Assembly: GCA_017640605.1 (NCBI GenBank)
Contig: JAEPQH010000021.1
Coordinates: 1-61,754, forward strand
Source of the DNA: Balneolaceae bacterium
GTDB lineage: Bacteria > Bacteroidota > Rhodothermia > Balneolales > Balneolaceae
DNA length: 61,754 nucleotides
Direction of reading: 5' to 3'
The translations under genes were made by a program, and so were the position numbers. A model generated the notes under the pieces. That model did no database searches, had not been told where the DNA came from, and saw nothing but the letters and a program-made list of their open reading frames with translations. This document shows, piece after piece, positions 1 to 61,754 of this stretch. The number at the start of each line of letters is the position of its first letter. The first letter of the stretch is position 1.

Positions 1-139
1 GATGGTAATGCCTGGCGATAACGTGAAGTTGAGCGTAGAGCTCATCCAGCCGGTAGCGATGGAAGAAGGGCTACGATTTGCGATCCGCGAGGGTGGACGT
101 ACCGTAGGTGCCGGTGTGGTAACTAAAATTTTAGATTAA
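1..139 (+). CDS. tuf: Elongation factor Tu, C-terminal fragment
   Basis: Only the last 45 codons are in the window (frame begins at base 2, stop TAA at 137-139). The translated tail contains [17 protein letters not shown] and ends [14 protein letters not shown], which is the highly conserved end of the third beta-barrel domain of EF-Tu. EF-Tu carries aminoacyl-tRNA to the ribosome as a GTP complex. Its position directly before tRNA-Trp, secE and nusG is the classic bacterial tuf-trnW-secE-nusG-rplKAJL-rpoBC order, which supports the call. The GTPase domain lies outside the window, so nothing can be said about it. Confidence 0.97.
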
Positions 140-167
140 GGCTAACACCAACATATTTGCACATTGT

Positions 168-194
168 AGAGTAGGTAGCTAAGCTGCCTACTCT
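168..194 (+). other. Hairpin between tuf and tRNA-Trp
   Basis: A near-perfect 12-bp stem (AGAGTAGGTAGC at 168-179 with GCTGCCTACTCT at 183-194, one G.U pair) with a 3-base loop lies 28 bases after the tuf stop and 11 bases before the tRNA. It is followed by TGTGTG rather than a U-run, so it looks more like an RNA-processing or stability hairpin at the tuf mRNA end than a strong intrinsic terminator. Structure seen in the sequence; function inferred. Confidence 0.5.
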
Positions 195-205
195 TGTGTG
201 TATAA

Positions 206-278
206 ACGGGCATAGCTCAGTTGGTAGAGCACTGGTCTCCAAAACCAGGTGTCGGGAGTTCGAGTCTCTCTGCCCGTG
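206..278 (+). tRNA. trnW: tRNA-Trp (anticodon CCA)
   Basis: A full cloverleaf can be folded. The 7-bp acceptor stem is ACGGGCA/TGCCCGT, the D arm is GCTC...GAGC, and the anticodon stem CTGGT/ACCAG holds loop CTCCAAA, giving anticodon CCA. The T arm is GGGAG TTCGAGT CTCTC and the discriminator is G, as expected for tRNA-Trp. The 3' CCA is not encoded. It sits 17 bases before secE, its usual neighbour. Confidence 0.97.
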
Positions 279-295
279 CAAACAAACAAATTGAT

Positions 296-478
296 ATGGA
301 AAAGCTTACAAATTTCTTCGAGAGTGTGATTGCTGAATTCAAAAAAGTGAGTTGGCCAACACAACAAGAATTAATTGATAACACTATAATTGTTGTTGTC
401 TTCTCGATCATACTGTCTGCATTTATTTTCGGCATCGATCAAGTGTACAGCACAGTACTTGAAGCTATTTACAGATAA
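296..478 (+). CDS. secE: Preprotein translocase subunit SecE
   Basis: A 60-residue protein of the short single-span SecE type. SecE clamps SecY in the inner-membrane SecYEG channel. The amphipathic N-terminal part carries the family signature around AEFKKVSWPTQQEL (residues 13-26), followed by one hydrophobic membrane segment at about 30-47. The start ATG at 296 was chosen because any longer reading in the same frame would begin inside the tRNA-Trp gene. There is no clear Shine-Dalgarno. Its stop overlaps the nusG start by one base (TAATG), so the two are probably translationally coupled. Confidence 0.97.
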   Translation: MEKLTNFFESVIAEFKKVSWPTQQELIDNTIIVVVFSIILSAFIFGIDQVYSTVLEAIYR

Positions 479-1035
479 TGAGTAAAGAATTAGAACATGG
501 CTGGTATGTAGTTCGCTGCTTTTCCAGTCACGAAAAAAAAGTTAAAGAGTTCCTCGAGCGAGAGATTGAAGATCAAGACCTCGGTGATAAGATTTTAGAT
601 GTTTTGGTACCAACCGAAACAGTCGTTGAAATCAGAGGGGGTAAGAAGCGAACTCGTGAAAAGAACTTTTTTCCAGGTTATATCCTGCTTAACACTCATT
701 ATGATGAAGAGGTAAATAATCTAATTCAAAGTGCACCCTCTTGTCTTGGTTTTTTGAAAGTAGGCAAGGAACAAACGGTGCCAACGCCGCTGAAGAAGCA
801 CGAAGTTCAACGCATCATTGGGCGAGTGCAAGAAGCTGGCGATGAAATCCGGAACGTGGATATTCCTTACAATGAAGGAGATCTAGTAAAAGTGATCTCT
901 GGACCGTTCAAAGATTTTGACGGAACTGTACAGGAAGTAAACGCCGATAAATTGAAGCTCCGTGTATTGGTGAGCATATTCGGCCGACGTACTCCGGTAG
1001 AGGTGGATGTGAATCAAGTTGAATCCACTGCATAA
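478..1035 (+). CDS. nusG: Transcription termination/antitermination protein NusG
   Basis: A 185-residue protein, normal for NusG. It has an N-terminal NGN domain (about residues 5-120, beginning HGWYVVRCFSSHEKKV, with NFFPGYILL in the RNA-polymerase-binding face) and a C-terminal KOW domain (about 130-183, containing GDLVKVISGPFKDFDGTV). NusG binds RNA polymerase, suppresses pausing and links it to the ribosome (S10) or Rho. The gene overlaps secE by one base, and 76 bases separate it from rplK. Position and sequence make this unambiguous. Confidence 0.98.
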   Translation: MSKELEHGWYVVRCFSSHEKKVKEFLEREIEDQDLGDKILDVLVPTETVVEIRGGKKRTREKNFFPGYILLNTHYDEEVNNLIQSAPSCLGFLKVGKEQTVPTPLKKHEVQRIIGRVQEAGDEIRNVDIPYNEGDLVKVISGPFKDFDGTVQEVNADKLKLRVLVSIFGRRTPVEVDVNQVESTA

Positions 1036-1111
1036 AAGAACCTAGTTGATGCAAACTAGCTATTACGCGATAAATAGAAGTTATAAAATTAGAATAGGAT
1101 CCTGAGAATCC

Positions 1112-1543
1112 ATGGCTAAAAAAGTTGAAAGAATCCTGAAGCTCCAAATCGTTGGTGGTCAGGCCAATCCCGCACCTCCTGTAGGTCCGGCGTTAGGTCA
1201 GGCTGGTATCAACATTATGGAGTTTTGTAAAGCCTTTAATGCTAAGACTCAGGAAAAGACCGGAACTGTAATTCCAGTAGAAATTACTGTGTTCGCGGAT
1301 AAGTCTTTTACATTTAAGACAAAAACCCCGCCTGCACCAGTATTACTGAAACAAGCAGCGAAGATTAAATCCGGTTCAGGAGAACCAAACCGCGCTAAAG
1401 TGGGGACGGTTACCTGGAGCCAGTGCAAAGCAATTGCAGAGGAAAAAATGGAGGACTTAAACGCGTTCGACGTTGAAGCTGCTGCAGAAATGATTGCTGG
1501 TACGGCTCGTAGTATGGGTCTTAGAGTAAATCGCGACAAGTAA
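1112..1543 (+). CDS. rplK: 50S ribosomal protein L11
   Basis: A 143-residue protein starting [20 protein letters not shown], typical of L11, with the proline-rich [20 protein letters not shown] loop at about residues 19-38 that contacts the GTPase-associated centre of 23S rRNA. The C-terminal rRNA-binding domain ends [11 protein letters not shown]11 helps stimulate EF-G and release-factor action. It is the first gene of the rplKA pair, 13 bases upstream of rplA. The ribosome-binding sequence before it is weak (GGATCCTGAG about 10 bases upstream). Confidence 0.98.
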
Positions 1544-1556
1544 AGGAATTATACCT

Positions 1557-2258
1557 ATGGCGAAACAAGGAAAGAAATATCAAGCAGCCAAGGCTCTTGT
1601 AAATCCAGAGTTGGAATATACGCTGGAGGAAGCTTGTGATCTTGTTAAGAAAACATCCACTACTACATTTGATGCCTCAGTAGATATCGACATCCGTTTA
1701 GGAGTTGATCCACGTCATGCTGATCAAATGGTGCGTGGTACAGTGAGCTTGCCTCATGGTACCGGTAAAGAAGTGCGGGTGTTAGCTTTGGTTAACGAAG
1801 CTAAACAAGATGAAGCGAAAGAAGCAGGTGCCGATCATGTCGGGCTTGATGAGTACATTGCAAAAATTGAAGATGGGTGGGCTGATATTGACGTGATTAT
1901 CGCTACACCAGATGTAATGGGTAAACTCGGTAAGTTAGGTCGCTTTTTGGGACCCCGAGGTTTAATGCCAAACCCAAAGAGTGGTACAGTAACAATGGAT
2001 GTTGCCGCCGCAGTAAAGCAGGTTAAAGCTGGTCAAATCGACTTCAGAGTTGACAAAACCGGTATCTTGCACACTGCAATTGGTAAGGCAAGCTTTTCCG
2101 CGTCAGATTTGAAAGATAACGCAGAAGCGTTTCTTCAAACAGTTATGCGTTTAAAGCCTGCATCCGCAAAAGGTATATACGTGAAAAGTGTATACATGAG
2201 TACTACCATGGGGCCAAGCATACCTATAAGCAGAACCGCAGTTACATCCCTTAACTAG
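1557..2258 (+). CDS. rplA: 50S ribosomal protein L1
   Basis: A 233-residue L1 protein. Conserved features include [21 protein letters not shown] (about residues 46-66) and the hallmark [18 protein letters not shown] at about 129-146. L1 forms the mobile L1 stalk at the E site and, in many bacteria, represses its own rplKA mRNA; whether it does so here cannot be seen. An AAGGAA ribosome-binding sequence lies just upstream of the ATG. It lies 13 bases before rplJ. Confidence 0.98.
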
Positions 2259-2271
2259 GAGGAATTAAATT

Positions 2272-2796
2272 ATGCCTACTGCAGAAAAGCGAGCAGTATT
2301 AGACGAAATCACAGAACACCTACGCAGTGCCAACGCTTTATACGTTGCAAAATACACGGGAATGTCTGTGGCGGAAGCTAACAAACTGCGTGGAGCATTC
2401 CGTAAGGGAGATGTCTTCTTCAAAGTTTATAAAAATAAACTGATGAAGCTTGCTATGGAAGAAGTTGGAGGATACGATGATATCATTCCAACGCTTAACG
2501 AGCAAAATGGCTTCGCATTTGTAGAAGAAGAATTATCTGCACCAGCTAAAGTATTGAAGGACTTCATCAAGGAAAATAATAATAAACCACAGTTTAAGGC
2601 TGCCATTGTTGATGGCGAATTTTACGGTGGCGATAAACTTGATGCACTTGCAGCTATGAAGTCTAAGAACGAGATCATTGGAGACGTTCTTGGCTTATTA
2701 ATGGCACCAATTACAAACGTAGTAGGTGGCTTGCAAGCACAAGGTTCTAACATTGTTGGTGCTGTAAAAACCATCGCTGAAAAAGGCGAAAACTAA
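2272..2796 (+). CDS. rplJ: 50S ribosomal protein L10
   Basis: A 174-residue L10 protein, the base of the L7/L12 stalk. The N-terminal rRNA-binding part contains ALYVAKYTGMSVAEANKLR, and the C-terminal helix that carries L7/L12 dimers is alanine/glycine-rich and ends KTIAEKGEN. A strong AGGAGG ribosome-binding site precedes the ATG by 9 bases. Unlike E. coli there is only a 13-base gap before the gene, so no long L10-binding leader exists at this position; any autoregulation would have to act elsewhere. Confidence 0.97.
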   Translation: MPTAEKRAVLDEITEHLRSANALYVAKYTGMSVAEANKLRGAFRKGDVFFKVYKNKLMKLAMEEVGGYDDIIPTLNEQNGFAFVEEELSAPAKVLKDFIKENNNKPQFKAAIVDGEFYGGDKLDALAAMKSKNEIIGDVLGLLMAPITNVVGGLQAQGSNIVGAVKTIAEKGEN

Positions 2797-2844
2797 CCCT
2801 TATTTAATTACGAATTTTACTTACAAAACAACTGGAGAAATAAA

Positions 2845-3222
2845 ATGGCTGACGTTAAAGAACTAGCAGAACAGCTTGTAAACTTAACAATTAAAGAAGC
2901 TAACGAACTTGCTAAAGTTCTAGAAGAAGAATACGATATCAAACCTGCTGCAGCGGCTGTTGCAGTTGCAGGTCCTGCCGGTGGTGGTGATGCCGGTGCT
3001 GCTGAAGAGCAAACTGAGTTTGATGTAGTTCTTACTTCTGCTGGCGCAAAGAAAATTGCTGTTATTAAAGAAGTACGCGGTATTACCGGTCTTGGCTTGA
3101 AAGAAGCTAAAGAATTGGTAGACGGTGCTCCTAACACAGTAAAAGAAGGCGCGTCGAAAGAAGAAGCTGAAGAGATTAAAAATAAGCTAGAAGAAGCAGG
3201 AGCTTCTGTAGAGCTGAAGTAA
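2845..3222 (+). CDS. rplL: 50S ribosomal protein L7/L12
   Basis: A 125-residue L7/L12. It has the N-terminal dimerisation domain (about 1-33), an Ala/Gly-rich hinge (about 34-55, [18 protein letters not shown]) and the C-terminal factor-binding domain with [20 protein letters not shown] at about 70-89. Multiple copies recruit translational GTPases to the ribosome. A TGGAG ribosome-binding site lies before the ATG. It is followed by a 124-base spacer with two hairpins before rpoB, a common site of differential expression between stalk proteins and RNA polymerase. Confidence 0.98.
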
Positions 3223-3245
3223 TCATTTCGCAAATTATCGCTGGC

Positions 3246-3273
3246 AGCCAATATCGTGAAAACGGTATTGGCT
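3246..3273 (+). promoter_or_regulatory. Hairpin 1 in rplL-rpoB spacer (attenuator or processing site)
   Basis: Twelve base pairs (3246-3257 with 3262-3273, one G.U) close a GAAA tetraloop, a very stable fold. It is not followed by a U-run. In E. coli the same spacer holds a partial terminator and an RNase III site; by analogy this hairpin may set the ratio of L7/L12 to RpoB transcripts. The structure is seen; the role is inference. Confidence 0.6.
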
Positions 3274-3291
3274 ATTGGCGTCTATGTACCC

Positions 3292-3310
3292 ATGCCCATA
3301 ATACGGGCAT
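3292..3310 (+). promoter_or_regulatory. Hairpin 2 in rplL-rpoB spacer
   Basis: Six perfect pairs, ATGCCC (3292-3297) with GGGCAT (3305-3310), enclose a 7-base loop, 24 bases upstream of the rpoB ribosome-binding site. It sits just downstream of the longer hairpin and may act with it, or protect the rpoB mRNA 5' end after processing. Function inferred only. Confidence 0.4.
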
Positions 3311-3333
3311 TCACCATTACCCTTCAATTTAAA

Positions 3334-3338
3334 AGGAG
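3334..3338 (+). promoter_or_regulatory. Ribosome-binding site deciding the TTG start of rpoB
   Basis: AGGAG lies 8 bases before TTG at 3347. The next in-frame ATG (3359) would be 20 bases away, too far for this site, so the TTG is preferred. Confidence 0.75.
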
Positions 3339-3346
3339 AGGTCCTT

Positions 3347-6300
3347 TTGAGCAAGAAGATGCAAACCATCCCAAATACTTCCCGCCAATCATTTGGCAGA
3401 ACTCAACACGTACTGGAATATCCTGATTTTCTGGATATACAGCTAGAGTCGTTCGAAAAATTTGTACAACTTGATATTGCCCCAAACGAGCGATTGAATC
3501 AAGGGTTGCAGCGAATTTTCCTTGAGAATTTCCCAATTCAGGATACCCGCGAAACCCACATTCTTGAGTTTCTATATTACAATGTTGATGTACCTCGATA
3601 CACAATCAAAGAATGCCAGGATCGAGGTTTAACGTATTCTGTACCCCTTAAAGCTAAGCTGCGGCTTTCATCTGTAGATGACAGTGATGAAGCCAGCGAA
3701 ACCATCGAACAGGAAGTGTTTCTGGGTGATCTGCCTTGGATGACCAATCGCGGAACCTTTATCATTAATGGCGCTGAGCGTGTTATTGTGAGCCAATTAC
3801 ACCGTTCACCCGGTGTGTTCTTTGGCCAATCAGTGCATCCGAATGGTACTCAGTTGTATTCAGCTCGAGTTATTCCATTTAAAGGTAGCTGGATTGAATT
3901 CACTACTGATATCCGTGACGTACTTTGGGCTTACATCGATCGTAAGAAAAAGATCCCAGCAACTACGCTACTTCGTGCTCTTGGTTATTCTACCGATTTA
4001 GATCTATTAAGCTTATTTGAGCTTTCGGAAGAAATTAAGTTCGGTTCCAAGCCAACCTATCAGAAAAACTTAGTGGGCAAACGCCTCGCTGAGAATATTG
4101 TGATGGAAGAAATGGAAGAGGTTGTTGATGAAGAAACCGGTGAAGTAAGCGAAGCACTAAATCGAAAAATCATTTTCGAACGTGATCATGAATTAACGGA
4201 AGATGATTACGGCATGCTGAAAGAAGCAGAACTGAAAACAGTGCTTGTTCAGAAAATTTCTGAAGAAGAGTCTTCTCGTTCTGTAATCATGAACACACTT
4301 CGTAAGGATCCAACCTGGGATGAAACTTCTGCACTTGGCGAAGTTTACCAGCAAATTCGCTCTGGTGAAATGCCAGATCCGGAAACTTCTCGTGCTATTC
4401 TTGAGCGCTTATTCTTTAGCGACAAGAAGTACGACCTTGGAGAAGTTGGTAGATACCGATTGAACAAACGTCTGCATTTAGATGCAACAGATGTTCAGTA
4501 TCTGACCAAAGAAGATATTGTTGCGATTATCCGTGAGGTGATCCGACTAAAGAATATGAAATCTCAAGTGGATGATATTGATCACTTGAGTAACCGACGT
4601 GTACGTACCGTTGGTGAACAGCTAGGCCAGCAGTTTGCAATTGGTTTAGCACGTATGGCACGTACTATTAAAGAAAGAATGAACTCGCGCGATGCTGAGC
4701 AATTAACGCCTCAGGATCTTGTAAATGCGAGAACCATTTCGAGTGTGATTAACACTTTCTTTGGTACCAATCAGCTTTCACAGTTTATGGATCAAACGAA
4801 TCCATTAGCTGAATTGACACACAAACGACGTATGTCGGCACTTGGACCGGGTGGTCTTACCCGTGAGCGTGCCGGTTTCGAGGTTCGTGACGTTCACTAC
4901 ACACATTATGGTCGACTTTGCCCAATTGAAACACCGGAAGGGCCAAACATTGGTTTGATTTCTTCTCTATGTGTGCACGCCAAAGTAAATGATTTTGGTT
5001 TCATCGAAACTCCTTACCGTAAAGTAAAAGATGGTCAGGTTTCTGATGAAGTTGATTATTTAGCTGCTGAGCAGGAAGACGAGACAGTAATCGCCCAGGC
5101 AAATGCTGAGCTTGGTGAGAACAACATGTTCAAAAACGAGACTGTATTCTCCAGAGCTCGCGAAGGTAACTACAACCAAGCACGTGTCGATGAAATCGAA
5201 TACATGGACGTTGCTACTAACCAAATTACTTCGTTAGCAGCAGCATTGATTCCATTCATCGAGCATGATGATGCTAACCGTGCGTTGATGGGCTCGAACA
5301 TGCAGCGTCAAGCCGTGCCACTATTAAGACCGGAAGCACCGGTTGTAGGTACCGGACTTGAGCATCGTGCTGCTCGTGATTCCCGTGCAATTATTACTGC
5401 AGAAGCCGATGGTGAAGTGGTATATGTAAGTGCAACAGAAGTTCGAGTGAAGTATGAGCGAACCGAATTGCAACAGAATTGCTACTTTGATGGTGGTATC
5501 AAATCATACAAATTAGAGAAATTCACACGTACGAATCAGGATACAGCTATTAACCAGCGCCCAATTGTAAAAGTAGGCGACAAGGTTAAAAAGAATGAGG
5601 CAATTGTTGATGGATGTTCTACCGATGGTGGTGAACTTGCATTAGGTCGAAACCTACTTGTTGCTTTCATGCCATGGCGCGGTTACAACTTTGAGGATGC
5701 GATCGTTATTTCTGAGCGCATCGTACAAGAAGATATTTATACTTCTATCCACATTACTGAGTTCGAACAACAAGTTCGTGACACAAAACGTGGTGAGGAA
5801 GAGCTAACTCGTGAAATCCCTAACGTAAGTGAGGAAGCTACACGCAACCTTAACGAGCGTGGTATGATTCGCGTGGGGGCTAAAATTAATCCGGGCGATA
5901 TATTAGTTGGTAAAATCACTCCAAAAGGTGAAACAGATCCAACTCCGGAAGAGAAATTATTACGTGCAATTTTTGGTGATAAAGCAGGTGATGTAAAAGA
6001 TGCATCTCTAAAAACACCTCCGGGTGTATCAGGTACGGTTATTGGTACTAAGCTTTTCAGCCGAAAGAGAGACGAACTTGTATCACGTAAAGAAGAGAAA
6101 AAACGTGTAGAACAAGAGCAGGAGCGTCATTCCCAAAAAATTGCTGAATTAAATCAGCAGTGGGCAGATAAAATGTACTCGCTACTTCGTGATAAAACTT
6201 CACCGGGTGTGTACGATTACAGCCGTGTAGAGCTTATCCCGAAAGGTGAGAAATATAAGAAGTCTGTATTTGAAGAGATCGATCCTGTGAACATCAACGA

Positions 6301-7171
6301 AAATATCGATTGGGCAACCGATCAGGAGTTGGTGAAGCATGTAAAACTATTGTTCCACAATTACAGAGAGTTACGTCGCGAAATCGACAGCGAAGCAAAA
6401 CGTAGAACATTTGCTATTCAAGTAGGAGATGAGCTGCCTCCGGGAATCATCCAAAAAGCCAAAGTATTTGTGGCTAAAAAGCGTAAGCTTCAGGTAGGTG
6501 ATAAGATGGCAGGTCGTCACGGTAACAAAGGTGTGGTTGCTAAAATCGTACCTGTTGAAGACATGCCGTTTATGGAAGATGGAACTCCGGTTGACATCTG
6601 CTTAAACCCACTTGGTGTACCTTCTCGTATGAACCTTGGTCAGATTTATGAAACCATTTTAGGATGGGCAGCCAAGAAATTAGGTACAACCTTCGCCTCA
6701 CCGATATTTGATGGTGCAAGCATGAACGATGTAAAAGAGCAACTACGCGCTGCAGGTTTACCTGAAGATGGCCGAGTTGAACTTTATGATGGTAGAAGTG
6801 GTGAGAAATTCTCACAAAAAACTACCGTAGGCTACATCTACATGATTAAACTGAACCACTTAGTTCAGGATAAGATGCACTCACGCTCTATCGGGCCATA
6901 CTCATTAATTACGCAACAGCCATTGGGTGGTAAAGCTCAGTTTGGTGGTCAGCGACTTGGTGAGATGGAGGTATGGGCACTGTATGCTTATGGTGCTTCC
7001 AGCATCTTGAAAGAAATGCTCACTGTAAAGAGTGACGACGTAAAAGGACGATCCAAAGTTTATGAAGCCATTGTAAAAGGTGAAAACCTTCCTGATGGAG
7101 ACGTGCCGGAATCATTTAAGGTATTGTTACGAGAGCTTATGGGTCTCGGCCTTGAAATTCATTTGAATTAA
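3347..7171 (+). CDS. rpoB: DNA-directed RNA polymerase subunit beta
   Basis: A 1274-residue beta subunit, normal for the FCB group. The rifampicin-binding region is clear (SQFMDQTNPLAELTHKRR, then SALGPGGLTRERAGF), with D, H and S retained at the positions equivalent to E. coli 516, 526 and 531, so a rifampicin-sensitive enzyme is expected. Further downstream GRHGNKGVV and the C-terminal GGQRLGEMEVWALYAYGA motif are intact. Together with beta' it forms the catalytic core. The start is TTG with a good AGGAG 8 bases upstream (MSKKMQTIPN); the ATG at 3359 is the alternative. Followed 33 bases later by rpoC. Confidence 0.98.
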   Translation: MSKKMQTIPNTSRQSFGRTQHVLEYPDFLDIQLESFEKFVQLDIAPNERLNQGLQRIFLENFPIQDTRETHILEFLYYNVDVPRYTIKECQDRGLTYSVPLKAKLRLSSVDDSDEASETIEQEVFLGDLPWMTNRGTFIINGAERVIVSQLHRSPGVFFGQSVHPNGTQLYSARVIPFKGSWIEFTTDIRDVLWAYIDRKKKIPATTLLRALGYSTDLDLLSLFELSEEIKFGSKPTYQKNLVGKRLAENIVMEEMEEVVDEETGEVSEALNRKIIFERDHELTEDDYGMLKEAELKTVLVQKISEEESSRSVIMNTLRKDPTWDETSALGEVYQQIRSGEMPDPETSRAILERLFFSDKKYDLGEVGRYRLNKRLHLDATDVQYLTKEDIVAIIREVIRLKNMKSQVDDIDHLSNRRVRTVGEQLGQQFAIGLARMARTIKERMNSRDAEQLTPQDLVNARTISSVINTFFGTNQLSQFMDQTNPLAELTHKRRMSALGPGGLTRERAGFEVRDVHYTHYGRLCPIETPEGPNIGLISSLCVHAKVNDFGFIETPYRKVKDGQVSDEVDYLAAEQEDETVIAQANAELGENNMFKNETVFSRAREGNYNQARVDEIEYMDVATNQITSLAAALIPFIEHDDANRALMGSNMQRQAVPLLRPEAPVVGTGLEHRAARDSRAIITAEADGEVVYVSATEVRVKYERTELQQNCYFDGGIKSYKLEKFTRTNQDTAINQRPIVKVGDKVKKNEAIVDGCSTDGGELALGRNLLVAFMPWRGYNFEDAIVISERIVQEDIYTSIHITEFEQQVRDTKRGEEELTREIPNVSEEATRNLNERGMIRVGAKINPGDILVGKITPKGETDPTPEEKLLRAIFGDKAGDVKDASLKTPPGVSGTVIGTKLFSRKRDELVSRKEEKKRVEQEQERHSQKIAELNQQWADKMYSLLRDKTSPGVYDYSRVELIPKGEKYKKSVFEEIDPVNINENIDWATDQELVKHVKLLFHNYRELRREIDSEAKRRTFAIQVGDELPPGIIQKAKVFVAKKRKLQVGDKMAGRHGNKGVVAKIVPVEDMPFMEDGTPVDICLNPLGVPSRMNLGQIYETILGWAAKKLGTTFASPIFDGASMNDVKEQLRAAGLPEDGRVELYDGRSGEKFSQKTTVGYIYMIKLNHLVQDKMHSRSIGPYSLITQQPLGGKAQFGGQRLGEMEVWALYAYGASSILKEMLTVKSDDVKGRSKVYEAIVKGENLPDGDVPESFKVLLRELMGLGLEIHLN

Positions 7172-7191
7172 TCACTGTTAATATAAGTTTC

Positions 7192-7196
7192 GGAGG
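7192..7196 (+). promoter_or_regulatory. Ribosome-binding site for the TTG start of rpoC
   Basis: GGAGG lies 8 bases before TTG at 7205. There is no in-frame ATG near enough to be a competing start while preserving the conserved N terminus. Confidence 0.8.
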
Positions 7197-7204
7197 AAAA
7201 CCCC

Positions 7205-10200
7205 TTGCCAATTACAAAAACATTAGCAGTAACCAACGACTTTAGCAGCATCGGCATTTCGCTGGCGTCTGCAGAGACAATTTTATCACGTTCTCACGGT
7301 GAAGTTCTCACCCCGGAGACCATCAACTATCGTACTTTTAAGCCGGAAATGGACGGTCTTTTCTGTGAAAAGATCTTTGGCCCGGTAAAAGATTATGAGT
7401 GCCACTGCGGAAAGTACAAGCGAATCCGCTATAAAGGTATTATCTGTGATCGTTGTGGTGTAGAAGTTACCCGTAAAGCTGTTCGTAGAGAGCGTATGGG
7501 TCACATTACCCTTACTGTTCCAACCGTACACATTTGGTACTTCAAATCATTACCAAACAAAATTGCCTACTTATTAGGCCTTTCTTCTAAGAATCTTGAT
7601 CGTATCGTTTATTACGAAACATTTGTGATCATCAATCCGGGCTTGGCTCGTGATCTTGGTTACGCAAAAGGCGACATGATCTCTGAAGAAGAGAAGTACG
7701 ACATCATGGATCAGCTGCCGGAAGATAATTACGAGCTGGATGATGACGATGAGGACAAATTCATTGTAAAAGAGGGTGCAGATGCCCTCGAAGCAATGCT
7801 TGCAGATCTTGATCTGGATGAATTAGCTTACACATTACGCTACGAAGTGAAGAACGAAACTTCGCAAATGCGTAAGAAGAAAAAATTAAAGCGACTTCAG
7901 GTTATTGAGTCTTTCCGTGCGGCTGCTCAGCACACCGAAAACAGACCTGAGTGGATGGTTCAGCGTGTAATTCCTGTAATTCCACCGGAACTTCGTCCGC
8001 TTGTACCTCTTGAAGGTGGTCGTTTTGCAACTTCCGATTTGAATGATCTTTACCGACGAGTAATTATCAGAAACAATCGTCTGAAAAGACTTATTGATAT
8101 CAAAGCTCCTGATGTAATTCTCAGAAATGAGAAACGCATGTTGCAGGAAGCGGTAGATTCATTATATGATAACTCGCGTAAATCAAACGCTGTTCGGAAT
8201 AATAACCGTCCGCTGAAATCTTTGAGTGATATGCTTAAAGGTAAGAGTGGTCGTTTCCGTCAAAACCTTCTTGGTAAGCGTGTTGATTACTCCGGTCGTT
8301 CAGTAATTGTGGTAGGCCCGGAATTGAAGATGCACGAGTGTGGTCTTCCTAAAGAAATGGCCGTTGAGCTTTACAAACCATTTATCATCCGCCGATTAAT
8401 TGAGCGTGGATATGTTAAAACGGTAAAATCAGCGAAAAAAGTAGTTGATCGCCGCGATGCAGTAGTTTGGGAAGTATTGGAAAATGTAATTACAGGACAC
8501 CCTGTGATGCTGAACCGTGCTCCAACACTTCACCGTTTAGGTATTCAGGCGTTCCAGCCGGTACTTATCGAAGAAAAAGCCATTCGATTACATCCGCTAG
8601 CGTGTACGGCTTTCAATGCCGATTTCGATGGTGATCAGATGGCAGTTCACTTACCATTAAGCCATGATGCGGTACTTGAAGCATCGGTATTAATGTTAGG
8701 TTCGCACAACATTATGAGTCCTGCAAACGGTGGACCTATTGCGGTTCCGTCACAGGATATGATTCTAGGTCTTTACTATCTAACAAAGCCACGTGGTGGA
8801 CAAAAAGGTGAAGGCAAAACATTTTCTAGCCCGGAAGAAGTGATTGTAGCTTTCGATCAGCAGATGATCGATATCCATGCTAAGATTAACGTTCGTGTAC
8901 AATCCAAAAATGCGGACGGTGAAATCGTTTCTGAAGTTGTAAAAACCTCAACAGGTCGAGTACTCTTCAACGAGATCGTTCCTGAAGAAATGGGCTTCAT
9001 CAACAAGACTCTTGGTAAAAAAGAGCTTCGTATTCTTATTGGTGAGATTCATGGCACAACCGGAACAGCAAAAACAGCTGCATTCCTTGATGACATGAAG
9101 AAACTAGGTTACGAGAATGCAACCCTCGGTGGTTTGTCATTCAGCTTAGATGATATCATTATTCCCGATGCAAAAGCTGAGCTAATTAATGGCGCCAAAG
9201 ATGAAGTAATGGACATTCAGAGCCGTTACGAAATGGGTTTCATTACCGATAATGAGCGTTACAATCAGGTAATTGATAAGTGGACAAGCACCACAAACCG
9301 AGTTTCAGAAACACTATTTAAAGCACTAGCCGAAGACCGTGACGGGTTTAACCCGGTATTTATGATGGCCGATTCCGGTGCTCGTGGTTCGAAAGAGCAG
9401 ATCCGTCAGCTTGGTGGTATGCGTGGTTTGATGGCGAAACCTCAAAAGTCTGGTTTACAACAAGGTAATGAGGTTATCGAAAACCCGATTCTTTCTTCTT
9501 TCAAAGAGGGATTAACGGTACTTGAGTACTTCATCTCTACACACGGTGCGCGTAAAGGTCTTGCCGATACCGCACTTAAAACTGCCGATGCGGGTTACTT
9601 AACTCGTCGATTAGTGGATGTGTCTCAGGATGTGATCATTACCGAAAGCGATTGTGGTACACTTCGTGGTATCAAAATGGAAGCGCTAAAAGATAATGAA
9701 GACATTATCGAGCGCCTGGAAGACCGAATTATCGGCCGATTCTCGCTACATGATATTTATGATCCGATTTCAGATGAATTGATTTGTGAAGCAAATCAAA
9801 TGATTGATGAATCAGTAGCCAAGAAAATCGCTGAAACTTCTATCGAACAAGTAGAAATTCGCTCGGTACTTACCTGTGAAACCGGTCGTGGAGTATGTGC
9901 GAAATGTTACGGACGTGATCTTGCGCGTGGTACAGTGGTAGAAAAAGGAGAAGCGGTAGGAGTTATCGCAGCTCAATCTATCGGTGAGCCGGGTACGCAG
10001 CTTACTCTTCGTACCTTCCACGTTGGTGGTACAGCTTCTCGTTTAGAAGCTGATTCTCAGCACAAGGCGAAATTCGAAGGTAAAGTAGAATTCGAAAATG
10101 TTCGAGTTGTTACTTACGACGATGGTGAAGAAGAGCATAATGTGGTTCTAAGCCGTGCCGGTGAATTGAAAATTGTTGACGATGAAGGCAAAGTTCTGAT

Positions 10201-11509
10201 CAGTTATAATGTGCCTTACGGCTCAGAAATGATTGTTGAAGAAGGCGATATGGTTCCAAAAGGTGCACAATTGTGTAAGTGGGATCCATATAACGCATTA
10301 ATCTTCTCTGAAATCGACGGTACCGTTCATTACAAAGATATCCTCGAAGGATTGACTTATACCGAAGATACCGATGCCCAAACCGGTCACCGTGAGAAAG
10401 TGATTATCGATTCTAAAGATCGTTCACTAGTTCCAACGTTAGCTGTGCGTGGCGAAGGCGATATCCTCCGCGAAAGTACACTACCTGTTGAAACTCACAT
10501 CGTGATTGAAGACGGCGAAAAAGTAAGTGCCGGTCAGGTTATTGCGAAAATCCCGCGTGCTACTTCTAAATCGAAAGATATTACCGCAGGTCTGCCTCGT
10601 GTGACCGAATTGTTTGAAGCTCGTTCTCCAAGCGATCCGGCAGCAGTATCAGAAATTGATGGTATTGTTGAAATGGGTGGCCGTAAGCGTGGTTCTCAGG
10701 AAGTAATCGTGAAGTCGAAAGACGGTACCGATGAAAAGAAATATCTGATTTCTTTAAGCAAGCACATTCTTGTTCAGGCAAATGACTTTGTGAAGGCAGG
10801 TCAACCATTATCTGATGGAACCATTCCTGCACAGGATATTCTAAATATTCTTGGACCATATGCAGTACAATCGTACTTAGTGAATGAGATTCAGGAGGTT
10901 TACCGCCTACAGGGTGTGAAAATCAACGATAAGCACATCGAGGTAATTGTTTCTACGATGATGCAGAAAGTTGAAATCACCGATCCGGGCGACACCATGT
11001 TCCTGGAAGGCGACAAAGTGGATCGTTTTGAAGTGAATACAAGAAACGATGAGTTAATCGGTAAGTTTGTTGTAACTGATCCGGGTGGAAGTGAGCTTAA
11101 AAAAGGTACGATCTTAGATCGCCGTGAAGTTCGCGACATCAACAATCAGTTAATCAAAGACGATAAAGAAGAGTTGCAAACTCGTGAAGCTGAACCAGCA
11201 ATTTCGAAACCGATCTTGTTAGGTATTACGCGAGCTGCTCTTTCTACTGAAAGCTGGTTATCTGCCGCTTCATTCCAGGAAACAACCAAAGTACTGACTC
11301 AGGCTTCTATTGAAGCTAAGAAAGACTTCCTACGTGGACTAAAAGAAAACGTAGTGGTTGGCCACAAAGTACCGGCTGGTACAGGTCTTCGCGATTACAA
11401 CGACATTATTGTTGGATCAAAGAAAGACATGGAACAAGGCGAAGCAGAAGTTGCTCAAGTATTTGAAGCATTAGGTGGCGATGGTGCTACAGAAGGCGAC
11501 ATCAACTAA
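7205..11509 (+). CDS. rpoC: DNA-directed RNA polymerase subunit beta'
   Basis: A 1434-residue beta' subunit. The N-terminal zinc-binding motif [20 protein letters not shown], the catalytic magnesium motif [12 protein letters not shown], the trigger-loop region and the second zinc cluster ([19 protein letters not shown]) are all present. The start codon is TTG behind GGAGG; the translated start [22 protein letters not shown] is reasonable for the family. It ends the operon and is followed 27 bases later by a strong intrinsic terminator. Both large RNA polymerase genes here use TTG, which may set matched translation rates. Confidence 0.98.
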
Positions 11510-11536
11510 GCAACACCTTGCATTTATTTAAATTGG

Positions 11537-11566
11537 AAAGCCTCTCAGAAATGAGAGGCTTTTTTT
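11537..11566 (+). terminator. Intrinsic terminator of the rplK-rpoC transcript
   Basis: An 11-bp perfect stem (AAAGCCTCTCA / TGAGAGGCTTT) with a 4-base loop is followed at once by a seven-T run. It marks the end of the ribosomal/RNA polymerase operon and isolates the accessory glycan locus downstream. Confidence 0.93.
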
Positions 11567-11604
11567 GTTTTGATCGTCTTCAAACATTCTGCAGATAAAT
11601 TGAG

Positions 11605-11635
11605 TTGTTAAACAATGGAAGAAGGGATAAGTTCG
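11605..11635 (+). promoter_or_regulatory. Possible promoter of the GH30-SGNH operon
   Basis: TTG (11605-11607), a 20-base spacer, then TAAGTTCG (11628-11635) resembles the Bacteroidota housekeeping promoter pattern TTG-N19-23-TAnnTTTG with one mismatch. A half-site TTTTCTCA at 11659-11666, matching one arm of the candidate LacI operators at 16 kb, lies between it and the gene. Pattern matching only. Confidence 0.3.
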
Positions 11636-11690
11636 TGCAGACCTCAATAACATCTTCCTTTTCTCAAAATAGTTACAACGCCCTCATCGG

Positions 11691-13151
11691 ATGAAAATAA
11701 CTTTTAGCAGTGTTTTATCAATAATTAGCTTTGGAGTAGTACTCTTTTCTGCGCTGATTTTAATCCAAAATCAAGGATATCAATCAGAGAAACCAGTAAT
11801 GTTTGTCACCTCCGGGGATAAATCACTTTTACTTGAGAAAATGACTGGAGCTGTAGTTGAAGGATCCAATGAATCCACAAGCAATACTATTTTAATTGAT
11901 TCAAGTATAAGCTACCAAATGATGGATGGATTTGGATACACCTTAACCGGCGGAAGTGCGTGGCATCTCAGTGAGATGGATGAGCCGGAAAGAAAGGAAT
12001 TGCTGCAAGAACTATATGGAAATGCTGAGCACGCGATTAGGATCAATTACCTGCGAATTAGCATAGGGGCCTCTGATCTGGATAGAGAAACATATTCATA
12101 CAATGACTTACCGGAAGGAGAAACGGATGAAGAGTTATCACAGTTTGATATTGCGCCCGATCGGGAGTTTTTGATTCCTATCCTGAAAGAGATTTTGAAA
12201 ATAAATCCGGACATCAAAATATTAGCTTCACCTTGGAGCCCGCCAACATGGTTGAAAACGTTTGATATACCAATTGAAAATGAGAGAGACCCAAAGCTCC
12301 CACCTACGGTTGGGGGTGGACTTAATCCAAAGTACGAGCATGTTTATGCTAACTATTTAGTGAAATACATACAGGCGATGGCTGCCGAAGGTATCAGTAT
12401 TGATGCTATTACCATACAAAATGAACCGCATCATCATAGGAATAATCCCAGCTTATACATGGAAGCAGATCAAATGAGGAATTTTGTGAAAAACCATCTG
12501 GGACCAGAATTTGAAGCAGCTGGAATCGAATCAAAAATTATAATCTGGGATCATAATGCCGACCGACCTGAATATCCTATATCAATTTTAAATGATCCTG
12601 AAGCAAGTAAATTCATAGATGGATCAGCTTTTCATTTATATGCAGGAGATATTGAAGCGTTATCGACCGTAAAAGAAGCACATCCGGACAAAAATTTATA
12701 TTTCACTGAACAGTATGTGAATGTGAATGGAGATTTTGGCGGAGATTTAATGTGGCATGTAGAAAATCTGATAATTGGTGCTAGCAGAAACTGGAGCAAG
12801 AATGTGTTGCAATGGAATCTCACTTCTAATCCTGATCTCACCCCCTATACTCCTTTTGGAGGCTGTACGGTTTGTCTTGGGGCAGTTACTATTGACGGCA
12901 ATGAAGTAAGCAGAAATCAAGGATATTATGCCATTGCCCATGCTTCGAAGTTTATCCCCGATGGATCAGTAAGAATTAATAGCACTGAGTTAGATGATCT
13001 TCCGAACGTTGCCTTTAAAACTCCATCAAACCAAGTAGTGATGATAATTTTAAATAAGTCGAGCGAAGAAGAATCCATTAATACTCGCCTCAACTCAAAA
13101 ACCTATAACACTTCAGTGCCGGCAAGTTCTGTTGCAACGATTGTGTTTTAA
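11691..13151 (+). CDS. Glycoside hydrolase family 30 protein
   Basis: A 486-residue protein with the GH30 (clan A, TIM barrel plus beta side domain) layout. MDGFGYTLTGGSAWHL occurs near residues 78-93 and SPWSPPTWLKT near 180-190. The acid/base Glu is E245 in QNEPHHH and the nucleophile Glu is E340 in TEQY. Family members cleave beta-1,6-glucans, glucosylceramide-like or xylan substrates; the exact subfamily cannot be fixed by eye, though some marine laminarin loci carry GH30 enzymes acting on beta-1,6 branches. The N terminus (about residues 4-26) is a hydrophobic signal or anchor with no obvious Ala-X-Ala cleavage site and no T9SS tail, so it may stay membrane-tethered. It is followed 5 bases later by an SGNH hydrolase gene. 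Confidence 0.9.
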   Translation: MKITFSSVLSIISFGVVLFSALILIQNQGYQSEKPVMFVTSGDKSLLLEKMTGAVVEGSNESTSNTILIDSSISYQMMDGFGYTLTGGSAWHLSEMDEPERKELLQELYGNAEHAIRINYLRISIGASDLDRETYSYNDLPEGETDEELSQFDIAPDREFLIPILKEILKINPDIKILASPWSPPTWLKTFDIPIENERDPKLPPTVGGGLNPKYEHVYANYLVKYIQAMAAEGISIDAITIQNEPHHHRNNPSLYMEADQMRNFVKNHLGPEFEAAGIESKIIIWDHNADRPEYPISILNDPEASKFIDGSAFHLYAGDIEALSTVKEAHPDKNLYFTEQYVNVNGDFGGDLMWHVENLIIGASRNWSKNVLQWNLTSNPDLTPYTPFGGCTVCLGAVTIDGNEVSRNQGYYAIAHASKFIPDGSVRINSTELDDLPNVAFKTPSNQVVMIILNKSSEEESINTRLNSKTYNTSVPASSVATIVF

Positions 13152-13156
13152 GCTTT

Positions 13157-14944
13157 ATGTCTAGCTCATCAAAAAATCGAACGTTATTACTCTGGGCGAT
13201 CACTCTTTCCATTCCATTTCTACTATTTGGTGGTATTGAGCTTGGACTGCGAGTATTTGGCTATAACAAAGATTCCCAAAATCTATTCATCGAAGTAGAA
13301 AGTAATCCGAACTATTTAGTTTCTAATACCAAATTCATTGAGCGGTATTTCCCTTCCTTTGTACCACAAGTTGCTCCTAATGCATTCAGAAAAGAAAAGG
13401 CGCCCAATACTTTTCGTGTGTTTGTGTTTGGCGGCTCATCGGCCCTCGGCTTTCCTTATAATTTTTACTACAGCTTTGCTGATCAAATTGAACAGCAGCT
13501 TTTAGTATCTACAGAAGGCGTAAATGTGGAAGTGATAAACTTAGCTATGACGGCCATAAATAGTTATGTAATACACGACTTATCGAAACGAGTACAAGAA
13601 TATGAGCCGGATGCGGTGATTATTTATGCTGGACATAACGAATTTTATGGTTCTTTTGGCGCGGCATCAACTCAATTCAATATGGCGAATAGTGTAGCGC
13701 TGAAGCGATTGATTCTTTGGCTAAAAAATTGGCGGCTGTATCAGTTAATGGAGTCACTATTTTCGAAAAGCGGTAAAGAAAGTAACGATCGACGCACGAT
13801 GATGGCTCGAGTGGTAAAACATGCTGATATTAGTCTTGATTCCGATATTTACCACGACGGAATTACCCAATTCGAAAAAAATATTGGTGATGTAATTGAT
13901 TCTTTTTCTAAAGATAAAGTGCCGGTATTTATTGGAACCGTAGCTTCAAATTTGAAAGATCAAGCGCCATTGTCGGATGCAGAAGCAGCAAATGCAGCTT
14001 TTGAGGAAGCTAAAAATTCTTTCGCAGATACCGACACCACTAAAGCGTTGGAGTTGTTTCTTAAGGGCAAGGAATTGGACGAAATTAGATTTCGCGCACC
14101 GGAGGCCATAAACGAAGTGATAAGAGCATTTTCTGAGAATGAGATGGTTACAGTGGTAGATATTCAGCAGGTACTCAGGAACTCATCGGAAAGTAGTATC
14201 GAAGACGAATCATTATTTATCGATCATTTGCATCCAACATTTGAGGGGCATTTTTTAATGGCCGATGTATTTTTGGAAGAGATAAAAAAACTACCTCGAC
14301 TTCAATCTCGCCTGATCAACAATCCTTTTGGTCGACCTGATTCTATAAGTGATTTTGAAATAACTTTCGCGAATGTAGCTATTGAGCGATTGTTAGCAGG
14401 ATACCCATTCACCAAAGGAATATCTCAAGAGCAAGAGCTGGAAAATTTTGAGTCAGTCTTCAGGCAATATCAAGAGAAATCACATGTGGATTCACTAGGC
14501 GCATTAACTGCGAGAGAGCAACGATTTGTGCCAGAAATGTTAACGGAAGCTGTGAATTACAGTCGAGTCAATGGAGATTCACTGGCGTATGTTCGCCATT
14601 ACTATGAACTACTGAAATGGCAATTAAATTCTATCAGTTTGGTTGAGCGCGTTACAGAATTTGCGATCACCAATAGAAAGTATGATGAGTATTTACTGAA
14701 TATGCTATTACAAGTGGTGAATGACGGAAATACAGACCCGCGGTATATGGATGTTATTTCCTCACTTTATTTAATCAATAATGCACCTGAAAATGCAAAG
14801 TATTGGTTAGAAAGAAGTGAAGCGCTTAATCCAAATTCAACACGCCTATTGTACAATTATGCTCGTTTCTATTTAGTTATCGGCGATACATTGGCTGGGC
14901 AGCAATATTTTCAACGATATTTAGAATCGCAGAGAAATCAATAA
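13157..14944 (+). CDS. Membrane-anchored SGNH/GDSL hydrolase with C-terminal TPR-like region
   Basis: A 595-residue protein. A hydrophobic N-terminal segment (about 9-33) precedes an SGNH-type domain. Block I is FGGSSALGFPY with Ser94/95, the Asn block is AGHNEFYG (N161), and DHLHPTFEGH gives the Asp/His pair (D356, H359). Such domains are esterases, often removing acyl groups from glycans. The last third (about 430-595) is helical and looks TPR-like (NAPENAKYWLERSEALNPNS). It is only 5 bases from the GH30 gene, so the two are surely co-transcribed; a role trimming acyl substituents from the GH30 substrate is inference. It ends 3 bases before the convergent lacI-type gene, with no visible terminator between them. 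Confidence 0.8.
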   Translation: MSSSSKNRTLLLWAITLSIPFLLFGGIELGLRVFGYNKDSQNLFIEVESNPNYLVSNTKFIERYFPSFVPQVAPNAFRKEKAPNTFRVFVFGGSSALGFPYNFYYSFADQIEQQLLVSTEGVNVEVINLAMTAINSYVIHDLSKRVQEYEPDAVIIYAGHNEFYGSFGAASTQFNMANSVALKRLILWLKNWRLYQLMESLFSKSGKESNDRRTMMARVVKHADISLDSDIYHDGITQFEKNIGDVIDSFSKDKVPVFIGTVASNLKDQAPLSDAEAANAAFEEAKNSFADTDTTKALELFLKGKELDEIRFRAPEAINEVIRAFSENEMVTVVDIQQVLRNSSESSIEDESLFIDHLHPTFEGHFLMADVFLEEIKKLPRLQSRLINNPFGRPDSISDFEITFANVAIERLLAGYPFTKGISQEQELENFESVFRQYQEKSHVDSLGALTAREQRFVPEMLTEAVNYSRVNGDSLAYVRHYYELLKWQLNSISLVERVTEFAITNRKYDEYLLNMLLQVVNDGNTDPRYMDVISSLYLINNAPENAKYWLERSEALNPNSTRLLYNYARFYLVIGDTLAGQQYFQRYLESQRNQ

Positions 14945-14947
14945 TCG

Positions 14948-15955
14948 CTAGCTGGATTTACGCTTCGAAAGTGTAACCGGAATAAGGCTTTGAACCCCGG
15001 CGTGTTGTTTCTCGCCAAATAATTTGGTGTTTAATACCTCCAATGCTTTTTTACCCAATGCACTATAATCGGTGCGCACTGAGGTTAGAGTAGGTTGTAC
15101 ATATTGGCAGATAGGAAGGTCGTCGAAGCCCACAACGGCAAGCTCATCAGGAACCGAAATACCGTGTTCAATTGCTTTTGATAGAAAACTAACGCACATT
15201 ACATCGTTAGCAAAAAATATGGCTCTTGGTTTGTGTTTACTATGAAGGTAATGGTCAAACGCTTTTGCTCCATCAATAAAATTGAAATGTCCATCAAACG
15301 ACCACTCTAGCTTCATTTCTTTATGTCTGGCCACATAGTCTTGGAACCCGTTTCTGCGTAATAACGATTCAGTTCGTTCGAAAGGCCCGTTCACAATGCC
15401 TACATCGTAATAACCCTTTTGATAAAAATGTTGAGCTACTAAATATCCACCGCCATAAGAATCGAAAGTGATGGTATCGACGGAAGGATTTTGAATGGGC
15501 AAAACTGAAATTAAAATGAAATCAGAGGGAAGATTTTCCAAAAGCCGCTCATATTCAGGTTCACTCATCATCGGCAAAAATAGAATCACCCCTTCAATCT
15601 CATTGGCCATTAAAACTTTAATGTATTCCAGCACATCGGTTTTATCCGGATTGATGTGATGAAAAGAAACGTCAAAATTTGTTGCCTCAGATGCATTCGA
15701 GATACCCGCAAATAACGAAGCGTAAAATTCGCTTGGAAACAGTGTGGTAATTAAGGCGATTCGAGTTTGAGAACTAAACTGATATTTATTTTTCAGGTAA
15801 GTGAAGTTAAACGGGTACTTAAGCTTGATCGCAGCATTGATTGTCTTTTCTACGTTTTCTGAATTCGATCCCGATTCACCCCGAAGAATTCTTGATACCG
15901 TCGATATCGACAAACCTGTATAGTCGGATATATCTTGAAGAGTGGCTTTGTTCAT
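14948..15955 (-). CDS. LacI family transcriptional regulator
   Basis: A 335-residue LacI/GalR-type repressor. The helix-turn-helix and hinge are textbook (ATLQDISDYTGLSISTVSRI, residues 4-23), followed by a periplasmic-binding-protein-like effector domain (FFANDVMCVSF and AVVGFDDLPICQYVQPTLTSV are canonical). The ATG at 15955 was chosen over an upstream in-frame start at 16069 because LacI proteins begin only a few residues before the HTH and because the extension runs through a candidate operator. It is divergent from the T9SS/TonB operon and convergent with GH30-SGNH, so it probably senses a sugar and controls this locus and itself. Confidence 0.92.
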   Translation of the reverse strand: MNKATLQDISDYTGLSISTVSRILRGESGSNSENVEKTINAAIKLKYPFNFTYLKNKYQFSSQTRIALITTLFPSEFYASLFAGISNASEATNFDVSFHHINPDKTDVLEYIKVLMANEIEGVILFLPMMSEPEYERLLENLPSDFILISVLPIQNPSVDTITFDSYGGGYLVAQHFYQKGYYDVGIVNGPFERTESLLRRNGFQDYVARHKEMKLEWSFDGHFNFIDGAKAFDHYLHSKHKPRAIFFANDVMCVSFLSKAIEHGISVPDELAVVGFDDLPICQYVQPTLTSVRTDYSALGKKALEVLNTKLFGEKQHAGVQSLIPVTLSKRKSS

Positions 15956-16001
15956 ATGCTTTTCTTTTTGCCCGTCAATAATATGAAAATGATTACACAA
16001 A

Positions 16002-16022
16002 ATGTGAGAAAAATTCCCACAT
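16002..16022. promoter_or_regulatory. Candidate LacI-type operator O1
   Basis: A 21-bp near-perfect palindrome whose arms are ATGTG and CACAT and whose core is TGAGAA-AAA-TTCCCA; only one symmetric position pair mismatches. It lies 47 bases upstream of the regulator's own start codon, a position suited to autorepression. Confidence 0.55.
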
Positions 16023-16082
16023 CTTGGATGTAAGTAACACTGTGTCGTTTTCAAGGTTGGAAACAACACGTAGATAGAAAAA

Positions 16083-16097
16083 TGAGAAAATTTCTAC
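16083..16097. promoter_or_regulatory. Candidate LacI-type operator O2
   Basis: TGAGAA-AAT-TTCTAC, same orientation and spacing as O1 and O3, 78 bases (about 7.5 helical turns) from O1. The right half is weaker (4 of 6 positions of TTCTCA). Confidence 0.4.
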
Positions 16098-16220
16098 TAT
16101 ATATGAAATTAATTCCCGATGCATCTCCAATTCAAAGCATTATAGCATAGTTTGTGAAGGAAAAATGAAGAAAAAGGGCTTTTCTATGATAATTGAATAG
16201 GCAAAATGTTCCCAATACAG

Positions 16221-16235
16221 TGAGAAATAATCTCA
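16221..16235. promoter_or_regulatory. Candidate LacI-type operator O3
   Basis: TGAGAA-ATA-ATCTCA; TGAGA and TCTCA pair perfectly about a 5-base centre. It lies 81 bases upstream of the first structural gene and inside a larger inverted repeat, well placed to control the divergent operon. Confidence 0.5.
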
Positions 16236-16316
16236 AAATTAATTGTTTATTTGGGAACGATTTTTTAGTATTCGTTACGTCATTATCAAGACGAAATTTT
16301 AACAAAACACACTCAT

Positions 16317-18704
16317 ATGAAACATTTCTACAATCAATTAAGAGTGCTTTTCTTTGTTTTTGTTGGAGTATTTGCAATGGAGTCAGCCAATGCGCAGTAT
16401 GCGTTTTATGGCACAGATATTATCATTGACGGAGATTTCTCTGCGGATACACTTTCATCAGCATGGGCACCATTTTCAACTTCAATGGATGGTGGAGCAG
16501 CTACGGCAACATTTGGGGTCACAGATAGTGTTGCATCAATTACCGGCATCTCCGGTACCGATGGAACTTCTTGGCACGTTCAATTCAACCAAATCTTAAC
16601 TGCAGATCAAATTGCAGCTATTGAAGTGGGTAAAGAATACGAGCTAAGTTTCGATGCCCGCACAGATGCTGAATCAAAAGATATTGCCGTATTTTTTGGC
16701 CACAACGGTGGTGGATGGGAAAATTATGCAACCGGTGTTACCCTAACCAACACCATGCAAACATTTACCCAGAAAGTATTTGTTAATGCTACTTGGGGAG
16801 TAGACGATGCCGGAATGAAAGTTGGTTTCGAAGGTGGAACCGATAATGCTTCGTTTTTTATCGATAACGTAAAGCTTCGCACTGTTTCGGATAACATTGT
16901 ACGAAATGGTGATTTTTCTGCGGATTCTGCATGGTTTGAAGGTGGCGCAATCGTTGATGGCGAGCTACAGTTTATTGGATTAACCGGCGAAGGTAATTCG
17001 TACGACGTTCAGGCAAACCAACCATTTAACCAAGAGCAGTTAGACTCCATTTATGTGGGGCCTTACTCGATTTCATTCGATGCCAGAACTGACGAAGGTA
17101 CACACGACATTCACGTATTTATTGGTGAAGTTGGCGGTGGATGGGCAAGATACCTTGATCCCGCAAGCGATGGTTTATTTACTATTGACACTGAAATGAA
17201 AACGTATACCCGTGAGTTTGCTGTTAGTGAAACTTGGCCGAGTATGAGAATTGGTTTTGAGGTGAATTATGATGCTGGTGATGTTTTCATCGATAACGTA
17301 GTATTCACAAGAATTACTGATGTAGTACCCGATGCGCCTGTAGTAAACCTGTCTACCGCAAATGGTATCGTAACGGTTGCAGTTGAAGATAACGGTGCGG
17401 CTTCATATGATGTATTCTTTGCTGATAGTGCATTCACTGAAACTACTCAGGGAACTTATGTAGGCACCATTGATCCGGCAAATGGACTTTCATTAACTCA
17501 CACAACGCAAGCACCACACCCCGATTTGGTACTGAACTTTGATGCTCACTATGGAGTAGTAGCTAAGTCGGAAAAAGGTTCTGCTAGTGATATGACTGCT
17601 TCTATGATTAATACTGCAACCAGTGTTCGCGAAAATTACATTGTTGAATTAAGCGAAGAAGCGGTTGAAGCTGTTGCAGGAGCGTTAGAAACGGGGGTTG
17701 TACCGGAAGCGGCTACACTTGCCGGATTCTTCCCGGATGGTTACAAGCCATTTGAAATCACTACAAACAATATTCTTACAGAAGGTACCGGTGCCGACTC
17801 TGATACTGATATTTCTGCAAAATTCTGGGTTGGCTTCGAAAACATCTCAGGAAGTGATTTGTTTGTAATCTATGCTGAAATTATGGATGACGTAATTGTA
17901 CCTGCCGCAAACGCAGCTAACGGTGGTGGTGGTTGGAATTTTGACAGTTGGGAAGGTGGCTTCGGTTCTTATGCACCGGAATCATTCATAACCGGCTCTA
18001 CCCATGATGCCTTTGAATCTGGCGACGAACCTGATTATCAGTTACGTGCAGGTTTCATGGTTGGCGCTGATCCATACATTCATGGATGGGATGGCGATAC
18101 CGGTGACTTTAACCAGTTGATTCAAAACTCAGCCACAATCGGTGACAGTTCACAAACAGGTATGTATCGCTTATTAACTGCTATAAGTACTCTGGAATTT
18201 AGTGGGGTAAATACCGGTGCGAAAAACTTCGATTATCCTACCGGAACCGGCGTAACAACCATACCTTTCCAACTTGCTGTTAATGACAATGACGGAACAG
18301 CTCGTGATGCACAGTACGCGTGGTCAAGCAAAAGTACCAGTCAGTGGTGGAATACTCCATCCGAGTGGGAAGTAGTTGCTTTGGTTGGAGCCGATGCAGT
18401 ATTCACAGTAAACGATGAGTTGGAAGCTTCCACTCCAATGGTGTTTACACTAGAACAGAACTATCCAAATCCATTTAACCCAAGCACTAACATTCAGTTT
18501 AGCTTACCGGCTACTGCAGATGTTACTCTTGAGGTGTTTAATATGTTGGGCCAAAAAGTGGCAACGTTGATTGATGGACAAAAAATGACTGCTGGTAGTC
18601 ATATTCAAAAGTTCGATGCTTCTAGTCTTGCATCAGGTATGTATGTGTACAGAATTAGCGCTGCTAACTTTGTACAGTCTAGAAAAATGATGCTTATCAA
18701 ATAA
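16317..18704 (+). CDS. T9SS-exported multimodular carbohydrate-binding protein
   Basis: A 795-residue secreted protein: signal peptide (1 to about 27, ending ANAQ), two consecutive CBM4/9-like beta-sandwich modules (about 33-192 and 193-335, both with SFDART and FIDNV motifs), an FN3-like stretch (about 336-440), and a region (about 441-700) with NDNDGTARDAQYAWSS that resembles CBM9-type or related modules. It ends in a T9SS type A sorting domain (about 705-795: NYPNPFNPSTNI, GMYVYRIS, KMMLIK). No glycosidase active site is visible. It probably sits on the cell surface and captures a glycan for the TonB receptor encoded next, much as SusE/F proteins do. First gene of the LacI-controlled operon; no Shine-Dalgarno. 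Confidence 0.85.
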   Translation: MKHFYNQLRVLFFVFVGVFAMESANAQYAFYGTDIIIDGDFSADTLSSAWAPFSTSMDGGAATATFGVTDSVASITGISGTDGTSWHVQFNQILTADQIAAIEVGKEYELSFDARTDAESKDIAVFFGHNGGGWENYATGVTLTNTMQTFTQKVFVNATWGVDDAGMKVGFEGGTDNASFFIDNVKLRTVSDNIVRNGDFSADSAWFEGGAIVDGELQFIGLTGEGNSYDVQANQPFNQEQLDSIYVGPYSISFDARTDEGTHDIHVFIGEVGGGWARYLDPASDGLFTIDTEMKTYTREFAVSETWPSMRIGFEVNYDAGDVFIDNVVFTRITDVVPDAPVVNLSTANGIVTVAVEDNGAASYDVFFADSAFTETTQGTYVGTIDPANGLSLTHTTQAPHPDLVLNFDAHYGVVAKSEKGSASDMTASMINTATSVRENYIVELSEEAVEAVAGALETGVVPEAATLAGFFPDGYKPFEITTNNILTEGTGADSDTDISAKFWVGFENISGSDLFVIYAEIMDDVIVPAANAANGGGGWNFDSWEGGFGSYAPESFITGSTHDAFESGDEPDYQLRAGFMVGADPYIHGWDGDTGDFNQLIQNSATIGDSSQTGMYRLLTAISTLEFSGVNTGAKNFDYPTGTGVTTIPFQLAVNDNDGTARDAQYAWSSKSTSQWWNTPSEWEVVALVGADAVFTVNDELEASTPMVFTLEQNYPNPFNPSTNIQFSLPATADVTLEVFNMLGQKVATLIDGQKMTAGSHIQKFDASSLASGMYVYRISAANFVQSRKMMLIK

Positions 18705-18725
18705 GCATAGCCAATCTTATAAAAA

Positions 18726-18751
18726 CGGGCGTGGTCTTAGGATCGCGCCCG
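18726..18751 (+). promoter_or_regulatory. Intercistronic hairpin between the surface protein and TonB receptor genes
   Basis: An 11-bp stem (CGGGCGTGGTC with GATCGCGCCCG, two G.U pairs) and TTAG loop sits 21 bases after one gene and 16 before the next. It is followed by ATTTAATC, so termination would be partial at best. It could raise upstream mRNA stability so that the abundant binding protein is made in excess of the receptor. Confidence 0.6.
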
Positions 18752-18767
18752 ATTTAATCACTCAGTC

Positions 18768-21527
18768 ATGAAGAAAATTTTGTCTAATTCGTTTGGACTA
18801 GCTTTAGTCTTGTCTCTAATATTTCACTCAGCATCTTTGGCTGAATTCGGGACAAAGGGTAAAATTGCAGGTACGGTAATTGATGAATCTGGAGAAACCC
18901 TTATCGGTGTACAGGTTTATATCGACGGTACTACCAAGGGTACACTAACCGATGTGGATGGAAAGTATACCATCATAAATCTAGATCCGGGTACTTATAC
19001 AGTAGTATTTTCATACATAGGTTTTGCAACAACACGAGTTGAAAAAGTTCAAGTAATTGTAGATAAAACCACCGAAGTAAACGTAACGTTAAGAGAAGAA
19101 GTAATTGAAGGGCAGGAAATTGTAGTAACTGCTGAACGCCCAATTGTAGAAAAAGACAGAACCACAACCACATCGTACATAAGCTCAGAGCAATTAGAAG
19201 CTTTGCCTCTTGTAAGTATTAACGAGGCGATTAACCAAACTGCAGGAGTTGTGGATGGACATTTCAGAGGTGGAAGAACCGGTGAAGTTTCTTATTTGGT
19301 AAATGGTGTTCCAATTAATAACGCATTCAACAATGGTGCTTCTTTTGATGTGGAACAAAACATGGTTTCTAGCCTCGAGGTAATTAGTGGGGTGTTTAAC
19401 GCAGAATATGGACAGGCTTTATCAGGGGTAGTTAATATTGTTACCAAAGGCGTGAGCCCGGAATGGTCGGGCAATTTTCTTGGCTACGTTGGCAGAATTG
19501 TAAGTGGCAGAGAACTAGAATTCGTTACCAGAAATACAGATCAGAAACTATTCTTAAGCGCCGATGATTTCTCGAACGAAAAATTCACATATAGCGAAGT
19601 AGCGCCAACAATCGGCGATCAGGATTATCAAGTATCATTGGGCGGCCCCATTATTAAAGATAAATTGAGCATCCAAACTACGTTACGCTATGTAAAATTC
19701 GACGGACATTTGATTGGTCGTGACTTATTTCGCCCTAGTGATGTGCAAAGCGCGAATGTGCGAACGGGTGATAATCCAAGTAGCTGGTTAATTCAAGCTT
19801 CGGGAGATGGTGATTTTGAGTCGATTAATCGTCAGGAGCGTTTATCTTTAAACAGCTCATTTGTTTATGAAATTAATAGCCGTTTAAAATTCGATTACAA
19901 TCTATTCTATCAATTTGGCGATGGACGAAATTACGATCAGGCGTATAAATATAATCCAAGCGGTATAAACAATTATTACTTCTCTAATCAAACCCATATT
20001 GCCGGTTTACGCTTGTCGATGGGCGATAATGCCTTTGCTAATTTCTCATACAGCTTCTTGAACGATCAAGCTGAAAGTTACCTGTATGATGATGTTACCG
20101 CCACGGGCGACTTAGACGAGCGCTACGTACCGGCAGCGTTTAGTTCGCAGCAAGGAGCCGATGCATTTGTGATGGGTGGTAATTATTTAGGTTCCGGTCA
20201 GGAAATCACAAAAACCCATACAATTGTTGCAGATTATACCAATCAAATCAACAATGTTGTATTGTGGAAATCCGGAGTTTCAACTCGTTTTCACCGTTTA
20301 GATAACGAGAACTTTGGCATCAGTGTGAACCTGGCTACTGGGCGTGCTTTTCGCTCAACAAACGATGTTTTGAATAACAGTCTGGAAGTTAATCCTTGGG
20401 AAGCAGCCGCTTATTCTCAGGTTAAATTAGAATTCGACGAATTGATTGTTAACGCTGGTCTTCGTTTCGATTACTTTGAACCTGATTTCGTAGTTCCTCG
20501 TGATTATACCCAATTCCATTTGGAAACCATTCCTGATCCAAATAATCCCGGTCAAGAAATTTCAAACAGAATACAAGCTGATCCAACCTATCAATTGAGC
20601 CCACGTTTGGGAGTGGCTTTCCCCATTTCGCAAACCGGAGTGATGCGTTTTTCTGCAGGTTTGTTTTTCCAAACCCCTCAGCTGAATCTACTTTATGTAA
20701 ACAACGAGTTCGATCGTTCTCAAAGTGCTTCAGCATACACATTGGGTAATGCAAACTTAGAGCCCGAAAGAACACTTCAGTTCGAGATTGGTTTGCAACA
20801 AGGCCTAACCGAAACCATGGGACTTGATCTGACTGTATTCTCAAAAGATGTACGCGAACTCGCCGGGCAAACTGTAGTCCGTGGTAATACCGGGGTGCCT
20901 GTGGGTAGACTGGAAAACATCGATTACGGAACTGTGAAGGGAGTAACATTCTCGTTGTACGAGCGAGGAACCGGTCAGCTTTCGTGGACCTTAGATTATA
21001 CTCTGCAATTTGCCAGCGGATCAGCTTCGGATCCGGGCGAACGATTCAATCGATTTGTAAATAATGCAGAGGATATCATTTTTATAAACCGTTTGAACTG
21101 GGATCGCAGAAATGTGCTAAACAACTCGATTACCTGGGTAAGTAAATTCGGTTTAACTCTATCAGCAATTAATAGCTTGCAGTCAGGCAGTCCATACACG
21201 AGTGAAAGAGATGATATCACTTCTCTTATCCCAAATAACTTGGACACTCCAACCTGGTTTAATTCTGATGTGAGAGCATATTACAAGCCACCGGCTATAA
21301 GCCACAATGTAGAGTTCTTTGTACAGGTGGATAATCTGTTCGATTCTAATCCACACTTTGGAATCTACAACGACACCGGCCTAGCGAATGAATCAACCGA
21401 TTTATGGAGGCTTCAAAATTCAGTAGGTAGACCCGGAGGGTTAAATACTTACGAAGAGTTTTATTTAGATCCGTCAAGAAGAGGCGCTCCTCGTAGCGTT
21501 AAGATTGGCTTAAGTTATAATTTTTAA
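18768..21527 (+). CDS. TonB-dependent receptor with N-terminal carboxypeptidase-regulatory-like domain
   Basis: A 919-residue outer-membrane receptor. The signal peptide spans about 1-26. A carboxypeptidase-D regulatory-like (Ig-like) domain follows (about 30-112: GKIAGTVIDESGETLIGVQV, DGKYTIINLDPGTYTV). The plug lies at about 125-240 (EAINQTAGVVDG, SYLVNGVPINNAF, NAEYGQALSGVVNIVTKG), then a long barrel ending in the usual aromatic residue (GLSYNF). The domain order resembles SusC-like receptors, but no SusD gene follows. Import of an oligosaccharide is inferred from the neighbouring CBM protein, GH30 and LacI regulator. Energy would come from TonB/ExbBD; two TonB-family proteins are encoded at 49-50 kb. 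The next gene starts within 16 bases. Confidence 0.92.
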   Translation: MKKILSNSFGLALVLSLIFHSASLAEFGTKGKIAGTVIDESGETLIGVQVYIDGTTKGTLTDVDGKYTIINLDPGTYTVVFSYIGFATTRVEKVQVIVDKTTEVNVTLREEVIEGQEIVVTAERPIVEKDRTTTTSYISSEQLEALPLVSINEAINQTAGVVDGHFRGGRTGEVSYLVNGVPINNAFNNGASFDVEQNMVSSLEVISGVFNAEYGQALSGVVNIVTKGVSPEWSGNFLGYVGRIVSGRELEFVTRNTDQKLFLSADDFSNEKFTYSEVAPTIGDQDYQVSLGGPIIKDKLSIQTTLRYVKFDGHLIGRDLFRPSDVQSANVRTGDNPSSWLIQASGDGDFESINRQERLSLNSSFVYEINSRLKFDYNLFYQFGDGRNYDQAYKYNPSGINNYYFSNQTHIAGLRLSMGDNAFANFSYSFLNDQAESYLYDDVTATGDLDERYVPAAFSSQQGADAFVMGGNYLGSGQEITKTHTIVADYTNQINNVVLWKSGVSTRFHRLDNENFGISVNLATGRAFRSTNDVLNNSLEVNPWEAAAYSQVKLEFDELIVNAGLRFDYFEPDFVVPRDYTQFHLETIPDPNNPGQEISNRIQADPTYQLSPRLGVAFPISQTGVMRFSAGLFFQTPQLNLLYVNNEFDRSQSASAYTLGNANLEPERTLQFEIGLQQGLTETMGLDLTVFSKDVRELAGQTVVRGNTGVPVGRLENIDYGTVKGVTFSLYERGTGQLSWTLDYTLQFASGSASDPGERFNRFVNNAEDIIFINRLNWDRRNVLNNSITWVSKFGLTLSAINSLQSGSPYTSERDDITSLIPNNLDTPTWFNSDVRAYYKPPAISHNVEFFVQVDNLFDSNPHFGIYNDTGLANESTDLWRLQNSVGRPGGLNTYEEFYLDPSRRGAPRSVKIGLSYNF

Positions 21528-21542
21528 TCTTTGAACAATCAG

Positions 21543-24500
21543 ATGTATAAAAAGTCTTTTTCGTTCGCGGTACTCATAGCAGTGTGCCTGTTGGCAATAA
21601 GTCCTTTACAAGCACAACAAACCATTCCCGATTCACTAAACGGTGTTGTTTACCGTGGTGACTTCGATAACGTTGCCCGTGGGGTATTGGATGGAAACCT
21701 CATTGAAACGAATTTCAGAAACCATGGCGAACTTTCTCGCTGGAACGACCTTCCCTGGGGCGTTTGGCCTCGTGGAGTAGGTGGGCGACATATTGATGGC
21801 GTTGGCGTTGTAGTCTCTGCCTATGTAGAAGCTGTGGATGCAAGCCGTGTTGAAACTGTAGAAGATTATCGAACGATATTATCGAATAATTTTCGGCCGG
21901 ATACGCTTTTAAATCCGGTAAGTATCAACTATCGGGAAGCAGGCGCCAGAATAAGTCCATATTCACCAAATCTTTGGGGATGGTTGCCACTACCCGGCTT
22001 TAACAATGCAGAACGTGTAGATCCGGTAACACTAGGTGCGGCTCCGTTACCGGCATTATCTAACGATCCTACCACTTGGCCAACTTTCTGGCCTGATCGA
22101 CTAGAGGAAGATGATTCCGGATGGCCCGGCACATGGAACGGGCGCGATGGGCGTTTCCCAAGTTCAGATTTGGAGTCTTATTATGTGATGGATGATTTTT
22201 CGGATCACGAATACTCCGTTGGCTTAGAAACAGAGGGGCCACATAGCAATTTAGGTGTGTACATGCCAAGTCCTTTCGAAGATCCTACTATTGGCGGTTT
22301 AGGGCTTCAAACTCAGATACGTTTGTTCCAATGGGCAAATATATTGTCTGAGGATACAATGTTCATCATCTATAGAATCACAAATAAAGGAGAAGGTGAT
22401 CAAACCCGATTGTTCTTTTCTCAGATTGTGGATTACGGCCTCGGGCAAGACGAAGATGATGACAACGCTACTTATGATCCGTTTTTGGATTTAGTATATG
22501 GATGGGATTCAGATGGTGTAGGTGTGCCTACTCAAGCAGGTGCAACCGAATATGAACTTGGTTACACCGGTTTTGCATTCCTTGAATCACCAGCAAATGA
22601 TGTGAATGGCGAAGATGATGATTTAGATGGTATTACCGATGAATCTCGCTTTGACGAAAACTATCTGCTATTTACCACTTTTGCAGAAATTGATGCTTAT
22701 GTGGAGTCTCAATACGATGTAAATCAGTTTGCAGCCTTCTATGGTGAGCAATATTTCGAAAGACCTGCCTATACCTTCGAAAGATGGTTCACCACCGATG
22801 AAAACCTAGATTGGGTAGGTTTTGAAGATGCGAATGAAAATGGAATCTTCGATGAAGGCGAAACACTAAATAATGATGTTGGTCGTGACGGTTTAAGCCC
22901 TTTCGATATTCAATATCCCGGCCCGGATGAAGGCGAAGGCGATGGAATTCCAACCAATGGTGAGCCAAACTACAACGAACTCGACGTAGATGAATCTGAT
23001 CAGATTGGTTTACGTGGTTTCGATTTAAATACTCGTCCATTCTACGAAAGTGGTGATAATCTTCGCGATGATACCTGGTTATTTGAGCGAATTGCAGAAA
23101 CATTGTTCTCGAATCCAGATTATGAAGAGCCTTCTACCGTGGTAGCGGATGAGCCATTTATTCTGTTTACCTCAGGCGAAGTAGAACTATTCTCAGAGAA
23201 TGATCCTACCGCGAAGTCTACCGATTTCTTCTCAACCGCATGGATTTTTGGTGACGATAGAGACGACTTCTTCAAAAACCGACGCACGGTTCAGAATATT
23301 TATAACTCTGATTATAACTTCGCTCAGCCGCCAATTCCGCCCACGCTTACCGCAGTAGCCGGTAATGAGCAAGTAGTTTTATCTTGGGATACCCTTTCTG
23401 TAGCAAGTTTCGACAGATTCCTGCAAGAGCAAGATTTTGAGGGGTATAAACTCTACAAAGGTACAGATAACCTCTTATCAGATGCTCGCTCTATCACCGA
23501 TGTAAATGGTACACCAACGTTCTATGATCCGATTGCACAATGGGACTTGGATAATGACATCAGCGGTAATGTTCGAGTACTGGAAGGCGATGCGCTTTAC
23601 AATATGGGCGATAATTCCGGTTTACAATTTTACTATGTGGATAATGATGTGACAAACGGCAAGATTTACTATTACGCGATAGTAGCTTACGATCGCGGCG
23701 TTCCTTCAGCCGGTGGTGACGATCCAGGAATCGATCCGCAGGAGAACACATTCCGGGTTGCTGTAAATGGTGCCGGTCAAGTAGTGGGAACCTCCCAAAA
23801 TGCAGCCGCAGTAATGCCAAGCACATTAGCAGCTGGGTTTGTTGAAGGTGGGGCCACCACCGATTTATCTTCGGTTACTTCCGGTACCGGAACAGGCTAT
23901 GCGGAAGTAAATATTGTAGTAGATGCACTTATTGATGAGTCGAAACTCTATGAGGTAACTTTTACCGATTCAGCCGCGGATGTTGGTGTGATGCGAAAAA
24001 CGGTGAATTATCAGGTGCGCGAACTAACTCAGGATGAGGTTAAAGTTAAATCCACAACCTATGCATCCACATCAAGTATTGTGGATGGATTCACCATCAG
24101 TTTTACAAACGCAGAAGCCGGCTTTATCCTCCCCAATAAAACAGGATGGATCTCAAACGAAGGGCAAGAAAATGAACTGTATGGTTTAGATCCTACAGAA
24201 CTAGACGGATTGTCGACCAACTGGGAATTAGTAATCACACCGGATCGTGAAGGGGATTTAACCAATTTCATTCGTACCGACCATGATTATGAACTCTATT
24301 TTGTAGATCCGGCTGATAGCACCTATCGACCACCACTTCGTTTTGGTGGCGGTTTTAGCCGAATCAATATCCCGGTGTTTGTTCGTAATCTCATGACAGG
24401 TGAACTCGCTGATATGTTTGTTCTTGATAATGATGATAACGATGAATTAAGTCCGGGCGACGCGCTATTGATCGCAGAAAGAGACGATCGTGTATACAAT

Positions 24501-24971
24501 TACCGGTTTATGGTTAGCATTCTACCAACAGAAAGTAGCACAGCTCCATCTCCGGGTGATAAGATCAGAATTTCAACCTCCCGCGAGTTTGGTTCCGACG
24601 ATTCATTCCAGTTTGCTATGCGAGCAGGTTCTGTTGATAATGAACTTGCCAAAGATCAGCTCGAAAATATTTATGTGGTACCAAATCCATATATCGGGGC
24701 GGCATCTTGGGAACGGGCAAGTAGTTCAATTGGCCGAGGTGAGCGTAAGATCGAGTTCTTTAACCTGCCAAAAACCTGCACCATTCGAATTTTTAATGTT
24801 CGTGGTGAACTCATTCGCACCATCGAACATGACGGGGCAAATAATGATGGTTCTGCGCCGTGGGATCTCAAATCCAACGAAAATGAAGATGTAGCCTACG
24901 GTATTTACTTCTACCATGTAGAAGCCCCCGGCATAGGCGAATACACCGACAAATTTGCGATAATCAAATAA
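21543..24971 (+). CDS. Large T9SS-exported protein with Asp-rich calcium-binding-like loops
   Basis: A 1142-residue protein starting at ATG 21543 (MYKKSFSFAV, signal peptide ending PLQAQQ); a TTG four codons earlier is less likely. No enzyme family was recognised. Asp-rich loops D353-V-N-G-E-D-D-D-L-D and DANENGIFDEGE (429-440) resemble calcium-binding EF-hand/TSP3-like loops. An FN3-like domain lies at about 595-690 (LTAVAGNEQVVLSWD ... YAIVAYDRG). The end (about 1060-1142: YVVPNPYIG, FNVRGELIRTIEHDG, GIYFYHVEA, KFAIIK) is a T9SS type A sorting domain. It is sandwiched between a TonB receptor and a PorV/PorQ-like gene in one operon, a position where a SusD-like partner would be expected, so a surface lid or binding role is inferred. 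Confidence 0.75.
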   Translation: MYKKSFSFAVLIAVCLLAISPLQAQQTIPDSLNGVVYRGDFDNVARGVLDGNLIETNFRNHGELSRWNDLPWGVWPRGVGGRHIDGVGVVVSAYVEAVDASRVETVEDYRTILSNNFRPDTLLNPVSINYREAGARISPYSPNLWGWLPLPGFNNAERVDPVTLGAAPLPALSNDPTTWPTFWPDRLEEDDSGWPGTWNGRDGRFPSSDLESYYVMDDFSDHEYSVGLETEGPHSNLGVYMPSPFEDPTIGGLGLQTQIRLFQWANILSEDTMFIIYRITNKGEGDQTRLFFSQIVDYGLGQDEDDDNATYDPFLDLVYGWDSDGVGVPTQAGATEYELGYTGFAFLESPANDVNGEDDDLDGITDESRFDENYLLFTTFAEIDAYVESQYDVNQFAAFYGEQYFERPAYTFERWFTTDENLDWVGFEDANENGIFDEGETLNNDVGRDGLSPFDIQYPGPDEGEGDGIPTNGEPNYNELDVDESDQIGLRGFDLNTRPFYESGDNLRDDTWLFERIAETLFSNPDYEEPSTVVADEPFILFTSGEVELFSENDPTAKSTDFFSTAWIFGDDRDDFFKNRRTVQNIYNSDYNFAQPPIPPTLTAVAGNEQVVLSWDTLSVASFDRFLQEQDFEGYKLYKGTDNLLSDARSITDVNGTPTFYDPIAQWDLDNDISGNVRVLEGDALYNMGDNSGLQFYYVDNDVTNGKIYYYAIVAYDRGVPSAGGDDPGIDPQENTFRVAVNGAGQVVGTSQNAAAVMPSTLAAGFVEGGATTDLSSVTSGTGTGYAEVNIVVDALIDESKLYEVTFTDSAADVGVMRKTVNYQVRELTQDEVKVKSTTYASTSSIVDGFTISFTNAEAGFILPNKTGWISNEGQENELYGLDPTELDGLSTNWELVITPDREGDLTNFIRTDHDYELYFVDPADSTYRPPLRFGGGFSRINIPVFVRNLMTGELADMFVLDNDDNDELSPGDALLIAERDDRVYNYRFMVSILPTESSTAPSPGDKIRISTSREFGSDDSFQFAMRAGSVDNELAKDQLENIYVVPNPYIGAASWERASSSIGRGERKIEFFNLPKTCTIRIFNVRGELIRTIEHDGANNDGSAPWDLKSNENEDVAYGIYFYHVEAPGIGEYTDKFAIIK

Positions 24972-24982
24972 GGCAAGTAATC

Positions 24983-26050
24983 GTGAAAACAATGACAAAA
25001 AAACTCATTCTTACTCAATTAATTCTGGTACTTGCCTTTTCAATGGTTCACGGGCAAACCGGTAACGAAAGTCGTGCGGGTACAACAGCGGCTCAATTTT
25101 TAACAATGGGTGTTGGAGCGAAAGGCGCAGCACTTGGAAACGCCAACTCGGTGTATGTGAGCGGTGCAGAAGCATTGTTCTGGAACCCGGCGGGTATATC
25201 TGTTGAAAATGACGGCGGAACCTTCAGCTCGGGCTTTATCAGTGTAAACCAATATTTTGTGGATGTTGATATCTACGGAGCAGGGTTAGTTTTTCCAATC
25301 GGCAAAAAACCAGGACGTGTTCTTGGTCTCGGTCTTAATTTTGTTGATTACGGAAGAATGGATGTTCGAACCGTTGAAGATCCTGATGGAATAGGTGCAA
25401 CCTTTGGTGCACATGATTTAAGCATCGCTTTTACTTACGCCCAGAATTTAACCGAATCGTTTCACTTTGGTGGTAGTGTAAAGTTCATCCAACAAAAAAT
25501 TTATGATATGGTTGCCGAAGCCGTTGCCATCGATATGGGTTTTCTTTTGAAGACAGACTATATCAACGGGTTAACCATTGGTGCTTCTATCACTAATTTT
25601 GGAAATGAATTACAGATGTCGGGAATCAACTCGGAAACATTTGTGGATTTAGATCCGCAACACGAAGGTAACAACGAAGGGATTATCGGCAACGTAAAGC
25701 TGAATTCTTGGGAATTACCACTTTCATTTAAGTTTGGTGTTCAGGTGCCTGCAATTAAACAGGAAAATCTGGAGCTTTTACTGCTTAGCGAAGTACAGCA
25801 AACCAACGACAATAACATAAACCTCGATTCCGGTACTCAGCTGAGTTATTTATCCAACACGGTCAAATTCCACGTTCGAGGAGGATACCGAGATTTATTT
25901 TTAGGTGATAATGTGGATGCGCACATGACTTACGGTGCAGGTTTTACATTAAAAACACAAAATGGAATGGCAATCGGTGTTGATTTTGCACAAGTTCCTT
26001 TCGAATATTTAGGTCAAACTACCATCGTGGATGTAAAGCTTTACTTCTAA
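24983..26050 (+). CDS. PorV/PorQ family outer-membrane barrel protein
   Basis: A 355-residue protein of the PorV/PorQ (FadL-like, UPF0164) family. It has a signal peptide to about residue 24 (MVHGQ), then the family signature RAGTTAAQFLTMGVGAKGAALGNA-like block (about 29-52) and EALFWNPAGIS, followed by alternating beta strands and a C-terminal strand ending VKLYF. In T9SS bacteria PorV shuttles secreted cargo from the translocon to the attachment complex. This copy directly follows a T9SS cargo gene, which suggests a dedicated partner rather than the genome's main PorV. The start is GTG (AAGG 9 bases upstream); ATG at 24992 is the alternative. Confidence 0.85.
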   Translation: MKTMTKKLILTQLILVLAFSMVHGQTGNESRAGTTAAQFLTMGVGAKGAALGNANSVYVSGAEALFWNPAGISVENDGGTFSSGFISVNQYFVDVDIYGAGLVFPIGKKPGRVLGLGLNFVDYGRMDVRTVEDPDGIGATFGAHDLSIAFTYAQNLTESFHFGGSVKFIQQKIYDMVAEAVAIDMGFLLKTDYINGLTIGASITNFGNELQMSGINSETFVDLDPQHEGNNEGIIGNVKLNSWELPLSFKFGVQVPAIKQENLELLLLSEVQQTNDNNINLDSGTQLSYLSNTVKFHVRGGYRDLFLGDNVDAHMTYGAGFTLKTQNGMAIGVDFAQVPFEYLGQTTIVDVKLYF

Positions 26051-26051
26051 A

Positions 26052-27815
26052 ATGATTCAATCGCTTTTTTCAACTATTGGCTGCTTTGCTTCAAGGCAGC
26101 CTTTCTTTTTTATCCTAATTTTTATCGTATTCATTGGTTGCTCAAGCAATCAGAAAGAAGAAGAGCATATCGACTTTCAGGTGCTGTTCGAGGTAAATGA
26201 TGTTGAGAGAACAGTATTTGATTTCGAAACAGCCTATGTAGAATACCTAATAAAAACAGGTCGAAACGATACAAAAAATGAGCGATATGGTTTTTTGAAT
26301 GAACTGATCGATAAGCTGTTACTTGCTCAAGCTGGAGCAAATAAAGGATTGCTGGATCATCCGAAATATCAAGCAGCAACTGCCTATCAGCAACAAAAAT
26401 CTATGATTGATTTCTATTTTGTGGATGAAATGGAAGAAATTTTGGAGCCGCTCACCGATGAAGAAATACGTCTGGCGTATGCAAAAAAGCAACGTTCTGT
26501 GTATGTGAGGCAGTTGTTCAGTACCGATGTCTCCGATCTGGAAGAACCCTATGAAAGGCTGAAGGCCGGTGAAGATTTTGTAGACGTAGCGAACGACTTT
26601 TACAATACGTCGGAGTACGATTCACTAGCCGGCTATCTCGGACCGATCAGTTATTTCGGAGCAGATGATGCTTTTGCTGAAGCTGCCTATTCCACAAATC
26701 TAAACGAGTTTACAGAACCCATTCGAACACGATATGGCTATCACATCATTTATGTAGAGTATATCGAGTTCCCGGCGATTTTGGCAGAAGATGAGTATCA
26801 ATATCGGAAACAGGGTGTAAGTAGTCAGTTAAAGCTGCGCAAGCAACAACTTATTTCGGACGAGTACATCCGAACAAAAATGGAAGGATTGAATGTACAG
26901 CCCGATCGAGAAAACCTAAATGAGCTTCGGCAGACTATATTAAATCTGGATGGTGAAGGGATCATTAGTAATATGCCTCAACCCGAAAATAACGCCTACA
27001 ACTGGACTGATGAACGGCTTGAGCAACTAGAAGCTTCCTTAAATCCTGATTTAATGCTCGCAACTTATGATCTGGAAGGAAGCAGATTTGAATTTACCGC
27101 TGGTGATTATCTACGTTGGCTACCCTTTTTATCGTTTCAGGAATCGAAAACTAGAACAGGCGCTTCTGTGGGCCGAGCGATGAGAAACGAAGTGTTATTC
27201 AAACAGGCAGAAGAAGAAAATTACTCGGAAGATAATCGAGTGCAAAAAGAGGTGGAGAAGCGAGGATACGATATGCTTGCGGATCTTTATCAGTACCAAT
27301 TAACCAGAGAGGCATTGGCGGATACTTCCGGCATTAGAGTTCCCTCAAGCTACAGAGATCGACTCATCCGAAATAAATATGTATTGTTAAAAGCTAGTTA
27401 TTGGAAAATTACCGCTGATAATTTACAGGAAGCAGAGTTAATCAAAAGCGAAATAGTAGATGGAGATATCCCGGAAAGCTACGACACTTTCACAAAAGTA
27501 GAATATGCAGCAGTTGACCCATCGAGCAACGATTTTGATCTCATTCGAAAAGGGATCGAAAATATGCCGGTTCTGGCTTACTCGGAGTCGGAAGGGTGGA
27601 TGGTGCTTAATATCCTAAAAAAAGAAATTACGGAAGTGAAATCCTCTACCGACGAAGCCGATATTGAGTCGCGCTATAAAGTGTTTACTGCTATAAATTC
27701 AGAAATTGCCACGCTTCGTGAACAAGCAAGCATCAGCGTAGATACACTTTTATTCGATTCGATTTATGAAGTGTGGAAACAAAAGGAAGACAATCCCGAA
27801 ACCGACGAGAATTAA
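26052..27815 (+). CDS. Parvulin-type peptidyl-prolyl isomerase lipoprotein
   Basis: A 587-residue protein with a hydrophobic leader and lipobox FIGC (Cys about 33), so a lipoprotein. A parvulin (PpiC/SurA) domain sits at about 150-235 (RQLFSTDVSDLEEPYERLKAG, GYLGPISYFGADDAFAEAAY, IRTRYGYHIIYVEY), flanked by SurA/PrsA-like helical segments. These proteins help fold outer-membrane barrels or secreted proteins in the periplasm. The single base between it and the PorV/Q gene shows co-transcription; it may be the chaperone for the barrel or T9SS proteins encoded just upstream. Last gene of the operon. Confidence 0.87.
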   Translation: MIQSLFSTIGCFASRQPFFFILIFIVFIGCSSNQKEEEHIDFQVLFEVNDVERTVFDFETAYVEYLIKTGRNDTKNERYGFLNELIDKLLLAQAGANKGLLDHPKYQAATAYQQQKSMIDFYFVDEMEEILEPLTDEEIRLAYAKKQRSVYVRQLFSTDVSDLEEPYERLKAGEDFVDVANDFYNTSEYDSLAGYLGPISYFGADDAFAEAAYSTNLNEFTEPIRTRYGYHIIYVEYIEFPAILAEDEYQYRKQGVSSQLKLRKQQLISDEYIRTKMEGLNVQPDRENLNELRQTILNLDGEGIISNMPQPENNAYNWTDERLEQLEASLNPDLMLATYDLEGSRFEFTAGDYLRWLPFLSFQESKTRTGASVGRAMRNEVLFKQAEEENYSEDNRVQKEVEKRGYDMLADLYQYQLTREALADTSGIRVPSSYRDRLIRNKYVLLKASYWKITADNLQEAELIKSEIVDGDIPESYDTFTKVEYAAVDPSSNDFDLIRKGIENMPVLAYSESEGWMVLNILKKEITEVKSSTDEADIESRYKVFTAINSEIATLREQASISVDTLLFDSIYEVWKQKEDNPETDEN

Positions 27816-27816
27816 A

Positions 27817-27844
27817 AAAGGCATGAGATTTATCCCATGCCTTT
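27817..27844 (-). terminator. Intrinsic terminator (minus-strand RND operon, perhaps bidirectional)
   Basis: A 9-bp stem AAAGGCATG / CATGCCTTT with a 10-base loop. Read on minus, it is followed by a T-run (the A-run at 27814-27819), ending the ytxH-like gene's transcript. On plus the U-run is poor but the hairpin may still stop the converging glycan operon. Confidence 0.8.
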
Positions 27845-27875
27845 GAAGATTTATAAAAGTATATGTCTATCGAAA

Positions 27876-28175
27876 CTATGATTCGGTTTCTATAGACTCT
27901 AATAAGCTTTCAGCTTCACGAATTAGACTTTCCGCTTTATCTTTTGCTTCAAGTACAACCGCATCACCTTTTTCTTTCGCTTCTGAGATAAGTTTTTGCT
28001 TCTCTTTTCTTAGTTCAGCAATTAACTCATTTAGTTCATCACGATAATTGCTTAACCGATATGAAATTCTGCCTCGAGTGTTTGCGCCGGTATCCGGTGC
28101 GTATAGCAAAGCAATTACAGTTCCGGCCATTGCGCCGGTGATTAGTCCTGCTAAAAAATTTCCTGATTTACTCAT
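27876..28175 (-). CDS. YtxH domain-containing protein
   Basis: A 99-residue protein. Its N terminus is the YtxH pattern: a glycine-rich membrane segment (FLAGLITGAMAGTVIALLYAP, residues 6-26) followed by a polar, coiled-coil helix rich in Lys/Glu (about 50-95). The start ATG at 28175 was chosen because AAAGGAG lies 5 bases upstream; a 17-codon longer reading lacks this. Function of the family is not established; members are often stress- or envelope-related. It lies 66 bases downstream of the RND operon on the same strand. Confidence 0.85.
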   Translation of the reverse strand: MSKSGNFLAGLITGAMAGTVIALLYAPDTGANTRGRISYRLSNYRDELNELIAELRKEKQKLISEAKEKGDAVVLEAKDKAESLIREAESLLESIETES

Positions 28176-28241
28176 AATAACTCCTTTTGTCTTTATTACT
28201 CTTAGGATATAAAAAACGCTCTCCAATGTAAATTAGCGTAT

Positions 28242-31200
28242 TCAAATATGTGCCTGCTGTTTTTTGTTGAATAAGGCATTTTTTATCGATCCGAATAGAT
28301 TGCCAATCCAATGTATTACCTGTTTCAAGCCTAACGAAATGGCCGGTGTAATAAACAGTGTAAAAATAACGCCAAAAAGCAGACCAAAAATCACTGTTTT
28401 TGCTAAGGGTGACCAAATTTCTGCACCCGCACCCAACTCTAACGAAAGTGGAATCATCGAACAGATTGTGGTGATTGCAGTAAGAAGAACGGGGCGCATT
28501 CTTCGCTTACAAGCTTCCAGAATATTCTGCATAAATACAGAATTCTTATCCAGATTGAATTCCATGTTTCGGGTTCGTAAGTGCATGTAATCCACCAAAA
28601 CAATTCCATTATTGAGGATGATTCCAACCAGCATAAATAGCCCGATATTTCCGGTTGTACTCAGTGGCGAACCGCTGAGCATCAATCCTGCAAGAGCGCC
28701 AAATAATGCCATTGGAATACAAAACCAGATTACAAATGGATCACGGAAATTTTCGAATAACGAAGCCATTATCATGAACATGAGTACAATGGCCGCAATA
28801 CCCGCCCACATGAATTGATTCATTGCTTGTTCGGTTTCGAAACTGGCTCCGGTAAATTCATATCGGTACCCTTCCGGCATCACGATTTCTTCGTCAATAA
28901 AATTGGTGATGAGAGCCTTGTACTCTTCAGATTCTCCATTAAACTGAATGTTAACATCCAGCAAAATTTCGCGATTTCGTTTCGAGTAAGAATCCACACC
29001 TTTAGTCTCTACAAACTCACCTACTGCAACTACTGGAATGCGCTGATCTTCGTATTGTAGAACCTCCAGATCAAATAAATCTTCGCGTGAAGTTAAAGCA
29101 TCTTTTGAAGTTCGTACTTCGATTGGAATTTCTCGTCCTTCTGTTCTGAAAAATCCTGCCTGATTTCCAAGTGTTTGTGTGCGCAAATTACTGGCAACAT
29201 TGGCAACACCTGCATTTAGTAATCCAACTCGGTTACGGTCTACCACAAATTGTAATTCAGGGGTAGGATCAGTGCGCCCGTTATCTACGGATGTAATATT
29301 TGGATCGTCGAGTAGGCGTTCTTCAATTTGATTGGAGATTTTCAAAAGTTGCTCCATTTCGGGACCCACAAACGTTAGCCTAAGAGAATTGCCACCAAAG
29401 CTAAATCCACGACCCCCAAAATTTAAACCACCACCCTCAACTGAAGCACGCACAGTTGCACCCGGATAGGTAAGTTCTTGCCGAAGAGCAGCCGCCATTT
29501 CGTTGCTGGTTATTTCCCTTTCCTCAAGCGGCACTAATTTGATGGTAAAGCTGCCTCGGTTACTTTGTTCGGTCCACCGACTGCGCCCAATGTTCGATAC
29601 CAATGTTTCGATCTCAGGTTTGGCGAGCAGGATTTCCTCAAACTGCTTCATCACTTCTACCGTTTTTACGAGTTTTGTGCCTTCCTGAAGAGAAATATTT
29701 ACATCAATCTCACCGGAATCAGTTTCGGGGAATCCTTCTTTGTTGATGTTCTGAAATAAATAAACGGTTCCTCCAAGGATCCCGATCAATAGCATGGTGG
29801 GTAGCCACTTGTGGTGCAAAATCCAGTTCAGAATTTTTCCATATCCACCTTCTAACTTGTGCATGGCTTTAAATACAAAACCGCCTTTATTGAATTGGTC
29901 TAGATCCAATACCAATAATGCTACAACCGGAACTAAAATTATCGATGAAAGAAAGGAAATACCAATCGCAAAACTGATGGTGAGGGCAAATTCTCGGAAT
30001 AAGGTTCCTTGAACACCGGTAATGAGTGTAATGGGGATAAAAACTCCCAGAGTGGTTAGTGTGGAGCCGAGTAGTGGTCCGATTACTTCATTGGTTCCGG
30101 AGAGAGCGGCTTCCATTTTTGCGATCCCATCTTCCATTTTTCGGGCAATACTTTCTGAAACAACAATGGCATTATCAACTAATAATCCGATTGCCAAAGC
30201 TAGAGCAGAGATCGTAAAAATATTAAGTGTCAAACCTGCCGCATACATTGCTGCAAAACAAGCTGCAATCGAAACAGGAATAGAGATAGCTACCACAAGA
30301 GAAATTCTCCATCCACCCATAAAAATCAGAATGATAAGCACCACAACCAACAGCGCAATTAACGAAGATTGAGCCAGGTTGTTAATGGAATCGTCGATGG
30401 TTTGCCCTTCGTCGCTTAGAATTCGTAATTCAACATCAGGAGGTAGTTTTTCATTGATTTCAGGAACCACTGCTTTTACGGCATTTACGACATCCAGCGT
30501 GTTTGCATCCGAATTTTTCTGTACTTCGATGGATACACTATTATTCCCATTCACATTCACCAAACTGGTTACTTCGGTAAATCCATCCGAAACTTCAGCA
30601 ACATCACCAATACGAATTGGAACTCCGTTCTCCGCAACTTTGATAATGGTCTGGCGAATTTCGTCTACGGTTTTGTACATCGATTCTGCCCGCACACTGT
30701 AACTGATATTCTGCGCGAGCACATTACCCATCGGTAATTGTGTATTATTAGTAGAAATGGCGTTTTCAATTTCCTGTGGAACCAGGCTGTATTGGGCTAA
30801 ACGCATTGGTGAAACATCTACATAAATTCGTCGCTCCAGGCCTCCACGAGTATCCGCCGAGGCTAAACCAACTAGGCGTTCTAAACTTGGCTCAACCACT
30901 TCAATAGCGAGATTGCGGAGTTCATCCAATCCCTTTTGCGCAGAATTAATACTCAATTGCATGATGGGGCGGTTTTCCGGGTCGAACTGGAAAATTACCG
31001 GTTCGCGAGCCTGTTGGGGTAAATCGGCCCGGATTTGATCAATCGCTTTTTGAACTTTTAATTCCGTTTTTCTGATATCTGTGCCTTCATACAGGCGCAT
31101 GATAATGAATGCATTACCACGACTTACTCGTGCCTCCAGACTTTCAATACCTTCGATGGCAGAAACCGCACCTTCAATAGGTGTAACAATTATCCTGTCA

Positions 31201-31385
31201 ATATCCTCGGGTGCCACATTTTGGTAACCGGTTGAAATTGCCAAAACCGGGATATTCAACTTAGGAAAGAGCGTAACTCTCAGATTGGTGAGCGAGAATA
31301 TGCCGAATCCGACAATAATCAAAGTACACATGATTACAGTAATCGGGCGATTCAGAATTCCTCCGGTCAGGGTAAATTTCTTCAT
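28242..31385 (-). CDS. RND efflux transporter permease (second of pair)
   Basis: A 1047-residue inner-membrane RND pump of the AcrB/HAE1-like superfamily. It has a membrane helix at the N terminus (about 12-32), a porter domain, then TM2-6 near 340-500, a second periplasmic loop and the second helix bundle (about 860-1030). In TM4, where AcrB has an Asp-Asp proton relay, this protein has D404-N405 (GLLVDNAIVV). Its start overlaps the stop of the preceding permease gene by four bases (ATGA). Two different permeases with one adaptor suggest a heteromeric pump like MdtBC. Substrate unknown. Confidence 0.93.
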   Translation of the reverse strand: MKKFTLTGGILNRPITVIMCTLIIVGFGIFSLTNLRVTLFPKLNIPVLAISTGYQNVAPEDIDRIIVTPIEGAVSAIEGIESLEARVSRGNAFIIMRLYEGTDIRKTELKVQKAIDQIRADLPQQAREPVIFQFDPENRPIMQLSINSAQKGLDELRNLAIEVVEPSLERLVGLASADTRGGLERRIYVDVSPMRLAQYSLVPQEIENAISTNNTQLPMGNVLAQNISYSVRAESMYKTVDEIRQTIIKVAENGVPIRIGDVAEVSDGFTEVTSLVNVNGNNSVSIEVQKNSDANTLDVVNAVKAVVPEINEKLPPDVELRILSDEGQTIDDSINNLAQSSLIALLVVVLIILIFMGGWRISLVVAISIPVSIAACFAAMYAAGLTLNIFTISALALAIGLLVDNAIVVSESIARKMEDGIAKMEAALSGTNEVIGPLLGSTLTTLGVFIPITLITGVQGTLFREFALTISFAIGISFLSSIILVPVVALLVLDLDQFNKGGFVFKAMHKLEGGYGKILNWILHHKWLPTMLLIGILGGTVYLFQNINKEGFPETDSGEIDVNISLQEGTKLVKTVEVMKQFEEILLAKPEIETLVSNIGRSRWTEQSNRGSFTIKLVPLEEREITSNEMAAALRQELTYPGATVRASVEGGGLNFGGRGFSFGGNSLRLTFVGPEMEQLLKISNQIEERLLDDPNITSVDNGRTDPTPELQFVVDRNRVGLLNAGVANVASNLRTQTLGNQAGFFRTEGREIPIEVRTSKDALTSREDLFDLEVLQYEDQRIPVVAVGEFVETKGVDSYSKRNREILLDVNIQFNGESEEYKALITNFIDEEIVMPEGYRYEFTGASFETEQAMNQFMWAGIAAIVLMFMIMASLFENFRDPFVIWFCIPMALFGALAGLMLSGSPLSTTGNIGLFMLVGIILNNGIVLVDYMHLRTRNMEFNLDKNSVFMQNILEACKRRMRPVLLTAITTICSMIPLSLELGAGAEIWSPLAKTVIFGLLFGVIFTLFITPAISLGLKQVIHWIGNLFGSIKNALFNKKQQAHI

Positions 31386-34300
31386 ACAGTAACCTCTTCT
31401 TTAGCAAGTGGATCTTCTTTGTGAATAGCATCAAAACCAAGTTTACTCACACCTTTATTGATTAGGTTGTAAATGCTGGGTACTACAAATAGCATCAAAA
31501 ATGTTGACATTGTGAGTCCTCCGATAACCGTGCGTGCCATGGGGCTCCATGTTTCTGAACCTGAGCCAATCTCTAGTGCTAGCGGAACCATTGATAAAAT
31601 AGTAGTGAGTGCAGTCATCAAAATAGGACGCAGACGACGAGTAGCGCCTTGCACAATGGCTTCATGTCGGCTCATTCCTCTGGCTTGCAGAATTTTTATG
31701 TAATCGATCATCACAATTCCATTATTAACCACAATTCCGGATAACAGAATTAAGCCAACCATGGAGGTAACACTGATGGGTGTGCTGGTTAATCCAAGTA
31801 TGATTAATACCCCGGACAGAGCCAGTGGTATAGTGAAAATGATGATGAATGGCTCAATCAAACTCTCAAATTGCGAAGCCATTACCATGTAGGTTAATAT
31901 CCCGGCGATGGCAAAAGCAATGAGTAAGAAATTAAACGATTCAGCTTGTTCTTCTGCTGAGCCTGCGAGTGCGTAACGATAACCCTCCGGCCATTGAATT
32001 TCATCTAGTAAAACTCGCGCTTCGGCGGAAGCATTTTTTAAATCGATGTCATCAAGTTCAGTAAAAATTTCAACAACGCGCTCTTGGTCGATTCGGGTAA
32101 CGTTAGTGGGACCTGTGAAACGTTCTACACGTGCTAAATTACTAAGCGGCATCCATTCGCCGGTTGGTGTCTGAATCTGAATGTCTTCCAAATCAGAAGA
32201 GGCTGATTTTTGAAGAGGGTCGAGTTCAACCAAAACTTCAAACTCCACGCCCTGATCCACAAAACTCGTGGCAATGGAGCCCTGAACGGCATTACTTACC
32301 GCGCTGGCAACTTGATTAGTGTTCATACCTACTAACGAAATCCGCTCGCGATCCATTACCAATCGAAGCTCCGGGCGTCCTTGATCTGAAGTAGAATAAG
32401 CACTTACAACGCCATCAATTTGTAGTAAACGCTCTTTTACGCCTTCGGTTAAATCTTTCTTCACAGCCGGGTCAAAACCGAAGATTTGGACGATCAATCC
32501 GTTTTCACCATCCGGCGAGAGAGGATCAATCACAATTTCCTGAACATCCACACCGGGAACAATTTGTAAATCGGTTAATGCTTGGTTTACAATCTCAAAT
32601 TGCGTTCGATCCCGTTGATCTTGAGAAACCAGTTCTACCCGAATGGTACCGGTAAAACCACCTGGATTATCCGCGCCTTCAATTCCTTCTTTATCTCCGT
32701 AATCCGAAACAATAATCCGGGCTTCAGGAATGGTTCGGGTTAGTACGCTTTCCACTTGTTTAACCGAGCGCTCTAGTTCCAATAAACTTACTCCGGGTTC
32801 GCGGCTAACTTCTAATGTGAATGCATTTTCATCCACACGAGGAAAGAATTCACCACCTAAGGAATTAAAAATAGGCAGGGTTATCACAAAGAATAAAACT
32901 GCTGAGAAAATGATTAATCCACTGCGATGTAGACTTGAATCAAGCTGTCGTGAATAGATTTCTTCCAATTTTGCCAGCAGATTGCTAAAGAATAGCGCCA
33001 GTTTATTATCTGACTGAAATTTCGATTCTCCATCTCTGAAAAACTGTGACGTCATCATTGGGATCAATGTTAACGCAACGAGCGACGACACTGAGAGCGA
33101 GAAAGAAATGGTGAGGGCTAAGTCGCGAAATAGAAACCCTGCAATACCGGGCACAAATAAAATTGGGAGGAATACCACCAAGGTGGTTAGTGTTGAAATA
33201 ACTACCGGAACGGCCACTTCTTTCGCCCCCATCACAGCAGCATCTTTTCGGTTATGACCTTCTTCTCGGAAACGGAAAATGTTTTCCAGAACCACAACAG
33301 CGTCATCAACCACCAATCCAACAGCAAGTGTTAGGCCGGAAAGTGAAATGATATTGAGGCTTAAATTTGCGAAATCCATCACTGCAAAAGTGGTAATGAT
33401 AGAAACCGGGATTGAAATAGCGATTATCAGTGCAGAACGCCCACTACGCAAAAAGGCTAGCAGAATAAGTACAACTAAAATAATGGCCTGTAAGCCGGTA
33501 AGCAGCAAGTTCTCGATCGACATTTTAATGAACTCGGCTTTATTTGTAAGCACTTCTACTTGAATATCTTCAGGCAAACTCTGTTTGATGACGTCTAAAC
33601 TTGCAATAACTTCATCAGCAGCAACCACCACATTTGCATCACTTTGGCGATAAATGTTGATGATGATTCCGTCTTCACCATTTACCTGTACGTTGCCAAT
33701 TGGCTGGGCTATCCCATCTTCAACCTTAGCTACATCCTTTAGGAAAAGTGTTTGTCCATCACGAACTTCGATAACTGTATTTCGGATTTGCTCAACCGTT
33801 TTTAGTTCGCCCATGGTTCTGAGTGAATACACGGTGTTACCCTCGATAAGTTGGCCGGCAGGAACCTGAATATTTTCAGCAGATAGGCGTGAAGAAATAT
33901 CTGAAATGGTAACATCGTACAAGCGCATTTTCTCGCTATCGATGGTTACATTGATCTGGCGCTCCAATCCACCGGAAGTTTCAGCTGATGCGATCCCATT
34001 AATACGCTCAACCCGTTGTTCAAGAATTTGGGTAGCATAGGTGCGTAAATCACGCGAAGATCGGACATCAGAGGTAACAGCAAGAACCACTATAGGTTCC
34101 TGATTGGGATCGTAACTAAATACAAGTGGGGTTTCTGCATCTCTCGGAATTGATCTGGATACGAACCCTAACTGTTTACGAACGTCGTTTTCTGCTTCAT
34201 AGAGATCCGTTCCCCAATTGAAATTTAGCTTTACAACCGATGCACCTTGGCTCGAAAGTGAACGAACCCGGCGAATTCCACTAATACTTCCAACCTGCTC

Positions 34301-34507
34301 TTCGATGGGGCGGGTTACTAAAGCTTCGATGTCTTCGGGGGCAACACCTTCGTATCCTGTGTAGATGGTGATTGTTGGAAAACTAACATCCGGATATAAA
34401 TTCAGGCGAAGTTGAGAAACTCCGAAAATGCCAAATCCAATAAGGATAAGGCTGACCATGAGAAATGTGATTGGGCGTTGAACCGCCAGTTTTGATAAGC
34501 CGCCCAT
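31382..34507 (-). CDS. RND efflux transporter permease (first of pair)
   Basis: A 1041-residue RND pump permease with the usual two-fold repeat: TM1 at about 12-30, porter domain with YPDVSFPTITIYTGYEGVAP, TM2-6 at about 335-495, a second porter loop, and C-terminal helices with LILLSGIVVNNGIVMIDYI. The TM4 proton-relay pair D401-D402 is intact (GLVVDDAVVV), unlike its downstream partner. It starts two bases after the adaptor gene and overlaps the next permease gene by four bases, so all three are one translational unit. Likely expels drugs, bile-like or other amphiphilic compounds; substrate cannot be read from sequence. Confidence 0.95.
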   Translation of the reverse strand: MGGLSKLAVQRPITFLMVSLILIGFGIFGVSQLRLNLYPDVSFPTITIYTGYEGVAPEDIEALVTRPIEEQVGSISGIRRVRSLSSQGASVVKLNFNWGTDLYEAENDVRKQLGFVSRSIPRDAETPLVFSYDPNQEPIVVLAVTSDVRSSRDLRTYATQILEQRVERINGIASAETSGGLERQINVTIDSEKMRLYDVTISDISSRLSAENIQVPAGQLIEGNTVYSLRTMGELKTVEQIRNTVIEVRDGQTLFLKDVAKVEDGIAQPIGNVQVNGEDGIIINIYRQSDANVVVAADEVIASLDVIKQSLPEDIQVEVLTNKAEFIKMSIENLLLTGLQAIILVVLILLAFLRSGRSALIIAISIPVSIITTFAVMDFANLSLNIISLSGLTLAVGLVVDDAVVVLENIFRFREEGHNRKDAAVMGAKEVAVPVVISTLTTLVVFLPILFVPGIAGFLFRDLALTISFSLSVSSLVALTLIPMMTSQFFRDGESKFQSDNKLALFFSNLLAKLEEIYSRQLDSSLHRSGLIIFSAVLFFVITLPIFNSLGGEFFPRVDENAFTLEVSREPGVSLLELERSVKQVESVLTRTIPEARIIVSDYGDKEGIEGADNPGGFTGTIRVELVSQDQRDRTQFEIVNQALTDLQIVPGVDVQEIVIDPLSPDGENGLIVQIFGFDPAVKKDLTEGVKERLLQIDGVVSAYSTSDQGRPELRLVMDRERISLVGMNTNQVASAVSNAVQGSIATSFVDQGVEFEVLVELDPLQKSASSDLEDIQIQTPTGEWMPLSNLARVERFTGPTNVTRIDQERVVEIFTELDDIDLKNASAEARVLLDEIQWPEGYRYALAGSAEEQAESFNFLLIAFAIAGILTYMVMASQFESLIEPFIIIFTIPLALSGVLIILGLTSTPISVTSMVGLILLSGIVVNNGIVMIDYIKILQARGMSRHEAIVQGATRRLRPILMTALTTILSMVPLALEIGSGSETWSPMARTVIGGLTMSTFLMLFVVPSIYNLINKGVSKLGFDAIHKEDPLAKEEVTV

Positions 34508-34509
34508 AA

Positions 34510-35919
34510 TTAATTATTAGAAGCGTTAGCAGTTCGCAAACTATCCATATATGCACGTCGCTCGTCTTGGCTCATATTTTGCAAGCGTTGACGCATTTTT
34601 TGTCGCTCTTCATCGCTCATATTTGCGAAAGCAGCAGCTCGATTTCCACCATTAGCATTTCCTTGTTGTGCAGATGATCCTCCACGGCTTGAAGCATCCC
34701 ATCCACCTCCACCGGAGCCACTTGCAACAGCCGAGCCTTCCGGTGAGCTAAAATCTGATCCTGTTGCAACTCTGATCTTTCCACCATCTTTTAAACTCGC
34801 TTGGCCGGTAACAATGATATCATCGCCAGGACGTAAACCAGAGAGCACTTCAATTTTATCTCCTTGTTCTATTCCTAATTGCAATGGGCGTAATTCAGCA
34901 ACCGTATCTCCAACAGAAACAAAAACTGAATAAGTGCGGTCAAGAGTTATTGTATTAGACTCCGGCTCAACTACGGTTTCAACTTTTTCTACCAATGCGC
35001 TTCTTGGTACAACTACTGCTTGTGGTTTAAATTCTATATCGATAATACTTTCGGTAAGTACGCCGGGATAGATACTTGGGCCAGAGTTTGTAAGCGTAAT
35101 CACAACTTCGCCCAATCCTGTGGTAGGATCTAATTGTGGACTTTTTCTGCTGATAACACCCTCAGCGGTTGCATCACTTTCGTTAGAAACACGCAGTTTA
35201 ACGCGTTGGCCAATTTTCACAAACCTCCAATCCTGAACAGGTAGAAATACACGCGATTCGTAACCAACCAAATTTGCCACTTCAAAAATGGGTTGCGAAG
35301 CATTAGCGATGTCTCCTTCTTCACCGGTACGTGAAATAATTACACCGCGAACCGGTGATCGTACTTCGGTAAAACTAAAATTTTCTCTCGCTTGTGTTAG
35401 GGATGCTTTGGCTGCTTCGTAAGCGGCTACCGAACTTTGGTAAGCAGCTTGGGCAGTTTCTACTTCAGCTATACTAGTCAAATCACGGTCTTGTAATGTG
35501 CGCAAGCGGAAGTATGCGGCGCTGTCTCTCGAAACTGCAATTTTACTTTGGGCAACTTGCGCCTCTGCTTGTAATAATTGATCACGAAAAGTAGCATCGT
35601 TGATTTTTGCTAAAAGCTGACCTTGTCGTACCGTATCACCGAGATCTACATAAAAACGAGTGATACGATTAGAAACTTGCGGTGTAATTGAGATTACGTC
35701 CTGAGCTTTAATAGTACCAAAAGAGCGAACCTGATCTGCAATGGGTTGTAACGATACATTTTGGGTTTCAACACTGGTTACACGGTTACCGCCGCCACCG
35801 GCTCCCCAACCTCCCCATCCTCCGCCACCGCGGGAATTTGCGCTGCTTTCTTCTTCAGAGCCACCACAGCCCATAATTACGATCGATAGAACTAATGCCG
35901 AAAAGAGTAAATTTTTCAC
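34510..35919 (-). CDS. RND efflux periplasmic adaptor (HlyD/AcrA family lipoprotein)
   Basis: A 469-residue membrane-fusion protein. It has a lipobox IMGC (Cys18), then an unusual Gly/Trp-rich linker (about 30-45), the barrel-sandwich and hairpin domain (about 60-230; TVRQGQLLAKINDATFRDQLLQAEA and VRSPVRGVIISRTGEEGD), a beta-barrel domain, and a membrane-proximal domain ending LRPGDDIIVTGQASLKDGGKI. After about residue 395 comes a Gly/Ser-rich linker and a charged helical tail (MSDEERQKMRQRLQNMSQ) not usual in AcrA-type adaptors. First gene of the efflux operon; no outer-membrane TolC-type gene accompanies it. Confidence 0.92.
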   Translation of the reverse strand: MKNLLFSALVLSIVIMGCGGSEEESSANSRGGGGWGGWGAGGGGNRVTSVETQNVSLQPIADQVRSFGTIKAQDVISITPQVSNRITRFYVDLGDTVRQGQLLAKINDATFRDQLLQAEAQVAQSKIAVSRDSAAYFRLRTLQDRDLTSIAEVETAQAAYQSSVAAYEAAKASLTQARENFSFTEVRSPVRGVIISRTGEEGDIANASQPIFEVANLVGYESRVFLPVQDWRFVKIGQRVKLRVSNESDATAEGVISRKSPQLDPTTGLGEVVITLTNSGPSIYPGVLTESIIDIEFKPQAVVVPRSALVEKVETVVEPESNTITLDRTYSVFVSVGDTVAELRPLQLGIEQGDKIEVLSGLRPGDDIIVTGQASLKDGGKIRVATGSDFSSPEGSAVASGSGGGGWDASSRGGSSAQQGNANGGNRAAAFANMSDEERQKMRQRLQNMSQDERRAYMDSLRTANASNN

Positions 35920-36094
35920 TGATATATTGATGAATTAGATTTGTATCCTAAGACTCGAAATTTCGCTAAATAGTTCAGTAAGAATGAGTTTTAGCATGTA
36001 AAAAAAAGCAATCCATGGTTTACATTTTGAAATGAATAGGTGCTATTGATTCCGTAATTTGTATTTCCAAAATCCACCTCAAAATTACTCATAC

Positions 36095-36754
36095 ATGAAA
36101 TTTTTTATTGATACCGCAAACCTCGAAGAAATACAGGAAGCTAACGATCTTGGTGTTCTCGATGGCGTAACTACTAATCCCAGCTTGTGTGCGAAAATCG
36201 GAGTTCGTGATTTTGAAGGACACATCAAAAAGATTTGTGATATCGTTGAAGGGGATGTCTCAGCAGAAGTGGTGTCAACTACTTATAACGAAATGGTGGA
36301 AGAGGGTCGTAAGATTGCTAAGATTGCGGATAACGTGGTGGTGAAAATCCCTTTGATTAAAGACGGGATAAAAGCCATAAAAACATTTTCTGAAGAAGGC
36401 ATCAAAACTAATTGTACGCTATGCTTTTCTTCAACCCAGGCATTAATTGCTGCCAAAGCAGGTGCAACTTACATCTCTCCATTTATTGGCAGATTGGATG
36501 ATATATCTACAGATGGTATGCAACTGATTCGTGATATTGTTGAGATTTATGTGAATTACGGCTTTCCTACCGAAGTACTTGCTGCAAGTATTCGTCACCC
36601 AATGCATGTTGTTGATTGCGCAAAAGCAGGTGCTGATGTAGCAACCATGCCATTGAGTGTAATTAATGGATTGCTAAAACATCCATTAACCGACAATGGA
36701 TTGGCTCGTTTCCTGAAAGATTGGGAAGATTTGCAGGAAAGTTTAAAGAGTTAA
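36095..36754 (+). CDS. fsa: Transaldolase / fructose-6-phosphate aldolase family protein
   Basis: A 219-residue class I aldolase of the short TalC/FSA type (about 210-220 residues, versus more than 300 for classical transaldolase). It has the N-terminal motif [13 protein letters not shown], the GVTTNPSL block (24-31) and the Schiff-base lysine K84 in VVVKIPL. The enzyme acts in the non-oxidative pentose phosphate pathway or cleaves fructose-6-phosphate; transaldolase activity is usual outside enterics. The ATG at 36095 was preferred over an in-frame start 12 codons upstream because the conserved N terminus begins here. It is convergent with the CIA30-like gene, with a 4-base gap. Confidence 0.92.
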
Positions 36755-36758
36755 TAAA

Positions 36759-37289
36759 TCACTTAATAGTGATGTAATCTATTTCGAGTAAAAAACTCGC
36801 TTCCTTTTTTTCTTTTGATATGAATCCAAGTCTCCGAAACGGCTTGGATTTTTTTTGTTCAAACTTTTGGCCGGTAAAATCACCCATCCGGGTTTGGTAG
36901 AGCTCTTCTACGTTAATTATTTTCGTAACCCATTGTCCATCAGTTTTTGTAAGTGGATATGAGAAATAGGGAAGATAAAACTGATTGTATTGTTCTAGCA
37001 TCAAGGCGAAATCTAAGCCTTCCAGCTTGTAGCGGATTTCAATGGTGTTGGCTTGCGCTAAATCAAGTTGCAGTCGTTTACTGCGGAGGGAGGCAAACCC
37101 GCCATTATTCGCAAAAGAAATAGCTCCTTCAAAATGAATACGATTTTCAGATAAGTAGGCATTACCAATGGATCTGCCTCCCATAACACCATCGTTTATT
37201 ACTAACCAATTGGTGCCAGACTTGGAACTGCCAAAGTCGTAATTGAGAATAGGATCTGAAAAAAGAAGAAGGAGTAGTAGTGTTATCAT
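36759..37289 (-). CDS. CIA30 family protein (complex I intermediate-associated protein 30-like)
   Basis: A 176-residue protein with a short hydrophobic N terminus (probable signal peptide, about 1-14). The CIA30 galactose-binding-like fold is recognisable from NDGVMGGRSIGNAYL (about 31-45), the FEGAISFANNGGFASLRS block (about 53-70) and the C-terminal FRRLGFISKEKKEASFLLEIDYI. Eukaryotic CIA30/NDUFAF1 assists respiratory complex I assembly, but many bacterial homologues occur without any such evidence, so the exact role is unknown. It stands alone on minus, convergent with the aldolase gene. Confidence 0.8.
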   Translation of the reverse strand: MITLLLLLLFSDPILNYDFGSSKSGTNWLVINDGVMGGRSIGNAYLSENRIHFEGAISFANNGGFASLRSKRLQLDLAQANTIEIRYKLEGLDFALMLEQYNQFYLPYFSYPLTKTDGQWVTKIINVEELYQTRMGDFTGQKFEQKKSKPFRRLGFISKEKKEASFLLEIDYITIK

Positions 37290-37391
37290 GAGGAAACTAT
37301 TTACTTCTTAGAAGTACCTAAACCCCATTTTTCATTCCGTTAAAGGAACGGTTTTTTGTAAAGGATTGTGTTGTGAGAAATTCAATTTCTT

Positions 37392-37631
37392 ATGGATCCC
37401 ATCAAAAATATTGTACTAGGAACAACATTATTCTTGATCGTATATGTTGTATTAGCATCCATTCCAAGTGTGCCTGTGAGACTGATAATTGGTATGTTTT
37501 CTCTGAGTCCTTTCCTAATTATCTATATGGTGTGGAGGGTGTTAACTGCTGGTGAGTCTTCACTGGAAACCTTCGAGGAATCCTTTTACGAAGATCATGA
37601 ATACCAAAGAGTTAAATCACCTATAAAATAA
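37392..37631 (+). CDS. Small two-span membrane protein, unknown function
   Basis: A 79-residue protein with two hydrophobic segments (about 6-25 and 29-51) and an acidic C-terminal tail (SLETFEESFYEDHEYQRV). I do not recognise the family. Real-gene evidence: ATG start, coherent two-helix hairpin topology, no larger overlapping frame, and a stop at the edge of a hairpin terminator. It stands alone between the CIA30-like and phytoene-desaturase-like genes. Confidence 0.65.
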   Translation: MDPIKNIVLGTTLFLIVYVVLASIPSVPVRLIIGMFSLSPFLIIYMVWRVLTAGESSLETFEESFYEDHEYQRVKSPIK

Positions 37632-37633
37632 AA

Positions 37634-37658
37634 AAGGTTCAGAAAATCTCTGAACCTT
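37634..37658 (-). terminator. Intrinsic terminator of the crtI-like transcript
   Basis: A 10-bp perfect stem AAGGTTCAGA / TCTGAACCTT with a 5-base loop, followed on minus by a T-run (A-run at 37627-37635). It also immediately follows the small membrane protein gene on plus and may serve both. Confidence 0.85.
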
Positions 37659-37677
37659 AGTTTGATTGGAAACCTTG

Positions 37678-39156
37678 CTAAGCTGGTCCAATAAGATCCT
37701 GTGCAATAATGCTACTTGATAGCACACCGGGTAATCCTGCTCCCGGATGCGTTCCAGCTCCCACAAAGTACAGACCATCTACATCTTCTGATTTATTATG
37801 TGGCCGGAACCATGCAGACTGTGTAAGAATAGGTTCCACAGAAAATGCCGATCCTTTATAACTATTTAAAGTATCCTGAAAATGTAGTGGATCGATATAG
37901 TGCTCTGCCACTAAGTTTTCTTTTAAATCAGGAAGGTAATTTTCTTCGAGGAAATCCATAATTCGATCTTTGTAAATCGGTGCGAACTCGTTCCAGTCGG
38001 TGCCGCTGTCTAAATGCGGAACCGGCGATAGCACGTAAAATCCTTCATGTCCTTCCGGCGCAATACTACTGTCGGTGATGGTTGGCATGTGTAGATACAA
38101 TGAGAAATCATCGGCTACATGTTTCTTGTGGAAAATGTCATCTAATAAGGCTTTGTATCTAGGACCTAAAATGATGTTGTGATGGGCAAGTCCGGAATCG
38201 AGATATCGCTTCTTGGTTCCAAAATAGATCACAAAAAGCGACATACTGTATTTTGTTCGCTCAATTTTACGATCGGTATATTTCTTCCGATGCACCGGGT
38301 TAATCAAATTTTTGTAGGTAAAAGCTACATCAGCATTAGAAACTACAACATCAGCATCTAGTTGCTCCCCATTTTTTAAACGAACGCCATTTGCTTTGCC
38401 GTTTTTCACAAGGATTTCTTCCACTTCTGTTTCAAGATGGATTTTTCCCCCTTGCTCAGTGATTAATTTTTCAAAGGCATTTACAATGGCACCGGTGCCA
38501 CCCATCGCGTAATGCACGCCCCATTCGCGCTCCAGATAGTGAATCATGGCGTAAATGGAAGTGGTATCAAAAGGATTACCACCTACTAATAGCGGATGGA
38601 AGGAAAAACACATCCGAAGAAAATCGTCTTTAATGAACTGTGCTACATACTTATATACATTCTTATAAGATTGTAGCTTGATCAAATCCGGGGCTACTTT
38701 AAGCATATCGGTGAATTTCAGGAAAGGCTGATCGGCTAACTCTGTAAAACCTTTATCAAAGATTGCCTTGGTGGTACCTAAAAACTTTTCGTAGCCTTCT
38801 TTATCGGATGGATTACGCTTCTCGATTTCTTTTAGTGTAAACTCATGATCGTTGTTGTAATCAAAAGCTTCTCCTTTATCATCGAAAATGCGATAAAAAG
38901 GATTGCAAGGAACAAACTCTACATAATCGGATCGTTTCTTACCTGCAGCTTCGAAGATGTCGTCGAACATAAATGGGGCTGTAATTACAGTTGGGCCACC
39001 ATCAAATTTGAACCCATTTTTTTCGTACACATAAGCGCGTCCACCCAGTTTGTCTCTCTTTTCTAGAATGGTAACGTTATGCCCGGCGCTTAGTAATCGG
39101 GAAGCGGCACCTAATCCGCCAAATCCGCTTCCAATAACAATAATATTCTTTTTCAT
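37678..39156 (-). CDS. Phytoene desaturase family FAD-dependent oxidoreductase (CrtI-like)
   Basis: A 492-residue CrtI/CrtN-type protein. The FAD-binding motif [17 protein letters not shown] begins at about residue 9 and [12 protein letters not shown] follows. The C-terminal FAD signature is [19 protein letters not shown], typical of carotenoid desaturases/isomerases. Such enzymes introduce double bonds into phytoene or related carotenoids at the membrane. The ATG at 39156 gives the normal short N terminus; an ATG 12 codons earlier is possible. No phytoene synthase gene lies nearby, so the exact carotenoid step cannot be assigned. It follows rlpA and the histidine kinase on the same strand. 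Confidence 0.88.
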
Positions 39157-39223
39157 GTAGCTGTTTGTTCTGATTGAGTCCCCATAACCCAAATCATTCA
39201 GCTATCAATCCCGGAAAAAATAA

Positions 39224-39889
39224 TTAATCGTTTTCGATCTGTTTCACAAAGCCATCGAAGCCATCGAGTTGTAGAGCTTCAAGATCACTTTGTGCTGCGG
39301 CGGTATCTTGGTAAAGTCCATAATATACCCGATAAACTAATGTTCCATTAACAGTAACCGGCTCTACGCGGCTGCCTTCAATCTTATCTGATTCTTGCAG
39401 GGCAAGACTTTCTTCAGAAAACGAGCCTAATTGAATAGTGAAATTCGCCACTTTTAAATCTGTAACGCGAGAGTTTTCTAAATCACCAACCACTAAATAT
39501 AGCCGAACGCGAGCGGTTCCCGGTCCAATCATATCTATCTCGGTAGCAGCAGCACGCGATAAATCAATAATTCGATTTTTTGCAAATGGTCCTCGGTCGT
39601 TGATACGTACTCGGGTTGTTTTGCCATTATCTAGGTTTTCTACCACTACCTCAGAATTGAATGGAAGGGTGCGATGTGCAGCGGTCATTCCGTCCATGTC
39701 GTACACTTCACCATTAGCTGTTAACTTCCCATGAAAATTAGGCCCGTACCAACTGGCAACTCCGGTTTCTATGGCGTTGGAAGAACCTTTTGCGCCGGCT
39801 TCCATACCTTTAGTTTTTGGCACTACACCACACGCAGTTGTAATTAGGTATACCGATAGTAGTAGAAGTAAACTTTTTGTAGACGACAT
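39224..39889 (-). CDS. rlpA: RlpA-like septal lipoprotein with SPOR domain
   Basis: A 221-residue lipoprotein (lipobox TTAC, Cys20). The double-psi beta-barrel of RlpA spans about 42-130, with TGVASWYGPNFHGKLTANGE, MTAAHRTLPFNSEVVVEN and VRINDRGPFAKNRIIDLS, including the catalytic-type Asp in NDRGPF. A C-terminal SPOR domain (about 148-220, FTIQLGSFSEESLALQ ... FDGFVKQI) binds denuded glycan strands at division sites. RlpA of Pseudomonas is a lytic transglycosylase acting on such strands. It sits between the histidine kinase and the crtI-like gene on minus with short gaps. Confidence 0.9.
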   Translation of the reverse strand: MSSTKSLLLLLSVYLITTACGVVPKTKGMEAGAKGSSNAIETGVASWYGPNFHGKLTANGEVYDMDGMTAAHRTLPFNSEVVVENLDNGKTTRVRINDRGPFAKNRIIDLSRAAATEIDMIGPGTARVRLYLVVGDLENSRVTDLKVANFTIQLGSFSEESLALQESDKIEGSRVEPVTVNGTLVYRVYYGLYQDTAAAQSDLEALQLDGFDGFVKQIEND

Positions 39890-39938
39890 ATACGATTGTT
39901 AAGAGAGGTTCGCCAAATATACCAAGGTCTAAATAAAC

Positions 39939-41834
39939 TTAAAATTGAGCTTTATTAAGTAATACTTTAAAGGTGGTTCCTTTTCCTTGTTCGCTTTCAA
40001 CCAAAATGGTTCCTTGCATTTGTTGCACTAGATTTTTGACGATATATAGCCCCAAACCGGTTGATTTCTCATTTGCAGTTGGACTAGCAGAAAGCTTTTC
40101 GAATTTTTTAAAAAGCTTGGTTTTATCCAGCTCGGTAAGTCCCGGACCTTGATCCGAAACAGCAATTTCAACTTGAGTGCCTACTTCGCGGGCGGTAATT
40201 TTGACGCAACTCTCCTTCGATGAAAATTTAAAGGCATTGTTTACCAAATTCTCAAGAATACGATATATAGCATTCTCATCGCCCATAATGTTAGGTAAAG
40301 AGTCATCAATTTCTAAAGTGGTATTTATATCCTTTTCCTTGCCGAGTACAGAAAGTGTTGTGTAGGCCGATTTTAGTATAGGTTCGATTGAAAGTTCTTT
40401 AGTTGATATTTTTGCCGATTGAGATTCTATCTTATTTACATCCAGCATATTGTTGAGCAAGTGCTGCATCTGCAGGGTAGAATTGTAAATGATTGATCCA
40501 TACTCTCGGGCAGTATCTGCATCCACCATTTCAGGATCATCTTTCATGAATTCTGATAACACCATCACCGAGTTCAAAGGACTTCTCAAATCGTGAGAAA
40601 CGACTCCTATAAAGTGGTTTTTATCGGTATTTAAATCCTCTAGCTGTTTCGTTACTTCTTTTCTTTTTTGATACACTCTGAACCAAAATACAAGTAACAC
40701 AACTATGGCAATCAGCAGAACTAGTAATGCGGTGTTGTATACGTTACGCATCTGTAACACTTCATTTAATCGCTGTAATTCTAGTTCCGCTTCGGCAGTT
40801 GCTTCAGATTCGCTGATCAAACGAGAAACAATTGCTGATGATTGTTGTAATCGGGCTAGTTCTAAATGTTGATGATATTCGCTCATGTAAGCATAGGAAT
40901 GTTCAAAATCATTTAAAGCGGCATAAACTTCTGAGAGATGTAATAACGTTTTTCGGATATAAGATTCATCTTTATGAGCATTGAAATCTGCATAGGCACT
41001 AAGGGCAAGCTCAAGCGCTAATTTCGGTTTATTAACCTGCATCGCAATTCTGCTTCGGTTTAGGCTTAGTAATCCATTAAAAAAGCATAAATCCAATTGT
41101 TGAAATGTTGGTTGACGCGCATTCATGAGGTTTTCGGCTTTACTATACGCACCCATTTCAATCATAAGTTCTGCCAGCAAGATAGTTTGCTGCATATCGC
41201 TTACTTCATCTTCATTTTCGAAAGTGTAAATGCTGGATTCAAGCTCCTCAAATAGTTTTTTGGCTCTCGCAGAATCTCCAATTGTTGAATACAGAACTGC
41301 AAGATCATATTTAGGAATCCACAGAGTTCTTTCTTCAATGTAATTGTCTAATGCTGAACGAAGAAGCGGTTCAGAGAGTGCTGGTAACTGAATATCGAAA
41401 TAAGTTTTCCCCAGATGATAGTTCGTGTGAAATATCTCGCTTGTGATGTTAGAAACGGAACCCATAGTAAATGCAGCCGAGTATTCCTGAAATGCGGCCT
41501 CGTAATCTCCTAGTTCCGAAAAGGCAGATCCTAATTCGGTGTAAGCGTAAATGATACGAACCGGATCATCGAGTGCACGTGCATGCTCTAAGCTAAGCTC
41601 TATGTACTCTTTTGCGCGTTCGAGATCTTCAAATCTAAAATACCGGTAAAGTTGCCGCGCTCGTTCGTACTTTTGCGCCAAATCGGAAGTATTTTCGTAC
41701 TCCGAAATTTGCTGTTCTATAAATGCTTCTTTTGGAAGCTCAGGAACCGATTGGGCATAACCTATTACTGTCGCTGTAAGCGAAAATATAATGATGCCGA
41801 CAAGCTCCTTCCATTGCCCGCTAATAACTGTCAC
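39939..41834 (-). CDS. Sensor histidine kinase with extracytoplasmic TPR domain
   Basis: A 631-residue sensor. An N-terminal signal (about 11-27) is followed by a periplasmic helical repeat region with TPR-like units (about 55-320), a short coiled coil (about 330-362), a single membrane span (about 367-385), a HisKA domain with phospho-acceptor H414 (VVSHDLRSPLNS) and a HATPase domain. In the latter the N box is at 532-533, G1 is DQGPGL (561-566) and G2 is STGLGLYIVK (591-600). It therefore looks like a complete hybrid-free class I kinase. No response regulator gene is adjacent. TPR sensors of this architecture are common in Bacteroidota-type genomes; the ligand is unknown. Confidence 0.92.
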   Translation of the reverse strand: MTVISGQWKELVGIIIFSLTATVIGYAQSVPELPKEAFIEQQISEYENTSDLAQKYERARQLYRYFRFEDLERAKEYIELSLEHARALDDPVRIIYAYTELGSAFSELGDYEAAFQEYSAAFTMGSVSNITSEIFHTNYHLGKTYFDIQLPALSEPLLRSALDNYIEERTLWIPKYDLAVLYSTIGDSARAKKLFEELESSIYTFENEDEVSDMQQTILLAELMIEMGAYSKAENLMNARQPTFQQLDLCFFNGLLSLNRSRIAMQVNKPKLALELALSAYADFNAHKDESYIRKTLLHLSEVYAALNDFEHSYAYMSEYHQHLELARLQQSSAIVSRLISESEATAEAELELQRLNEVLQMRNVYNTALLVLLIAIVVLLVFWFRVYQKRKEVTKQLEDLNTDKNHFIGVVSHDLRSPLNSVMVLSEFMKDDPEMVDADTAREYGSIIYNSTLQMQHLLNNMLDVNKIESQSAKISTKELSIEPILKSAYTTLSVLGKEKDINTTLEIDDSLPNIMGDENAIYRILENLVNNAFKFSSKESCVKITAREVGTQVEIAVSDQGPGLTELDKTKLFKKFEKLSASPTANEKSTGLGLYIVKNLVQQMQGTILVESEQGKGTTFKVLLNKAQF

Positions 41835-41998
41835 CTAAATACTAGTTTATAACTCCATGCAGAAAATGCTTCATATTTTCAAGGGGTGCAAGTAATTATC
41901 GCATGATCATGTGGTTTTATAATTTATTTGATGAAGATATTGACTAATGTCTGCCGATTCGATAATTATGCCAATCTTTAATAATTAATCATCGAACT

Positions 41999-42517
41999 AT
42001 GCATACGTTTAAAAAGCTTATTCCAGCTTTTGTTTTTATTTGTATGCTTTCGGTCACTGCCTTTGCACAGCAAGTATCGATAAATTTTGCCGGAGGTCAG
42101 TTGTCAAACGGCGAAATTTCTCTCACATTTACAAGTGGCGAAGCAGTATCGGGAGCCTTCTCATCCGATGATCTTTCCCTTTCCTCAGGCTTTAGCTTGA
42201 TCAGCTCGGGACTTATCACCTCCGATGAAGTTGTAAACAGCGACATTCCCGCCACATTTGGGATTAGTCAGAACTATCCAAATCCATTCAACCCTTCCAC
42301 AAATATTGAGTACATGCTTCCGAAGAGTGCAGATCTGCGCATCGAAGTATACAATTCTATTGGAATGCGAGTAGCCGTTTTAGTAGATCAGCAACAATCG
42401 GCCGGGTTCCACACGGTACGTTTCAATGCATCGTCGTATTCAAGTGGAATGTATTTCTATCGTTTAGTTGCAGATGGAAATGTTATCGAAACCAAAAAAA
42501 TGCTATTGATAAAATAA
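41999..42517 (+). CDS. Small T9SS type A sorting-domain protein
   Basis: A 172-residue protein: signal peptide ending AFAQQ (about 1-24), a short beta-rich module (about 25-75, GGQLSNGEISLTFTSGEAVS), and a C-terminal T9SS type A sorting domain (about 90-172: SQNYPNPFNPSTNIEYML, YNSIGMRVAVLVDQ, GMYFYRLVADG, KKMLLIK). The short front module recurs in FCB-group proteins paired with tail-fibre-domain proteins. The next gene starts 10 bases on and encodes exactly such a protein, so this may be its surface anchor or partner. The partner lacks a sorting domain of its own. Confidence 0.85.
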   Translation: MHTFKKLIPAFVFICMLSVTAFAQQVSINFAGGQLSNGEISLTFTSGEAVSGAFSSDDLSLSSGFSLISSGLITSDEVVNSDIPATFGISQNYPNPFNPSTNIEYMLPKSADLRIEVYNSIGMRVAVLVDQQQSAGFHTVRFNASSYSSGMYFYRLVADGNVIETKKMLLIK

Positions 42518-42527
42518 CTCGGGAATT

Positions 42528-45074
42528 ATGAAAAAAATTAACACACTACTATTTATGCACATCGCGCTTTGCCTTGTTGGGATGGAGGCGTTTGCTCAAC
42601 AGGTACCACAAGGCTTTAACTTTCAAGCTGTAGCGGCTGGTACCGATGGTTTACCATTAGCCGATCAGGATATAAGCGTCCAAATCGAAATCGTGAAAGG
42701 CACCGAAGAAGGCGAAGTGGTTTACACCGAAACACATACCGTTAATACAAATGCTGTGGGTTTATTTCAGCTCACTATCGGGCAGGGCACTGCAGCAGAA
42801 GGCAACATATTTTCAAGTGTAAATTGGGGTTCAGATAACTTCTTTGTTGGCCTTGCTATCGATCTTACCAACACCGGTAATTTTGTAAGCTTGGGTAAAA
42901 CCAAGTTATTGTCGGTTCCATATGCTTTGCTCGCACAAGATGTTGTAAATGGAACGGGTGCATCTGCCATCACAGAGTATGAAATTGACGTTTCAACTGG
43001 CGATACAGCTTTTACTGTAATAGCTTTTGGTGATGAAGGAGGCCTGATTAACCCTGCAATTATTGGTTATGCAAATACAACCGGTTTTAATATTGGTGTG
43101 GATGGTATTGGCGAGTCGGTAGAAGGAAATGAAACCTTTCAATATGGTGTGCGCGGTGTAGCGCTTGGGGAAGGAACCGGTTTACACTACGGACTTCGCG
43201 GCGAGGCCCGTGCTGCTAATGCATGGAACGTTGGGGTGCGCGGACAATCCATCTGGGAAAGTACCCAAGAAAACTATGGTGGTTGGTTTTCGGGTAGATT
43301 CAGCCGTTTAAGAAATGTGGGTATTATTGCAGATGCCAGAGATGTTCAAAATTTCGGAGTACAATACAATACCGGTGTGGTAGGTATTGCCTCAGGTTCC
43401 GGAAGTGGCGATTTGGAAAATGGTTCTTATAACACAGGAGTGCGTGCAGAAGCGAATGGCAACACCATTGGAAACCATGCTGTTTCTGCTGTCGTTTTTG
43501 GAAATGCAGGAACGGATAATGCCGGTGTTTTTGCAGAAAGTAACGTAGATGATGGAACCACAGAAATCGAAAATATGGGTGTAAAAGCCTTTGCCGGTGG
43601 CCCCGGTAGAAATGTGGCGCTTTATGGAAGTGCTTTTAATGGCGCAGAAAATTATGCTGCGTGGCTCGATGGCGAAGTAGTGATCAATGGGAATTTAACT
43701 GTTAACGGCGCAATCAACGGCGAAGGTGGCGGTGGATTAATCACTGAAATTGATCTTGATGCAACACTCGATACCGCATTTACCGTGCGTATTTCCGGTG
43801 ATGAAGGCGCAGTAAATAACTCAGCTATCATCGGTGAAGCAAGTACTTTTGGAACTAATGTGGGTGTGGAAGGGAAAGCATTTTCACAATCCGGAAGCGA
43901 AAGTTTTCAGGTAGGAACGTACGGCGAAGCTGTTGGTGAAGGAAGTGGAACCCATATTGGCGTATATGGTTGGTCTAACACTCCGGATAGAACCGGAGGA
44001 AGTTCGTATGGGTTATTTGGTAGAGCAGCAAGTCAAGGTAAATTTAACCAAGGAGCGAGAACCTTTGTAAATGGTGCAGGTAGTGGTGAAATCATTCCAA
44101 TTGGTGATCCTGCCGAGCAAGATGGAAATTTTGGCTCATTTAATATCGGTTATAGTACTTATGTTGAAGGAAACCTAAATGGAAACACTGGTGTAGATAT
44201 CGAAATTGGTGGTGATCAGGGCTCAAGAATTAATATTGGTGCCGAAGCTCGCGTGTTTACAACCTCAACCGCAGAAAACTCAGGAATCCAAGCTATTGTG
44301 AATGGCTCTTCAACGTTAAACCGAGGATTTTTCGGTTATATAAATGGTGATAACAATAACGTAGGTATGGATCTAACTGTGGAAGGCGGTACCGATAACA
44401 GAGGACTTATCGTAAACGCAGATATTGCTGCCACTTTTAATGGTGCTGTTGAAATCAATCAAAGTGATCTTAATATTGTTGGCGATACTAACGACGATCA
44501 GGCGATAAAAATAAATAATGGCGGTATTTCCGGAGGGTTGAATCCATTTACAGATGGATTTCAATTGAATCATAACGTTGGTGGTGGCACACTTTTGGAA
44601 ATGTATCAAGGAGGTAACCTGAATGTTAACATCACTGGTGACGGTAACGCTACTTTTGCTGGAACAGTTAACCAATCTTCTGATCTTCGCTTAAAAACAA
44701 ATGTAGCAAGCTTGTCAAACGCTTTGGATAATACTCTTGCTCTTAGAGGTGTAAGCTACAAATGGAAAGATGAGACTAAATCTCAGGATACTCAGATTGG
44801 TCTAATCGCACAAGAAGTAGAGGAAATCTATCCTGAGTTTGTACACACTGATGATGAAGGCATGAAATCTGTGAACTACTCGCAGATGGTAGCAGTACTT
44901 ATTGAAGCCGTTAAAGAGCTGAATGCGAAAATCGAAGTGCTTGAATCAGAAAATTCTGAGTTACGTGCTCAGGCTGATGACATCAAAACGATGAAAGCGC
45001 AAATCAATCAACTGATGACGCTTATTTCAAGTGATGAATCTACTGACACAACTCCTATGTCAGCAGATAAATAA
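42528..45074 (+). CDS. Secreted repeat protein with C-terminal S74-type intramolecular chaperone (tail fiber domain)
   Basis: An 848-residue protein. A signal peptide ends AFAQQ (about residue 25). The N-terminal domain (PQGFNFQAVAAG, to about 142) is of the type common in FCB surface proteins. Two long homologous repeats follow (about 146-395 and 404-660), each opening with DTAFTV...GDEG and II-G-A-T. The C terminus carries the endosialidase-type chaperone (Peptidase_S74), with S718-D-L-R-L-K723, matching the Ser/Lys autocleavage pair spacing, and LIAQEVEEIYPEFV. A coiled coil spans about 795-835. Phage tail spikes use this domain to trimerise and then release it; a trimeric fibre at the cell surface is inferred. 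Confidence 0.85.
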   Translation: MKKINTLLFMHIALCLVGMEAFAQQVPQGFNFQAVAAGTDGLPLADQDISVQIEIVKGTEEGEVVYTETHTVNTNAVGLFQLTIGQGTAAEGNIFSSVNWGSDNFFVGLAIDLTNTGNFVSLGKTKLLSVPYALLAQDVVNGTGASAITEYEIDVSTGDTAFTVIAFGDEGGLINPAIIGYANTTGFNIGVDGIGESVEGNETFQYGVRGVALGEGTGLHYGLRGEARAANAWNVGVRGQSIWESTQENYGGWFSGRFSRLRNVGIIADARDVQNFGVQYNTGVVGIASGSGSGDLENGSYNTGVRAEANGNTIGNHAVSAVVFGNAGTDNAGVFAESNVDDGTTEIENMGVKAFAGGPGRNVALYGSAFNGAENYAAWLDGEVVINGNLTVNGAINGEGGGGLITEIDLDATLDTAFTVRISGDEGAVNNSAIIGEASTFGTNVGVEGKAFSQSGSESFQVGTYGEAVGEGSGTHIGVYGWSNTPDRTGGSSYGLFGRAASQGKFNQGARTFVNGAGSGEIIPIGDPAEQDGNFGSFNIGYSTYVEGNLNGNTGVDIEIGGDQGSRINIGAEARVFTTSTAENSGIQAIVNGSSTLNRGFFGYINGDNNNVGMDLTVEGGTDNRGLIVNADIAATFNGAVEINQSDLNIVGDTNDDQAIKINNGGISGGLNPFTDGFQLNHNVGGGTLLEMYQGGNLNVNITGDGNATFAGTVNQSSDLRLKTNVASLSNALDNTLALRGVSYKWKDETKSQDTQIGLIAQEVEEIYPEFVHTDDEGMKSVNYSQMVAVLIEAVKELNAKIEVLESENSELRAQADDIKTMKAQINQLMTLISSDESTDTTPMSADK

Positions 45075-45097
45075 GTATTTTCTTCTTTATTGATTGG

Positions 45098-45130
45098 AAC
45101 CCTAACGGTGATGAATCGTTAGGGTTTTTT
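45098..45130 (+). terminator. Intrinsic terminator after the fibre protein gene
   Basis: A 10-bp perfect stem AACCCTAACG / CGTTAGGGTT with a 9-base loop, followed directly by a T-run (45125-45130). It separates the fibre module from the rhomboid gene. Confidence 0.92.
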
Positions 45131-45154
45131 ATTACTAATAATTAAACGATTCGA

Positions 45155-45748
45155 ATGAGTGTAACACTTACTCTTATTGCAATAAATGTGGTTGTATCAG
45201 TAGCAGCATTTAATTCACAACGAATGATGGAGATCGGGATGTTCATGCCGTACCGTGCCGTTCGTCAAAAAACCTGGTACGAACTCATTACATCAGGTTT
45301 TTTACATGCCGGATTTACACATCTAGCATTCAATATGATAACCCTGTTCTTTTTTGGTCTTGTTCTCGAGCGCACTATTGGAGAAGCACATTTCTTAGCG
45401 CTGTATGTAACAGGATTATTGGCCTCATCCGTACCTTCGTTAATTAAACACAAAGACAATCCTCAATACGCCACCATTGGAGCATCCGGCGCTGTTGAAG
45501 CAGTGTTGTTTGCGTTTATAGTAATCTTCCCTTTCGAAAAGATTTATCTGTTTTTCATTCCAATCGGAATTCCCGCTATAATTTTTGGGGCACTATTTGT
45601 TGCGTACAGTATCTGGGCAAGTAAAAAGGAAGGTAAAATCAATCACGAAGCGCATATAGGCGGTGCAGCATGGGGCCTAATTTACATGTTCGCTTTTGTG
45701 CCCAACACCATTGATCATTTTCTAACCGTGTTTGGTTTTTATGGATAA
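45155..45748 (+). CDS. Rhomboid family intramembrane serine protease
   Basis: A 197-residue polytopic protein with about six membrane segments. It has the rhomboid hallmarks: HxxxN (H56, N60 in HLAFNM), catalytic Ser111 in GASGAV (109-114) and catalytic His167 in HEAHIGGAAWG. Rhomboids cleave membrane-protein substrates inside the bilayer. The core six-helix form without extra domains is typical of small bacterial rhomboids. It is bounded by terminators on both sides and so is probably a single-gene unit; the substrate is unknown. Confidence 0.9.
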   Translation: MSVTLTLIAINVVVSVAAFNSQRMMEIGMFMPYRAVRQKTWYELITSGFLHAGFTHLAFNMITLFFFGLVLERTIGEAHFLALYVTGLLASSVPSLIKHKDNPQYATIGASGAVEAVLFAFIVIFPFEKIYLFFIPIGIPAIIFGALFVAYSIWASKKEGKINHEAHIGGAAWGLIYMFAFVPNTIDHFLTVFGFYG

Positions 45749-45753
45749 AAAAA

Positions 45754-45785
45754 TTGTAAGGTGAATTCACGAATTCACCTTACAA
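45754..45785 (-). terminator. Intrinsic terminator of the DUF1015-serC operon
   Basis: A 15-bp perfect inverted repeat (45754-45768 with 45771-45785) read on minus runs into a seven-T stretch (A-run at 45747-45753). On plus it follows the rhomboid gene but lacks a U-run, so it may work mainly for minus. Confidence 0.88.
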
Positions 45786-45798
45786 ATGCAATTTATTG

Positions 45799-46878
45799 TT
45801 ATCCGTTTTTGGATCTGAAATCCTTCATAAAGTCAACTAAAGCAACAACGCTTTCTCGTGGGCAGGCATTATAAATACTTGCACGAATGCCCCCAACACT
45901 TCTGTGACCTTTTAACGCATCCAAATGATATGCTTTGGCTTCCGTTAGAAACTTTGCTTCCAAATCCTCATTTCCAAGCCTGAAACAAACATTCATGTTT
46001 GAACGAGAACGTTCTTCAGCTGTGCCACGGTAGAAATCATCAGCATCAATTTCGTTGTAAAGTAAACCGGCTTTTTCTTCGTTAAAGGTTTTGAAATAAT
46101 CGAGTCCACCTTTTTCTTGAATCCATTCTAACACCAATCCTACCATATAAACACCAAACACCGGAGGAGTATTGAACATCTTTCCGGCATGAGTGTTATA
46201 GTTCATCATGGTTGGGATGTCCGATTTGTTAGATGTTGCGAGAAATTGCTTGTTCACTATCACCACAGTAACACCGGCTGGACCTAAATTCTTTTGTGCG
46301 CCCGCATAAATGATTCCATATTTCGAAATATCAATAGGCCGAGAAAGAAAATCAGACGAGGCATCACAAACTAAAGGCACTCCATTAGTTTCCGGTTCAA
46401 GAGGGAATTGCGTACCGAAAATGGTATTGTTTGATGTGAAATGAACAAACTTTGCATCATCAGTTAAGCTAAGTTCATCATCGGTAGGCACACGATGGAA
46501 ATTAGAATCGGCACTTGTGAATGCTTCATTTACGTTGCCAAATCGTTTTGCTTCCTTAATGGCTTTAGTACTCCAGGTTCCGGTATTAATATAATCTGCG
46601 GTTTCACCTTCTGACAAGAAATTGTACGGAGCCATAAGAAATTGTGTGCTTGCTCCCCCTTGAAGAAACATCACTTCGAAGTCATCACCCAGGCCGAGCA
46701 GTTGAACAAGACGTTCGCGCGCTTTAGCATCAACTTCTACATAATCTGCACCACGATGCGATTTCTCAATAATTGATGTTCCTGTTCCTTTGTAATCGAC
46801 AAATTCTTCTTGTGCTTTTTGAAGTACTTCCAAAGGCAGGATTGCCGGACCTGCGCTAAAATTGTGTATTCTGTTCAT
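45799..46878 (-). CDS. serC: Phosphoserine aminotransferase
   Basis: A 359-residue class V aminotransferase. It begins RIHNFSAGPAILPLEVL, has the GTGTSIIEKSHRG motif (31-43), and the PLP-binding Lys is K196 in YAGAQKNLGPAG. The C-terminal region contains GHRSVGGIRASIYN, which binds substrate phosphate. The enzyme converts 3-phosphohydroxypyruvate and glutamate to phosphoserine in serine synthesis (and can serve pyridoxine synthesis). It lies 24 bases downstream of the DUF1015 gene on the same strand, an association seen in several anaerobic and FCB genomes. Confidence 0.97.
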   Translation of the reverse strand: MNRIHNFSAGPAILPLEVLQKAQEEFVDYKGTGTSIIEKSHRGADYVEVDAKARERLVQLLGLGDDFEVMFLQGGASTQFLMAPYNFLSEGETADYINTGTWSTKAIKEAKRFGNVNEAFTSADSNFHRVPTDDELSLTDDAKFVHFTSNNTIFGTQFPLEPETNGVPLVCDASSDFLSRPIDISKYGIIYAGAQKNLGPAGVTVVIVNKQFLATSNKSDIPTMMNYNTHAGKMFNTPPVFGVYMVGLVLEWIQEKGGLDYFKTFNEEKAGLLYNEIDADDFYRGTAEERSRSNMNVCFRLGNEDLEAKFLTEAKAYHLDALKGHRSVGGIRASIYNACPRESVVALVDFMKDFRSKNG

Positions 46879-46902
46879 TATTTAAACTTGATGAGTGTGA
46901 GG

Positions 46903-48102
46903 TTAAAAAGTATGAATTAAAAAACCGGATTTCAGCTTTGGTTCGAACCAGGTTGATTTTGGGGGCATTAGTGCTCCTGCATCCGATATATTCACTAATT
47001 CATGTATACTTGTCGGATACAAACTAATAGCCATTTGAGCTTCTTGACGATTTACCAGCTCTTCTAATTTATCAGTACCGTGAATTCCACCAACGAACGA
47101 AATATTTTTATCTGTCCGCTGATCGCTGATGCCTAGTAAAGGTTCTAGTATAAATTCTTGTAAGCGAGCCACATCAAGCTGAGATTCGATGCTAGCTGAT
47201 TTTGATTGCGGAAGATCTGTTTTGTACCACTTGCCATCCAAATAGATACAAATGGTACCCGGATTATCTGGTTTGGGATTTTCAGTAGTTTTAAGATCGA
47301 ATGTTGATCTCAGTTTTTTGAGAAAATCATCTGGGATGTGATAAATAATTCGGTTGTAAGCCAATATGTTTACTTCATCAAAAGGGAATAAAACAGCGGG
47401 GAAAAAGCGAGCTTCCGGATATTCATAAAGATCAACTTCCTTTGCAGCTCTGGAAGCACTTGCACATCGATGATGTCCATCAGCGATATACAGATGGGTA
47501 ATATCTTCAAAAAGTGTTGATGCCCTCCCTGTTGGGTTAGATTCCATCTTCCAAATTCGGTGCCCAACATTTTGTTCGTCAATTAAATCGAAGATGGGTT
47601 CAGTTGTGGTTGTCTGCTCAATAATCTGTTGAAGTTCTTCATTGGTTTCAAAAGTCATCATTACAGGTTCTGCATGTGCTTTTTGAGCAATCAAGTGTTT
47701 GGTGCGATCATCTTCCTTATCAGGACGTGTATTCTCGTGCTTTAAAATTACTCCCCAATCATAATCCTCAACAGAAACGCACCCAAACAAACCGGTAATG
47801 GTTTTATTATTCCAGATTAGTTGATAAACATAAATAGCTGACTCAACTTCTTGCGTAAACTTATCCGAATGCAAAAACTTGGTTAGCGTTTTCGCGCCGG
47901 ATTCGTACACCTCGTCAGAATAAATAGAGGTAGACGCAGGAAGGTTTATTTCTGGACGGACCACTCGAAGGAAAGAATACTCATTATCGCCAGCCAAAAC
48001 TCTTGCCTCTTCCGTTTCAATTATGTCGTAAGGCACTGAAATAATTTCCTCAACAAATTCTGCTTTGGGTCGCCACGCTTTAAAAGGTCTTAAAACAGCC
48101 AT
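46903..48102 (-). CDS. DUF1015 family protein
   Basis: A 399-residue protein of the DUF1015 family, recognised by the start MAVLRPFKAWRPKAEFVEEI, SVPYDII near residue 22, LYIADGHHRCASASRAAKE in the middle and the C-terminal MPPKSTWFEPKLKSGFLIH. The ATG at 48102 was chosen because the conserved family start is here; an in-frame ATG nine codons upstream exists. Its biochemical activity is not established; ADGHHR is suggestive of a nuclease- or phosphotransfer-like site. Its place upstream of serC suggests a link to serine metabolism. Confidence 0.88.
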   Translation of the reverse strand: MAVLRPFKAWRPKAEFVEEIISVPYDIIETEEARVLAGDNEYSFLRVVRPEINLPASTSIYSDEVYESGAKTLTKFLHSDKFTQEVESAIYVYQLIWNNKTITGLFGCVSVEDYDWGVILKHENTRPDKEDDRTKHLIAQKAHAEPVMMTFETNEELQQIIEQTTTTEPIFDLIDEQNVGHRIWKMESNPTGRASTLFEDITHLYIADGHHRCASASRAAKEVDLYEYPEARFFPAVLFPFDEVNILAYNRIIYHIPDDFLKKLRSTFDLKTTENPKPDNPGTICIYLDGKWYKTDLPQSKSASIESQLDVARLQEFILEPLLGISDQRTDKNISFVGGIHGTDKLEELVNRQEAQMAISLYPTSIHELVNISDAGALMPPKSTWFEPKLKSGFLIHTF

Positions 48103-48205
48103 ATATTCTATCTTTGATGATTTAGCCAAGGTAAAGAAAAAAGAACTTTATTAAGTTTAAATCAGCAATAAATGTAGACGGAAAACTTTAAAAAATTATA
48201 GCACT

Positions 48206-48532
48206 ATGAACGAAGGTTCCTTAAACAAAGATCAGCAAGACCAATTGCTATTTATGATGTTGATTCAACAGCATCAACAGATTGGAATGATGGGTTTAGG
48301 TAAGCTAAAAAATCCTGCTACCGACGCTATCGAACGGGATCTCGCATCGGCAAAATACGCTATCGATACACTTTCGGTACTGGAAAAATATACCGAAGGA
48401 AATTTACCTAAAGAACTGAAGGGCTTTTTGGATCAAACATTAACAACGCTTCGGTTGAATTACGCCGATGAAGCTTCCCAAAAAGATGATAGCTCTTCGG
48501 AAGCAGCACCTGCAGAATCGTCTGAAGAGTAA
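48206..48532 (+). CDS. DUF1844 domain-containing protein
   Basis: A 108-residue, Gln/Met-rich helical protein. The pattern FMMLIQQHQQIGMMGLGKLKNP followed by DLASAKYAIDTLSVLEKYTEGNL matches the DUF1844 family. The acidic tail (DSSSEAAPAESSEE) is disordered. Function unknown; the family is cytoplasmic and common in Bacteroidota, Acidobacteriota and Deltaproteobacteria. The Nudix gene begins 2 bases after its stop, so they are co-transcribed. The start lies 103 bases from the divergent DUF1015 gene. Confidence 0.8.
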   Translation: MNEGSLNKDQQDQLLFMMLIQQHQQIGMMGLGKLKNPATDAIERDLASAKYAIDTLSVLEKYTEGNLPKELKGFLDQTLTTLRLNYADEASQKDDSSSEAAPAESSEE

Positions 48533-48534
48533 TC

Positions 48535-48951
48535 GTGCCTAAGCCAATTACTGCCGCCGGTGGAGTAGTGTTTACACTCAAAGATGGAGAGCCGGCGGTA
48601 CTACTTATCTACAGAAACGGCGTTTGGGACATACCAAAAGGAAAACTAGAAAAAGGGGAGTCGATTGAGATGTGTGCTGCTCGTGAAGTAGCAGAAGAAA
48701 CAGGTAGTGAACTTCCCATGATCCTTTCAGATTTAGGAACTACCTATCATGAATACATCCAAAAAAACACTCACTTTGGAAAAACCACCTATTGGTACTC
48801 TATGATTTTCCCTCGAATGGGATCATTTACGCCACAAACTGACGAAGGAATCGAACAGATAGAATGGGTGAAATTAGAAGAGGCAATTAACCTAGTAGGG
48901 TTCGAGAACTTAAAAGAGGTGCTAAATCGATTTAAAGTCTGGTTTAACTAG
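48535..48951 (+). CDS. Nudix hydrolase
   Basis: A 138-residue Nudix protein. The Nudix box runs from about residue 36 (GKLEKGESIEMCAAREVAEE, then TG), fitting GX5EX7REUXEEXGU. The start is GTG at 48535 (MPKPITAAGGVVF), 2 bases after the DUF1844 stop, so it is translationally coupled. These enzymes hydrolyse nucleoside diphosphate derivatives such as ADP-ribose, diadenosine polyphosphates or oxidised nucleotides; the substrate cannot be set from sequence, though the WDIPKGKLEKGE pattern resembles (di)nucleoside polyphosphate hydrolases. Confidence 0.92.
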   Translation: MPKPITAAGGVVFTLKDGEPAVLLIYRNGVWDIPKGKLEKGESIEMCAAREVAEETGSELPMILSDLGTTYHEYIQKNTHFGKTTYWYSMIFPRMGSFTPQTDEGIEQIEWVKLEEAINLVGFENLKEVLNRFKVWFN

Positions 48952-48961
48952 GAATAAGCGC

Positions 48962-48992
48962 AAAAAAAAGCCCACTCAGATAAGCGGGCTTT
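48962..48992 (-). terminator. Intrinsic terminator of the downstream TonB-family gene
   Basis: A stem AAAGCCC / GGGCTTT (extended by further pairs around one mismatch) with an A-run on its left side, which reads as an eight-T run on minus. It lies 24 bases past the stop of the minus-strand TonB-family gene and may also act on the Nudix transcript. Confidence 0.82.
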
Positions 48993-49016
48993 GAATTTGA
49001 TAAATCTGCTTTTCAA

Positions 49017-49673
49017 TTAGTTTTGCAGACGGAAAACAATAGGTAATGAGTACTGAACTCTTACCGGACGTCCACGCTGCATACCAGGAGAAAACTTAGC
49101 CTGTTTTACAGCTTCAAGTGCAGCTTCGTCGCATCCACCGCCGATTCCACGAATCACGCGAGGATTTTCAACTTCGCCACGCTCATTCACGATAAACTGA
49201 ACAGTTACACGTCCTTCGATTCCGGCACGACGCGCCATTTCAGGATATTTAACTTTACGTTGAAGAGCGGCTAAACCACCTTGTAGTTCCGGCATATTTT
49301 CAACCACTACAAAGAAATCTTCCTCTTCTTCTTCCTGAGGTGGTGGAGGTGGTGGAAGATCCATCGGACCGTCAAGGTCGAACTCAAGATCAAGATCCAC
49401 TACATCGTCCTCAATAATTTCGTCGTTGGGAACTTCAACAGGAACCGGCGGACGAGGTGGAGGTGGAGGGGTTTCAATTTGTTTGGTTTGAATAACTTCT
49501 TCCATCACCACTTCTTCCATTTGCTCGATGGGTGGTGGCGTTGGAGGTTCGCTGTACAGATTTACGCGAACAAGTCCAATCATAAATAATAAGGCAACAA
49601 TAAGACCGAATTGAAGAGTGATGTTATACGATCTCCTCAAGTCTGCCTTCGCGTTTTTGCGTTCGTTAGTCAT
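49017..49673 (-). CDS. TonB family energy-transducing protein (copy 2)
   Basis: A 218-residue protein: short cytoplasmic N terminus, one membrane span (about 18-38), a Pro- and acid-rich periplasmic linker (about 45-120, with a PPPPPP-type run and EEEEE), and a TonB C-terminal domain (about 125-217: MPELQGGLAALQRKVKYPEM, GIEGRVTVQFIVNERGEV, FSPGMQRGRPVRVQYSLP). It transmits proton-motive force to TonB receptors such as that at 19-21.5 kb; which one is not known. It is a paralogue of the upstream gene at 49793-50437, with a 119-base spacer. Confidence 0.92.
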   Translation of the reverse strand: MTNERKNAKADLRRSYNITLQFGLIVALLFMIGLVRVNLYSEPPTPPPIEQMEEVVMEEVIQTKQIETPPPPPRPPVPVEVPNDEIIEDDVVDLDLEFDLDGPMDLPPPPPPQEEEEEDFFVVVENMPELQGGLAALQRKVKYPEMARRAGIEGRVTVQFIVNERGEVENPRVIRGIGGGCDEAALEAVKQAKFSPGMQRGRPVRVQYSLPIVFRLQN

Positions 49674-49792
49674 ATTCTGGTCTTGATTAATTTATAGGGT
49701 GTAAAAAGAACGGGATTTTTTTAAAAGCCCGCAAGTATTTAATCCCATTATTACGTTAGCGTAACGAAAATAATACGAATTTAGTTTTTTAC

Positions 49793-50437
49793 TTAATTTG
49801 TGAGTTTAAAAACAACGGTTTGAGTCATGCGCACATTCACAGGCCGATCGTTCTGAATGCCCGGTGAAAACTTCATCTTTTTTAAAACTCTCAGCACTTC
49901 TTCGTTGCAACCGCCGCCTATACCGCGTAATATTTCTGGGTTTTCTACTTCACCCAATTTGTTCACAGTAAATTGAACAATAACTTTACCTTCGATGGCA
50001 GCGCGTTTTGCCATTTCGGGATAGTTGAGCTCTGCGTACAGTGCTTTTAAGCCACCCAACATAGTAGGCATTACTTCAACACCCCAGCCTTCAAGTATTT
50101 CTTCTTGTTCCTCTACATTTTGAGAGGGAGGTAAAGATATTTTTGATTCATAGAACTCAAATTCCGGAAACTCGATGTCTTGTTCTTCGATAGGGACGTC
50201 TTCTAGAACCTCGATTGGAATGTATGGTTTTGCAGGAGCCGGTTTAATTTCATCTGTATTCGGTATTTCGATCACCTCTACATCTATTTCATCCACAGGT
50301 TGGAATGTTAGATTTTGCGATTCAAATCTGATCGTTGATTTAGTGAATGCAAGAAGAAATAACAGTGATAAAATTAATCCTGTTTGAAAGAAGAGTGTAT
50401 AATTTTGCTTAAACGTGTGATGGGTGCTTTTTTTCAT
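49793..50437 (-). CDS. TonB family energy-transducing protein (copy 1)
   Basis: A 214-residue TonB-type protein: cytoplasmic start (MKKSTHHTFKQNYT), one membrane span (about 14-31), a mixed acidic/proline linker less proline-rich than its neighbour's, and the TonB C-terminal domain (about 120-213: MPTMLGGLKALYAELNYPEM, AIEGKVIVQFTVNKLGEV, FSPGIQNDRPVNVR). Both paralogues share GIGGGC near residue 180. ExbB/ExbD genes are not in the window. The pair probably arose by tandem duplication and diverged in the linker. Confidence 0.92.
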   Translation of the reverse strand: MKKSTHHTFKQNYTLFFQTGLILSLLFLLAFTKSTIRFESQNLTFQPVDEIDVEVIEIPNTDEIKPAPAKPYIPIEVLEDVPIEEQDIEFPEFEFYESKISLPPSQNVEEQEEILEGWGVEVMPTMLGGLKALYAELNYPEMAKRAAIEGKVIVQFTVNKLGEVENPEILRGIGGGCNEEVLRVLKKMKFSPGIQNDRPVNVRMTQTVVFKLTN

Positions 50438-50524
50438 GATGCCCTGTTTTTATTGTAATTGACATCAATAAAAATAAAAGAGCAGTTTAGCGATGTTATC
50501 GCATTAAGATGTAGGGGGCAAGCT

Positions 50525-50908
50525 CTAAGCCGTATTTTTGTTCTTAAAAATCTGATTTAAGAGAATAATCGCAGCACCGGATCCAAGCGCATCTGCTATA
50601 AAATCATATAATTCCGGACTTCGATTTGTGGGTAGGATGAACTGTAGTATTTCAACTGCAAGCCCAAAAAATAAACTCAACCAAAATACGAGCCATAAGT
50701 TCGGCCGTTTTTTATTCTTGGCGGCAGAAACTAGGCCGAAAAGAAAAGTCCAGATAGCAAATAATGCAAAGTGGGCAAGTTTATCGTAATCCCAGATATT
50801 TATTTGTGATAGTTTCTCAGCCGGATATAAAGTTCCAACTAAGATTGAAAGTGTTACACCCAAAAAGAGCAGGAAAATGGAGTTCCGATATTTAAGTAAA
50901 ACATCCAT
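50525..50908 (-). CDS. VanZ-like family membrane protein
   Basis: A 127-residue protein with four hydrophobic segments (about 10-28, 44-62, 70-90, 100-118). The VanZ-like pattern includes DKLAHFALFAIWTFLFGL (about 43-60) and the LPTNRSPELYDFIADALGSG block (about 91-110). VanZ gives low-level teicoplanin resistance in enterococci, but most family members have unknown roles. The ATG at 50908 overlaps the nnr stop by one base (TGATG), so it is coupled to nnr; a TTG one codon earlier is less likely. Confidence 0.85.
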   Translation of the reverse strand: MDVLLKYRNSIFLLFLGVTLSILVGTLYPAEKLSQINIWDYDKLAHFALFAIWTFLFGLVSAAKNKKRPNLWLVFWLSLFFGLAVEILQFILPTNRSPELYDFIADALGSGAAIILLNQIFKNKNTA

Positions 50909-52413
50909 CAAATGATATCCAACGGTTCTGGAGCATTTTTCCCCATTTCTAGGACGAGCCGTGCTTTTTGATAACCTTGGAGTAATGCTTTACTAGAAGC
51001 AATGATTTCGTTTTGTTCTGTTAGCCAAAAAGCGCCAATTTTACCGGCAAGTACATCGCCGAATCCTGCACGGGCAAAGATGCGCGAGTCGTAGGTAGTT
51101 AGAAAAGCTTCACCATTTTTTGAAGCAAGAATTCCTGGGTATCCTTTAGAGAGGATGGTACTATTGTGTTTCTTTGCAAAAGCAGACACCTGAATCATTC
51201 GATTGGAATCATCATCGAGCGAATTAGAATCGGTCAATAATCGAGACAATTCGCCCGGGTGTGGTGTTAATATCCACTGAGTATTTGCTGGTTTTTGTTG
51301 AATAGTAGCTTCATCAAGGGCAAAGAGTGCATCGGCATCAATCACTGCATTTCCATTGTATTGTTTAAGCAATGCTCGTACAAATTCGAGAGTTTCTGAT
51401 TCTCTGCCTAAACCCGGACCAATTAAAATGGTTCCTTTTTTTTGTTGGAGAATTTCTAGTACATCATTCAGATGTTTACTGGTGAAATGAGTATCAGAAG
51501 AGTTGCCAACTGGTTTTTTTATAATCTGGATGAGCGTTTTTTCATAGATATCCAGCAATGCTTTTGGAGTAATTACGGTAACAGCCCCTAATTCCTTAGC
51601 CCAAGCACTTTTTGCCGCGAGAATTGCCGCTCCGGTTAATCCTTCCGACCCGGCAATGATATAGAGCATTCCTTCTGCATATTTATGCTCTCGTTGTTTC
51701 TTAGGTGTGCTGTTGATTTCAACCCAATCCTCATCAATCAAATAACCGGCATGTTCCCGATATTCATTCGGAAACGGTAGATCACATAAAACTACTTCCC
51801 CACAGATTTCTTTGCCGTCGTTTAGAAAACTACCTGCTTTTAGAGCTCCAAAACTTAAAGTATGATGAGCGCGCACTGCGGCTCCCATTATTTTGCCGGT
51901 ATCTGAAGAAAGTCCGGACGGAATATCTAAAGCAAAAACGGTTGAGGTTGAAGAATTGATCAGGTCGATGACTTCGTCGATTGGTGAACGAACTTCTGAA
52001 GTTAATCCTGTACCGAAAATTCCATCAACTATAACATCGTAGTTTCTCGTATCCAGTTCAGTTAATTCCGTTATGATGGGTAAATCGGAATCTAATTTTA
52101 GAAGCAGTTCATAGTTTTTTTGCGCATCTGCGGAAAGGTCTTCATCCCCAAAGCAAAGAAAATAACTACACTTATAACCTTGTTGAGAAAGAATTCTGCC
52201 AACTACAAAAGCATCACCTGCATTATTTCCTTTCCCGCAAACGAGGAGCACCTTTGACCCAGTTTCTGAGTGCTGCATGATATAGTCCGCAGCTCGGGTG
52301 CCTGCAATTTCCATCAGGGTAAATCCATCAATACCAAACTCGTTGATGGTTTTTGAATCCATGCGACGGTTTTGCTCAGCGGATGTGATATGATACCTGT
52401 GCGGGATTTGCAT
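50908..52413 (-). CDS. nnr: Bifunctional NAD(P)H-hydrate repair enzyme (epimerase/dehydratase)
   Basis: A 501-residue fusion of an N-terminal YjeF epimerase domain (about 1-215: LLVCGKGNNAGDAFVVGRIL, VDGIFGTGLTSEVRSP, ALDIPSGLSSDTGKIMG) and a C-terminal ribokinase-like dehydratase domain (about 235-495: GSEGLTGAAILAAKSA, GPGLGRESE, LTPHPGELSRLL). It repairs hydrated NADH/NADPH. The usual catalytic GxGD reads G450-F-G-D453, with Phe where Ser or Thr is normal, but the catalytic Asp is kept. It lies 9 bases downstream of proS and overlaps the VanZ-like gene. Confidence 0.93.
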   Translation of the reverse strand: MQIPHRYHITSAEQNRRMDSKTINEFGIDGFTLMEIAGTRAADYIMQHSETGSKVLLVCGKGNNAGDAFVVGRILSQQGYKCSYFLCFGDEDLSADAQKNYELLLKLDSDLPIITELTELDTRNYDVIVDGIFGTGLTSEVRSPIDEVIDLINSSTSTVFALDIPSGLSSDTGKIMGAAVRAHHTLSFGALKAGSFLNDGKEICGEVVLCDLPFPNEYREHAGYLIDEDWVEINSTPKKQREHKYAEGMLYIIAGSEGLTGAAILAAKSAWAKELGAVTVITPKALLDIYEKTLIQIIKKPVGNSSDTHFTSKHLNDVLEILQQKKGTILIGPGLGRESETLEFVRALLKQYNGNAVIDADALFALDEATIQQKPANTQWILTPHPGELSRLLTDSNSLDDDSNRMIQVSAFAKKHNSTILSKGYPGILASKNGEAFLTTYDSRIFARAGFGDVLAGKIGAFWLTEQNEIIASSKALLQGYQKARLVLEMGKNAPEPLDII

Positions 52414-52422
52414 ACGCGCTTT

Positions 52423-53889
52423 TTAATATGCCTTAGCAAACAACACTTTTTGTTGAGATGGTTTTCCTGTGACCATACATTTTCCCGGAGTGCCTTCGGT
52501 TAGTGGTATGCACCTAACGGTCGCTTTGGTTTCATTCTTGATTTGCTCTTCGGTTTCTGGCGTTCCATCCCAATGAGCGTAAATAAATCCACCTTTCGCT
52601 TCTAATACCTGCTTGAACTCATCATAGGTTTCCACTTCAGAAGTCATTTCTTCTCTGCGGTTTTTTGCAGCAGTAAATAAATCGTTCTGAATGGTTACCA
52701 AAAGTTCATCGATATGCTGTGCAATTCCTTCTCTGGGTACAATATTCTTGTTCAGAGTATCTCTGCGAGCCAATTCAACATTTCCATTTTTCACATCTCG
52801 TGGACCAATGGCAATGCGTAAAGGAATTCCCCGAGCTTCATGCTCTGCAAATTTGAATCCCGGTTTAAAATTGTCACGATCATCTAGTTTTACCCGAATT
52901 CCCAGCGCTTTAAGCTCATTATAAATCGCATCGCCATATTCCAATACTTCAGCACGCTCTTCGTCTTTTCGGTAAATCGGTACAATAACAACTTGAGTAG
53001 GAGCCAATTTTGGAGGCAGTACCAGTCCCTGATCGTCGGAGTGCGTCATTATTAATCCACCGATTAATCGTGTGGAAACGCCCCAGCTGGTAGCCCAAAC
53101 CAGTTTGTGTTCACCATCTTTATCCTGGAATTTTACATCAAAGGCTTTGGCGAAATTCTGCCCTAAAAAGTGGGAGGTTCCTGCTTGTAGAGCTTTTCCA
53201 TCTTGCATCAATGCTTCGATGCAATAAGTGTCTTCGGCACCGGCAAAGCGCTCGCTTTCGGTTTTAACTCCGGTTATCACAGGCATAGCCATGTAATCTT
53301 CAGCAAACGTTCGGTACACTTCAAGCATTTGCTTGGTTTCGGCCACGGCTTCTTCTTTGGTAGCATGCGCGGTATGACCTTCTTGCCACAGAAACTCCAT
53401 AGTTCTGAGGAAAAGTCGGGTTCTCATTTCCCAACGAACCACATTTGCCCACTGATTAACCAAAATGGGAAGATCACGATATGATTGAATCCAGCTTCGG
53501 TAGGTATCCCAGATAATAGTTTCTGAGGTAGGGCGTACAATGAGTTCTTCTTCTAATTTTGAATCAGGATCCACTTCAACACCACCATCAACCGATTTTA
53601 GACGCGAGTGGGTGATAACGGCACATTCTTTGGCAAAGCCTTCTACGTGTTGGGCTTCTTTTGATAAGAACGATTTTGGGATGAACAATGGGAAGTAGGC
53701 ATTTTCGTGGCCGGTGTCTTTAAACATCTGATCGAGTCCTCGTTGCATATTCTCCCACAACGCCATGCCGGTTGGCCGAATAACCATGCAGCCTCGAACA
53801 GGAGAATGTTCAGCGAGCTGAGCTTCCCGAACAACATCTAAATACCATTGTGAATAATCGTTTTCTCTTTTTGTGATTTTTTGCGCCAT
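52423..53889 (-). CDS. proS: Proline--tRNA ligase, archaeal/eukaryotic type
   Basis: A 488-residue class II synthetase of the short archaeal/eukaryotic-type group (no bacterial editing insertion; the E. coli enzyme is about 570). Recognisable segments: [20 protein letters not shown] (about 29-48), the motif-2 region [20 protein letters not shown], and [20 protein letters not shown] at motif 3. The anticodon-binding and C-terminal domains follow, ending in the KVLFAKAY that is typical of this type. The start ATG at 53889 gives [11 protein letters not shown]. First of a proS-nnr-vanZ unit. Confidence 0.96.
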
Positions 53890-54025
53890 TATTGATCTGA
53901 ATCTTATGATTTTGGAGAAAAATGAAGGTAAGGAACTTAAAAATTAGAATGGGCAGATTTCCTGAAAAAAGTGCTAACACAAAAGTTAGGAAGTGCGTAT
54001 ATTTGATGCTCTTTGCGAAACGCAT

Positions 54026-54102
54026 GGCGTGGTAGCTCAGATGGTTAGAGCGCACGACTCATAATCGTGAGGTCGGCGGTTCAATTCCGCCCCACGCTAC
54101 CA
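54026..54102 (+). tRNA. trnM: tRNA with CAT anticodon, probably elongator tRNA-Met
   Basis: The cloverleaf folds cleanly: acceptor GGCGTGG with CCACGCT (G1.U72 wobble), D arm GCTC...GAGC, anticodon stem CACGA/TCGTG with loop CTCATAA (anticodon CAT), T arm GGCGG TTCAATT CCGCC, and an encoded CCA. The first pair is G.U and not the unpaired C-A of initiator tRNA, so it is not fMet. A lysidine-modified tRNA-Ile2 cannot be fully excluded by eye. Confidence 0.88.
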
Positions 54103-54114
54103 TTAACATATTAT

Positions 54115-54148
54115 AAGCCCGGTTTAATGAAATGAGCCGGGCTTTTTT
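54115..54148 (+). terminator. Intrinsic terminator after the tRNA
   Basis: An 8-bp stem AAGCCCGG / CCGGGCTT with a 14-base loop, then a T-run (54143-54148), 13 bases after the tRNA 3' end. Confidence 0.9.
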
Positions 54149-54178
54149 ATGTTTTGTAGCAATAAGTATTAACACTAG

Positions 54179-56077
54179 TTAGTCATCAAGAGACCATTCG
54201 TAGGTTATTGGGAATTCAAACATTGCAGAGTTCGTAAATGCATACAATGTGTTAGTCGGGTAACTGTAAATTAATCTTGTCTGTTTTGCTGTATCTCTTG
54301 GTATATGACTCGTTATGTCCAGGTTTTGTATGATCTTCTTTGATTCTACATCCCAGACACTAAGCATGGTATTATAATTGTGTTGCCTAGATATGGAATA
54401 AAATTTTCTGTTTTGGGCATTATAAAAGCCATGAAAATTATTATGACCATATGCAGGATTATCAATGATATATTGATACTCTAGATTGTTTAAATTTAAA
54501 TGATATAATCCAAAATATTTAGACCATAACAGCATCTCATCGTCACCAAAGAATATATCCGGTAGAATTTGAAGCGAATCAATTTTATCAGAACTTGAAT
54601 AAAGTATAGCATGATCTGAGGTTCGATAAACATCGTAATACTCTTCACCATATGTGTAAGCAAATAAGTGCTGTTTATCTGCTGCTAAGAGTATTCGAGG
54701 CTCAGGTGTCTCCAAAATTCCTATTTGGGTTTCTGATTTTAGATCAAACATAGCAACATAGAAGCGTGTATTATACATGTAGGCAATACTATTATTATCA
54801 ACATGTAGCATATATGAATTTAATAAAGCGCTGGGACGCTCAATGATTCGTTCATCGTTGGTATTTAAATCCATCACCAATAATCCTTCCGGCTGATTTG
54901 CATATAAAGTATTAGTTGATTCCACATACTCCAATGTAGATGATGCTGTGTCGCCACTAAAACTATGTGTAATAGTTCCGGTTTCTAAGCTGAGTAATGT
55001 AGGTGTAGCTACACGAGGTTCTTCGGGTGATACATTTAAGTAAGCAAGCGACTCGCCATTGTTTACTATAAAGAGAAAGTCTTTGTTAATTGTTGTGGAT
55101 AGGTTGGTCTTAATTGGTTTTTCAAATATCACTTCACTGTTTAGAATAGTGGAATAAGGAGCCGAAGAAACCCCATATAAACGGTTATAAACATTTAAAT
55201 TATACGGTGCTAGTTCACCTTCTATTTCATTGAATTGAACTACGTTGATTCCTGTATAATGTGTTTCTTGACGCTTAACAAATTTCTCTCCGGTTATTGT
55301 TGATTCCAGAACAATCAGAATTGAATCAGATTTAGATTCAATATCAGTTTCAATTTCCAACAAAAGCCTGTTTGTGTCGTCATTCACTAAATCAACCCTA
55401 TCAACCGGTTTTACTCCATCTTGCCCAATAGTGATCAGTTCTGTAGGTGTTTGATAGAAATCGTCTACTGCATACAGTTTGTATTCGGTAATAGTGAGAA
55501 TATCTACCGGGTTTGGATCGGTAAAGGTGGAGTCTTGCACAGGTAAACGAGCAATCTCCTGATCTGTACGATCTTGCCTACGAACGATGACTACTTTTGC
55601 GTTCTCGGCAAGGATTTCATGATTCCATGTTAGAGTAACCTGTCTATTCGCATTCAAAAGTGCACTAAACTCGATGCTGGATTGGCGATGAATGAGCTCT
55701 TGAATTGGTGAGACCAATGTGTCACCAGTAGCGGTTTCAAATACATTGAAGATTTTAACTTGCTCAGTGATGTATTGATGCTCAGCTTGGTAGGCTAAAG
55801 AATCTACCGTGTTATTGACGTAAAAGTGGGGCGAAAAAGAATCCGTTTTAGGATCATATCGATCGATTCTCGTTTTAGAATATTTGGTTGTAGGTAGCCC
55901 CCAATTAAGTATGTACGTTGAATCTGATACGTCAAACCTTAAACTAGGTGAGTGTGGGGCCGGCACTGAGTAGAAAGGAGAATTTGAATCTACAGGATTA
56001 TCATCTACAAACGTAGGCGTTTGCTTACAGCCAAAGATTGAGGAAAGCAAGATGATACAGAAGACAGTGTTTTTCAT
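54179..56077 (-). CDS. Lipoprotein with FN3-like front and beta-propeller-like repeats, unknown function
   Basis: A 632-residue protein. The N terminus is a lipoprotein signal (LLSSIFGC, Cys17). Residues about 40-330 contain Ig/FN3-like strands with Trp-containing SYILNWGLP and VTLTWNHEIL. From about 345 to 620 there are repeating blade-like units, each reporting a value-like pattern (STLEYVESTNTLYANQ, LLAADKQHLFAYTY, RKFYSISRQHNYNTMLSVWD, NTLYAFTNSAMFEF), as in seven-bladed WD/YVTN-type propellers. I do not recognise a named family. It overlaps the PEGA-like gene by four bases (ATGA), so the two proteins are produced together. Confidence 0.65.
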   Translation of the reverse strand: MKNTVFCIILLSSIFGCKQTPTFVDDNPVDSNSPFYSVPAPHSPSLRFDVSDSTYILNWGLPTTKYSKTRIDRYDPKTDSFSPHFYVNNTVDSLAYQAEHQYITEQVKIFNVFETATGDTLVSPIQELIHRQSSIEFSALLNANRQVTLTWNHEILAENAKVVIVRRQDRTDQEIARLPVQDSTFTDPNPVDILTITEYKLYAVDDFYQTPTELITIGQDGVKPVDRVDLVNDDTNRLLLEIETDIESKSDSILIVLESTITGEKFVKRQETHYTGINVVQFNEIEGELAPYNLNVYNRLYGVSSAPYSTILNSEVIFEKPIKTNLSTTINKDFLFIVNNGESLAYLNVSPEEPRVATPTLLSLETGTITHSFSGDTASSTLEYVESTNTLYANQPEGLLVMDLNTNDERIIERPSALLNSYMLHVDNNSIAYMYNTRFYVAMFDLKSETQIGILETPEPRILLAADKQHLFAYTYGEEYYDVYRTSDHAILYSSSDKIDSLQILPDIFFGDDEMLLWSKYFGLYHLNLNNLEYQYIIDNPAYGHNNFHGFYNAQNRKFYSISRQHNYNTMLSVWDVESKKIIQNLDITSHIPRDTAKQTRLIYSYPTNTLYAFTNSAMFEFPITYEWSLDD

Positions 56078-57036
56078 CGAAAGTTCCGGGTATACTTAAT
56101 TGCGGCAGTAGAAACGCCGAAATTTTCCTGATAGATGAGTCTGATATTTTGTTTGTCACTTTCACGTAATAACCCAAATCCATTTTTAGGTTTCTTAAAA
56201 CCACGAAAGGTTGTGTAAGCGTAAAATAAACCAGCGGTTAAATAGGAGATATTTAATTTAAGTGAACGATTATCCAGCGTTTTGAGCTGAGCATTTATTT
56301 CATTTCGAAGAGCTGGAATTCGATCCTGCCTTCTCTCATTTTTGTATTTAACTACTAACTCATCGTATCTGTTATAGGCCCTTTCGTAGGATCTGTTTTG
56401 AACCCATACATTAAAAACAAGCATCGAGGTGCCCATCAGAGTTAATGCTGCTTTTCCGGGTTCACCATTAGCATAGAAGCCACCACCGGGTACAAACTTA
56501 ACTACTTTAGGGATTTGATCCGGGTCTTTATTGAATCTGAAAATTTCGTTGTGTTTTACAGAGCGAACTATCAATTCTTTTTCCAGTGAGCCTTCATTAG
56601 GATGCACCATTTTTAAGCGATACACTCCCGGGTTTAACATTCCCTGCACAAATCCGGTACCTAACAAGGTGTCATTAATATATATCTCAGATTCTTTATC
56701 AGAATAGATAGTGAGATTTCGGTAGTTGGTTATGACCTCAAGAGATGATTTTTTCGGGTTTTTCTGGAAATCGATAACAGGCCGGAGTTCAAAAACCTGA
56801 TCTTCTTGTATCAAAATAACTTGCTCAAAGTCATTCATGCCCTCCCAAACTAACCGAACATGATTAAACCCAACTTCGAGCGGTATTTTATCGCCTCTTT
56901 GATATAGCTTTACACCCTCATAATCGTGATTAGCAACCAAATAAAAGTTATCAAGATTGGTTGTGACCTGTACAAAACCTTGTTGAGCTTGAAGTGTACC
57001 GGGAAAAGCTAGTATTAAAATAAATAGAATACGCAT
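56074..57036 (-). CDS. Secreted PEGA-like domain protein, unknown function
   Basis: A 320-residue protein. ATG at 57036 gives a standard signal peptide (MRILFILILAFPGTLQAQQ); an ATG five codons earlier is possible. A PEGA-like surface-layer motif lies at about 100-160 (LTIYSDKESEIYINDTLLGTG, GMLNPGVYRLKMVHP). A second similar stretch at about 20-90 may be a degenerate copy (LDNFYLVANHDYEGVKLYQRG). A hydrophobic stretch follows at about 200-215, then a charged region with a possible coiled coil at about 222-262. Function unknown; PEGA domains typically occur in cell-envelope proteins. Its stop overlaps the start of the lipoprotein gene. Confidence 0.65.
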   Translation of the reverse strand: MRILFILILAFPGTLQAQQGFVQVTTNLDNFYLVANHDYEGVKLYQRGDKIPLEVGFNHVRLVWEGMNDFEQVILIQEDQVFELRPVIDFQKNPKKSSLEVITNYRNLTIYSDKESEIYINDTLLGTGFVQGMLNPGVYRLKMVHPNEGSLEKELIVRSVKHNEIFRFNKDPDQIPKVVKFVPGGGFYANGEPGKAALTLMGTSMLVFNVWVQNRSYERAYNRYDELVVKYKNERRQDRIPALRNEINAQLKTLDNRSLKLNISYLTAGLFYAYTTFRGFKKPKNGFGLLRESDKQNIRLIYQENFGVSTAAIKYTRNFR

Positions 57037-57105
57037 GCACGAATCTAACAATAATCAATATAAAATAATGTATTTATCGCTAGATTTGCTCTGGGACAGA
57101 CTAGC

Positions 57106-57708
57106 TTAATTCCCGAAGTTTTCCCATCCCCACGAGGGTTCGGGCGTAACTACCTCTTGAGTCAAATCGAATTCAACGGTAAACACACTAGATCTACCGA
57201 TTCGCCGAAGATTGTAGGAATACACACTATCGTTCACAGTTACCCACCAAACGTTCGAAAAGGCATAAGGGATATTATCTTGTGTTTCCTGATCCGCAGG
57301 AAAGAGCTGCATGTTTGCTGTTCCTGCATTGGTGGAAGTACCGCCATACATGGTGATTTCATCGTCGCTCCCATCTTCCATCCTGTGATCATGTTTAAGC
57401 TCAATTCTGTTGTTCTTTTTGGTGAATATCCAAGTACGTGAACGGTTTTCGCCAACATTAAACGGCACTAGTATTCGATTGTCATCACAGGAAAGAACGT
57501 GCATAACCAAATTCTTGCCCGAAAATCCATCAACTGGATCGGTTACCAATTGGCCTTGAAAAGCTTTGCCGCAATGTGATGAAAGGTTGTTCCAAAATTG
57601 TTGTGTGCTTTCATCAAATTCGAACTCGGGAGATTCAAGTTTTGGAGTATTTGTACAAAATGAGAACAAAAATGATATCGAGAAAAGAACAAGTATTTTA
57701 TTAGCCAT
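57106..57708 (-). CDS. Small secreted protein, unknown function
   Basis: A 200-residue protein with a hydrophobic leader (about 4-18) ending FSFCTNTP; Cys18 might be lipidated, but Phe at -1 is not a normal lipobox residue. Mature part: several Trp and acidic residues, beta-rich, with a paired-Cys possibility (C46 in SHCGKAF and C74 in LSCDDNR). It ends WGWENFGN. The family could not be named, although this kind of short secreted protein is seen in Bacteroidota. It is upstream of the PEGA-like gene, 69 bases away, on the same strand. Confidence 0.6.
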   Translation of the reverse strand: MANKILVLFSISFLFSFCTNTPKLESPEFEFDESTQQFWNNLSSHCGKAFQGQLVTDPVDGFSGKNLVMHVLSCDDNRILVPFNVGENRSRTWIFTKKNNRIELKHDHRMEDGSDDEITMYGGTSTNAGTANMQLFPADQETQDNIPYAFSNVWWVTVNDSVYSYNLRRIGRSSVFTVEFDLTQEVVTPEPSWGWENFGN

Positions 57709-57874
57709 TAATTATCAGTTGGTCTTAGTTAAGAATCTTAACGCAGTAGTTAATAAAAAAACTGAATCTAATCCTTATTAATAAATTTCAGGTGAACCCT
57801 AAGTATAGAAAGAAGGAGTAAGGTTAAATAAGTGGTTACTTTTCGAAAGTGTTTACATCTGAAAAAAAAGTACA

Positions 57875-57910
57875 CAAAAAAAGCCGACCACAACTCAATG
57901 TTGGTCGGCT
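57875..57910 (-). terminator. Intrinsic terminator downstream of the LuxR-type regulator
   Basis: A 9-bp perfect stem AGCCGACCA / TGGTCGGCT with a further AAC/GTT stacking past a bulge, followed on minus by a seven-T run (A-run 57876-57882). It is 130 bases past the regulator stop codon. Confidence 0.88.
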
Positions 57911-58002
57911 AATATCATCTACAGACGGCTATTACCCCATTTGCACTTCCAAGCTAAGTGATTGAAACGGCTTGCTCAATGGTGGCTTTTACGTAATTTA
58001 TG

Positions 58003-58018
58003 TACGTATAAATACGTA
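58003..58018. promoter_or_regulatory. TACGTAT-AA-ATACGTA palindrome with nearby TTACGTAA
   Basis: A 7+2+7 perfect palindrome. A further TTACGTAA lies at 57989-57996. It sits in the 3' flank of the regulator gene, 22 bases beyond its stop. It could be a protein-binding site or just AT-rich sequence. Confidence 0.3.
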
Positions 58019-58040
58019 GTTGCTGTGATAAGACAGGAAA

Positions 58041-58679
58041 TCAAACCAAATGTTTGTTTTCCAACGCGTATCGAACGAGAGCAGGAGTGTTCTTCAACCC
58101 TAATTTTTTTAAGAGATTCGTACGATGCTTATCAACCGTTCGTGGGCTAATAAAAAGTTTGTCAGCAATTTCGGTACTTGTGAGTCCATCTACCAAAAGA
58201 CCTAATACCTCGCGTTCGCGTACAGTTACATGTTTTTTGCTTTTCCTCATTTTGGCTAGGCGCATATACTCGCGGGTCATCATGTGGGAGAATTGTTTAC
58301 CCAGAAAGTTTTCGCCACCGGCTACTTTAGTAGCTGCATCTATAAGTTCTATACGATGAGCTGATTTTAGTAAAAGTCCCTGCGCACCAGAATCTAAGAA
58401 TTGATTGAGAACTTCGTCGGCATCGGAATCAGTAAGCATTAATATTTTTGCCTCAGGAAACCGAGCAATCATTTTATTGGCAAGTTGAATCCCATTAATC
58501 TCGGGCATCTCGAACGAGAGTACACATAAGTCCGGCTTTACGCTTTCGAAAGCGGTTAAAATCAAGGCGCCATTATCTACTTCGCTGCACACTGTAAAGT
58601 TTGCATCGCATAAGATGGAACTAAGCCCATGCCGAAAAATTTCGTTGCCGTCCGCAACAATCGTTTTGATTGTGCCCAT
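58041..58679 (-). CDS. LuxR/NarL-type response regulator with degenerate receiver
   Basis: A 212-residue protein: receiver-like domain (1 to about 120) and LuxR helix-turn-helix (about 147-210, TVREREVLGLLVDGLTSTEI, LFISPRTVDKHRTNLLKKLG). The DNA-binding part is complete. In the receiver, the acidic pocket reads A-D10-G11-N where D-D is usual. The phospho-acceptor Asp is replaced by Ser55 (VLS55FEMPEING, codon 58517-58515). The Thr and Lys of the active site are kept (LTDS, LLKS). Thus normal aspartyl phosphorylation is not possible. The ATG at 58679 was chosen for its strong Shine-Dalgarno; a seven-codon longer frame lacks one. It is divergent from aspS. Confidence 0.92.
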   Translation of the reverse strand: MGTIKTIVADGNEIFRHGLSSILCDANFTVCSEVDNGALILTAFESVKPDLCVLSFEMPEINGIQLANKMIARFPEAKILMLTDSDADEVLNQFLDSGAQGLLLKSAHRIELIDAATKVAGGENFLGKQFSHMMTREYMRLAKMRKSKKHVTVREREVLGLLVDGLTSTEIADKLFISPRTVDKHRTNLLKKLGLKNTPALVRYALENKHLV

Positions 58680-58685
58680 TTGAGA

Positions 58686-58692
58686 CCTCCCC
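58686..58692 (-). promoter_or_regulatory. Ribosome-binding site fixing the regulator start
   Basis: GGGGAGG on minus lies 6 bases before ATG 58679. It rules out the in-frame upstream start at 58700, which it would overlap. Confidence 0.8.
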
Positions 58693-58911
58693 AGGCTCAA
58701 AATGAATTACAATTTGCGTAGATGGACAACCAATGTAGCTAAAAAATGACGAATGCCACAAAAATTATATTTCATTCTAAAAGTGATTGTAACCACAAGA
58801 TGGAAAAAATCTTAGTATAAATGCACTCAAACAAGCGATTCGTTATATAGTTGTGTATTTTCAGCGCCTTTCAACATCGTTAATCACTCGACGATTCATC
58901 GAATATTTATC

Positions 58912-60684
58912 ATGACTTTTAAAAGAACACATACTTGTGGCGAGCTTACTGCCAGTAACATCGGGGAAGAAGTAATTCTAAATGGCTGGGTTGGTCCCCG
59001 CCGAGATTTAGGCGGTGTAATTTTTATAGATTTACGCGATCGCTACGGTATTACCCAAATTATTTTTACTGAAACGGATGAGACGCTACATGCCAAAGCG
59101 GAAAAACTACGCGCAGAGTACGTGATTGGCATTAAAGGAAAAGTGATTGCTCGAGGTGATGAGAATAAAAATCCCAATCTAACTACCGGGGAAATCGAAA
59201 TTGAAGTAACTGAGCTCGAGATTTACTCAGAAGCAGATACCCCACCGTTTGAAATAAAAGATGGTATCGCTACTAACGAAGAAGTGCGTTTACGATATCG
59301 TTATCTGGATCTTCGCCGGCCAGAGATGCAGGAAAAGCTAATGTTGCGTTCAAAAACGTATCAGGCAGTGCGCGCATTCTATCATACGCATGATTTTGCA
59401 GAAGTGGAAACACCCGTTTTAATGAAAAGTACACCGGAAGGCGCACGCGACTATTTGGTGCCAAGTCGTGTGAATCCGGGTAAGTTTTTTGCGTTGCCTC
59501 AATCTCCTCAAACCTACAAGCAGTTGTTGATGGTTTCGGGATACGATCGATATTTTCAAATTACAAAATGTTTCCGGGATGAAGATTTACGTGCAGATCG
59601 CCAGCCTGAATTTACGCAAATCGATGTTGAGATGAGCTTTGTAGATGAAGAAGCTATTTTCGAAATGCACGAAGGCCTCATCAAAAATATTTTTAAAGAA
59701 ACGATCGGGTTAGAAATTGAAACTCCCTTTCCCCGCATGACCTACGATGACGCTATGAGCACGTACGGCTCCGACAAACCGGACACTCGTTTTGGTCTCG
59801 AGTTTGTGGATTTCTCTGATATTGTGAAGGATGCAGAGTTCAAAGTATTCTCAAACACCGTTAAAAATGGCGGCGCTGTTGTAGGGATAACCATTCCAGG
59901 TCAAGGCGAAATGGGGCGTGGTGCAATCGATCGTTGGACTGAGCGTGTGAAAAAAGAAACCGGAGCAGGCGGTTTGATTTACATCAAAATGCAGGAAAGT
60001 GGCGTGCTTTGTTCGGTTGCTAAATTCCTTACTCCGGAAATTGTGGATCAAATGGTGGAAGCATCCGGAGCAAAAACAGGCGATCTTGTCTTCTTATTAG
60101 CAGGACCAAAACCATCGGTTTTAGAGCAACTTGGAGCTCTGCGTTTAATGGTGGGCGAAGAGTTTAATCTGATTAACAAAGAGGCATTTAATCTACTTTG
60201 GGTGACTGATTTCCCATTATTAGAGTGGGATGAAGAAAGTCGACGTTATCATGCGATGCATCATCCGTTCACTTCGCCAAAAGAGGAAGACATGGACAAA
60301 CTTGAATCTGATCCTGCAGCAGTAAAAGCTCGCGCTTACGATTTGGTGATGAACGGTTCAGAGATCGGCGGGGGATCGATTCGGATCCACAATCGAAAGG
60401 TGCAAGAACAAATGTTTAAACTGCTTGGAATTGGGCAGGAAGAAGCGGAGGAGAAATTCGGATTTTTGCTTGATGCTTTTAAATACGGCGCACCTCCACA
60501 CGGCGGAATTGCACTTGGGTTAGATCGAATTGTAATGTTGCTGACCGGCGCAGGAAGTTTACGTGATGTAATCGCCTTTCCGAAAAATCAGCGTGCACAA
60601 AGTATGATGGATAATTCACCGGCTGAGGTGGAAAAAGATCAATTGGATGAGTTACACATCAGCCTGAAACGAATTGTAAAATAG
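58912..60684 (+). CDS. aspS: Aspartate--tRNA ligase
   Basis: A 590-residue bacterial-type AspRS. It has an OB-fold anticodon-binding domain (about 1-110: GELTASNIGEEVILNGWVGP, RRDLGGVIFIDLRDRYGITQ), the class II catalytic core with motif 2 FRDEDLRADRQPEFTQ, the inserted GAD domain (about 290-410) and motif 3 HGGIALGLDRIVML. It charges tRNA-Asp. Whether it is discriminating or also charges tRNA-Asn cannot be told here; gatCAB genes are not in the window. ATG at 58912. It stands alone on plus, followed by a repeat element. Confidence 0.97.
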   Translation: MTFKRTHTCGELTASNIGEEVILNGWVGPRRDLGGVIFIDLRDRYGITQIIFTETDETLHAKAEKLRAEYVIGIKGKVIARGDENKNPNLTTGEIEIEVTELEIYSEADTPPFEIKDGIATNEEVRLRYRYLDLRRPEMQEKLMLRSKTYQAVRAFYHTHDFAEVETPVLMKSTPEGARDYLVPSRVNPGKFFALPQSPQTYKQLLMVSGYDRYFQITKCFRDEDLRADRQPEFTQIDVEMSFVDEEAIFEMHEGLIKNIFKETIGLEIETPFPRMTYDDAMSTYGSDKPDTRFGLEFVDFSDIVKDAEFKVFSNTVKNGGAVVGITIPGQGEMGRGAIDRWTERVKKETGAGGLIYIKMQESGVLCSVAKFLTPEIVDQMVEASGAKTGDLVFLLAGPKPSVLEQLGALRLMVGEEFNLINKEAFNLLWVTDFPLLEWDEESRRYHAMHHPFTSPKEEDMDKLESDPAAVKARAYDLVMNGSEIGGGSIRIHNRKVQEQMFKLLGIGQEEAEEKFGFLLDAFKYGAPPHGGIALGLDRIVMLLTGAGSLRDVIAFPKNQRAQSMMDNSPAEVEKDQLDELHISLKRIVK

Positions 60685-60689
60685 TTGTT

Positions 60690-60854
60690 TTAGCCACGAA
60701 AACACTAAACCACAAAATTGGCAAAGTGCTGTATAAAACGGTCTGACGGTTTTTCGTCTGACCGATGGTTTAGTGAATTCATCATCTGTGATTTTTGTGT
60801 TTCTGTGTCAAAAAAGTTCGAATTATTTTCGTGATTTAGTGCTTTAGTGGCTTA
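60690..60854. repeat. Inverted-repeat element with internal hairpins (MITE-like)
   Basis: The stretch between aspS and the DUF429 gene has terminal inverted repeats: 60690-60717 pairs with 60826-60854 (about 23 of 28 positions; cores CACTAAA / TTTAGTG). Inside, CGGTCTGACG (60739-60748) and CGTCTGACCG (60755-60764) form a second hairpin, and CACTAAACCA (60703-60712) also pairs with TGGTTTAGTG (60766-60775). No open frame is present. The right end overlaps the GTG codon at 60847. Such elements with GCCACGAA-like ends are scattered in many environmental genomes; mobility here is inference. Confidence 0.7.
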
Positions 60855-60879
60855 CATTGAATCATCAAATAAAAGAAAT

Positions 60880-60883
60880 GGAG
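60880..60883 (+). promoter_or_regulatory. Ribosome-binding site for the GTG start at 60889
   Basis: GGAG five bases before the GTG at 60889. An upstream GTG at 60847 would be inside the repeat element and has no such site. Confidence 0.65.
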
Positions 60884-60888
60884 TACAT

Positions 60889-61596
60889 GTGAAAACAGCG
60901 GGTATCGACGGTTGTAAATTAGGATGGATCCTCATCAGTTTTACCGAGGGAGAGGAAAAGTACCAAGTAATTGAAAAAACCGAGGATTTAACCTCCATAT
61001 TTGAAGAGTACGACCGTATTTTTATTGATATGCCCATTGGTTTGGAAGATGAAGAATACACTCGCGAGTGTGATCGGTTGCTTCGTAAAGAACTGGGCGC
61101 AGATTATGCTTCTTCGGTTTTTAGCCCGCCAATTCGTCCCGCTCTGGAAGCTCCGAGTTACGCCGAAGCCAATATGACTAGCTTTGAGTGGACTGAAAAA
61201 AAACTGTCGCTGCAGGCGTGGAATATCACTCCGAAAATTAAGCTCATTGATTCAATACTCAGAAAAAACGAGTCATTAAAAAGTACAGTACTCGAATCCC
61301 ATCCCGAATTACTATTTCAGAAGTTAAATGGTGGGATGATTTTTCAGAAAAAGAATTTGAAAAAAGGGATTCGCCATCGCTTAGAGTTACTTCGTGATCA
61401 GGAACCCATAGCTGACGATTTTTTCCGTGATATCAAAGAAGAATACCGCCGTGCTGATGTTGGAGAAGACGATATAGTTGACGCCATGGTATTAGCATAT
61501 TACGCTAAGCAATCCGAGAAAAAAGGGCTTAAAACCATTCCCACTGAAGTAGAACATGATTCCGAAGGCTTGCCAAAAGCGATTCACTATGTTTAG
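60889..61596 (+). CDS. DUF429 family protein (predicted RNase H-like fold)
   Basis: A 235-residue protein. The DUF429 fold is suggested by the N-terminal TAGIDGCKLGWILISF (2-17, with a metal-ligand-type Asp), the IFIDMPIGLEDEEYTRECD block (about 45-63) and the C-terminal DDIVDAMVLAYYA (about 194-206). The family is predicted to be RNase H-like, but no activity is shown. The GTG start at 60889 was chosen over an ORF start at 60847, which lies within the repeat. Some members lie near mobile or defence genes. A probable IS element begins just downstream. Confidence 0.82.
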   Translation: MKTAGIDGCKLGWILISFTEGEEKYQVIEKTEDLTSIFEEYDRIFIDMPIGLEDEEYTRECDRLLRKELGADYASSVFSPPIRPALEAPSYAEANMTSFEWTEKKLSLQAWNITPKIKLIDSILRKNESLKSTVLESHPELLFQKLNGGMIFQKKNLKKGIRHRLELLRDQEPIADDFFRDIKEEYRRADVGEDDIVDAMVLAYYAKQSEKKGLKTIPTEVEHDSEGLPKAIHYV

Positions 61597-61645
61597 CTAT
61601 GAGCTATGAGCATAGGTCACATCCTGAAATAGGTTTACACAAAAC

Positions 61646-61754
61646 ATGATAGCAATGAACAGTAAACCACGACGAATTACCCATCGATACAGTGAAGCAT
61701 TTAAACTTCAAGTGATTGAACAAATAGAGCGAGGGCGTTATACTGCCTATGAAA
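61646..61754 (+). CDS. Probable IS3-type transposase OrfA, 5' fragment (truncated by the window)
   Basis: From ATG 61646 (or ATG 61655) an uninterrupted frame runs to the window edge: SKPRRITHRYSEAFKLQVIE then QIERGRYTAYE. This is the start of the helix-turn-helix of IS3-family OrfA proteins (RYSEAFKLQVIEQI pattern). The rest, the integrase OrfB and the element ends are outside the window, so intactness cannot be judged. Confidence 0.65.
   Translation, partial: MIAMNSKPRRITHRYSEAFKLQVIEQIERGRYTAYE

Follow-up and report, generated by a model that had tools for sequence, protein, structure and literature searches.

A gene triplet for a TonB-dependent receptor, a large T9SS-exported protein, and a PorV/PorQ-family barrel that looks like a counterpart of the SusC/SusD system

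The window analyzed here is a stretch of 61,754 nucleotides from a Balneolaceae genome. On its plus strand, at positions 18768–27815, four genes follow one another with gaps of 15, 11, and 1 bp, just as an earlier note on this DNA had claimed. The first gene encodes a TonB-dependent receptor (TBDR) of 919 aa (18768–21527; CarboxypepD_reg, Plug, and barrel by Pfam/NCBIfam). The second encodes a large T9SS-exported surface protein of 1142 aa (21543–24971), labelled BIG below, with a type I signal peptide and without a convincing lipobox; its length is counted from the ATG, and a start at the TTG further upstream (21531) would extend it to 1146 aa. The third and fourth genes encode a PorV/PorQ-family outer-membrane barrel of 355 aa (24983–26050; NF033709, 135.5 bits, cut-off 90) and a parvulin-type PPIase lipoprotein of 587 aa (26052–27815; Rotamase, 35 bits, cut-off 21.7), both in agreement with the earlier assignments.

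The CBM-bearing T9SS protein reported ahead of the operon was also found: the gene at 16317–18704 (plus strand) encodes a CBM4_9/CBM9-like T9SS-exported surface protein with a CBM4_9 match, a CBM9 score only just under the cut-off, and a type A tail (TIGR04183), and this CBM4_9 protein is kept upstream of orthologous triplets of TBDR, BIG, and barrel. A divergent LacI-family regulator (14948–16069, minus strand; Pfam/NCBIfam) and a GH30 glycoside hydrolase (11691–13151, plus strand) precede it; the best NCBIfam model for the latter was endo-1,6-beta-glucanase (393 bits, cut-off 700). GH30 was rejected as a conserved clue to the substrate, as no GH30 turned up in the orthologous loci that were fetched. 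The gene of a GDSL protein also lies upstream of the triplet, with ribosomal and RNA polymerase genes further upstream. Just downstream of the module, on the minus strand (28242–34507), there are two adjacent genes of RND-type efflux pumps (1047 and 1041 aa), named from sequence.

A profile scan based on a four-sequence alignment of BIG, with one genome per species, retrieved at least 80 loci; because BIG alone was used for the search, the neighbors of these loci were unselected. All three genes of the triplet were present in 48 of the 49 loci with room on either side of BIG, and the strict same-strand order TBDR–BIG–barrel was kept in 45 of the 49. The four exceptions to this order were a broken BIG frame, a reordered locus, a tandem arrangement, and a missing barrel (one each). 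In the reciprocal test, covering 38 related genomes, 41 of the 43 receptors of the clade were located within 700 bp of BIG; one of the other two was at a contig end, and one had a partial BIG match 1.5 kb off. Together, these counts set aside a chance origin of the gene order. The retrieved loci came from Ignavibacteriota, Neomarinimicrobiota, Calditrichota, KSB1, WOR-3/Stahlbacteria, Rhodothermota, Eisenbacteria, Kryptonia, and others; the recurrence outside the Balneolaceae genome, which the earlier note had proposed to check, is thus widespread. Binning errors may account for a few short contigs that carry the label Verrucomicrobia or Spirochaetes.

The Balneolaceae genome itself contains two further full triplets (L009 and L010) and two short-form loci. 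Plasmid pRMAR01 of R. marinus carries, in triplet order, a TBDR, a “hypothetical protein”, and a “PorV/PorQ family protein”. This triplet (L013) was the only plasmid triplet found in PLSDB; it has type I-U CRISPR genes a few genes away and an FG-GAP protein upstream. The parvulin PPIase adjoins 15 of the 44 triplets with 2-kb flanks, i.e., about a third, and is probably an optional component of the module, a periplasmic chaperone; most simply, it would assist the folding of BIG or the receptor in the periplasm.

One short-form locus, G000:C1:4936-15881 (L098, L012), encodes a 735-aa protein with FnIII and a C-terminal domain (CTD), a 1071-aa lamin-tail T9SS protein, and a 499-aa protein, along with a TBDR and a PorV-family barrel. 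Throughout the order, each genome has about one such receptor with a short protein of this kind, which suggests a conserved paralogous system without glycan genes. No evident glycan genes were found among the proteins scanned at the short-form loci.

The designation “SusC-like receptor” had to be given up. The window receptor scored 83 bits with the SusC/RagA model TIGR04056 (NCBIfam), below its cut-off of 368, and its clade differs from that of the SusC proteins of the same genome; judged by sequence, it is properly worded as a member of a TBDR clade separate from SusC. In a tree obtained by a quick search, some branches of which are long, the triplet receptors formed one group (SH-aLRT 96; 100 when short-form receptors were included), to which neither the receptors paired with SusD nor fifteen further receptors of the Balneolaceae genome belonged. 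The earlier statement that no SusD homologue occurs is correct for the window locus, where SusD had no match, and incorrect for the genome, in which three true SusD genes are encoded elsewhere, each adjoining a SusC-like receptor. SusD was also absent from all of the at least 80 related loci, as searched with a model built from these three SusDs; since no others entered the model, very divergent SusDs could be missed.

Receptor, BIG, and barrel are inherited together. Across 57 complete triplets, the distance correlations were r = 0.84 for receptor–BIG, 0.81 for receptor–barrel, and 0.70 for BIG–barrel, with permutation maxima below 0.17 (0.16 for receptor–BIG); 29 of the 34 well-supported receptor splits recurred in the BIG tree and 25 of the 34 in the barrel tree. 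Species history contributes to this agreement of the trees. Paralogous triplets of one genome occupy different places in the trees and keep their partners; for example, L010 groups with L113 from another genus, and L009 with L110/L111.

BIG is a T9SS cargo, as indicated by its Ig-like C-terminal sorting domain and by the presence of the T9SS in the genome, where all the parts sought were found: SprA (1459 bits), PorU (1113 bits), PorZ (440 bits), PorV, and PorQ. The CTD of BIG (residues 1040–1142; 24660–24968, plus strand) is a T9SS signal of the PorZ type (NF052228, 26.6 bits); compared by VIA with PorZ 5m11, it gave Z 11.8, rmsd 2.2, and 24% identity over 89 residues. The ordinary type A tail, TIGR04183, had no match in the window BIG. 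Among the CTDs of 64 BIG relatives, the PorZ model was matched by 42, PorU by 21, and ordinary type A by 6; the PorZ-type matches are weak and single (about 25 bits each), yet consistent across the relatives. The T9SS proteins beside the triplets showed the reverse balance: type A 33 and PorU 10, with PorZ not among the 25 families listed. In the Balneolaceae genome, PorZ itself left out, four of the six PorZ-type CTDs and one of the 44 other CTDs were encoded within 500 bp of a PorV-family gene (Fisher p = 3e-4), the numbers being small and three of the four being BIG paralogs.

Regarding the barrel, all 67 relatives (67/67) match the PorV/PorQ family model NF033709 with E <= 0.001, and the window barrel remains under the equivalog cut-offs of NF033710 or NF033711 (50 of 250 and 85 of 220 bits). 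The true PorV and PorQ of the genome are encoded elsewhere. The earlier note was justified in calling the barrel dedicated, since it differs from the PorV, PorQ, and PorV2 that the genome also encodes. Neither PorP/SprF (TIGR03519) nor a type B CTD was found in the window proteins or in the family counts of 64 CTDs and 67 barrels. At another locus (G000:C26:201418-203683, L101), a protein of 536 aa whose CTD is of the PorZ type is encoded directly before two tandem PorV-family barrels, and this cargo–barrel pair had no TonB receptor match within the fetched stretch. A 2406-aa T9SS protein encoded directly before a PorV-like barrel (G000:C14:31406-32751, L102) is a possible dedicated cargo–barrel pair.

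In P. gingivalis, PorZ is anchored by PorQ and PorU by PorV (PMC5562754), and the CTDs of PorZ and PorU stay uncleaved (PMC5121618); in the case of type B cargoes, the cognate PorP/SprF barrel is encoded directly downstream (PMC12618676, PMC9143113). The most economical reading would be that each module barrel captures and anchors its own BIG. The earlier note had assigned delivery to the barrel; because the CTD of BIG is of the PorZ type, this role is probably better put as “delivers and then holds”. An unlikely alternative is that the barrel acts only as a shuttle and is recycled once BIG has passed to the PorU sortase; this enzyme would remove the CTD and attach BIG to LPS, so that BIG would be an ordinary surface protein, and the receptor would work alone. 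Such a sortase pathway exists, as the genome has PorU and PorZ, with the scores given above, as well as PorV and PorQ; however, with a general PorV already in the genome, an additional barrel for each cargo would be superfluous, the CTDs of BIG are PorZ-like and not ordinary type A, and the three genes are inherited together.

The AlphaFold model of BIG (67 relatives in the alignment; one row, from a plasmid record, was left out) had a mean pLDDT of 83.7 and was almost all beta, with only scattered short helices. A SusD-like fold had been named in the earlier note as telling against BIG in the role of SusD; the modeled protein has no SusD-like helical fold. Its N-terminal super-beta-sandwich domain (approximately residues 34–600; 21642–23342, plus strand) was delimited from VIA matches to the accessory domain of GH15/GH94/GH116. 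Residues about 37–590 gave Z 14.6–19.7 and rmsd 3.1–4.4, with about 240–275 residues aligned, in the top 23 matches, nearly all of which were carbohydrate-active proteins of the GH15/GH94/GH116 kind; galactose mutarotase-type structures matched at Z 10.8–12.8 (VIA). This domain is followed by a fibronectin-III-like domain (approximately residues 601–740; 23343–23762, plus strand; Foldseek FnIII-array matches and strand pattern), a poorly conserved beta region, and the CTD. With the whole model, Foldseek found FnIII-array matches with low TM-scores, while a search of PDB sequences gave no match with phmmer and weak partial matches only with a profile. Fusions between the module families were not detected in the fetched loci by a two-family match test.

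Six tryptophans are among the near-invariant residues of the N-terminal domain, together with an Asp-rich calcium-type loop (residues 356–367; 22608–22643, plus strand), previously noticed in this protein, in which D358, D360, D362, and E367 are invariant in an alignment of 67 sequences. Many Asp/Glu residues are conserved in the relatives, and the nearest solved folds are domains of carbohydrate-active enzymes, mutarotase-type ones included; both would fit BIG being a surface enzyme (mutarotase-like, a lyase, or otherwise glycan-processing) displayed next to the receptor and not a subunit that serves in binding or as a lid. We consider this quite unlikely. The catalytic residues of GH15/GH94/GH116-type enzymes sit in an (alpha/alpha)6 barrel, and none is present in the AlphaFold secondary structure of BIG; a Pfam scan of BIG gave no glycosidase or other enzyme match, an invariant His as in mutarotases was absent among the 67 relatives, and separate hydrolases are encoded nearby. 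An enzymatic fold had also been named as telling against BIG in the role of SusD. What the model contains of it is the super-beta-sandwich, known as a non-catalytic domain of enzymes; the (alpha/alpha)6 catalytic barrel is absent. According to the model, the N-terminal domain is an accessory fold of carbohydrate enzymes, probably non-catalytic, and not a SusD fold.

Pfam families of the 88 proteins downstream of triplets included Por_Secre_tail (33), CBM20 (12), GH16 (6), and CBM48 (6), and, more rarely, X25 (5), glucoamylase (3), GH66 (2), and GH94 (2); those of the 70 proteins upstream included PPIase (6), LacI (5), alpha-amylase (4), and CBM9 (4). The control set consisted of 88 genes of these loci at a distance of 4.5 kb or more; here, Por_Secre_tail was found three times, and CBM20, GH16, and amylase were not among the 25 commonest families. 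Among the neighbors of the triplets, T9SS proteins, CBM20, GH16, amylases, and LacI regulators are strongly over-represented. LacI homologues were located beside all three full triplets of the Balneolaceae genome and beside many others. In the xylan locus of R. marinus, a TonB receptor and hypothetical T9SS proteins lie beside xylanase 10A, an arrangement left uncommented (PMC6987092). That the module imports non-glycans (peptides, metal chelates, or cofactors), or that the receptor serves secretion or surface assembly, with glycan genes nearby merely since these organisms are rich in them, would agree with the many ligands imported by TBDRs, the short-form loci without evident glycan genes among the proteins scanned, and the many triplet neighbors without a Pfam glycan family, but is very unlikely, given that glycan genes are concentrated beside the triplet and not at least 4.5 kb away, that LacI-type sugar regulators occur at all three full triplets of the genome and many others, and that the R. 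marinus xylan locus has such a TBDR with hypothetical T9SS proteins (PMC6987092).

From gene organization, recurrence, receptor clade, co-inheritance, folds, CTD type, and neighborhood, we give a little better than an even chance to the triplet being an outer-membrane glycan-uptake module, in which BIG is delivered by the T9SS, held by the barrel, and fills the place of SusD at the receptor. BIG would cross the inner membrane by Sec, with help in some loci from the co-encoded parvulin lipoprotein, and the outer membrane via the T9SS translocon. The neighboring PorV/Q-family barrel would capture the PorZ-type CTD and keep it uncleaved, so that BIG would need no lipid for its attachment to the surface, in the way that PorZ is held by PorQ. 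In the physical complex that we infer, the super-beta-sandwich of BIG would bind oligosaccharides freed by the nearby T9SS-secreted hydrolases and CBM proteins and, acting as a lid or binding subunit, would hand them to the cognate TBDR, thus taking the place that SusD has in SusCD. The super-beta-sandwich of GH15/GH94 enzymes is not their main sugar-binding site, which counts against this explanation, and genes of one operon may share their regulation while their products form no joint complex. Further points against it are the weakness of the PorZ-type CTD matches, the parvulin being limited to about a third of the loci, and the absence of GH30 from the orthologous loci fetched.

Each part of the module is a known kind of protein, and the whole is a TonB receptor plus a surface partner. 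In many little-studied bacteria, the triplet looks like an undescribed counterpart of the SusC/SusD sugar-uptake system. No description of the triplet was found in the open-access full-text literature, a scope outside which subscription journals and preprints fall; the combination, the one-barrel-per-cargo logic for PorZ-type CTDs, and the breadth appear to be undescribed. If the triplet is indeed a glycan-uptake module, it would explain the uptake of polysaccharide fragments at SusD-free loci in Ignavibacteriota, Neomarinimicrobiota, Calditrichota, and relatives, give a role to families that now carry the labels “hypothetical”, “PorV/PorQ family”, and “TonB-dependent receptor”, and broaden the role of PorV-family barrels, which would serve not only as a shared shuttle but also as anchors of individual cargoes within a transporter. 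The conserved triplet would be a simple marker of glycan-uptake loci in uncultured phyla, where searches for SusC/SusD pairs would miss them. More tentatively, at somewhat less than an even chance, the triplet may represent a further general class of importers in many phyla of the FCB group and their neighbors, with a T9SS-supplied lid, a PorV/Q anchor, and a receptor in one assembly; secretion and import would then be built into a single receptor–lid–anchor assembly.

Like SusC/SusD (RagA/RagB), the module co-encodes a TonB-dependent barrel with one large surface partner, and is adjoined by glycosidases, surface glycan-binding proteins, and regulators. It differs in its receptor, which forms a separate clade below the SusC cut-off, in its partner, BIG being all-beta and T9SS-exported with a type I signal peptide whereas SusD is an alpha-helical lipoprotein, and in having a third gene, that of the PorV/Q barrel. 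With PorZ–PorQ and PorU–PorV (PMC5562754, PMC5121618), it shares the pairing of a protein with a PorZ/PorU-type CTD and a PorV/PorQ-family barrel as its putative holder; however, the module has one such pair per receptor locus and several per genome, beside a TBDR, and BIG has neither the PorZ body nor the PorU sortase domain. In the type B cargo system SprB–SprF (PMC12618676, PMC9143113), the cargo gene is likewise followed by that of its own outer-membrane barrel, and the cognate PorP/SprF barrel collects and anchors the cargo, a role presumed to be the same for the module barrel; in contrast, the CTD of the module is PorZ/type A-like, its barrel is of the PorV/Q family, and the unit includes a TonB receptor. 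Finally, BtuB–BtuG and other TBDT/surface-lipoprotein complexes (cited in PMC12578637) resemble the module in combining a TonB-dependent transporter with a surface-exposed partner, whereas BIG would come to the surface through the T9SS and be held by a barrel anchor rather than a lipid anchor.
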